A stretch of 37,945 bases of DNA, taken from positions 77,951-115,895 of the forward strand of contig NZ_KN266207.1 of the NCBI RefSeq assembly GCF_000766945.1, in the 5' to 3' direction. The notes under the pieces are model-generated. The model was not told the DNA's origin and made no database searches. It was given only the letters and a program-made list of their open reading frames with translations. This document shows, one piece after another, positions 1 through 37,945 of the stretch. The position numbers and the translations under genes are program-made. Source of the DNA: Cellvibrio mixtus subsp. mixtus J3-8 (GTDB lineage Bacteria; Pseudomonadota; Gammaproteobacteria; Pseudomonadales; Cellvibrionaceae). How positions within the stretch are numbered: position 1 is the first letter of the stretch; each line of letters opens with the position of its first letter.

Positions 1-462
1 TTTTCGCAATTGCAAACACTGGGTGAAAGCGGAAAAAAAATTATCGCCCTGACGTTGATGGAAAGCCCGCAGCAGGCGCGCGAGGCGTTGGAAGCGGGTG
101 CGAGTGGTTACGTGCATTACCTGGCGGTACCGATGGTATTGGAGCAAGTGGCGCAAGTGGTGGCAGCTGGCGGTATGTGGTTGGGTGCAGATTTGATGCG
201 GCAATTGGTATTGGCTACCGCGCGCATTTTACCTGTCACACCAGCAAAACCGGTTAACGGAACCAGGGTGGATTTATCACAACTCACCAGCCGTGAGCTT
301 GCTGTCGCGGAATTGGTTGCTGCTGGCAAAACCAATAAAGAAGTCGCGCGTGAACTGGATATTACCGAGCGCACAGTAAAAGCCCATCTAGGTTCTGCGT
401 TCGATAAGTTGAAAGTGCGTGATCGCTTGCATTTGGTACTGGTTATGGCGGGGAATACATAA
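1..462 (+). CDS. Response regulator with LuxR-type HTH, C-terminal part (5' end outside window)
   Basis: The reading frame is open from base 1, so the start and the phospho-acceptor half of the receiver domain lie upstream of the window. What remains is the end of a REC domain (a beta strand reading KIIALTLMES, then EAGASGYVHYLA) followed by a LuxR/GerE helix-turn-helix (LTSRELAVAELVAAGKTNKE through ERTVKAHLGSAFDKL). The family binds DNA as phosphorylation-controlled dimers. The position after the GYV motif, usually Lys in receivers, is not Lys here, so control may be atypical, but the missing half prevents a judgement. It is co-directional with the adhesin gene that starts 191 bases downstream, so it could regulate that gene; this is inferred from position only. 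The TTG at base 10 is not a credible start, because homologous receiver sequence continues upstream of it. Confidence 0.85.
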   Translation, partial: FSQLQTLGESGKKIIALTLMESPQQAREALEAGASGYVHYLAVPMVLEQVAQVVAAGGMWLGADLMRQLVLATARILPVTPAKPVNGTRVDLSQLTSRELAVAELVAAGKTNKEVARELDITERTVKAHLGSAFDKLKVRDRLHLVLVMAGNT

Positions 463-653
463 TTGATCGCCGCTAGATGGCGCTTAAAACTTTTTTATTG
501 AAATTCACTTCATCCTATTCATTATTCTTTTAAGGCAATAAAAAAAATCTCTTTATTGTCCTTTGGTCCAATGGCGCATTTATCTTCGCAAACTAGACTG
601 CACATCATACCTTTAATGTGATTTTGTTCACGTTCATCCTGTGGAGTCTATCG
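463..653 (+). promoter_or_regulatory. Leader region of the adhesin gene
   Basis: This AT-rich gap lies between the regulator and the adhesin. It holds a weak CGCC/GGCG hairpin just after the regulator stop (about 468-482), followed by a T-rich run that might terminate transcription. It also holds an AT-only-type inverted repeat, CAATAAA at 536-542 and TTTATTG at 552-558. GGAG at 642-645 is a good ribosome binding site for the ATG at 654. No c-di-GMP riboswitch consensus was seen. The promoter itself could not be fixed. Confidence 0.35.
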
Positions 654-3600
654 ATGAGTAATGCCGTTGCTACAGTTGCGTTTCTTCAAGGCCAAGCCTG
701 GGCTAAATCACCGGATGGCAGCTTGCGTCCCTTAACCGTGGGCAGCACCCTGAATGCGGATGAGGTTCTTGTAACTGCCCAGGGCGCCCAGGTGCAGCTG
801 GATTTCGGTAATGGCGAACCTATCCAGGTGAGTGGCGGGCTGGAAGTGGCGATGAGCCGCGATTTTAGTAACAACACCGCAACTGATACTGATGAAGCGG
901 CATTGAATGATGCCAGTGTGCAAGAAGCCCTGACTGTTTTGGAGCAAGGGGGAGACCTTTTGGAGGCGTTGGAAGAAACGGCTGCCGGTGAATCCGGTGG
1001 TGGCACTTCCGATGGTTCCCACGATTTTGTGCGATTGACACGCATCATCGAACAAACGGACCCGCAATCGTTTGATTATCAAAATGCCTCGACCAACACC
1101 GACACGACTGTTCAAACCGACGGTAACCCGGTGGCTTATATCAATCGCGCACCATCAGTAACTGACCAAACCCTGGCGGCGACGGAAGATGAACCCCTTC
1201 GTGGCCAGGTAATCGCCTCGGATATTGAGGGCGATAGCATTACTTACACACTGACAACCCCTGCTACCAACGGCGTTGTAGTTCTGGACCCGGTTACCGG
1301 TCAATTTACCTTTACCCCCGCGCCTAACTACAGCGGCAGCGATAGTTTTGTAGTGACTGTGACCGATAGCCGCGGTAATTCAAGTACTACAACTATCAAC
1401 CTGAACATTGGGGCCGTGAATGATGCGCCCACTACTAGTGACGTCAACCTCACTACGGATGAAGACACGCCAGTAGCCGGACAGGTTATCGCCAGCGACA
1501 TCGAAGGCGATACGTTGACGTACACAATTTCCGGCCAGCCTGCCAACGGTACCGTGACCCTGAATCCGGCAACGGGCGGTTTCGTTTATACCCCTAATGC
1601 GAATTACAACGGTAGCGACAGTTTTGTGGTAACTGTGAGTGATGGTAAGGGTGGTACCACCACCAGCACGGTGCGTATCGGTGTAACCCCCGTTAATGAT
1701 GCGCCCACCAGCAGCGACCAGAACCTGGTGACTGCTGAAGACACGCCAATTAATGGCCGGGTAGTCGCGGCTGATGTCGATGGCGATACCCTTGGTTATA
1801 CCATTTCTGGCCAGCCGACCAGTGGCACCGTCACCATCAATGCGGCGACAGGTGAATTTGTTTATACCCCTAACGCGAACTACAACGGTAGCGATAGTTT
1901 TGTGGTCACGATTAGCGATGGCAATGGCGGTATTACCTCCAGCACCATCAATATTGGTGTAACGCCAGTTAATGATGCCCCGGTTAGCAACGACCAAAAC
2001 CTGACAACCGCAGAAGACACACCTCTGAATGGCCAGGTGGTAGCAACTGACGTTGACGGCGATACCCTGGCGTACATCGTTTCTGGCCAACCTGCGAATG
2101 GCACGGTTACATTGAACCCGGTCACAGGCGGTTTTGTGTACACCCCAAATGCCAATTACAACGGCAGCGATAGCTTTGTCGTCACCATTAGCGATGGCAA
2201 TGGTGGCACTGTTACCAGCCGCATCAATATTGGTGTAACGCCTGTCAATGATGCGCCTGTATCCAGCGATGTCAGCTTGATTACACCAGAAGATATCCCC
2301 GTTTCCGGCCAGGTCAATGCCACAGATATCGACGGCGATACCCTCAGCTTTACCGTAACCGGTTCACCCGCTAACGGTAGCGTAGTGCTAAATGCAGGCA
2401 CCGGAAGCTTTACCTACACCCCGAATGCGAATTACAACGGTAGCGATTCTTTTGTTGTCACCATCAGTGATGGCAAAGGTGGTACGACCACCAGCCTGGT
2501 GACTATTGGTGTAACGCCGGTGAATGATGCACCGGTGGCAAGCAACCTGAACCTCAATACCAATGAAAATACCGCTGTTAATGGTGCCATCAGTGCCAGT
2601 GATGCGGATGGGGATACTTTATCGTTCCTGGTATCCGGTGCTCCGGCCAACGGCACAGTCGTATTAAATGCAGCCACCGGCACTTTCGTCTATACGCCGA
2701 ACGCCGGTTACAGTGGCAGCGACAGCTTTTTGGTTACCATCAGTGATGGTAAGGGTGGTACTACCACCAGCCTGGTTTCCATTGGTGTGGCCGCTGTTAA
2801 CCATGCACCGACAGCGGCAGCTGACACAGCCAGTACCGATGAGGGTACCGCGGTGACTATCGCTGTGCGCGCTAATGATACTGACCCGGATGGCGATAGC
2901 CTGAAAGTTACTGGTGTGACCCAGGGCGCCAACGGCTCTGTAATAATTGATGCGGTCACCGGCAACCCGATTTACACACCCGATGCCGGTTTTGTGGGTA
3001 CCGATAATTTCACTTACACCATCGACGATGGCAATGGCGGTACTGATACTGCCGTGGTGACCGTGACTGTTAATGCCGTACTGCCGACTAATAATGCTCC
3101 GGTGGCGAGCGCCGATATTATCGATGTTGCTGAAGGCGGAACTATCTCTTCGCTGAGAGGCGGAGCTACCAGCGTGTTGGCGAACGACTCTGATGTCGAT
3201 GGCGATCCATTGACTGCTGTATTGGTTTCCGGTCCCGCCAACGGCACCTTAACCTTCCATGCCAACGGTGAGTTCACTTACGTCCATAACGGCAGTGAAA
3301 CTACCACTGACAGTTTCACCTACAAAGTTAACGATGGCACTGTTGACGGCAACACCGTTACCGTCAACATCAATGTTGCGCCTGTTAATGACGCGCCGGT
3401 ATCGGTTGCGGATAAGATCAAAGTCGTTGAGGGTGGCACGGCCACGGTACTGGATATCACCGGTGCAACCAGCGTATTGGCAAATGACAGTGATGCGGAA
3501 GGAAACACATTGACCGCGGTGCTGGTTACTGGTCCAACCAATGGCACTCTGACGTTGAATGCCAATGGCACTTTCAGTTATACCCACAATGGCAGTGAAA

Positions 3601-6600
3601 CCACCAGTGACAGTTTCACTTACAGGGCTAACGATGGCACAACTAACGGCAATATTGTGACTGTCATTATTGAGATAACACCGGTAAATGATGCCCCGGT
3701 TGCCAATAATGACACTGTGACGGTACTCGAAGATGGCTCTGTTACTGTTGCAGTTCGCTCCAATGATACCGACGCTGAAGGCGATCCTCTCACTGTAAAT
3801 TCGGTAACCCAGGGGGCAAACGGTTCGGTAGTGATTGATGCGGTTACCGGCAACCCCATTTATACACCCAATGCCGGTTTCTCTGGCACAGACAGCTTTA
3901 CCTACACTGTTCGTGATCCTGCCGGTGCTGTATCAAATACCGCGACTGTGACGGTCACGGTTACTTCTGTAAACCATGCGCCGGTTGCCGTCCCGGATAC
4001 CTTTACTGTCAGTGAAGGCGGTACCCTGAGCGGTGCCAGTGCGAATGTGTTGACCAATGATAGCGATGCAGACGGCAATACGTTAACTGCGATTCTTGTC
4101 ACGGGTCCGACTAACGGTACTTTGGTGCTTAATGCCAACGGTCAATTCACCTATGTCCATAACGGCAGTGAAACTACGAATGACAGCTTTACTTACAAGG
4201 TCAATGACGGCACTGTGGACGGTAATACCGTCACTGTCACTATCAACGTGACGCCGGTGAATGATGCTCCACAAACCAATGCTGCTGTCGGTACAGGTAA
4301 TGAAGATTCCCTGGTCACCATTACACTTTCCGGTTCTGATGTTGATGGCAGTGTAGCCGGTTACGTCATCAAAACCCTGCCGGCCAATGGTGTGTTGTAC
4401 AGCGATTCCCTGATGACTACCCCCATCAGTGCGGGCGATCTGGTTACAGGCCCTGTTTACTTTATGCCCAATGCCAACTGGAATGGCACCGCTACTTTCG
4501 ATTATGCCGCACGCGACAATCTGGGCCTTGAAGATCCAACACCAGCCACAGCAACCATTACCGTCAATCCGGTAGCAGATCCCGCGGTTTTGGGGGCTGG
4601 TACGGGCAGTGTGAAAGAGGATACACCGGCGCAAACCACCGCATCAGGTACCTTGAGTATTATCGATCCGGACGCTGGCGAACAAGCTTTCCAGGCACAA
4701 ACCAACGTTCCCGGTACTTATGGTTCTTTTTCTGTTAACGCGTCTGGTTCCTGGGTATATACCCTCGACAATACCAGGCCGGCGGTACAAGCATTAAAAG
4801 AGGGTGAAACCAAAACCGAAACCTTCACTGTAGCCAGTATCGATGGTACGACGACCAGTGTTGTTATCACTGTAAATGGCACTAACGATGGCCCGGTGGC
4901 GGCCGCTGATGCCGCCAGTGTGAACCAGAATGCGACCTTAACCCTGACACCGGCGCAACTGCTGGCTAACGATACCGATACAGACGGGGATTCCCTTTCT
5001 CTCGTTTCCGTACAAGGGGCAGTTAACGGCACAGTCAAAATTGACGGGGGCAATGTAGTATTCACCCCGACACCGGGTTATCACGGTCCTGCGTCGTTCA
5101 CTTACACCATTAGCGATGGTCACAGCACCGCTACCGCAACCACTAATGTAACTGTGCAAAAACTTAATTCCCCGCCGGTTGCGAATGATGATAGCGGCGC
5201 CGGTTCGGCGGTTAACCATGGCTTATTTTCCGAGTACTATTCCTACCGCCAGGGTACCGATGGCCCGAACCTGGATAATCTTGCCCAGGTGCTTTCGTTT
5301 ATCAGCAGCCATGCTGCAACGGCGACCTTCACCACAACCCGTCTCGATTACAACGTTGGCAATGTCTTTAATAATGGTTTGGGTTTCGGTAATAACTTAC
5401 AGACTTTTTTGGGCAGTGATGCGGCGAGCCTGACTAATGATCCGGCGAGCTCTTCCGATGCAATTATTCGCATGCGCGGTTTTGTGGAACTGGCACCGGG
5501 AACTTACAACTTCAAGGTTTACTCGGACGATGGTTATCAAATCAAAGTGGACGGCGTAGTTGTTGCTGAAGTCACCACTAACCAAACTCCGACCTCCACT
5601 ACACACACCCAATTCACTATCGCAACGGGTGGCGTGCATACATTGGAGATTGTTTATTGGGATCAAGGTTGGAACGCTGTATTCTCGGCCGAGCTCAGCG
5701 ATAACGCGGGTGTAACCTATAAGCCATTCTCAAATTATTCCAGCCATCATGCGGCAATAATGAATGTGGTGGAAGATATTCCGCTCTCCATTCCTGCCAG
5801 CAGCCTGTTGGCCAATGACACCGATGCAGATGGCGATACCCTGAGTATCCTCAGCGTGCAGGGAGCGGTTAACGGCACCGTTGCACTGGTTGGGGGGAAT
5901 GTCGTATTTACGCCGGCAAGTAACTACAACGGTGCGGCTTCTTTCACATATACCATTACCGATGGCAAGGGCGGCATGGCGACAGCAACGGTCAATTTGC
6001 AAGTTACACCCGTGAACGATGCACCGGTGGCGGTTAACGACACCGCGCTGATGGCGCAAAATGGGACCCTTTCAATTCCTGTTTCAACATTGCTGGCAAA
6101 TGATTCTGACCCTGAAGGTTATGTATTGACCATCGCCAGTGTACAGGAAGCCGTGAACGGTACTGTTAGTTTGTCGGGTTCACATGTCATATTTACGCCA
6201 ACCACCGGCTTTGAAGGTGTAGCGCGCTTTACCTACACCGTTGCCGATCAGGAAGGGCTTACCTCCAAGGCGACAGTTAATGTCACTGTGGGTTCTGCCA
6301 GCACGCCGTCAGTTGTTGTCAGTAAGTCCCTGGTGGCGATTGCCCATGGCACGGGTGGTACCAGTGTGAAATTCCCTATCACTACCAAACTGGTGGATAC
6401 CGACGGTTCCGAATCGCTTTCTATCAAAATTAGCAATGTGCCGACCGGTGTGAGCTTCAATGCCGGGGTCAACCTGGGGGGCGGTGTATGGCAATTCACT
6501 GAGGCGGATTTACCGAACCTGACGTTGAATTTGCCGGGCTCTTACACCACCAACGCAACCCATCTTACGGTGCAAGTCACATCCACCGAGGTCAATGGCG

Positions 6601-7340
6601 GCGCTACGGCGTCGGTATCGTCAGTAGTAACCTTGAAGGCGGGCTACACCACAGTAGATATCACCACTACTGAACATGGCAGCTACACCGGCAGTTCTGC
6701 CAATGAATATATCCAGGGCGGCAATGGTAATAACACCATCAACGGTAGCAATGGCAATAACATCATTAACGGCGGTGCCGGCGATGACAACCTGAGTGCA
6801 GGCAGCGGTTCGGATATTATTAATGGTGGCAGCGGTAATGACACTATCAACGCTGGCAGTGGTTCAGATCATATTTCCGGTGGTTCTGGCAATGACCTCC
6901 TGAAAGGTGGCGATGCCGGTGAGAACTTTGTGGATGTATTCGTGTGGTCACTGGGCGATCAAGGTGCGGCTGGAACCCCGGCGGTCGATACTATCCAGAA
7001 TTTTTCCACCGCAGCAGCGAGTACGAATGGCGTCGGTGGGGACGTGTTAGACCTGCGTGATTTGCTACAAGGTGAATCTGTCGGTGCTTCTAATGGCGCA
7101 GGCAATTTAGCCAACTATCTCCATTTTGAAGTTTCTGGCAGCAACACTATTATCCATATCAGCCATACGGGTGGATTTGGTGCGGATTCGCACAGCGTTG
7201 GCGGTAGTTACACCAGCACTGCAGAGACGCAGCAAATTGTATTGGAAGGCGTAAACCTCCAAAGCACATACTCTGGGGCAACAACTGACCAGCAAATTAT
7301 TACCCAGTTGCTCAACAACAATAAGTTGATCACTGATTAA
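654..7340 (+). CDS. Giant LapA-type RTX adhesin (retention module, cadherin-like repeats, VCBS, PA14, type 1 secretion signal)
   Basis: This surface adhesin of about 2,228 residues is expected to be exported by a type 1 secretion system and held in the outer membrane. ATG 654 is chosen over an upstream GTG (618) because GGAG precedes it by 7 bases and the protein then begins MSNAVATVAFLQGQAW, the form of a LapA retention module. The retention module spans about residues 1-140 and carries T-A-A-G at 109-112, the LapG protease site. Next come about 12 cadherin-like repeats with DxDGD calcium-type linkers, the first six being very alike. They are followed by a VCBS-like repeat (about 4578-4890), a further repeat, a PA14 domain (about 5217-5720), two more repeats, irregular RTX nonapeptides (6718-6918; GSGNDTINA type) and a C-terminal T1SS domain. 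No ABC exporter, adaptor or TolC gene dedicated to it lies in the window. The leftward lapG-lapD pair nearby should control its release. The family call is firm; the ligand is unknown. Confidence 0.93.
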   Translation: MSNAVATVAFLQGQAWAKSPDGSLRPLTVGSTLNADEVLVTAQGAQVQLDFGNGEPIQVSGGLEVAMSRDFSNNTATDTDEAALNDASVQEALTVLEQGGDLLEALEETAAGESGGGTSDGSHDFVRLTRIIEQTDPQSFDYQNASTNTDTTVQTDGNPVAYINRAPSVTDQTLAATEDEPLRGQVIASDIEGDSITYTLTTPATNGVVVLDPVTGQFTFTPAPNYSGSDSFVVTVTDSRGNSSTTTINLNIGAVNDAPTTSDVNLTTDEDTPVAGQVIASDIEGDTLTYTISGQPANGTVTLNPATGGFVYTPNANYNGSDSFVVTVSDGKGGTTTSTVRIGVTPVNDAPTSSDQNLVTAEDTPINGRVVAADVDGDTLGYTISGQPTSGTVTINAATGEFVYTPNANYNGSDSFVVTISDGNGGITSSTINIGVTPVNDAPVSNDQNLTTAEDTPLNGQVVATDVDGDTLAYIVSGQPANGTVTLNPVTGGFVYTPNANYNGSDSFVVTISDGNGGTVTSRINIGVTPVNDAPVSSDVSLITPEDIPVSGQVNATDIDGDTLSFTVTGSPANGSVVLNAGTGSFTYTPNANYNGSDSFVVTISDGKGGTTTSLVTIGVTPVNDAPVASNLNLNTNENTAVNGAISASDADGDTLSFLVSGAPANGTVVLNAATGTFVYTPNAGYSGSDSFLVTISDGKGGTTTSLVSIGVAAVNHAPTAAADTASTDEGTAVTIAVRANDTDPDGDSLKVTGVTQGANGSVIIDAVTGNPIYTPDAGFVGTDNFTYTIDDGNGGTDTAVVTVTVNAVLPTNNAPVASADIIDVAEGGTISSLRGGATSVLANDSDVDGDPLTAVLVSGPANGTLTFHANGEFTYVHNGSETTTDSFTYKVNDGTVDGNTVTVNINVAPVNDAPVSVADKIKVVEGGTATVLDITGATSVLANDSDAEGNTLTAVLVTGPTNGTLTLNANGTFSYTHNGSETTSDSFTYRANDGTTNGNIVTVIIEITPVNDAPVANNDTVTVLEDGSVTVAVRSNDTDAEGDPLTVNSVTQGANGSVVIDAVTGNPIYTPNAGFSGTDSFTYTVRDPAGAVSNTATVTVTVTSVNHAPVAVPDTFTVSEGGTLSGASANVLTNDSDADGNTLTAILVTGPTNGTLVLNANGQFTYVHNGSETTNDSFTYKVNDGTVDGNTVTVTINVTPVNDAPQTNAAVGTGNEDSLVTITLSGSDVDGSVAGYVIKTLPANGVLYSDSLMTTPISAGDLVTGPVYFMPNANWNGTATFDYAARDNLGLEDPTPATATITVNPVADPAVLGAGTGSVKEDTPAQTTASGTLSIIDPDAGEQAFQAQTNVPGTYGSFSVNASGSWVYTLDNTRPAVQALKEGETKTETFTVASIDGTTTSVVITVNGTNDGPVAAADAASVNQNATLTLTPAQLLANDTDTDGDSLSLVSVQGAVNGTVKIDGGNVVFTPTPGYHGPASFTYTISDGHSTATATTNVTVQKLNSPPVANDDSGAGSAVNHGLFSEYYSYRQGTDGPNLDNLAQVLSFISSHAATATFTTTRLDYNVGNVFNNGLGFGNNLQTFLGSDAASLTNDPASSSDAIIRMRGFVELAPGTYNFKVYSDDGYQIKVDGVVVAEVTTNQTPTSTTHTQFTIATGGVHTLEIVYWDQGWNAVFSAELSDNAGVTYKPFSNYSSHHAAIMNVVEDIPLSIPASSLLANDTDADGDTLSILSVQGAVNGTVALVGGNVVFTPASNYNGAASFTYTITDGKGGMATATVNLQVTPVNDAPVAVNDTALMAQNGTLSIPVSTLLANDSDPEGYVLTIASVQEAVNGTVSLSGSHVIFTPTTGFEGVARFTYTVADQEGLTSKATVNVTVGSASTPSVVVSKSLVAIAHGTGGTSVKFPITTKLVDTDGSESLSIKISNVPTGVSFNAGVNLGGGVWQFTEADLPNLTLNLPGSYTTNATHLTVQVTSTEVNGGATASVSSVVTLKAGYTTVDITTTEHGSYTGSSANEYIQGGNGNNTINGSNGNNIINGGAGDDNLSAGSGSDIINGGSGNDTINAGSGSDHISGGSGNDLLKGGDAGENFVDVFVWSLGDQGAAGTPAVDTIQNFSTAAASTNGVGGDVLDLRDLLQGESVGASNGAGNLANYLHFEVSGSNTIIHISHTGGFGADSHSVGGSYTSTAETQQIVLEGVNLQSTYSGATTDQQIITQLLNNNKLITD
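978..989 (+). other. Predicted LapG cleavage site (T-A-A-G) in the adhesin
   Basis: Codons ACG GCT GCC GGT encode T109-A110-A111-G112. In the Pseudomonas fluorescens LapA system, LapG cuts between the two alanines of such a motif just after the N-terminal retention plug. Position, motif and flanking helix (EALEE before, ESGGG after) all match, and a lapG gene is present in the window. Confidence 0.82.
1143..2798 (+). repeat. Six in-frame tandem repeats of exactly 276 bp in the adhesin gene
   Basis: The N-D/R-A-P junction codons start at 1143, 1419, 1695, 1971, 2247, 2523 and 2799, so six consecutive units each measure exactly 276 bp (92 residues). Units share NANYNGSDSFVVT-type cores and a DGKGG/DGNGG turn. 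Later repeats (2799 onward) are more divergent and of differing length. Such arrays usually expand and contract by recombination between copies. Confidence 0.9.
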
Positions 7341-7375
7341 TAAGTGGCAATTAATCGCTTGTGATAATTGAATGG

Positions 7376-7405
7376 AAAAATCCCGCGTTACGGCGGGATT
7401 TTTTT
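7376..7405 (+). terminator. Rho-independent terminator of the adhesin gene
   Basis: The stem TCCCGC (7381-7386) pairs with GCGGGA (7393-7398). It is flanked by an A run before and a T run after, 36 bases beyond the adhesin stop. The next gene's ribosome binding site begins only at about 7406. Confidence 0.85.
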
Positions 7406-7417
7406 AGCGGGGGCTGT

Positions 7418-7747
7418 ATGTACGTAAAGCGTAACCACAACGGAGAAGTTGTTGCCGTGAGTAAGCAAGCCGGCCAGGATTTTAGCGAGCAAATTGCAGG
7501 CGATGCGCCGGAGTTGCTGCAATTTATCCAGGGGGAAAAAACTGCTGAGCAATTAGCGCTGGAACAAACTGACCAGACTATGGCGCGGGTATTGGAAGAT
7601 GTGGTGAATTTGTTAGTGGAGCAAGGCGTGATCCGATTTACGGATTTACCGGAAGCTGCGCAAAATAAATTGCTTACCCGCCGTGAGTTGCGGGGCAAGC
7701 GCCAAAGCGTTTATTTGCTGGATGATGGTGACCAACTGCATTTATAA
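7418..7747 (+). CDS. Small conserved protein of the 'tryptophan synthase subunit beta-like' annotation group
   Basis: This 109-residue protein starts MYVKRNHNGEVVAVSK and contains VIRFTDLPEAAQNKLL, a segment familiar from short Pseudomonas proteins usually labelled 'tryptophan synthase subunit beta like'. That label does not imply enzyme activity: the protein is far too short and has no PLP-binding site. ATG 7418 is preceded by AGCGGGGG. The upstream in-frame start at 7361 is rejected because it would translate through the adhesin terminator. The protein is acidic, probably cytoplasmic, with no signal peptide or membrane segment. It lies between terminators at both ends, so it is probably a single transcription unit unrelated to adhesin export. 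Function unknown. Confidence 0.8.
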   Translation: MYVKRNHNGEVVAVSKQAGQDFSEQIAGDAPELLQFIQGEKTAEQLALEQTDQTMARVLEDVVNLLVEQGVIRFTDLPEAAQNKLLTRRELRGKRQSVYLLDDGDQLHL

Positions 7748-7787
7748 ATCACAGTTGTATTAATAATTCGATGAGTGTTTTCTACTC

Positions 7788-7826
7788 AAAAAAATCCCGC
7801 CATATGCTCTGGCGGGATTTTTTTTT
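7788..7826. terminator. Bidirectional terminator between the small gene and lapD
   Basis: ATCCCGCC and GGCGGGAT (stem ending 7801, restarting 7811) are flanked by A and T runs on both sides, with a 9-base loop. It serves the rightward gene ending at 7747 and the leftward lapD ending at 7830. Confidence 0.88.
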
Positions 7827-7829
7827 CAA

Positions 7830-9734
7830 TTAACTAATATGGGTTCCGGTTAAACCATCCATACCAACTTTCAATAACACCACTTGTTCGTCATCATTGC
7901 TAACCCCTTCGGCAATAATTTGAATTCCCAGCGAGTGCGCAAGGGTACACAAGCTCTGTACAAAACTCTGGCTACTGGTGTTTGAATCAATTGAGCGCGT
8001 AATCGCTGCATCCAGTTTCAAATAATGTAAACCCATATCCTGTAATTTGCTGAATTGGGTAAATTCCAATCCGACATGCTCTAATCCGACTCTACAGCCT
8101 AACGCGCGTAAACGAACAATAAATGCACGTAATTCTTCCAGATGACGCAACACACAAATTTCCGGGAATTCCAGCCACAATTTTTTTGCTTCAAGTGGGT
8201 TTTCGCTTAACAATGAAATTGCTTGCTCGCGAAACTGGGCATTACACAGCGAAAGCGCAGAAATATTGACAGCGAGATCCTGTTGGATGGACTTCGTTTG
8301 TTTAAGGGCCAGTTTTAAGACTGCCAGATCTATATTTGCCATCAAGCCCAAACGAACAGCCCACGGCATAAAATAACCGGCAGGGCGGTATTCATTATCC
8401 AGGCGCAAGCGAGCAGCTGTTTCCTGGTGCAATAATTTTCCTTCGGTATTTTTTACCGGAAAACTGGCCAGGCGAATTTCTTCTGCAGCCAGTGCCGTCT
8501 CAATACCACTGCGCCATTCACTGAGGTTGTGCTGGGTATAATCGCGTTGCTCGTCATGGGCTACTACTGCGCGGTTACCTTTAAGTTCTGCTTGCGCAAG
8601 GGCGCCGTCCAGTTTATGCATCACCTGGCTGGATTTTTCGCCGCTGGTAAAACTGCACAGCGCTAACGGTATGGCAATCTTGTCAAAACCCCCGGCAATC
8701 AATTGGAAATTTAATGTTTGTGAAATATCAGCACTTACAATATCAATGGGGGTGTCGGTGGGAATCAGTAAACAGAAGTCACTGCCATTCAAGCGCCCGG
8801 CGTGGGCGCCAGGAAATTTTTGGGCGAGGTCAGCAAATACACCGGCAATTGCACGCAGTAATTGGTCGACCTGGTTATGCCCTAACTGCTGGTTGAGCTC
8901 TTGTAACATCATGACTCTGGCGAGTGCCAGAATACCGCGCTTTTCAGCATCTTCGCGCGTCAGTTGTACTTCCAGCAAATTTAAAAAGTGGGTGCGGTTT
9001 GTCAAGCCGGTCAATCGGTCTGTTTGCGAATCGCGGCGCAGTAACTCCAATTGCCTCGCTTCTTTTTCCAGCATGTGTTTAACGCTGGTGGAAAGTGTAT
9101 TCATCGCGCGTACCAAGCGCTGGAATTCTTTGGTTTTAGGTTCTTGCGACACAATAAAACGACGCTCACTAATGGCCTCCGCTTGATCGACAACCACATC
9201 CAGTGGGCGCGAAATATATTTCAGGATCAAGCTGCCAATCACACCGCTGATCAAAGTAACAAATACAAACCAGTCAATTAAATTGCGTGTGTTTTTCCAT
9301 AAGGCTTCCAGGGCGAAACGCGAATGACTTTTTAAAATCAATGTACCGGCTTGTTGCCAGCCATCTTGTACCTGTGCGATCCCGGGGGCTGCATTAAGCT
9401 TTACTTTTTTGGCAAACCATTCCGGAACTGTGTCGATCTTTTCATTTTCAAAATTGCGCGCAACAATCGGATTCTTGTTGGCATCTTGAAAAATAATGTA
9501 TTCATAATGGCCGGAATCAAACTGGGCTGTAATTAACAACTCCAATGTCACAGCATCTTTTTCCGGTAATTGCGAAATCGATAACGCCAGTGAGTTGGCG
9601 TTATCAATATTTTTTAATCGCAATTGCTCCTCCAGGTAGGTTTTTGCGGTAAGCGTACTGATTGCAAAATTACCGCCCAACACCAGTAGCAGCATGGTAA
9701 TGATGCCAATCCACAATTGTTTTATTAGTGACAT
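7830..9734 (-). CDS. lapD: LapD-type c-di-GMP receptor with degenerate GGDEF and EAL domains
   Basis: This 634-residue inner-membrane protein has a first membrane segment at about residues 5-27, a periplasmic output domain at about 28-152, a second membrane segment at about 153-172, a HAMP linker at about 173-225, then GGDEF-like and EAL-like domains. Both catalytic motifs are lost: GGDEF reads NGSDF (316-320) and the EAL glutamate motif reads ETA (438-440). As in LapD, this implies sensing of c-di-GMP rather than making or degrading it. In the known system, c-di-GMP binding by the EAL-like domain lets the periplasmic domain hold LapG and so spares the adhesin. W106 in PEWF may be the counterpart of the LapD tryptophan that contacts LapG. 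It lies 49 bases after lapG in the same direction, so the two are probably one operon, convergent with the adhesin side. Confidence 0.92.
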   Translation of the reverse strand: MSLIKQLWIGIITMLLLVLGGNFAISTLTAKTYLEEQLRLKNIDNANSLALSISQLPEKDAVTLELLITAQFDSGHYEYIIFQDANKNPIVARNFENEKIDTVPEWFAKKVKLNAAPGIAQVQDGWQQAGTLILKSHSRFALEALWKNTRNLIDWFVFVTLISGVIGSLILKYISRPLDVVVDQAEAISERRFIVSQEPKTKEFQRLVRAMNTLSTSVKHMLEKEARQLELLRRDSQTDRLTGLTNRTHFLNLLEVQLTREDAEKRGILALARVMMLQELNQQLGHNQVDQLLRAIAGVFADLAQKFPGAHAGRLNGSDFCLLIPTDTPIDIVSADISQTLNFQLIAGGFDKIAIPLALCSFTSGEKSSQVMHKLDGALAQAELKGNRAVVAHDEQRDYTQHNLSEWRSGIETALAAEEIRLASFPVKNTEGKLLHQETAARLRLDNEYRPAGYFMPWAVRLGLMANIDLAVLKLALKQTKSIQQDLAVNISALSLCNAQFREQAISLLSENPLEAKKLWLEFPEICVLRHLEELRAFIVRLRALGCRVGLEHVGLEFTQFSKLQDMGLHYLKLDAAITRSIDSNTSSQSFVQSLCTLAHSLGIQIIAEGVSNDDEQVVLLKVGMDGLTGTHIS

Positions 9735-9783
9735 TGCTTGTGCCTTTTACTCAAATGCATGAAAGAGGTTATGGAAAACATGG

Positions 9784-10488
9784 TTAAAAACCTTCCTCCT
9801 GAACGCGCGCCAACAGATCGCGCCAACGTGATAATCGCGCGGTAGGATCTGCGGCGGTTTGTTGGTTGCCTACCCATAGTCCTTCGCTGTTAAAGCTGAA
9901 TACCGGGTGTAAATCCGGGCGTTCGGTGGCAGGCTCGATGGAGCTTACCAAACTGTCCATAATTAATGGCACGGCATTGGGCTGCGGGTAATATCCCAAT
10001 ACCATATGTGCCTGAAAAATTTTGCTTTGAGCTCCGCCTACCTGGGCACGGACATAAATCAACCGCAAATTTTCGGTGGGCATTCCCATTCGCAACAGGG
10101 TAAGGTATTTGGCGATGGCATAATCATCACAGTCACCGGCGCGTACGCCTAATGTTTCCAGTGGTGTTGCCCAATAATCACTTTTCTTCCACAGCACCAG
10201 GTCTTCTGTGTAGCGAAGATTCTTGTTAAAGAATTGGTTGACCAGTTTAATTTGTTCGGTAGGTGGGCGCTGGTTTTCTGTGGCGACCAACTGATCCCAA
10301 CGCTCCAGCAGGGCGACGCCATCCCCACCGTAACGCTCTTCCATCAAGCGTTTCATTTTTTGGGTATTGGCGCAGGCAACGAGGGTACTAAGCAATAACA
10401 CCATAATCGCCGCGCATATCCAACAATGCCTGGCAGTAGGACGGGCAAACGAAAAAAATCCGGAGCGTTTAGAGTGTGACAACGACAT
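9784..10488 (-). CDS. lapG: LapG-type periplasmic cysteine protease, possibly a lipoprotein
   Basis: This 234-residue protein belongs to the bacterial transglutaminase-like cysteine protease family. The catalytic triad is visible: C120 in RAGDCDDYAIAKY, H161 in FQAHMVLGYY and D178 in LIMDSL. In the established system it cuts the adhesin after its retention module when c-di-GMP is low. The N-terminus has a long basic stretch, then a hydrophobic segment (about 25-38) ending STLVAC. This fits a lipobox with lipidation at C39, whereas well-studied LapG proteins are soluble. Ala at +2 after the cysteine would favour the outer membrane. It is the first gene of a probable lapG-lapD operon and faces away from the amylase gene, sharing the 10489-10759 intergenic region. 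Confidence 0.93.
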   Translation of the reverse strand: MSLSHSKRSGFFSFARPTARHCWICAAIMVLLLSTLVACANTQKMKRLMEERYGGDGVALLERWDQLVATENQRPPTEQIKLVNQFFNKNLRYTEDLVLWKKSDYWATPLETLGVRAGDCDDYAIAKYLTLLRMGMPTENLRLIYVRAQVGGAQSKIFQAHMVLGYYPQPNAVPLIMDSLVSSIEPATERPDLHPVFSFNSEGLWVGNQQTAADPTARLSRWRDLLARVQEEGF

Positions 10489-10643
10489 AGTGTTGCACTC
10501 GCAGCAAAGTGTTATAAATCAAACAGCTCATTGCGTTATATGCTTAGCAGTTAATGTTATAGCAGTATAGCTGCTGTTTATTGGTGCGCGATTGAATCTT
10601 GATTGGCGTATGAAATTTTATTCATGTTTGAATGGGCATGGGT

Positions 10644-10686
10644 TGCATACGTATTCACCAATAAATGAAATTTGAATACGTATGCA
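10644..10686 (+). promoter_or_regulatory. Double LacI-type operator candidate upstream of the amylase
   Basis: TGCATACGTATTCA (10644-10657) and its exact reverse complement TGAATACGTATGCA (10673-10686) form a perfect 14-bp inverted repeat with a 15-base spacer. Each half is itself nearly symmetrical around a central CG, with ATACGTAT at its core, the usual form of a LacI-family operator. Centres are 29 bp apart. The pair lies about 75-115 bases before the amylase ATG, as expected for maltose/starch-responsive control. The regulator is not in the window. Confidence 0.65.
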
Positions 10687-10759
10687 GCACTTTGCGAGTT
10701 TGGAGTTTATTTCATCAAATAGTCCTTCCAATAACATAAGCATAAAAGGAAAGACCATT

Positions 10760-13324
10760 ATGAAACACAAACACATCCTCCTCCCATTCTTGCTAATGGC
10801 CTCAGCGGGAGCACAAGCTGATTGGTATTTGCGCGGCACACATAATAGTTGGGGAGCGACCCCCATGAATGCGGCAGGCACGAATACGGTTGAATTAACC
10901 AATGTAGTGTTTGCTGCGGCGGGCAGTATTAAATTTGATCGCTATGGCAATTGGACCGAAAGTTACGGTGTTGGCGGTCTCAATGGTTCTAATATTTCAG
11001 TAGGTCAGGGCACCTGGAATATTAAGTTTTTCACGGACACCAACCACTGGAGTATCACTTCCGTTGCGAGTGTTAATTACCATCTTCGCGGTACTTTTAA
11101 TTCCTGGGCCGAAGGCACGTTACTGACTCGCGTTGGCACCAGTGATGTTTATGAAAGTTGCCAGAATTTTGTGGGCGGTGATGCTACCGGTGGCCCACGT
11201 TTTAAAATAGATCCTAACGGCGGTTGGGGCGGCGATGCAGTTCCTGCTGCGGATTATACGGTTGCTACAGGTTGGGTAAAAATCAGTTTTAATTCATCGA
11301 CCAAAGCTATTACGACCCAACAAAACCTTGCTGCAAATTGTGGTGCAGCAATATCAAGCTCCGCATCCTCCACCAGCTCTGTGGCTAACACATCTACATC
11401 ATCAGCTACTTCATCAACAACAAATTCTTCCAGCGTTGCATCAACACAATTCCATTTGCGCGGTACGCACAACGGTTGGGCTGAGGGTGATTTGTTTGCG
11501 ACTCCCAGTGGTACCAACCAGTTGGAAATTTGTCGCAATTTTTCTGCAGGTGATGCTAATGGCGGCCCGCGTTTCAAAGTTGACCCGAATGGCGGTTGGG
11601 GAGATGCATTCCCGGCTGCCGACCAGGCAGCCAATGGATGGACTAAAATTATTATCAATACCAGCTCGCGCACTTTAGTAAGTATCACTGCTAATTTGGC
11701 CGCAAATTGTGGTGCAATTACATCAAGTTCAACTTCTTCGGCTTCAACATCTACCAGCAGTGTGAGCAGCAGCATTGCAACAGCAGACGATTTCCGTGCA
11801 CGCACCATGTATTTTGTATTTGTGGATCGTTTCGCCAATGGCAATACCGCTAACGATAACGGCAGTAATTCCGCTGCAACCTCTACTGTAAAATCTGCCG
11901 GTGCGCAAAGTGAGTGGAAAAAGTATTGGGGTGGTGACATCGCCGGGTTAATTTCCAAACTCGATTATTTGCAATCATTAGGTGTGTCGGCAATTTGGGT
12001 AACGCCACTGGTCGATAATATTAATGTGGGTAATGAGGGGGGCTATCACGGTTATTGGGCACGCGATTTTTATGCGGTTGATGAGCATCTCGGTGATTGG
12101 GCATTAGTTGATGAGCTCGATGCACAAATGGAAGCGCGCGGTATGAAACTGGTATTGGATATCGCACTTAATCATTCCAACCAGGATGACCAATACGAAT
12201 TCGGTGCTTTGTACAAAGATGGTGCTTTCCTGACGGATTTTGCGAGTGGTAAAGGTACCTGGTACCACGCGAATGGTGCTATTTCCGATTGTGGAGATAC
12301 AAATCCGGCAACCACCTGTAACACTGAATGGGATGATCCCTGGTCGTTCCGTAATAAAAGTTTATTCAATCTCACTGATTTCAATCACGGTACAAGTAGT
12401 AACTCAATTGCCGATCAATATTTAATTGATGCCGCATTAAAGTGGATGGATCACGGTGTTGATGCTTTCCGTATTGATGCAATTAAACATATAGAGCCTT
12501 CATTTATTAATCGTTTCAGCGCTGCTGTGCGTGCAAAAAAAGCTGACACGTATATTTTTGGTGAGTGGTATAACGCGGGTGCTGGCGATTCATTATCAAT
12601 GAGTTTCCTGAATGAGCGTCGCGGTTCTGAATTGCTGGACTTCAAATTGCGCGATGCAATTGAAAATGCAATTGCAGGAAATACCACTATGGTAAATTTA
12701 AGTAGCCATATTCTTTCACGTCCCGGGGCGATGAATAATTTCGAAGACCAGCAAGCTATTTTCCTCGATAACCACGATGCAACCCGCACCAGTGTTTATT
12801 TACAAACTACAGGTACTACCAATCGTGGAAATGGGAAAGGAATGACAAAAAGTTTTGCCGATGCGCGCCAGAATTTAGGTATGGCATTGGTGATGACATT
12901 GCCCGGCGTCCCAACGATTTATTACGGCACCGAACAAAACTCTACCTGGTTTACAGCGAATGGCGATGGACAGATTGGCCACGATCCTTACAATCGCGAA
13001 CCGCAACCTTCTTTCAATCAATCTACCCCGGCGTATACTTTGATCAGTGCTCTGGCTAATTTGCGCAAAAACAGTGTTGCTATCCAGCGCGGAACCTATG
13101 CTGAGCGGTGGTCCACTGCAGATATTCTGGTATTCCAGCGTCAAGAGGGAAGTGATTGTGCAGTCGTGGCGGTAAATCGCGGTGCAGCAGCCACTATTAC
13201 TGTACCGAATTTATGTTTGGCGAATTCTGCTTACACAAGTGTGGTGGGAACTGATGTTGTGAATGTGACTAGCGGAAGCGGCACTTTTAACTTATCGCAG
13301 AATGAAGTTGTGGTTTTGCATTAA
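10760..13324 (+). CDS. Secreted modular alpha-amylase, GH13, with three N-terminal carbohydrate-binding-like modules
   Basis: This 854-residue enzyme should hydrolyse alpha-1,4-glucans outside the cell. ATG 10760 follows AAAAGGAAAGACC and opens a clear signal peptide cut near residue 20 (SAGAQA / DWYLRG); the in-frame ATG at 10682 would lie inside the operator and is rejected. Three related modules beginning WYLRGTHNSW, YHLRGTFNSW and FHLRGTHNGW sit at about residues 21-103, 106-195 and 230-317. The second and third have paired cysteines and are separated from what follows by Ser/Thr-rich linkers (about 197-228 and 321-340). The GH13 barrel begins near 348 (MYFVFVDRFANG). Region I is DIALNH (467-472), the nucleophile D573 is in FRIDAIKH, the acid E602 in FGEWYN and the third acid D673 in FLDNHD. 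All catalytic residues are present. The family of the N-terminal modules and the GH13 subfamily were not assigned. Confidence 0.94.
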   Translation: MKHKHILLPFLLMASAGAQADWYLRGTHNSWGATPMNAAGTNTVELTNVVFAAAGSIKFDRYGNWTESYGVGGLNGSNISVGQGTWNIKFFTDTNHWSITSVASVNYHLRGTFNSWAEGTLLTRVGTSDVYESCQNFVGGDATGGPRFKIDPNGGWGGDAVPAADYTVATGWVKISFNSSTKAITTQQNLAANCGAAISSSASSTSSVANTSTSSATSSTTNSSSVASTQFHLRGTHNGWAEGDLFATPSGTNQLEICRNFSAGDANGGPRFKVDPNGGWGDAFPAADQAANGWTKIIINTSSRTLVSITANLAANCGAITSSSTSSASTSTSSVSSSIATADDFRARTMYFVFVDRFANGNTANDNGSNSAATSTVKSAGAQSEWKKYWGGDIAGLISKLDYLQSLGVSAIWVTPLVDNINVGNEGGYHGYWARDFYAVDEHLGDWALVDELDAQMEARGMKLVLDIALNHSNQDDQYEFGALYKDGAFLTDFASGKGTWYHANGAISDCGDTNPATTCNTEWDDPWSFRNKSLFNLTDFNHGTSSNSIADQYLIDAALKWMDHGVDAFRIDAIKHIEPSFINRFSAAVRAKKADTYIFGEWYNAGAGDSLSMSFLNERRGSELLDFKLRDAIENAIAGNTTMVNLSSHILSRPGAMNNFEDQQAIFLDNHDATRTSVYLQTTGTTNRGNGKGMTKSFADARQNLGMALVMTLPGVPTIYYGTEQNSTWFTANGDGQIGHDPYNREPQPSFNQSTPAYTLISALANLRKNSVAIQRGTYAERWSTADILVFQRQEGSDCAVVAVNRGAAATITVPNLCLANSAYTSVVGTDVVNVTSGSGTFNLSQNEVVVLH

Positions 13325-13430
13325 TTGTTTACTTTGGCGAACTCATGGCTGGCAAAATTAATTAGCTCGTCATGCTGGTAATTTCATCGTATTAATTGCG
13401 CTGCTAATTATTAGCGTATGAAAAAATAAA

Positions 13431-13460
13431 AAGGGGCGCTCAAATGAGCGCCCCTTTTTT
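13431..13460. terminator. Terminator after the amylase
   Basis: An 11-base stem (AAGGGGCGCTC pairing with GAGCGCCCCTT) with loop AAAT is followed by T's. A's before it may let it work in both directions, for the amylase and for mltF, which ends at 13519. Confidence 0.9.
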
Positions 13461-13518
13461 GTCGATATTTTCTTTTGCCAATATTTCTTAAATGTTGTTT
13501 CGAATGTAAAAAACAGAT

Positions 13519-15030
13519 TTACAACATCGATGGCATTGCTTGTAAGTTTAAATCGTCACTCGCGGTTTCTTTTTCTGCTGTGCGTGTATTTGCGGAAAGC
13601 CGATTAATATTGCTTGCTGTGGCTAAACGAAATTCTTCTTGCTGTTGGTGCCACGCAATAATCTTGTAGTAGTTGCGCACGTTATCAACAAATTTCACCG
13701 GCTCCCAACCGCGCATATAACCGTGTTTGGCTGTGCTGTAATACTGGTATTTCGAAAGCAGCGGCATATATTTGCGCACATCGTCCCATTTGCTGGGATT
13801 GCCGCCCATACGTTGGGTCAGCACGCGAGCATCTTCAACATGTCCAAGCCCCTGGTTATACGCGGCGAGCGCCATGTTCAGGCGATCTTCACCCTGGATG
13901 CGCTTGGGTAACTTTTCAAACAAGATACTCAGGTATTTTGCGCCGCCGCGAATGCTTTGTTGGGGATCTTTACGATCACTGATGCCCATTGCTCGCGCCG
14001 TGTTTTTGGTCAGCATCATCAAACCGGCAACACCGGTATGGGAAACCGCATCGGGCAGCCAATTGGATTCCTGGTAACTAATAGCCGCTAGCAATTGCCA
14101 ATCCACATTAAATTCAGCCGCAGCGTTTTTCATCCCATCTATCCATTGTGGCAGGCGTTGCTCCAGCTGATAGGTGAAGGACATGGCTTCACCAGTTGTT
14201 ACTTCTTCTATATGGCGCTCAAAAAACTCTTCGGTGAAACGGGCAAGGGTACCGTCGGCTTTGATATTGGTCAGGTATTTCTGGGCTGCATCAAATAAAG
14301 TGGTATCTGATCCTTGCGGGAACGCCCAGGCAACAGGTTGCGGATCACTTACATCAAATGCCAACTCGGCTTTGGGATAGGAGTAGCGGTTGAGTGAATA
14401 GACGGTTGAATCCACTACAGCGTAATCAGCTTCACCTCTGTTCACCATTTCCAGCAAATCAATCTGTTCGGCATTGATCACATTGCGCCACTGTAAATCG
14501 GGAAAAGCCGCCTGCAAGGCTTTTACGCGGGCACTATGAGATTCGCTAGCAAGAACCAGGACTTCTTTGTCCTTGATATCGCTAATGCTGGTCGGTTGCG
14601 GTAAACGTTTGTTATAAACGAGTTGCTGGGTTACTTGCATAAAAGGCGCTGCAAAACTGATCGTTTTGCCACGGCTTTCCTGTGCGGTTAAACCGGCAGC
14701 AGCAAAATGGAATTGCTGGTTAACCACGCCGTTCAGCATGGCATCCGGATCGGAACTGTTCTCCAGCACCAATTTCAGGCCGAGCGAATCCGCAAAGCCT
14801 TTGACGAGGCTATATTCGAACCCTGTGAGGCCAGTAGGGCCTTCATAATAAGTAGTAGGACCATTGCTTGAAACTACATGCAACTCGCCTGACTCAAGCA
14901 CTTGCTCCAATAAGGTAGGAGGAGTGCTACGCACCAGCAAAGCGCTGCTGGCGGTGAGTAACAAGCCAGCAAACAGGCTTGTTGTTATGGACTTTAAAAT
15001 CACTAACGCTGATGGTTTGCGAATTTCCAT
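13519..15030 (-). CDS. mltF: Membrane-bound lytic murein transglycosylase F
   Basis: This protein of about 503 residues cleaves peptidoglycan glycan strands to give 1,6-anhydro ends. The start at 15030 (MEIRKPSALV) is preferred over 15096 because CCGGAG lies 9-13 bases before it and it places the membrane anchor (about 10-33) at the N-terminus as usual. Residues about 40-275 form a solute-binding-protein-like domain (LESGELHVVSSNGP; GLTAQESRGKTISFAAPF). Residues about 290-460 form the SLT catalytic domain, with catalytic Glu E321 in ISYQESNW, then GVAGLMMLT and ALAAYNQGLGHVEDAR. The length matches the family. In Pseudomonas mltF lies beside purL; here an SDR/Crp pair separates them. Confidence 0.95.
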   Translation of the reverse strand: MEIRKPSALVILKSITTSLFAGLLLTASSALLVRSTPPTLLEQVLESGELHVVSSNGPTTYYEGPTGLTGFEYSLVKGFADSLGLKLVLENSSDPDAMLNGVVNQQFHFAAAGLTAQESRGKTISFAAPFMQVTQQLVYNKRLPQPTSISDIKDKEVLVLASESHSARVKALQAAFPDLQWRNVINAEQIDLLEMVNRGEADYAVVDSTVYSLNRYSYPKAELAFDVSDPQPVAWAFPQGSDTTLFDAAQKYLTNIKADGTLARFTEEFFERHIEEVTTGEAMSFTYQLEQRLPQWIDGMKNAAAEFNVDWQLLAAISYQESNWLPDAVSHTGVAGLMMLTKNTARAMGISDRKDPQQSIRGGAKYLSILFEKLPKRIQGEDRLNMALAAYNQGLGHVEDARVLTQRMGGNPSKWDDVRKYMPLLSKYQYYSTAKHGYMRGWEPVKFVDNVRNYYKIIAWHQQQEEFRLATASNINRLSANTRTAEKETASDDLNLQAMPSML

Positions 15031-15498
15031 AAGGGGTTTCTCCGGTGGTCTGAACTGCATCGCCCGAAAGGGTATTCTCTGTTCGTGTGTGCGCATTCAT
15101 GCCGAATCCAATCCATTAATGACCCGTGCAAATACGCTGCCATGGTATAACCACTTTTTTTTTGTGCCTAGCTTGTTTTCTGAGCAGGATTAGGCTAGCG
15201 CCGAGGTGAAATTTTGACCTTTTTTCCGATCAAGCTAGTAATGACGCGGGATTCGGCGGATTTCAGACGGTATGAAAAGGCCGACGAACGGTCGAAAAAA
15301 TGTTAAAAAATGTGACATTGGCCGCCATTTTTGGCCCAAAAAAGGGCCTTTAAACGGTGGAAATCGTAAGTTTTTGTTAAAAAGCTGCGCAAAAATGCGT
15401 AAAAATTTCAGATTATTTTGTTATAAGGCCAATTTTGTGCATTTTAATTTTGTTATTTTTCATAAATAAAATTTTTCGTCGTGCTTCGTCGTTTCTAT
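15031..15498. other. Non-coding AT-rich stretch between mltF and the SDR gene
   Basis: The first ~100 bases should hold the mltF promoter. The rest is strongly AT-rich with A and T runs and no credible gene. Visible structure is limited to a hairpin, GGCCC (15333-15337) with GGGCC (15344-15348) around AAAAAA and followed by TTTAAA, and a short direct repeat of CTTCGTCGT near 15475-15495. The hairpin could be a weak terminator for leftward transcription from the SDR gene. The composition differs from the flanking housekeeping genes and may mark the edge of an inserted segment. Confidence 0.5.
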
Positions 15499-16233
15499 TC
15501 AATATTTTTTTAAAATTTTTGCAATTAATGCAGGGCTTACCCGCGCTAGTAAAGGAATCCATTTTGTTTTCCCCCCATAAATTCTCTTTTTTTGTTTACC
15601 AATACCCAAAATAATTTCTTTCGCCGCAAAATCAGCCGATATTTTTTTGCCTGGTCGTCCTGCGGTCATGGGTGTATCAACTAATGGTAAAATTACTTCG
15701 CACACACGCATGTTGGTTGATTCGAGTTGATAGCTGAGGGAACTGGAAAAACTATGAAGTGCCGCTTTAGTTGCACAATAAACAGCAGCAGTTGTTTTTG
15801 GAAAAATTGCCAGTGCAGAAGAAATATTTACAATCGTTGCGTTATTATTTTTTTGTTGCCAATGATTTATTAACATTGCACCCAGTATCAGCGGAGCATA
15901 TAAGTTGACTTGAATTTCTTCCTCGATAGAGTTGATCGTAAAGTCTGCATCTATAAAACAGGGTGTATATTGAATCCCTGCGTTGTTAATAAGAATAGAG
16001 ATATCCGGGTGGTCCAAGACAATCTGTTTGACACACTCTGCGATATTAGCGTTAGAAAGCAAGTCGCAGTTATAACAGTGGATATTTGTATGGCTCCGGA
16101 ACAGGGTTGTTGTTTTTTCTAAAGACCGGGCTATTACCAATACAACATTATGGGCGCTTAGCTGTTTAACCATTGCAAGCCCGATACCTGATGTTCCACC
16201 GGTAATCAAAATAGTTTTGTTGGCGATTTCCAT
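15499..16233 (-). CDS. Short-chain dehydrogenase/reductase (DltE-like)
   Basis: This 244-residue classical SDR has the nucleotide-binding motif TGGTSGIG (11-18), NNAG (83-86), N110 and the catalytic S/Y/K set (SS at 138-139, Y152, K156 in YCATK). The closest recognisable type is the DltE-like group of SDRs, whose substrates are mostly unknown; no substrate is proposed. The start is supported by AAGGAG 7 bases upstream. The gene is visibly more AT-rich than mltF or purL. It is divergent from a Crp-family regulator 72 bases away, which is its likely controller. Confidence 0.88.
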   Translation of the reverse strand: MEIANKTILITGGTSGIGLAMVKQLSAHNVVLVIARSLEKTTTLFRSHTNIHCYNCDLLSNANIAECVKQIVLDHPDISILINNAGIQYTPCFIDADFTINSIEEEIQVNLYAPLILGAMLINHWQQKNNNATIVNISSALAIFPKTTAAVYCATKAALHSFSSSLSYQLESTNMRVCEVILPLVDTPMTAGRPGKKISADFAAKEIILGIGKQKKRIYGGKTKWIPLLARVSPALIAKILKKY

Positions 16234-16305
16234 GATTGCTCCTTAATTAAATTCCTTATTGCACAGCAATAATGTTTTGGCAGCATTAACCCGGGTTAAT
16301 AAATT
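16234..16305. promoter_or_regulatory. Divergent SDR/Crp promoter region with two perfect dyads
   Basis: Two inverted repeats occupy this 72-base gap. TTATTGCACAGCAATAA (16256-16272) is a 7-base dyad with a 3-base centre. ATTAACCCGGGTTAAT (16285-16300) is a perfect 16-base palindrome ending 5 bases before the regulator ATG, where a ribosome binding site would normally be. A dimeric regulator bound there would block initiation, so autoregulation is likely. No Shine-Dalgarno sequence is evident for the rightward gene. Confidence 0.6.
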
Positions 16306-16833
16306 ATGTCATTTTCGGATTATTTTTCTGGCCTGGGTTCGTCTGTAGAAATCCCCAAAGGAGCATATCTCTTTCGCCAGCATCAAGAACCTGCCAGTTT
16401 GTTTTTTATCGAGCAGGGATTGGTGAAGGCGTTTTACGAAACATTTGATGGAAAGGAATTTATTAAATCCTTCATAAAAGAAGGGCAGGTTATTGGAAGT
16501 TTGCAAGCGCTTGTAGCAGATCAATCGAATAGTTTTTCTGTTATTGCTTTGGAAAATTGTATTGTTAAGAAAATCTCCAGGTCACAATTGATGCAATGTG
16601 TTGATTCGACAGCGCATACCCGGGGGTGGTTGAATGAATTTTTATTAGCGTTGGCAATGAAGAAAGAGCAGCGGGAATATGAATTCTTGTGTTTATCTGC
16701 AGCGGAGCGTTACTTGCTGTTTTGCCAGCGTGAAGCTGAGCTCGTGCCCAGGCTGTCACAGCTGGACATCGCGCGTTATTTGGGAATTACGCCGGTAGCA
16801 TTGAGCCGTATCCGTCGAAGGCTCAATTTTTAA
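16306..16833 (+). CDS. Crp/Fnr-family transcriptional regulator
   Basis: This 175-residue protein has a cyclic-nucleotide-binding-type beta barrel at about 10-125 (KGAYLFRQHQEPASLFFIEQ, then GQVIGSLQAL) and a short C-terminal helix-turn-helix (LDIARYLGITPVALSRIRRR). The C-terminal part is shorter than in Crp itself and resembles the compact group with a minimal HTH. No cysteine cluster typical of Fnr is seen, and the ligand cannot be told from sequence. It is probably a regulator of the divergent SDR gene and of itself. Composition is AT-rich at the start, like the SDR. Confidence 0.87.
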   Translation: MSFSDYFSGLGSSVEIPKGAYLFRQHQEPASLFFIEQGLVKAFYETFDGKEFIKSFIKEGQVIGSLQALVADQSNSFSVIALENCIVKKISRSQLMQCVDSTAHTRGWLNEFLLALAMKKEQREYEFLCLSAAERYLLFCQREAELVPRLSQLDIARYLGITPVALSRIRRRLNF

Positions 16834-16890
16834 GCCCCCGGAAGATGGGTTAACGGGGAAAAAAGTCTCTCGGGCAGGGTATAAATCCAG

Positions 16891-16896
16891 TACAAT
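16891..16896 (+). promoter_or_regulatory. Possible -10 element of purL
   Basis: TACAAT lies 57 bases before the purL ATG, with an alternative TATAAA a few bases upstream. No good -35 box is found at the proper spacing, so this is tentative. Confidence 0.3.
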
Positions 16897-16953
16897 GCGC
16901 GCCTCTCTTTTATCATTATTTCTGTCATTACCCATGCCGAGGCTCTTCCCACT

Positions 16954-19900
16954 ATGTTAATCCTGCGTGGCGCTCCCGCTCTTTCCAGTTTCCGTTCCCA
17001 AAAGCTCCTGTCCAGCCTGCAACAACGCATTCCCGCTGTGACTGGTGTGAGTTCGGAATTTGTCCACTTTGCCCATATTTCCTCCCCATTGAGTGATGCT
17101 CAACAGCACGTGCTCAAGCAATTACTGACCTACGGTCCCAAAGTAGAGAAAGAAGCCAGCCATGATGGCGAGCTGTTTCTGGTAGTTCCGCGCCTCGGCA
17201 CGATTTCCCCTTGGGCTTCCAAGGCGACTGACATTGCTAAAAACACTGGTTTGGAAAACGTTAAGCGTATCGAGCGGGGTATTGCGTATTACGTTACCGG
17301 CGCATCGGCTATAGACCGCGCTGCCATCGCCACGCTGCTACATGACCGCATGGTGGAAACCGTATTTGATAGCCTGGAAGCGGCGGAACAACTGTTTATC
17401 CAACAGCAGCCAGCACAGCAAACGTCAGTGGATATCCTCGGTGGTGGTCGCGCTGCCTTGGTGGATGCCAATAAATCCCTCGGTCTGGCATTGGCGGAAG
17501 ACGAAATTGATTACCTGGTAGATAGTTTTACTGCGTTGGGCCGCAACCCTATCGATGTAGAGTTGATGATGTTTGCGCAAGCCAACTCTGAACACTGTCG
17601 CCACAAAATCTTCAATGCATCATGGACTATTGATGGCCAGGAACAGCCGCGCAGCCTGTTCAAAATGATCAAAAACACCAATGAAGTTGGTGGAGAAGAT
17701 GTGCTTTCAGCGTATGCCGACAACGCTGCGGTAGTGGTTGGCCATGAAGCGGGGCGCTTCTATCCAAACCCGGAAACCAAAGCATACGAATACAACCAGC
17801 AGCCAATCCATATATTGATGAAGGTTGAAACCCACAACCACCCAACGGCAATTTCTCCGTTCTCGGGTGCGGGTACCGGTGCTGGTGGTGAAATCCGTGA
17901 CGAAGGTGCAGTCGGCCGTGGTTCCAAACCTAAAGTCGGGTTGAATGGTTTTACCGTATCCAACTTGCAAATCCCCGGTTTTGAACAGCCGTGGGAGCAG
18001 AATTACGGTAAACCAAACCGTATCGTAACTGCGCTGGATATCATGATCGAAGGCCCGATCGGTGGTGCAGCGTTTAACAACGAATTCGGCCGTCCAAATA
18101 TCTGCGGTTATTTCCGTACCTTCGAGGAAAACTTTGACGGCGAGCGTCGTGGTTACCACAAACCAATTATGTTGGCAGGCGGTTACGGCAACATCAAAAC
18201 TGAACATATCGAAAAGCCGCCATTTGGCGCTGGTACCAAACTGGTAGTGCTTGGCGGCCCGGCGATGTTAATCGGCCTCGGTGGTGGTGCTGCCTCTTCC
18301 ATGACATCCGGGTCTTCGTCTGAAGATTTGGATTTCGCTTCTGTACAGCGCCAAAACCCGGAAATGGAGCGTCGTTGCCAGGAGGTGATCGATGCTTGCT
18401 GGCAATTGGGCGATAAAAACCCTATCGCTTTTATTCATGACGTAGGTGCAGGTGGCCTTTCCAATGCCTTCCCGGAATTGGTAAAAGACGGCGGTACTGG
18501 CGGTAAATTTGAACTGCGTAATGTACCCAACGATGAGCCGAGCATGAGTCCATTGGCGATTTGGTGTAATGAATCGCAAGAGCGTTATGTGTTGGCGATT
18601 GCGCCGGCAGATTTACCGCGCTTTGAAGCCATTTGCCAGCGTGAGCGCGCTGCTTACGCTGTGGTTGGTGAAGCGACTGACGAAAAACATTTGCTGGTTA
18701 ACGATAAACATTTCGATGCAAAACCGGTTGATTTACCGATGTCAGTATTATTTGGCAAGCCACCAAAAATGCATCGCGTTGCTGAAAAACATCATGCAAA
18801 AACATCCGGGTTCACCACTACCGGTATCGAATTAAAAGATGCCATCGGGCGCGTGCTCAGTCATCCGGCAGTGGCAAGCAAAAGCTTCCTGATCACTATC
18901 GGCGATCGCTCGGTAACCGGTATGGTTGCGCGCGATCAAATGGTTGGCCCGTGGCAAGTTCCAGTTGCCGACGTTGCAGTAACTACTATTAGTTACGATT
19001 CATATGCTGGTGAGGCAATGAGTATGGGCGAGCGCACGCCGATTGCATTGCTGGATGCCCCTGCGTCTGGCCGTATGGCAATTGCGGAGGCGATTACCAA
19101 CATTGCAGCAACACGCATTGCAAAACTTTCCGATATAAAACTTTCTGCGAACTGGATGTGCGCCGCTGGCCACAAAGGTGAAGAGGAAAAACTCTATCGC
19201 ACTGTAGAGGCCGTCGGTATGGAATTGTGCCCGGCTTTGGGCATCACTATTCCGGTTGGAAAAGATTCCATGTCCATGCGCACCGCGTGGAAGGATGGCG
19301 GTGAAGACAAAGCGGTTACCGCGCCGTTGTCACTGGTAATTTCTGCGTTCTCTCCGGTGGTGGATGTTCGTCAAACGCTGACTCCACAACTGCGCACGGA
19401 CAAAGGTGATACCGATTTAATTCTGGTTGATTTGGGTAACGGTAAAAATCGTTTGGGTGGTTCGATCCTCGCGCAGGTTTACAACCAGCTCGGTCAAACA
19501 CCGGCGGATCTGGACTCTGCCGATCAACTCAAAGGCTTCTTCAATGCAGTGCAAGCAAGCCTTGCTGCCAATGAATTGCTGGCATATCACGATCGTTCTG
19601 ACGGCGGTTTGTTCGCAACCGTTGCAGAAATGGCCTTCGCTGGTCACACCGGTGTAAGCATCAACCTTGATGGTTTGGGCGAAGATTTGCTCGCAGTTTT
19701 ATTTAACGAAGAAGCAGGTGCGGTAGTGCAGGTAACGCGCGCACAATCTGCTGCGGTACAAAAACGGTTCGTAGATGCCGGTTTAAAAATCAATGTGATC
19801 GGCAGCTTGAATGCCAATGATTCATTGAGTATCAGTGCAAATGGCAACCTGGTGTTCGATCAATCGCGCGCGCAACTGCAAGCGCTGTGGAGCGAAACCA

Positions 19901-20820
19901 GTTATCGCATTCAATTGTTGCGTGATAACCCTGCCTGTGCCGAGCAGGAGTTCATGGCTATCACCAAGCCAAACCCCGGTTTGAGTGTGAAGCTGAGCTA
20001 CGATCAAAATGATGATATTGCAGCTCCGTTCATTAACACGGGTGTTCGTCCTTCGGTCGCTGTATTGCGTGAACAAGGTGTTAACGGCCATGTGGAAATG
20101 GCAGCAGCATTTGATCGCGCTGGTTTCAAAGCCGTTGATGTACATATGAGCGATTTGCTTTCCGGTCGTATATCGCTGGAGCAATTCAAGGGTTTGGTAG
20201 CTTGCGGCGGCTTCTCTTATGGCGACGTGTTGGGCGCAGGCGAAGGCTGGTCAAAAACCATTTTGTTCAACAACAACGTGCGCGATGAATTCGAACGTTT
20301 CTTCCATCGCAATGATACTTTCAGCCTGGGTGTGTGTAATGGTTGCCAGATGATGTCTAACCTGAAAAACCTGATTCCCGGCGCTGATCATTGGCCGCGT
20401 TTTGTGCGCAACTTGTCTGAACAATTTGAAGCGCGTTTCAGCCTGGTACAAATACAGGAATCTTCATCGGTATTGTTCAAGGGTATGGCGGGTTCACATA
20501 TGCCGGTAGCGGTTGCCCATGGTGAAGGCTATGCGGAATTTGCCAATGCAGACGCACTGAAGGTATGTAACGAAAGCGGCACAGTTGCGCTGCGTTTTAT
20601 TGATAACAACCTCAGTGCGACCGAAGCCTATCCTGCTAACCCGAACGGTTCGCCGTTGGGGATCACCAGTGTAAGCAGCAAAGACGGTCGCACCACTATC
20701 ATGATGCCGCATCCTGAGCGCGTATTCCGCGCAGTCAGCAATTCATGGAAGCCGGACGACTGGAAAGATGATGGCGCCTGGTTGCGTATATTCCGCAATG
20801 CGCGTGTGTTTGTAGGGTAA
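16954..20820 (+). CDS. purL: Phosphoribosylformylglycinamidine synthase
   Basis: This 1,288-residue enzyme performs the fourth step of purine synthesis, converting FGAR, glutamine and ATP to FGAM. It is the large single-chain proteobacterial form. The N-terminus, [14 protein letters not shown], matches the family. A PurS-like domain and linker are followed by two AIRS-type ATPase halves ([20 protein letters not shown] in the first) and a C-terminal glutamine amidotransferase. In the amidotransferase, Cys1128 of GVCNGCQMM is the nucleophile, with H1253 and E1255 in [10 protein letters not shown]. Length and motifs are complete. Codon use and composition are typical of a native housekeeping gene, unlike the SDR/Crp pair just upstream. 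Confidence 0.98.
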
Positions 20821-20870
20821 GAAGGCTTGTAGGCCAGGGCCAACGGTTACTACAAAACATTACAAACTCG

Positions 20871-20902
20871 AGCGGGAGGCATTAGCCTCCCGCTTTGTTT
20901 TT
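20871..20902 (+). terminator. Terminator of purL
   Basis: AGCGGGAGGC (20871-20880) pairs perfectly with GCCTCCCGCT (20885-20894) around ATTA and is followed by TTGTTTTT, 50 bases after the purL stop. Confidence 0.92.
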
Positions 20903-20977
20903 GTGCTTCAATAACTTACATTCCTGAAAGCAGGTTTTATCATTGGTTGGTATTTTTAAGCTATGTGCGGCCAATGA

Positions 20978-21006
20978 ACTTGGGTATAGGTATATCGTCT
21001 TATAAT
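20978..21006 (+). promoter_or_regulatory. Candidate sigma-70 promoter of the DUF3313 gene
   Basis: A perfect -10 TATAAT (21001-21006) lies 50 bases before the ATG. The -35 is weaker: ACTTGG at 20978-20983 gives a 17-base spacer, or TTGGGT at 20980 gives 15. Confidence 0.45.
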
Positions 21007-21056
21007 GAGTGCGGCTGCGACCGCAGAATTCTCCGCAAACAAAGGCAGGTAAAATC

Positions 21057-21749
21057 ATGAACATGTTCTTCAAGCACACAGCCTTGAAACTGGTGTTAAT
21101 CGGATTGTTGGGCAGTGTTGTTGCCGGTTGCTCTATTACCAAAAACCATGAAAAAGAAGCGCAAATAAAAGCGGATAAGGAAGGTTTGTCCGCTGTAAAA
21201 AATTCCAGGTTTGACGGCACCTTCGTCGCACCAAATGCGGAGTTTGCGCAGTACAAAAAATTATTTGTTGAGCAGTTGGATTTAACCGATGTAAAAATCC
21301 GCAAACAATCCAACCCTAGCCTGATTCATGATACGCCGTGGGAATTGAACGATAATGATCGCCGCTTTTATCAAGAGCGTTACACGGAAGCTTTGATGAA
21401 TAATTTAATTGTGGATGGTCGTTATTCCACTGCGTTGCAAGCGGGTGCTGATGTATTAAGTGTGCGCGCTAAAGTACTGGAAATCGCCCCCCTGGGCAGT
21501 AAGGATGATTTTAAAGGCCGTCCAACCAGTGTGAAGGTTTACAGTGAAGGTATGGGAACAATGACGCTGGAAATTTCCCTGTATGATTCAACGTCCGGGA
21601 AAGTATTGGCGATTATTACTGATCAGCGTGACCTTGGGAAAATTTGGGAAGAAAATAACCGGGTGACCAATAACATCCAGGTGCGTTTGGCATTTGATGC
21701 CTGGTTGAAAAAATTACGTAGCGAGCTGGATCGTTTATCAGCGAAGTAA
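21057..21749 (+). CDS. DUF3313 family lipoprotein
   Basis: This 230-residue protein has a lipoprotein signal (GLLGSVVAGC, lipidated at C25) followed by a DUF3313-type domain (FVEQLDLTDVKIRKQSNPSL; LEISLYDSTSGKVLAIITDQ). Ser at +2 suggests outer-membrane sorting. Members of this family are predicted envelope proteins of unknown function. ATG 21057 is chosen over 21009 because it begins the signal peptide directly after GGCAGGTAAAATC, and the earlier start would lie almost on the promoter. It forms its own transcription unit, ending at a shared terminator with trxB. Confidence 0.82.
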   Translation: MNMFFKHTALKLVLIGLLGSVVAGCSITKNHEKEAQIKADKEGLSAVKNSRFDGTFVAPNAEFAQYKKLFVEQLDLTDVKIRKQSNPSLIHDTPWELNDNDRRFYQERYTEALMNNLIVDGRYSTALQAGADVLSVRAKVLEIAPLGSKDDFKGRPTSVKVYSEGMGTMTLEISLYDSTSGKVLAIITDQRDLGKIWEENNRVTNNIQVRLAFDAWLKKLRSELDRLSAK

Positions 21750-21768
21750 AAATTTATAACACGCAGAT

Positions 21769-21802
21769 AAAAAACGGGCGATCACTGATCGCCCGTTTTT
21801 TA
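21769..21802. terminator. Bidirectional terminator between the DUF3313 gene and trxB
   Basis: A long stem (AACGGGCGATCA pairing with TGATCGCCCGTT around one C) has six A's before and six T's after, so it suits the two convergent genes. Confidence 0.93.
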
Positions 21803-21831
21803 TCAAGCCCTTCTTAATCACGCGTTCCGGC

Positions 21832-22881
<1,050 letters not shown>

Positions 22882-22975
22882 TCACAACGGTCGCGCAAAA
22901 TTGTCTCGTTCAATGCGTTGTATTAGCTTTACCTATATGGTGCTATCGGCAGGGCTTTATTGGGGTGGCCGGTTA

Positions 22976-24733
22976 TTAACCTGCCAGTGCACCGAGAATT
23001 GAAATGTGTTTATTCCAGTCCGCAGCGCTATGCTCGCGCAATAATTGCTCAAATGCGGCGGGGGATAAGGGTTTGGAAAAAAGATAGCCTTGTAATAAAT
23101 CGGCGCCATAATCGCGGCAAATGCGCGCTTGCTCGCGTGTCTCTATACCTTCAACCACTACCGTTAAATCCAGGCTTTTTGCAAAAATAATCATTGCCCG
23201 CAGAATGCGGCAATCCGCTGCATTTTCCGGAATTCCCATGACAAAAGTGCGATCAATCTTCAAGGTTTTTGCTGGCAACTCCTTTAAATATGCCATGGAT
23301 GAATAGCCCGTACCAAAATCATCCACGGCAATTTCAATGCCGTAATCCAGCATTTGCCGCAGTCGTTGCGCTGTGCGTTGCAGGTTTTCAATCAATACTG
23401 ACTCAGTAATTTCCAGGCTCACGCAACGGCCAGGTACACCAGTGCTATCAAGGTCCTTAATAATATTTTGATAAAGGTCTTCATCAGTCAGTAATTGCGC
23501 GCACACATTGAATTTCATATTGAAATTATCATTCACGAGGCCATCCTGTCGCCAACGGGCAATTTGCTGGCAGGCTTTCAAGCGGCTTTTGGAATCGATT
23601 TCGCCAATCAAACCAATCTCTTCGGCAAGGCCAATGAATGCGGCGGGAGGCAAAATTCCACGTTCGGGGTGATCCCAGCGGATCAATCCTTCTGCGCCGC
23701 AAATTTCGAAGGTTTGCGCATCCACAATGGGTTGATAAAACAAAATGAAATGATCTGTGGGAATTAAATTGCGCAATTCTTTTTCCAGGCGAATGCGTTC
23801 CTGCATTTGCGCTTGCATGGTTTGTGAAAAGAACTGGTAATTATTGCGGCCATCGTGTTTTGCGCGATACATCGCCAAATCAGCGGCTTTTAATAAGTCA
23901 CTGGCTGATTGCCCGGCATCAGGATACGTGGCGATACCGATGCTGGTAGAAATAGTATTTTCAAATTTACCGATAATAATAGGCTTGCGCAGGTCATCCA
24001 GGATGCGTTGCGCCAGTTGGCTAATGGCTTCTTGGGTATCAAAGTTATGGGCTAGCACTGCAAACTCATCGCCGCCCAGGCGGCAAACAATATCGCCCGC
24101 CCGCACCACCCGTAACAAGCGTTGCGCAACCTCTTTTAATACCTGGTCGCCGATGATATGACCGAGGCTGTCGTTGATAATTTTGAAATTATCAAGGTCG
24201 AGGAAGAGCAGGGCGAGCTGATCGCTTTGGCGTTTTGCGCGGGGAATAGCGGCGCGCAAACTCTCATCAAAATAATAACGATTAGCCAACCCGGTTAACG
24301 AATCATTTTCGGCTAGTGCACGCAAGCGTTGATGGCTTTCCTGTAATTGCCGCTCCAACAAATGGCGTGAGCGCGCGTGGGTGATAGCACGCGTTAAATG
24401 TTTGTGGGCAATTTCCGATTTGAATAAAACATCTTGCGCACCAGCCTCAATAAATTCGCGCTCCAGTTCTTCGTCGGCGCTGGCGCCGGTCAGGATAATC
24501 ACCGCGGCATGGTGTTGCGGATGTTTATTCAGTAGCTGGAGCACTTCCAGTCCATCAATATCAGGTAAGCGATAATCCAGTAACACCGCATCAAAGTCGT
24601 TGCTGTCAAACTGTTCCAATCCTTCTGCAGCCGAGGATGCCTGGGAAATAGTGATATCCCATTCCGCTTTACGAAAGGTACGGATGATCGCCTGGCGATC
24701 CAGATCATTGTCATCGATTAACAACAGCTTCAT
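22976..24733 (-). CDS. Response regulator with GGDEF and EAL domains (c-di-GMP synthesis/breakdown)
   Basis: This 585-residue soluble protein has three domains. The receiver (1-125) has D53 as phospho-acceptor and K105. The GGDEF domain (about 140-305) has an intact GGDEF at 220-224 and an inhibitory-site RxxD (R211-D214) exactly five residues before it. The EAL domain (about 315-565) has the signature as EGL (348-350), DDFGTGYSS (471-479) and VVEGIE (526-531), so it looks nearly complete. It could make or degrade c-di-GMP; which one dominates cannot be read from sequence. It is the third gene of a leftward kinase operon, 25 bases after the CheY-like gene, with GGAG 9 bases before its start. 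Its product would feed the LapD circuit in the same window. Confidence 0.93.
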   Translation of the reverse strand: MKLLLIDDNDLDRQAIIRTFRKAEWDITISQASSAAEGLEQFDSNDFDAVLLDYRLPDIDGLEVLQLLNKHPQHHAAVIILTGASADEELEREFIEAGAQDVLFKSEIAHKHLTRAITHARSRHLLERQLQESHQRLRALAENDSLTGLANRYYFDESLRAAIPRAKRQSDQLALLFLDLDNFKIINDSLGHIIGDQVLKEVAQRLLRVVRAGDIVCRLGGDEFAVLAHNFDTQEAISQLAQRILDDLRKPIIIGKFENTISTSIGIATYPDAGQSASDLLKAADLAMYRAKHDGRNNYQFFSQTMQAQMQERIRLEKELRNLIPTDHFILFYQPIVDAQTFEICGAEGLIRWDHPERGILPPAAFIGLAEEIGLIGEIDSKSRLKACQQIARWRQDGLVNDNFNMKFNVCAQLLTDEDLYQNIIKDLDSTGVPGRCVSLEITESVLIENLQRTAQRLRQMLDYGIEIAVDDFGTGYSSMAYLKELPAKTLKIDRTFVMGIPENAADCRILRAMIIFAKSLDLTVVVEGIETREQARICRDYGADLLQGYLFSKPLSPAAFEQLLREHSAADWNKHISILGALAG

Positions 24734-24758
24734 GCAGTTTTACTCCTCCACAAAAGTG

Positions 24759-25217
24759 TTATGTTTCTTTAACCGGCAATTCAATGACTTTCCAGTAATG
24801 GTCCAGCAATCCAACGACCTGTAAAAAATCACTGTCCATGCGCTGTTTAAGCAGGTAACCGGCAACGTGTTCGCGGTAGGCCGCGATAATGTCTTCATCT
24901 GATTTCGACGTTGTTAATACGAATACAATCGCATGGGTTAGTTCCGGGTCTGCGCGCAAGACCTCCAGAAACTCAATGCCATTCATGCGCGGCATATTGA
25001 TATCCAACAAAATAATGTATGGGCCGGGTATTTCGCCATTACGCAATATTTCGAGGGCTTCCAAACCATCTTTTGCGCGATAAAGGGGATTTAATAATTT
25101 GAGTTTATGTAAAGCGCGTCGTAACGCCGTCGCATCAATATCGTCGTCATCGACAATTAACAGGCTAACTGTGCGGAAGTGGTCGTTTTGGCCTGGTGGA
25201 TGTAATCTATCAATCAT
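24759..25217 (-). CDS. Single-domain response regulator (Rcp1/CheY-like)
   Basis: This 152-residue protein is a receiver domain only. It has the acidic cluster VDDDDID (22-28), phospho-acceptor D72 in LLDINMPRMNG and K124 in GYLLKQ. The loop and length fit the Rcp1-like group that pairs with phytochrome-type or similar histidine kinases. There is no output domain, so it probably works as a phosphate relay or by protein contact. Its ATG overlaps the kinase stop by 4 bases (ATGA), which indicates translational coupling with that kinase. Confidence 0.93.
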   Translation of the reverse strand: MIDRLHPPGQNDHFRTVSLLIVDDDDIDATALRRALHKLKLLNPLYRAKDGLEALEILRNGEIPGPYIILLDINMPRMNGIEFLEVLRADPELTHAIVFVLTTSKSDEDIIAAYREHVAGYLLKQRMDSDFLQVVGLLDHYWKVIELPVKET

Positions 25218-27364
25218 AAATTTGCCCTCTCCTTAATGACTTTTGGCCAGGTAAATGAAAACCGGCAACCGCGCCCCTCGGAAAATACGGTGATCGTGCC
25301 GCCATAGGTTTCTACCAGTTTTTTTATCAATGCCAGGCCCATACCGCTGCCTTCCAGTTCGTCGCGCGGTTTCAACGTCTGGAACATGCCAAAGACCCGC
25401 TCCTGGAATTTTTCAGGGATACCCGGTCCGTCATCGCTCACACTGAACTGATAAAATTGACTGTTAACATCCTCGCTATCAATGCGAATAACACCCTGGT
25501 CGCGGTCATGATGTTTAAGTGCATTGGACAACAGATTACGCAGTATTTGTTCAAACGGCGTGCCGAGTGTTTCGAACTCAGGCAAGTTATCTCCCAGTTC
25601 CAGGCGTATCCCGGGCTTGGTGTTTTGGATTTCAAATAATTCACTGGCCATGTGCGCGACATCAACCAATATTGTTTTTCCATCAGCTTTTCCTGCGCGA
25701 TAAAAAATCAACATGTCGTCCAATAATTTTTCCATACGCTGGATACGATTGCGCAACATTCCTGTATGTTTGTCGACTTCCGTGTATTCTTTTTCAATAA
25801 GATCCTCTTCAATCCAGGTAGAAAGTTGCGCAATTCCACGCAGAGGCGATTTCAAATCATGGGATGCAACATACGCAAAGGTTTCCAGTTCTTTATTGGT
25901 CTGTGCCAGGCGGTGATTTGTTTTTTCCAATTCCTTTTGGTGCTGTGTCAATAATTCGTTGAATCTGTTTCGCTCGTCAATATTATGTGCAAAAACTTTC
26001 AGGGTTTTGGCCATATCGCCAATTTCATGCGGGTGATCATAAAACGGAATGTCGGCGTGCGTATCACCCGTTGATATAGATAACATTGCCTGGCGAACTT
26101 CGTGCAATTGCGAGCTTAAGCTACGTGTGATTAACCCGGCAACTATTATGCCTGCCAGCAAAAAACCAAAGATAACCACAAACATTAAATTGGCCGAGTG
26201 ATCGCGGGTAATAATGGCTTGCTCATTCAACAGGCGCATTTGTTCCTGCGCTTCAACTATCATGCGGTCGCAAAAACTTTCCAACGTCATAGTGGTATTC
26301 TGGATCTGGTTTAGCGCGATTTTCCTGTAGCCCTCTACATCGCCTGATGCCAATTGGTGGTGAATAGTGCGAATCACAATTTTCCAATCGCTGAAAAGGG
26401 CTTTGAATTGCGTGATGTCGGTTTGACCGAGATGTTCACGTTCTATTATCCGCAACTCGTTGGCAATCCGCGCTTCCATTTTGTCGACCTCAAGCGGAAT
26501 GTTTTTTTCGTTCATCAGGTCGGGGCTGATTGCTACATCTTTAATGGCGCGATTCAGGTTGGATATATCGTTTTTAATGCGCAGTGAAGCATTGCTGGCT
26601 TGTAGTGGCCCCTGATAAAGTTTTTGCGAAATGCTGGCAACATTATTGATTTGCAATAAGCCGATTGAGCCAACGCCTACAAATAATAAACTCATAAAAA
26701 TAAAGCCGGTCACCAACCGTTTGAAAAAATTCAAACGGTTGAAAGCCGCAATTGCTGCTTGATAGCGAAGGATAAAAATACCTGATGAAAATGCGACCAG
26801 ACTTATTGCCGTTTGCGGGGACATTTTTATTCCCACCCAGGCAGCACTGGGATACAGGCCAAATTCCTGGCTGATCATAGTGGATAATGCTGTAAAGAAA
26901 ATCAGCAAACTGAATAATGTGGCCACGATACTGCGCGTGCCTTTGGTGTGGATAGCAAAAAATAACGTAATGGATGCCAGCAAAAATGCTGCACTGCTAA
27001 CCGGCGACATCGGCTGCGTGTGTACAGGGGGTTCACTAAGCAAAACAGTAAACCAGTTAGTGGTATTTAGCGGGATACCGACAATAATATCCAGGATGGT
27101 GAGCGCACCCAGTGCGAACAAAATGAAGCTGCAAACGAATAACATTGCGCGATTTGCTTTGAGAATGGAATATAAACCCAGGCCACAGGTGATAATGCCT
27201 ATCGCGGTGTTGTAGGTCATGAGTGTGATATAGGGATAAATCCCGGACAACGCATGCGGTGAGTGCCATGTAACCAGCACCCCGATACCCAAGGCAACCA
27301 GGAAGCCCGAGATCAATATTGGTGGTAAAGGATGATCATCATTAAAACGTTTTGTTTTGTGCAT
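25214..27364 (-). CDS. Membrane sensor histidine kinase
   Basis: This 716-residue protein has several hydrophobic membrane spans in the first ~210 residues. They are followed by a further span (about 216-238), a four-helix-bundle-like extracytoplasmic region (about 240-390), another span (391-412), a HAMP domain (about 413-465) and a coiled coil. The HisKA has H502 in YVASHDLKSPLRG. The ATPase has the N box NLLSNALKHHD (N614), DDGPGIP (644-650) and GSGMGLAL (672-679). All kinase motifs are intact. The double sensor arrangement (multi-span module plus bundle) suggests two inputs, neither identifiable. It is first in the operon kinase, CheY-like, REC-GGDEF-EAL, which suggests branched output to c-di-GMP. 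Confidence 0.92.
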   Translation of the reverse strand: MHKTKRFNDDHPLPPILISGFLVALGIGVLVTWHSPHALSGIYPYITLMTYNTAIGIITCGLGLYSILKANRAMLFVCSFILFALGALTILDIIVGIPLNTTNWFTVLLSEPPVHTQPMSPVSSAAFLLASITLFFAIHTKGTRSIVATLFSLLIFFTALSTMISQEFGLYPSAAWVGIKMSPQTAISLVAFSSGIFILRYQAAIAAFNRLNFFKRLVTGFIFMSLLFVGVGSIGLLQINNVASISQKLYQGPLQASNASLRIKNDISNLNRAIKDVAISPDLMNEKNIPLEVDKMEARIANELRIIEREHLGQTDITQFKALFSDWKIVIRTIHHQLASGDVEGYRKIALNQIQNTTMTLESFCDRMIVEAQEQMRLLNEQAIITRDHSANLMFVVIFGFLLAGIIVAGLITRSLSSQLHEVRQAMLSISTGDTHADIPFYDHPHEIGDMAKTLKVFAHNIDERNRFNELLTQHQKELEKTNHRLAQTNKELETFAYVASHDLKSPLRGIAQLSTWIEEDLIEKEYTEVDKHTGMLRNRIQRMEKLLDDMLIFYRAGKADGKTILVDVAHMASELFEIQNTKPGIRLELGDNLPEFETLGTPFEQILRNLLSNALKHHDRDQGVIRIDSEDVNSQFYQFSVSDDGPGIPEKFQERVFGMFQTLKPRDELEGSGMGLALIKKLVETYGGTITVFSEGRGCRFSFTWPKVIKERANL

Positions 27365-27585
27365 ATCTCATTTAATCCATAACCCTTGAGCTTACTCTCC
27401 CCTGTGTTGCGTTGCCTGCTAAATAAACGTTGACACGCTAAACTTGCAGGTCGGCATCCAAGTCAATTCCACAAAAGAGTGTAGTTTCTGTCTAATAAAA
27501 ATTCTTAAAAAATAAGGGCTTGCGCTGAAAATAATTAGCTATGGGCATTGGTTATAGTTTTGAGTCATAAAAAAGGTGGTGAATC

Positions 27586-27774
27586 GTGGAATCTGTCGTC
27601 CAATCCCCTTGCGTACGAAATTGTTGCTTGAATGAAGAGGATATTTGTCTCGGTTGTTTCCGCAGCCTGGCGGAAATTACGCGGTGGGGAGCGGTAAATA
27701 ATCAGATAAAGCTGGAAATTGTGCGGAATGCCGAGCAGCGTCGGGTTGATTACCTGAAGAAATGGAGACGGTGA
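27586..27774 (+). CDS. DUF1289 family small cysteine-rich protein
   Basis: This 62-residue protein starts with GTG after AGGTGGTG. Cysteines at 9, 13, 14, 21 and 24 (SPCVRNCCLNEEDICLGCFR) followed by EITRW match the DUF1289 pattern. The cysteines could bind a metal, but no function is established. The stop codon overlaps a 12-base palindrome, GATAACGTTATC (27773-27784). It is divergent from the kinase operon and 278 bases before the GAF-HlyD gene, so it may or may not be part of that operon. Confidence 0.85.
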   Translation: MESVVQSPCVRNCCLNEEDICLGCFRSLAEITRWGAVNNQIKLEIVRNAEQRRVDYLKKWRR

Positions 27775-28052
27775 TAACGTTATCTCCATGTGATTACTGG
27801 CGCCGCGCTTTCGATTCGTTTACCCTGCGCACCCTAAAAATAAAAAGCAATTTGTTATACGTTTCCGGATTATTAGAACTAGACTTGCGGTACATGCATT
27901 TTTTAAGGGCTATAGTTTTACTGCAAGTTTTATCGATAAAAATACAACTAAATAATAACTGCATGCGATGGTTGGCAATGGACCGCTGTATCGACCGTGA
28001 CGATACCCACAGCAGCTCCAGACAATAAACAACAATACATACAGTTTTTTCT
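27775..28052 (+). promoter_or_regulatory. Region before the secretion-adaptor operon, with palindromes
   Basis: This AT-rich region has no credible gene. It holds a perfect 14-base palindrome, TTTTATCGATAAAA (27928-27941), about 110 bases before the GAF-HlyD start and a reasonable operator candidate. It also holds a possible hairpin built on TATCG/CGATA near 27990-28007. No clear Shine-Dalgarno sequence precedes the ATG at 28053. Confidence 0.4.
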
Positions 28053-29921
28053 ATGCAGTCGTTAAAGGCATTCAAAATCTGGTTGAGCATGCAATGCCAA
28101 ATTCTGGGCAATGTCAGTGCCGCCATACTTGTTAAATCCGCAGCGGATAACCCGCTCATCCTGGCGAAGTGGCCCAATACCGATGTTGATACGGTGTTGT
28201 TGTTTGATGCGATTAATCCTGTCATGGAAAAAAAGCGTTTGCATTTGCAAGTGCTGGGTACCAATGACTATCTGCTGGGGCAGCCATTAATAATAGACGA
28301 ACAATTTTGGGGCGTGCTGGTATTGCGCGTTTCATTGTTGGATAAAAAAGCGTTGCCGGGTTTACTGCACTTGCTGAAACCGGGTCAATTCTGGTTGCAA
28401 TTTATGGTGCAATCATTGGGTAGTGAGTTGGCCGCCGGGCGAGAGCCAGCGGTTTCTGCTACCGATGTTGTTTCAACTGTGCAACCCGTCAGGGCAGCAA
28501 CCCCGGATTTACCGTTAGTGTCTTTGAAAGAAAGCATTAATGGTTCGCTCCTGCAATTAACTGCCAGTTTACTTAAAGAAAATTCATTGCAAGAAACCAC
28601 GATTACGCTGGTGAATTTGCTCGCAGGTTTATTGCAAGCAACGCGTGTCAGTATAGGTTTACTGGATTCCAGCGGAAAAAGATTGCAACTGGATGCCGTT
28701 TCCTTTTCGGCGAATTTTGATAAACGCACCCAGGCCATGCAACTCATTACCGAAGCTATGGCAGAGGCAGTCGAACAGGGTGTTCGTATTGATTGTGTTG
28801 TGCCTAATCCGGATCAGGTGGAATCGACCGATGCATCAGCGCTGCTGATTAAACAAGCACATCAACAGTTATTGCACACACAGCAATTGCATGCAGTGAA
28901 TAGTTTTTTATTGCGCAAAGGTGAGAAAATTATCGGTGTACTAACGATTGAACTGGATAGGCGTACAACGCTGGATAGTGATCAGGAATGGTTGGTGCAA
29001 CAGGCAACCCATTATGCAGCGGCAATCATTCAATTGCGCCAGCAAGCTGTTGCGGGTTTATGGCAAGGATTAAGGCAGCGTATTGCTACACGGTTGCAAC
29101 ACTGGTTAGGTGAAGAGTCCTGGCGGGGGAAGTTAATTGCAATCGGTGCAATGGTATTGTTGGTCGCATTATTTGTTCCGGTAAATTACCAACTATCGGC
29201 AGATGCAAGTTTACAGACCACGGAAAAATATCTGTTGGTCTCTCCGCAAGACGCTTATCTCGGTACTATTTCGGCGCGCCCCGGCGATCAGGTAAAAAAA
29301 GGTACGGTGCTCGCGCAATTAAACGATGAAGATCTGCGGTTGGAGCGGCGCAAAGTTGCCAGTCAGGCGCAGCAATATCGTCAGGCTTATGATTCGGCGC
29401 TTGCGAATTCCAATCGTGTGGAAGCGGCTATTGCGAATGCACAATTGGATCAAGCCAGTATTCAATTGCAATTGCTCGACCAGCAATTAACGCGCACCCA
29501 ATTGTTAGCCCCCAGTGATGGCATTGTGGTCTCCGATGATATTTCGCAAACGCGCGGTGCACCGGTAAAACAGGGGGATGTGTTATTTGAAATTGCGGCG
29601 AGCCGGAATTATCTCGTGCAATTATTTGTGGATGAGCGCGATATTGCATTGGTAAAACCGGGGCTGGAAGGCGAGTTAAAATTAAATAGCTTGCCAACGG
29701 AAACATTTAATACTCGCGTAAAATTAATTACACCAATCAGCGAAGTGCGTGAGGGGCGCAATTATTTCCGTGTTGAGCTGGAATTGGTGGAAAATTTACA
29801 GCGTGCAGAATTACTGCGTCCGGGAATGACTGGAACTGGCAAAGTGAATGTCGGCTCGCGCGCATTGGGATGGATTTGGTTCCATGACCTGTGGCATTGG
29901 CTGCGCTTGAGTATCTGGTAA
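28053..29921 (+). CDS. GAF-domain / HlyD-type membrane fusion protein
   Basis: This 622-residue protein combines a cytoplasmic sensor-like part with a periplasmic adaptor. Residues 1-150 have no recognised fold. Residues about 165-325 resemble a GAF domain (LVNLLAGLLQATRVSIGLLD; KIIGVLTIEL). One membrane span lies at 361-378. The periplasmic part has the lipoyl/barrel-sandwich halves (VSPQDAYLGTISARPGDQVK and LLAPSDGIVVS), a coiled-coil hairpin (about 428-480) and a beta barrel. Adaptors of this family bridge inner-membrane exporters and outer-membrane channels. A GAF domain joined to one is unusual and suggests export gated by a small molecule. The start is uncertain because no ribosome binding site is evident; ATG 28089 is an alternative. 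It is followed after 5 bases by the M50 gene. Confidence 0.85.
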   Translation: MQSLKAFKIWLSMQCQILGNVSAAILVKSAADNPLILAKWPNTDVDTVLLFDAINPVMEKKRLHLQVLGTNDYLLGQPLIIDEQFWGVLVLRVSLLDKKALPGLLHLLKPGQFWLQFMVQSLGSELAAGREPAVSATDVVSTVQPVRAATPDLPLVSLKESINGSLLQLTASLLKENSLQETTITLVNLLAGLLQATRVSIGLLDSSGKRLQLDAVSFSANFDKRTQAMQLITEAMAEAVEQGVRIDCVVPNPDQVESTDASALLIKQAHQQLLHTQQLHAVNSFLLRKGEKIIGVLTIELDRRTTLDSDQEWLVQQATHYAAAIIQLRQQAVAGLWQGLRQRIATRLQHWLGEESWRGKLIAIGAMVLLVALFVPVNYQLSADASLQTTEKYLLVSPQDAYLGTISARPGDQVKKGTVLAQLNDEDLRLERRKVASQAQQYRQAYDSALANSNRVEAAIANAQLDQASIQLQLLDQQLTRTQLLAPSDGIVVSDDISQTRGAPVKQGDVLFEIAASRNYLVQLFVDERDIALVKPGLEGELKLNSLPTETFNTRVKLITPISEVREGRNYFRVELELVENLQRAELLRPGMTGTGKVNVGSRALGWIWFHDLWHWLRLSIW

Positions 29922-29926
29922 TTGCT

Positions 29927-32128
29927 ATGAGCGATACGCCTGCTGTTAATAACGGGTTAACTGTTAACAATGATTCTGCCACTGGCAACAACCCTGCGTG
30001 GCAACGCCTTGAATCCTTGCGGCCTTCGTTGCCGCGCCATATCCATATCCAGCGACGCGATTACAATCAGGAGCGCTGGTATTTATTGCAAGATAAAAGC
30101 AATGGACGGTTTCATCGCCTGACGCCATCTGCATGGCGTTTGATTTCGGCAATGAATGGCCGCAATTCATTGACACAAGTGCTTGCAGCGGCTGCAAATC
30201 CACAATTTTATGAATCTGTGGAAGAAATTCCGACACGCGATGATCTAATTCATTTGCTGCAATATTTGCATGTGGCGGATTTGCTGGTTTGCGATATGCC
30301 ACCCAATACCCAGGAGTTATTTGCGCGGCGCGAACAAAAAAAACAACAGCGCTGGTTGCGCCTGTTAATGAATCCGCTTACCTGGAATATTCCACTGGGT
30401 AATCCGGATAAATTACTGGATAAGTTAATGCCGGTAGCGCGTTTGCTGTCCACGCGGACAATGGGCGTGATCTGGTTGCTGGTAGTGAGTTATGCATTGT
30501 TGCAAGCCGGTAATCATTGGACCCAGCTGACCCACGGCCAACTGGACCGCATTTTATCCCCGTCAAATTTATTTTTGCTGTGGTTGACCTATCCCTTTTT
30601 TAAAATCCTGCATGAATTGGGGCATGGCCTGTTTACCAAAGTATGGGGCGGGCAAGTGAATGATTGCGGTATTGTTTTTGTTGTCGGTACGCCTTTGCCG
30701 TACGTGGATGCCAGTGCTGCAACCGGCTTCTATGCCAAACGCCAACGCCTGATGGTCAGTGCAGCAGGTATGGCAGTGGAATTATTTTTAGCTGCGCTGG
30801 CGCTGTTGTTGTGGGTGCAATTATCCGGCGGGTTCCTGCGCGATTTTTTATACAACATTATTTTAATTGGTGGTGTATCCACGTTGTTTTTTAATGGTAA
30901 TCCCCTGATGCGCTTTGATGGTTATCATCTGCTAACCGATGCGTGGGATTTGCCGAATCTCGCTACACGAGCCAATCAACAAGTGAGTTATTTGTTGCGT
31001 CGCTATGCGTTTGGAATTGTCGGTGTATATTCTCCGGCCAGTTCGGTGCGCGAAGCCTGGTTGTTAGCGAGCTACAGTATTGCCGCGTTTATTTATCGCG
31101 TGTTTATGTTGTTTTTTATTATTTTGCTCGTCGCTAATTATTTTCCCGCATTGGGTTTGGTCATTGGTTGCTGGCTGATTTTTTTCCAGCTGGTATGGCC
31201 CGGGTTAAAAGCGTTGCAATTTTTATGGCGCGATAAACAATTAGCCAGTCAACGCAAAAGGGCATTTGCGGTTACCGGTATAACAAGTGTTGTAATCCTG
31301 TTGTTTTTGATTGTTGTGCCATTACCGCAATCAACCGCGGTAGAAGCGGTGTTGTGGTTGCCGGATGAAGCGCGCGTGAAAACGGAATCCAGCGGGGAAG
31401 TTGTGGAGTTGCTGGTCGCAGATGGCAGTTCGGTTGTTGCTGGCGATGCATTGGTGCGTTTGCAAAATCCGACGTTAATTGCCCATCTGGAAGTGCAGCG
31501 GGCCAAGTTGCGTGAATACGATGCGCGTTACCAACGGGCGTGGGTAGAAGACCGTTCGCAGGCGCAAATGTTTGAGCAGGATATTGCCGCTATCAAAGCA
31601 GAAGTGGCGTTGTTACAAGAGCGTGCCACCAATCTGATTGTACGTAGCCCGTCCAGTGGCGTTTTCCGTATAACCCGCGCTTATTATTTACCGGGTAGCT
31701 ATCTAAAGCAGGGTGATGAGTTAGCGATCATTGAAAAGCCGGATGCGGTGCGTGTGCGAGCGGCATTACTGCAGGACGAAGTGGGGTTGGTTAGCCGGGC
31801 CACTGATCGGGTTAGTATCCGTTTTGCCAGTGATCCGGTGAATGTGATATCGGCAGATGCAATTCAGTCTGCACCAATTGCGAGCGAACAATTACCTAAT
31901 CCGGTGTTGGGCACGCAGGGTGGCGGACGTATCGCAGTGGATGGAGCCCAGGCCGGCGGTACCAGGGTAAAGGAAAAGGTATTTTTACTGGATTTGGCCC
32001 TGCGTAATTACGAGCAGAGTGGGCATTTTGGTGAGCGGGCTTACGTGAAATTCCATCATCCGCCTGAACCATTGGCGGCGCGCTGGTATCGAAATTTACA
32101 ACAAGTATTTATCCGTCATTTTTCGTAA
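29927..32128 (+). CDS. PqqD-like / M50 zinc metalloprotease / HlyD fusion protein
   Basis: This protein has 733 residues from ATG 29927; the frame is open from 29891, but that would overlap the upstream gene. Residues about 38-125 resemble a PqqD/RRE-type peptide-binding domain (WYLLQDKSNGRFHRLTPSAW). The middle (about 180-470) is an intramembrane M50 (site-2-protease-like) domain with the zinc motif HELGH (229-233) and the third-ligand motif NPLMRFDGYHLL (D331), with further spans up to 467. The C-terminus (about 470-733) is a HlyD-like adaptor with both lipoyl halves (ESSGEVVELLVADGSSVVAG; LIVRSPSSGVFRI). All predicted zinc ligands are present, so it is probably an active protease. The 5-base gap from the GAF-HlyD stop implies one operon. 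No substrate is known; the giant protein downstream is the obvious candidate. Confidence 0.88.
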   Translation: MSDTPAVNNGLTVNNDSATGNNPAWQRLESLRPSLPRHIHIQRRDYNQERWYLLQDKSNGRFHRLTPSAWRLISAMNGRNSLTQVLAAAANPQFYESVEEIPTRDDLIHLLQYLHVADLLVCDMPPNTQELFARREQKKQQRWLRLLMNPLTWNIPLGNPDKLLDKLMPVARLLSTRTMGVIWLLVVSYALLQAGNHWTQLTHGQLDRILSPSNLFLLWLTYPFFKILHELGHGLFTKVWGGQVNDCGIVFVVGTPLPYVDASAATGFYAKRQRLMVSAAGMAVELFLAALALLLWVQLSGGFLRDFLYNIILIGGVSTLFFNGNPLMRFDGYHLLTDAWDLPNLATRANQQVSYLLRRYAFGIVGVYSPASSVREAWLLASYSIAAFIYRVFMLFFIILLVANYFPALGLVIGCWLIFFQLVWPGLKALQFLWRDKQLASQRKRAFAVTGITSVVILLFLIVVPLPQSTAVEAVLWLPDEARVKTESSGEVVELLVADGSSVVAGDALVRLQNPTLIAHLEVQRAKLREYDARYQRAWVEDRSQAQMFEQDIAAIKAEVALLQERATNLIVRSPSSGVFRITRAYYLPGSYLKQGDELAIIEKPDAVRVRAALLQDEVGLVSRATDRVSIRFASDPVNVISADAIQSAPIASEQLPNPVLGTQGGGRIAVDGAQAGGTRVKEKVFLLDLALRNYEQSGHFGERAYVKFHHPPEPLAARWYRNLQQVFIRHFS

Positions 32129-32183
32129 CGTCCTTTTTTAATCTATAGTAATAACCATTTAGTGTTTTTATATCGAGTTAACC

Positions 32184-33032
32184 ATGTACAACGCATCGAA
32201 AATGTCATTGCTGGTACTTTTATTCAGCAATGAATTATTAGCCCAGACGCAAGAGCCTGCACAGCTTAATTGCCGTATAGAACCTTCGATCACAGTGGAG
32301 ATGAGTAGCGCTGTTGAAGGCGTTATTAGTGAAGTATTGGTCGACAAAAATGCTGTTATTAAAAAAGGCGATGTACTTGCTCGCCTTGATGCCGGTTTGG
32401 AGGCCGCTACTGCCGAATTGCGTCGAGTGCAATCCGAGTTGACCAGTGATGTGCAGTCACAACAATTAGCGCTGGAGTTCAGTGAACGATCCCTCACACG
32501 TGTAAAAGATTTATACGATAAAAAAGCTGCCTCCTTTTCTGAGCTGGATAAACTCAAAACAGAACATGCTATTGCCCAACAGCAACTGCGCCAGGCGCTG
32601 GATCGTAAACGCCAGGCAGAGCTTGAATATAAAAGGGCGCTTGCTGATTTGCAGCGTCGGACCCTCGTTAGCCCGATTGATGGTGTTGTCGTTGAGCGGT
32701 TGAAAGAACCGGGCGAGCATATCGATTTTGAACCGGTATTGAAGCTGGCCAAACTGGATCCGCTACGTGTGGAAGTTTATGCCCCCGCAAGTTTATACGG
32801 AAAAGTGAAAGCCGGAATGAAAGCCAATGTTATTCCGGAATTAGGTGCTGACAGCCGTAGTTATTCAGCCGAAGTCACCCTGGTGGATCAAGTTATTGAT
32901 GGCCCAAGTAATACCTTTGGTATCCGTTTAGCCTTTGCGAACCCCGGCAATCGTTTACCGAGTGGTTTGAAGTGTCGCGTTACTTTTGAGGGTGTAACAC
33001 TGAATTTATTAGAACCACGGACTTTACCTTGA
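32184..33032 (+). CDS. HlyD/RND-type periplasmic adaptor protein
   Basis: This 282-residue protein has a short signal-peptide-like start (MSLLVLLFSNELLAQ), then a compact membrane-fusion-protein fold. The first lipoyl half is VEGVISEVLVDKNAVIKKGD, followed by a coiled-coil hairpin rich in Q/E/R (about 75-155), the second half (RRTLVSPIDGVVVERLKEPG) and a beta barrel. It is shorter than typical adaptors and lacks an N-terminal inner-membrane span, so it may be periplasmic or lie against the outer side of the complex. It is the third adaptor in a row and is followed by the giant LEPR-XLL gene. The C-terminal LEPRTLP is probably a chance resemblance to the LEPR motif. Confidence 0.88.
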   Translation: MYNASKMSLLVLLFSNELLAQTQEPAQLNCRIEPSITVEMSSAVEGVISEVLVDKNAVIKKGDVLARLDAGLEAATAELRRVQSELTSDVQSQQLALEFSERSLTRVKDLYDKKAASFSELDKLKTEHAIAQQQLRQALDRKRQAELEYKRALADLQRRTLVSPIDGVVVERLKEPGEHIDFEPVLKLAKLDPLRVEVYAPASLYGKVKAGMKANVIPELGADSRSYSAEVTLVDQVIDGPSNTFGIRLAFANPGNRLPSGLKCRVTFEGVTLNLLEPRTLP

Positions 33033-33386
33033 TTGCCAGTCGTTGCCTCGATACAGATGGCGTAGTGTGAGTGAGAATAATTTATTACAACAAAATATAA
33101 GGACGCAGCATAAATCTAGATTATTTTTTTATGTAATCCTGCCTTTGCCAGTTTTTGTGCCAGAATTAACAGATTGATATTTTTTGATAACTACTAATAA
33201 CCGATAAATAAGATTTTACGGGTGGATCCAAACCGACACCTCTATAGACTCGGTTTGCTTGCTGACAGTCAAGTTCCTCTATGGTTTGGTGAGCGGGGTC
33301 AGCATAGAAGGATGCAGTTGGTTATTTACCAGTCCTTTAACCCGTAGTGCGATTTATCAAAATCGCATCAATGCAACAGCGAGTCT
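33033..33386 (+). promoter_or_regulatory. Leader of the giant LEPR-XLL gene with three hairpins
   Basis: No gene is present in this stretch. The first ~190 bases are AT-rich and include TTGATA (near 33184) and a small palindrome, AATCTAGATT (33113-33122), before a T run. Three hairpins follow: CAAACCGA/TCGGTTTG (33229-33236 with 33250-33257), TGCTGAC/GTCAGCA (33260-33266 with 33298-33304), and TGCGATTT/AAATCGCA (33348-33355 with 33360-33367). The last ends 19 bases before the ATG and could hinder ribosome access. CCTCTAT occurs in both the loop of hairpin 1 and the interior of hairpin 2. No known riboswitch consensus, including GEMM, was recognised. Confidence 0.5.
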
Positions 33387-36300
33387 ATGTCCAAAACACC
33401 GCGTCATCGCCGTCCTCTGATTGAAGCTCTGGAGCCGAGATTACTGTTTTCTGCAACAGCGGATATCGCTGTGTTTGATGACGGTAATTCAGATGCACAA
33501 TACCTCACGCAGGCTGCGCACGAGGTAGATCTTGTTAGCATTTACATGCCCGATGAAACACATCCGCTCATGATGCAGGATGCGGGCAACGATATTGCGC
33601 ACATTGATACTGTTATCTTTGTTGACACCGCCGTCGATAATTACCAAACCCTTGTCAAGGATATAGAAACTTCACTAAAAGGTGATTCGGTAGCTATTGT
33701 TTACCTTGATAACACCAAAGATGGTTTGGTACAGATCAGTGATTACCTCGCAGGCGCCAGTGGTATTTCTGCAGTACATATTATTTCCCACGGTGTTGCT
33801 GGCAGTGTGCAATTGGGAACCCAGGTGCTCAATGAAAATAATATTGCGCAATACCAGCAATCATTAACCGCGTGGAAAAATGCACTCAGCGATGATGCCG
33901 ATATATTGTTATACGGTTGCGATGTTGCGGCGAATCAAAGCGGTATGAATTTGTTGCGGCAATTGAGTGATATTACCGGTGCCGATGTCGCGGCGAGCAA
34001 TGATTTAACCGGTAACGCAGCCAATGCAGATTGGGATTTGGAAGCGCGCGTGGGCCATATTGAAACTGCATCTATTTTTAGCAGCAACCAATCCATGGAA
34101 TGGCAGGGTGTATTAGCGGATGTTGTACATTTGTACTCGGGTGTGGCCACTAATGAACAGGCCATTCCAACATCCGGCAATGTGATGCAAGGTGTCCAGT
34201 TAACTTCCAGTCAAACTGTAGACCGTATTCAGGTAATGCTGGCAAATCACGGCACCAGTTCTACTTCAGTACAAATGATTGTGCATGAACATAGCTACAA
34301 CGGCACCGCAATTGCCACTGCAACGGTGGATACCAGTTCACTGGGAAGTTCGCTGGGATGGGTGAATTTTGATTTTGTAGCCAAGACATTTAACGCTTAC
34401 ACGGTTTATTGGATCGAATTTAAAACCAACAATGGCGCAGACAATCTGGTAGGGATTGGTTATATCAACAGCAACGTTATTAGCAGCGAATTTGTTGTTA
34501 ATAACAGTGGCGATGCGAGCAAGGATATGGCGATTGCCCTGGTGGATGTAGAAAACCGCGCGCCTACTCTTGCCAATCCAATCCCAAATCAAACGACAAA
34601 TGAAGAAGCATGGTTTAGTTACACCTTTGCGGCGAATACGTTTAATGACCAGGATGGTGATACGCTCACTTACAGTGCTACGTTAGCGAATGGCAATCCG
34701 CTACCGCCGTGGTTAAGTTTTAATGCTGGCACGCGCACATTTAGCGGTGTACCTGATGATGGTGATGTTGGAACTATTTCAATAAAAGTCACTGCCAATG
34801 ATGGTAAGGGTGGCAGCATTGATGACACGTTTGATTTAACAATCATTAACATTAATGATAATCCGTTTTTAAATATCCCTGTTCCCAATCAAAATGCAAC
34901 GGAAGATTCCGTATTTAATTATACCTTTCCTGCCAATACGTTTGGCGATGGTGATGTGGGAACAACTTTCACTTACACCGCTGAATTAGCCGGTGGCGGT
35001 GCATTGCCAGCCTGGCTAAATTTTGATTCGGCAACGCGCACATTCAGTGGCACACCACTTAATGGTGATGTTGGTACTATCTCGATTAAATTAACTGCAA
35101 ACGACGGGGCTGGTGGGACAGCAACTGACAATTTCGATATTGTTATTGCAAACACCAACGACGCACCCACCGTAGCCAATCCAATTCCCAATCAAACAGC
35201 TACCGAAAACGTACTCTTTAATTACACATTTGCGATTAATACATTCCATGATCAGGATGTGGGTAGCACTTTAACCTACACCGCACAAATTCCCGGTGGT
35301 ACTCCACTACCAGCGTGGTTATCGTTTGATAGTGCAACACGTACATTTAGCGGTACGCCCTCTAATGGCGATGTGGGCAATATCACCATTGAAGTCAGGG
35401 CAAGTGATGGAACAGCAACAGTTTCCGATTTTTTTGATTTGAATGTCCAAAATGTTGGCTCATCCAACGTCGTGTATGAAACCTCGGGGCCGTCAACGGA
35501 TACACAGGTCATCGGTTCCGGTGTTCCGTTTTTCCAAAGCTTTTCGCACAATAGCGTTGGTGCTACATACACGATCGACTCCATTGTATTGCAGTTAATA
35601 AAAGATCCTTCCGCGTCGCTGCAGACAATCACAGTGACTTTATTATCCGGTGCTTACAACGGCACTGTCGTTGGTACTGCAACTATTTCTTCTGCAACCA
35701 TAAGTACCACGCTGGCGTGGAAGGCGTTTGACTTTACTAATAAAGTCCTCACGGATAATCAATTATATTTTATAAAAATTGAATCAAGCAGCGTGGACGG
35801 ATTGGTCAAAGCCGCTATCCATAATTCGGATGTTTACCCCAACGGCTCTTACCATTCCAGTGGCGGATCCCCCGACATTACGCGTGATGTCGCCTTCCAG
35901 ATTTCCAGTGGCGCGAATATAGATCCAGTTATTACCAATCCCATTCCCAATCAATCTGCAACGGAAGATGCAGTATTTAATTTTCAATTTGCAGCAAGTA
36001 CCTTTAATGACGCTGATGTTGGCGATACGCTAACTTATACAGCAACTATGGCGGATGGCAGTGCATTGCCTTCATGGTTGAGTTTTAATGCAGCAACGCG
36101 AACTTTTTCAGGTACTCCTGCCAATGCGGATGTAGGAACCATCTCCATTAAAGTAACAGCAGATGATGGTAATGGTGGCACACCGGCAACCGATACGTTC
36201 GATTTGGTGGTTGTAAATACCAACGATGCGCCGACAGTGGCGAATCCAATTCCCAATCAAAATGCCACTGAAGATTCTGCATTTAATTTTACCTTTGCAA

Positions 36301-37945
36301 CCAATACATTTGCCGACCAGGATATCGGTAATACACTTAGTTACAGCGCGCAACTTGCTGGCGGTGGGGCACTCCCTGCCTGGTTAACGTTTGATGCCGC
36401 GACGCGCACATTTAGTGGCACACCCACCAATGCTTTTGTTGGTACTGTATCGATAGATGTTATTGCGAATGATGGTAATGGCGGTACAGTTACCGATACG
36501 TTTAATATCATTGTTGCAAATACCAATGATGATCCAATTGTTGCCAACGCCATTCCCAATCAAAATGCCACTGAAGATTCTTTATTTAATTTTCAGTTTG
36601 CAGCCAACACATTCAGTGACCAGGATGTGGGTGATTCGCTTACGTATTCTGCCCAATTAGCGGGTGGCGGCGCGTTGCCATCCTGGATAAGTTTTAATGC
36701 AGCAACGCGCACTTTTAGCGGAACACCAGCCAATGGAGATGTTGGTAGTTTTTCCGTTGACGTTATTGCGAGTGATGGTAACGGTGGTTTGGTAACAGAT
36801 ACTTTCACTATTAACGTTGCCAATGTGAATGATGCACCGTCAGTGAGTATTGCGCTCGCGGATTACTACACTAGCGAACAGGTCGCGGTAAATTTGCATG
36901 GCACAGGCATCACGGTTTCTGATGTTGATAGTACTAACATTACGTTGACGCTCACTGGCACGGGCAGCCACAGCCAATTAACAGCGAACCCAGGAACAAC
37001 GGGTGTTAGCATTTTTTCCGGCAATAATTCACCCACGCTGGTGCTCACCGGGACGCTCACCCAAATTAATGATTTCCTCGCAGGAAATAATGGCGGCACA
37101 TTAACCTATCGTTTGGCCGGCGACACACCCATCGCAACGGCGACGTTAACGATTACCGCGAGTGATGGTGCATTGACAGGTAATGGCACCACATCTATCC
37201 ATATTGCTGCTGTTAATGATGCACCGGTAAATACGGTTCCGGGTGCGCAAGTAATAGCAGAAGATAATGCCTTGGTATTTAGTGCGGGCAATGGCAACCA
37301 GATCCAGGTAAATGATGTCGATGCTGCAAGTGGAAATCTGGAAGTCACTTTATCGGTGACGAATGGTACGCTCACGCTCGCCGGTACCAACGGATTAAGT
37401 TTTACTACGGGTGATGGCACTGCGGATTCAACATTGGTATTCACCGGCACGCTCGCCGATATAAATACCGCACTGGCGACGTTAACGTTTAACCCAACAG
37501 CAAATTACAACGGTGCTGCAGTTTTATCGCTTACCACCAGCGACCTGGGCAATACTGGTAGTGGTGGAACACTCACTGATACTGACACCGTTAATATCAC
37601 GATAAGCGCTGCTAATGATGCACCGACAGTAGCCAATGCAATTCCCAATCAAAATGCGACAGAAGATTCTGCGTTTAATTTCCAGTTTGCAGTGAATACT
37701 TTTGCGGATGTCGATGCTGGTGCAACGCTAACGTATTCTGCACAATTAAATGGCGGTGGTGCGTTGCCGTCGTGGTTAAGTTTTAATGCGGCGACACGCA
37801 CTTTTAGTGGTACACCGGCAAACGGTGATGTTGGAACTATTTCCATTGATGTGATTGCCGACGATGGCAACGGTGGAACGGTTACCGATACATTTGATAT
37901 TGTCATCGCCAACACGAACGATGCGCCAACAGTCGCGAATCCAAT
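33387..37945 (+). CDS. Giant LEPR-XLL / DUF4347 surface protein with putative-Ig repeats (3' end outside window)
   Basis: The frame stays open for 1,519 codons to the window end. ATG 33387 is the only good start after an in-frame stop at 33345. The N-terminus has basic MSKTPRHRRP then IEALEPRLLFSA, the LEPR-XLL motif of giant secreted proteins. Residues about 70-240 match DUF4347, with HIISHG (131-136) and ILLYGCDVA (173-181). A beta-rich domain of about 140 residues follows. Next come putative-Ig/CADG-like repeats of about 100 residues beginning NPIPNQ, interrupted by a second copy of the beta-rich domain (about 35460-35925) and by two different repeats (about 36836-37620). It is probably exported and attached to the surface, like other repeat giants. 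It lacks the LapA-type retention module and LapG site. The C-terminus and any RTX or T1SS signal are unseen. The three adaptor genes immediately upstream are its likely partners. Confidence 0.9.
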   Translation, partial: MSKTPRHRRPLIEALEPRLLFSATADIAVFDDGNSDAQYLTQAAHEVDLVSIYMPDETHPLMMQDAGNDIAHIDTVIFVDTAVDNYQTLVKDIETSLKGDSVAIVYLDNTKDGLVQISDYLAGASGISAVHIISHGVAGSVQLGTQVLNENNIAQYQQSLTAWKNALSDDADILLYGCDVAANQSGMNLLRQLSDITGADVAASNDLTGNAANADWDLEARVGHIETASIFSSNQSMEWQGVLADVVHLYSGVATNEQAIPTSGNVMQGVQLTSSQTVDRIQVMLANHGTSSTSVQMIVHEHSYNGTAIATATVDTSSLGSSLGWVNFDFVAKTFNAYTVYWIEFKTNNGADNLVGIGYINSNVISSEFVVNNSGDASKDMAIALVDVENRAPTLANPIPNQTTNEEAWFSYTFAANTFNDQDGDTLTYSATLANGNPLPPWLSFNAGTRTFSGVPDDGDVGTISIKVTANDGKGGSIDDTFDLTIININDNPFLNIPVPNQNATEDSVFNYTFPANTFGDGDVGTTFTYTAELAGGGALPAWLNFDSATRTFSGTPLNGDVGTISIKLTANDGAGGTATDNFDIVIANTNDAPTVANPIPNQTATENVLFNYTFAINTFHDQDVGSTLTYTAQIPGGTPLPAWLSFDSATRTFSGTPSNGDVGNITIEVRASDGTATVSDFFDLNVQNVGSSNVVYETSGPSTDTQVIGSGVPFFQSFSHNSVGATYTIDSIVLQLIKDPSASLQTITVTLLSGAYNGTVVGTATISSATISTTLAWKAFDFTNKVLTDNQLYFIKIESSSVDGLVKAAIHNSDVYPNGSYHSSGGSPDITRDVAFQISSGANIDPVITNPIPNQSATEDAVFNFQFAASTFNDADVGDTLTYTATMADGSALPSWLSFNAATRTFSGTPANADVGTISIKVTADDGNGGTPATDTFDLVVVNTNDAPTVANPIPNQNATEDSAFNFTFATNTFADQDIGNTLSYSAQLAGGGALPAWLTFDAATRTFSGTPTNAFVGTVSIDVIANDGNGGTVTDTFNIIVANTNDDPIVANAIPNQNATEDSLFNFQFAANTFSDQDVGDSLTYSAQLAGGGALPSWISFNAATRTFSGTPANGDVGSFSVDVIASDGNGGLVTDTFTINVANVNDAPSVSIALADYYTSEQVAVNLHGTGITVSDVDSTNITLTLTGTGSHSQLTANPGTTGVSIFSGNNSPTLVLTGTLTQINDFLAGNNGGTLTYRLAGDTPIATATLTITASDGALTGNGTTSIHIAAVNDAPVNTVPGAQVIAEDNALVFSAGNGNQIQVNDVDAASGNLEVTLSVTNGTLTLAGTNGLSFTTGDGTADSTLVFTGTLADINTALATLTFNPTANYNGAAVLSLTTSDLGNTGSGGTLTDTDTVNITISAANDAPTVANAIPNQNATEDSAFNFQFAVNTFADVDAGATLTYSAQLNGGGALPSWLSFNAATRTFSGTPANGDVGTISIDVIADDGNGGTVTDTFDIVIANTNDAPTVANP
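34575..37945 (+). repeat. Putative-Ig repeats of about 300 bp in the giant protein gene
   Basis: The N-P/A-I-P-N-Q-type unit starts lie at 34575, 34872, 35178, 35937, 36243, 36546, 37635 and 37938. Adjacent units are 297-306 bp apart. Each unit has the core LPxWLSFNAATRTFSGTP and ends with a TNDAP-type junction. Gaps correspond to the inserted beta-rich domain (35460-35925) and to two longer cadherin-like repeats (36836-37620). The array continues past the window end. Confidence 0.9.

Follow-up and report, generated by a model that had tools for sequence, protein, structure and literature searches.

Giant proteins that open with a LEPR-XLL leader are, judged by comparison of genomes and sequences, very probably the cargo of a bacterial cassette of adaptor genes. 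The cassette is described here from a window, that is, the whole analysed stretch of 37,945 nucleotides of Cellvibrio mixtus subsp. mixtus J3-8 DNA (G000:C1:77951-115895), in which three adaptor genes precede the gene of such a giant. We lean towards reading these genes as a leader-guided export module with the following mechanism. The three adaptor genes and the giant would form one export module, and LEPR-XLL would be a leader dedicated to it rather than an ordinary Sec signal. The RRE of the M50-HlyD protein would bind this leader at the inner membrane, as RREs do with RiPP leaders; the M50 domain would then probably cut the leader off and may form, or adjoin, the membrane passage. The GAF-HlyD, M50-HlyD and HlyD proteins, together with a TolC-type channel encoded elsewhere, would provide the conduit for the giant. 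In most relatives, a truncated SecA from the same gene run would be the motor, while in the SecA-less branch of the window the housekeeping SecA, the sole full SecA there, would be the likeliest motor. A membrane stretch at the C-terminus may hold the window giant on the cell. An earlier note on this DNA, which proposed that a PqqD-like domain recognises the leader, an M50 domain cuts it and the adaptors guide the product outwards, is partly supported by the analysis.

The cassette, the giant and the neighbouring genes

All four genes lie on the forward strand of the window. The GAF-HlyD adaptor (28053..29921; Pfam GAF 3e-7, HlyD_3 2e-17) carries its GAF domain at about 28587-29027 and its HlyD barrel at about 29265-29828, with a single hydrophobic segment between the two. 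Five bases past its stop is the ATG, at 29927, of a PqqD/RRE-M50-HlyD fusion protein of 733 aa (29927..32128), which was delineated from Pfam, NCBIfam, an alignment and an AF2 model. The third gene encodes a HlyD-type periplasmic adaptor (32184..33032) with an RND_mfp match over the cut-off and a signal-peptide-like N-terminus. The LEPR-XLL/DUF4347 giant with He_PIG/tandem-95 repeats follows (33387..37945) and continues past the window to coordinate 42191. It begins at 33387 with MSKTPRHRRPLIEALEPRLLFSA and contains the leader core LEPRLLFSA at residues 15-23 (33429..33455) and a DUF4347 domain at residues 76-243 (33612..34115; Pfam 6e-54). The LEPR-XLL model NF012209 gives the window giant 18.3 bits against a cut-off of 17 (23 bits in another search). 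This gene order had been read from the open reading frames alone, and coordinates and Pfam/NCBIfam matches agree that it is real. The lack of an ABC ATPase or TolC-like gene between the adaptor genes and the giant was likewise confirmed in the window, and no ABC transporter was found in or beside the cassette when the window and downstream proteins were scanned.

The GAF-HlyD, M50-HlyD and HlyD genes are a conserved gene run in the window and its relatives. A genome scan with the fusion alignment and one peptide pattern found at least 591 relatives, of which 80 named loci were analysed. A GAF-HlyD-like frame precedes the fusion in 76 of these 80 (of at least 591), and a HlyD-labelled same-strand frame follows it in 60; many named loci are cut by contig ends, and frame labels are those of the best BLAST match. 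The best matches in the scan come from Cellvibrio and Gilvimarinus (among at least 591), and the relatives span alpha-, beta- and gammaproteobacteria, Myxococcota, Thermodesulfobacteriota and MAGs labelled Nitrospira.

At its C-terminus, the giant has a hydrophobic stretch (KD19 1.83) and then a basic tail. Two N runs lie within its repeats (L003:4898-5478), and the apparent frame break there, between frames of 1546 and 1197 aa, is probably an assembly matter. The genes 3′ of the giant are PAS-GGDEF (L003:9183-10694, directly after the giant), FtsK and LolA, and no T1SS part was found among the proteins scanned downstream. A gene similar to this PAS-GGDEF gene follows the conserved giant C-terminus in 14 same-family loci (tblastn), one of which, L096, has a hybrid histidine kinase in the PAS-GGDEF position.

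An ordinary T1SS (OEP-OmpA, ABC, HlyD; L002:12162-17801) stops about 150 bases to the left of where the window begins, some 34 kb away from the giant. The earlier note had held that a complete T1SS just beyond the window would refute its reading. One is indeed present, but it adjoins a LapA-type adhesin (618-7340) with a retention module and a T1SS C-terminal signal (NCBIfam), which is followed by LapD-like (GGDEF/EAL; 7830-9734) and LapG-like (C93; 9784-10488) genes. The position of this complete system immediately left of the window would suit a reading in which it exports the giant as well and the adaptor genes belong to unrelated efflux. This is very improbable. An NCBIfam search found no T1SS C-terminal signal on the giant, on which ground export by the LapA-type T1SS was rejected, and the adaptor genes accompany LEPR giants across the phylum. 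Moreover, T1SS-type ABC matches were met in only 4 of the 80 named loci (of at least 591), all of them outside the cassette (one ABC query, E<=1e-6).

Distribution of the cassette and of the leader

The co-occurrence survey suggested in the earlier note was run at two levels, and cassette and leader were found together far beyond chance. At the level of the phylum, 63 of 299 genomes have LEPR-XLL in a frame of 600 aa or more, and 60 of these 63 also have the M50 fusion. The fusion is present in 85 of the 299 genomes; 25 have the fusion only and 211 have neither (Fisher 9e-39, a p-value that treats genomes as independent and overstates that independence because the genomes are related). The cut-offs were E<=1e-30 for the fusion profile, with three candidates scored per genome, and E<=0.05 for LEPR-XLL, in frames of no less than 600 aa. 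Three genomes have LEPR-XLL without the fusion. In G127, a probably spurious match lies mid-frame, at residue 487 of 999. G286 is 57% complete and its leader sequence was not read, and G309 is 86% complete and has a real leader at the frame start.

Among 100 genomes of the same family, the M50 fusion occurs in 40 and DUF4347 in 46: 35 have both, 5 only M50, 11 only DUF4347 and 49 neither. The fusion threshold here was about E 1e-26, since the 40 genomes reach down to 5.1e-27 and the next, G003, stands at 6e-16; any match to the fusion at 1e-3 is found in 56 of the 100, many of them HlyD only. LEPR-XLL above the cut-off, counted in frames of 400 aa or more, is present in 24 of the 100, with NF012209 rows under the cut-off dropped, and all 24 fall within the 40 fusion genomes (Fisher 8e-13, with the same overstated independence).

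The same genomes hold 63 DUF4347 places, 40 of which match a fixed pattern for a LEPR-XLL-like N-terminus. Among these 40 giants, 31 lie within 6 kb of the M50 fusion, as counted from giant ends estimated from frame length, and the remaining 9 are in fusion-bearing genomes. Only one of the 23 pattern-negative giants lies as close; it is among three (G062, G037, G042) in which a LEPR-like motif is visible by eye and was missed by the pattern or start codon. Of the 20 DUF4347 giants that lack LEPR-XLL, none is within 6 kb of a fusion, and 7 are in fusion genomes. Since the counts are 31 of 40 against 0 of 20, the cassette is linked with the leader and not with DUF4347, and DUF4347 as the link was rejected. 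The LEPR-less giants carry this head domain on a protein that is exported differently. By eye, those examined (L045-L058, L062, L104) mostly have Sec-like N-termini, and several have OmpA-/barrel-like C-termini. The longest reported frame listed with LEPR-XLL near its start has 19,427 aa (G160:C115:112865-112924; first 5 kb read, L239).

The leader itself was compared in 50 chosen loci, where its core is x-E-x-L-E-x-R-x-L-x-S-A-D/T. The E at -2 is kept in 45 of 50, the R at +3 in 49 of 50 and the A at +8 in 50 of 50; these loci were found by a pattern that constrains R +3 and A +8, but not E -2. The longest stretch without charged or strongly polar residues has a median of 7 residues (5-16) in LEPR leaders versus 18 (11-27) in 16 leaderless giants, and the 12-residue hydropathy has a median of 1.62 versus 1.90, with overlapping ranges. 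The uncharged hydrophobic core is thus short, yet its hydropathy overlaps that of Sec signals. As a sequence, the LEPR-XLL leader does not look like a normal Sec signal; because of the overlap, plain Sec use is weighed below as an alternative.

Candidate leader reader and protease

The N-terminal domain of the fusion (residues 39-116; 30041..30274) is a candidate leader reader. It was modelled from an alignment, A1, of the window protein with 25 of 35 fusion frames (another alignment, A3, omits the divergent A1 members L082, L083 and L096). The AF2 model of the window fusion with these 25 relatives has a mean pLDDT of 84 and gives three strands followed by helices in this domain. In a Foldseek search with the whole model, the best 50 matches were all HlyD-type proteins, and the N-terminal domain was therefore modelled alone, with 22 relatives (mean pLDDT 88). 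Its nine best Foldseek matches are RREs or RRE-bearing RiPP enzymes, with E values of 0.01-0.21 and none at or below 0.001. They include TbiB1 as well as a lasso-peptide B1 protein, in structures that hold leader peptides (5v1v, 5v1u, 6jx3; target TM 0.62-0.73), and we take 4v1t, 5why and 5wgg to be RRE-bearing structures also. Of 23 isolated N-terminal domains, 17 match Pfam PqqD at E<=1 (best 3e-5); that of the window protein has E 0.015, short of the Pfam cut-off. Among 26 full-length fusion proteins, 7 match at E<=0.1. The PqqD-like domain that the earlier note had seen is modelled as an RRE/PqqD-like fold, and this domain probably reads the LEPR-XLL leader.

The M50 domain has an intact protease motif, as had been claimed for it. 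Pfam Peptidase_M50 matches the window fusion weakly (E 0.002-0.003, under the cut-off). However weak this match, H229, E230, H233, N325, P326 and D331 are invariant in 26 aligned relatives; the first three belong to the HExxH metalloprotease motif HELGH (residues 229-233; 30611..30625) and the others to the NPLxxFD motif (residues 325-331; 30899..30919). HExxH is present in 79 of the 80 named loci (of at least 591), the exception, L172, being an overlong frame. The named loci give no test of NPLxxFD, because this motif served as their search pattern. In the alignment and the AF2 model, HExxH and the second motif lie in membrane helices, as in M50 site-2 proteases.

The best NCBIfam model of the window fusion is that of the daptide biosynthesis intramembrane metalloprotease (NF041824, E 3e-35), with a score of 122 bits, well under the curated cut-off of 300. 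The YydH/LiaK epipeptide maturation protease model (NF058609) matches as well. By sequence, this likeness is a resemblance and not membership. Daptide and YydH/LiaK-type enzymes cut leaders, and we put the chance that the M50 domain removes the LEPR-XLL leader at about even.

Site-2 proteases usually cut membrane helices, and this supports a different role by analogy with LapG/LapD, in which M50 would cut not the leader but the membrane stretch at the C-terminus, and the giant would be released on a signal from GAF and the neighbouring PAS-GGDEF protein. The recurrence of the GGDEF gene after the conserved C-terminus in the 14 loci mentioned above also fits such release. Against it, the tails of 23 long frames that end immediately upstream of GAF-HlyD are weaker (median KD19 0.91, 2 of 23 above 1.6, versus 1.83 in the window giant); these frames come from named loci, start outside them and are putative LEPR giants. 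The conservation of HExxH in the named loci also tells against C-terminal release, which we regard as quite unlikely. Control of leader-guided export by the GAF domain is a guess.

Motor, route and relation to known systems

The system is not undescribed, as the earlier note had supposed, since its commoner, SecA-bearing form was published in 2015. Kamneva, Poudel and Ward (2015, PMC4452313) described a secondary SecA_DEAD / HlyD locus in which GAF-HlyD, Peptidase_M50-HlyD and HlyD genes occur together, in some cases next to an OEP gene. In their proposal SecA is the ATPase and M50 might serve as the pore; they called the broader role of the locus completely unknown and named no substrate (PMC4452313). 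The paper also places the locus in Planctomycetota and Verrucomicrobiota, and it names the operon META1p2402-2399 of Methylorubrum extorquens AM1. A word-start search of the main text of PMC4452313 finds Peptidase_M50 named and no LEPR, PqqD, giant, leader or DUF3467. In the passages found in the openly licensed PubMed Central literature, LEPR-XLL is mentioned in passing. Among the openly licensed PubMed Central papers, preprints excluded, no paper was found that ties the 2015 locus to LEPR-XLL or leader recognition, and none that describes an export route for LEPR-XLL giants. The window cassette is a SecA-less variant of the 2015 locus, now with a likely substrate; it is filed as a variant and not as a full member because a SecA gene was searched for and is absent. 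Linking the 2015 locus with LEPR-XLL giants, whose reported frames reach 19,427 aa, gives both questions one answer.

In the relatives, a same-strand SecA-like frame lies downstream of the fusion in 70 of the 80 named loci (of at least 591), at 120 bases or less or overlapping in 61 and at 724-1,094 bases in 9. Frames above 600 aa make up 63 of the 70. The cassette SecA-like protein matches the SecA profile at 38-655 of 666 with its residues 8-606 of 783, and the last part of SecA is taken to be missing because the match stops at residue 606. In a tree, 38 cassette SecA are split from 20 housekeeping SecA by one branch (SH-aLRT 100). This tree was built from 38 of 73 cassette SecA above 600 aa together with 20 of 31 housekeeping loci, with L197, L095 and others left out. 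In an earlier, larger tree (42 cassette and 24 housekeeping rows) the split was not clean; one of its rows, L197, had been read in the wrong frame, and the long branch of L095 attached to the housekeeping stem.

The second SecA also follows the fusion across genomes. Two or more SecA_DEAD matches at 1e-40 were found in 33 of the 299 genomes, all within the 85 fusion genomes and in 0 of the 214 others. In 48 genomes of one class, 20 of 22 strong matches to the cassette-SecA profile lie within 135 bp of the fusion gene, and the other 2 are on contigs without a listed fusion (three candidates were scored per genome). On a Pontibrevibacter plasmid, a LEPR-XLL protein, DUF3467, an adaptor, the fusion (annotated as PqqD family peptide modification chaperone), a “DEAD/DEAH helicase” and an adaptor form one run, and this “helicase” has the sequence of a cassette SecA (43-46% identity). 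A DUF3467 protein was found in 32 of 123 sources searched, including the query's own source; among the 28 of 32 measured, 26 have it upstream of GAF-HlyD at a distance of no more than 600 bases, while L149 has it elsewhere and in L148 it overlaps. A SecB-like role for DUF3467 was considered and dropped; no solved relative was found. In Candidatus Parabeggiatoa (L167:12333-13868), a 511-aa frame at the SecA position has weak SecA similarity (none at 1e-6) with no GEGKT seen, and is perhaps a decayed SecA. In several Alphaproteobacteria (L128, L132, L133, L155, L158, L162, L174, L178), the fusion and the SecA-like gene are separated by an additional frame of about 265-365 aa.

The window genome differs from these relatives. 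It has one full SecA and, besides, one weak partial match in a 729-aa frame; a genome search found no accessory SecA in it or in the window cassette, and no DUF3467 in the genome. A SecA_DEAD protein without a full SecA_SW domain, found in those 70 named relatives (of at least 591), is not in the window cassette. The window therefore belongs to a SecA-less branch; Cellvibrio and Gilvimarinus loci are among the 10 of 80 named loci (of at least 591) that lack SecA. The observation that the cassette lacks an ATPase gene thus stands for the window copy and not for its relatives, which usually have a SecA-like ATPase, not an ABC one. For the window organism, the housekeeping SecA can be put forward as the motor tentatively.

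The single full SecA, with no accessory SecA, would also fit a simpler route, in which the giant crosses the inner membrane by SecYEG and the housekeeping SecA, the LEPR leader is a weak signal peptide and the cassette acts afterwards only, as an outer-membrane passage and maturation device. The basic n-region of the leader, its overlap in hydropathy with Sec signals and the C-terminal hydrophobic stretch, which would suit a Sec-type stop-transfer (KD19 1.83), agree with this route. However, the leader has a short uncharged core (median 7 versus 18 residues), ordinary Sec would not need the SecA-like gene of the 70 named relatives, and the LEPR-less DUF4347 giants, with their mostly Sec-like N-termini, are never found within 6 kb of the fusion. 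Ordinary Sec is an unlikely route on these grounds, though the strongest of the alternatives weighed here. Leader-guided export might go further and constitute a separate Gram-negative secretion system, a reading to which we give somewhat less than even weight. Here RiPP-style recognition (RRE, intramembrane protease and HlyD) would select LEPR-XLL proteins and a truncated SecA would drive them; the cargo would measure 2,000 to perhaps over 19,000 residues, and the M50 membrane domain would make up the channel or a part of it. The window would represent a SecA-less branch whose giant stays anchored.

Several known systems resemble the cassette in part. The 2015 locus has the same GAF-HlyD, M50-HlyD and HlyD genes and, in most relatives, a SecA-like ATPase in which the wing-scaffold domain is missing or reduced to a fragment, whereas a SecA-like gene is absent from the window copy. 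Type I secretion (HlyB/HlyD/TolC; LapA-type) likewise has HlyD adaptors and giant repeat proteins, and a TolC-type gene is sometimes close to the cassette (L093, L095, L082). Unlike Type I secretion, the cassette has no ABC ATPase, and the tag on the giant is N-terminal rather than C-terminal.

Gram-positive accessory Sec serves large surface proteins and also relies on a second SecA (SecA2). In contrast to SecA2, the cassette SecA lacks the last part of SecA and has HlyD and M50 partners; in a tree that holds no SecA2, it is separate from 20 housekeeping SecA. Finally, RiPP maturation metalloproteases (NF041824, NF058609) and RREs such as that of TbiB1 share with the fusion an RRE-like fold and an M50 motif, here in one protein. 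The window fusion scores below the curated cut-offs of these families and adds a HlyD domain, and RiPP maturation proteases act on small peptides, whereas the presumed substrate of the cassette has thousands of residues. The link suggests that a recognition domain of small peptide products also sorts giant proteins.
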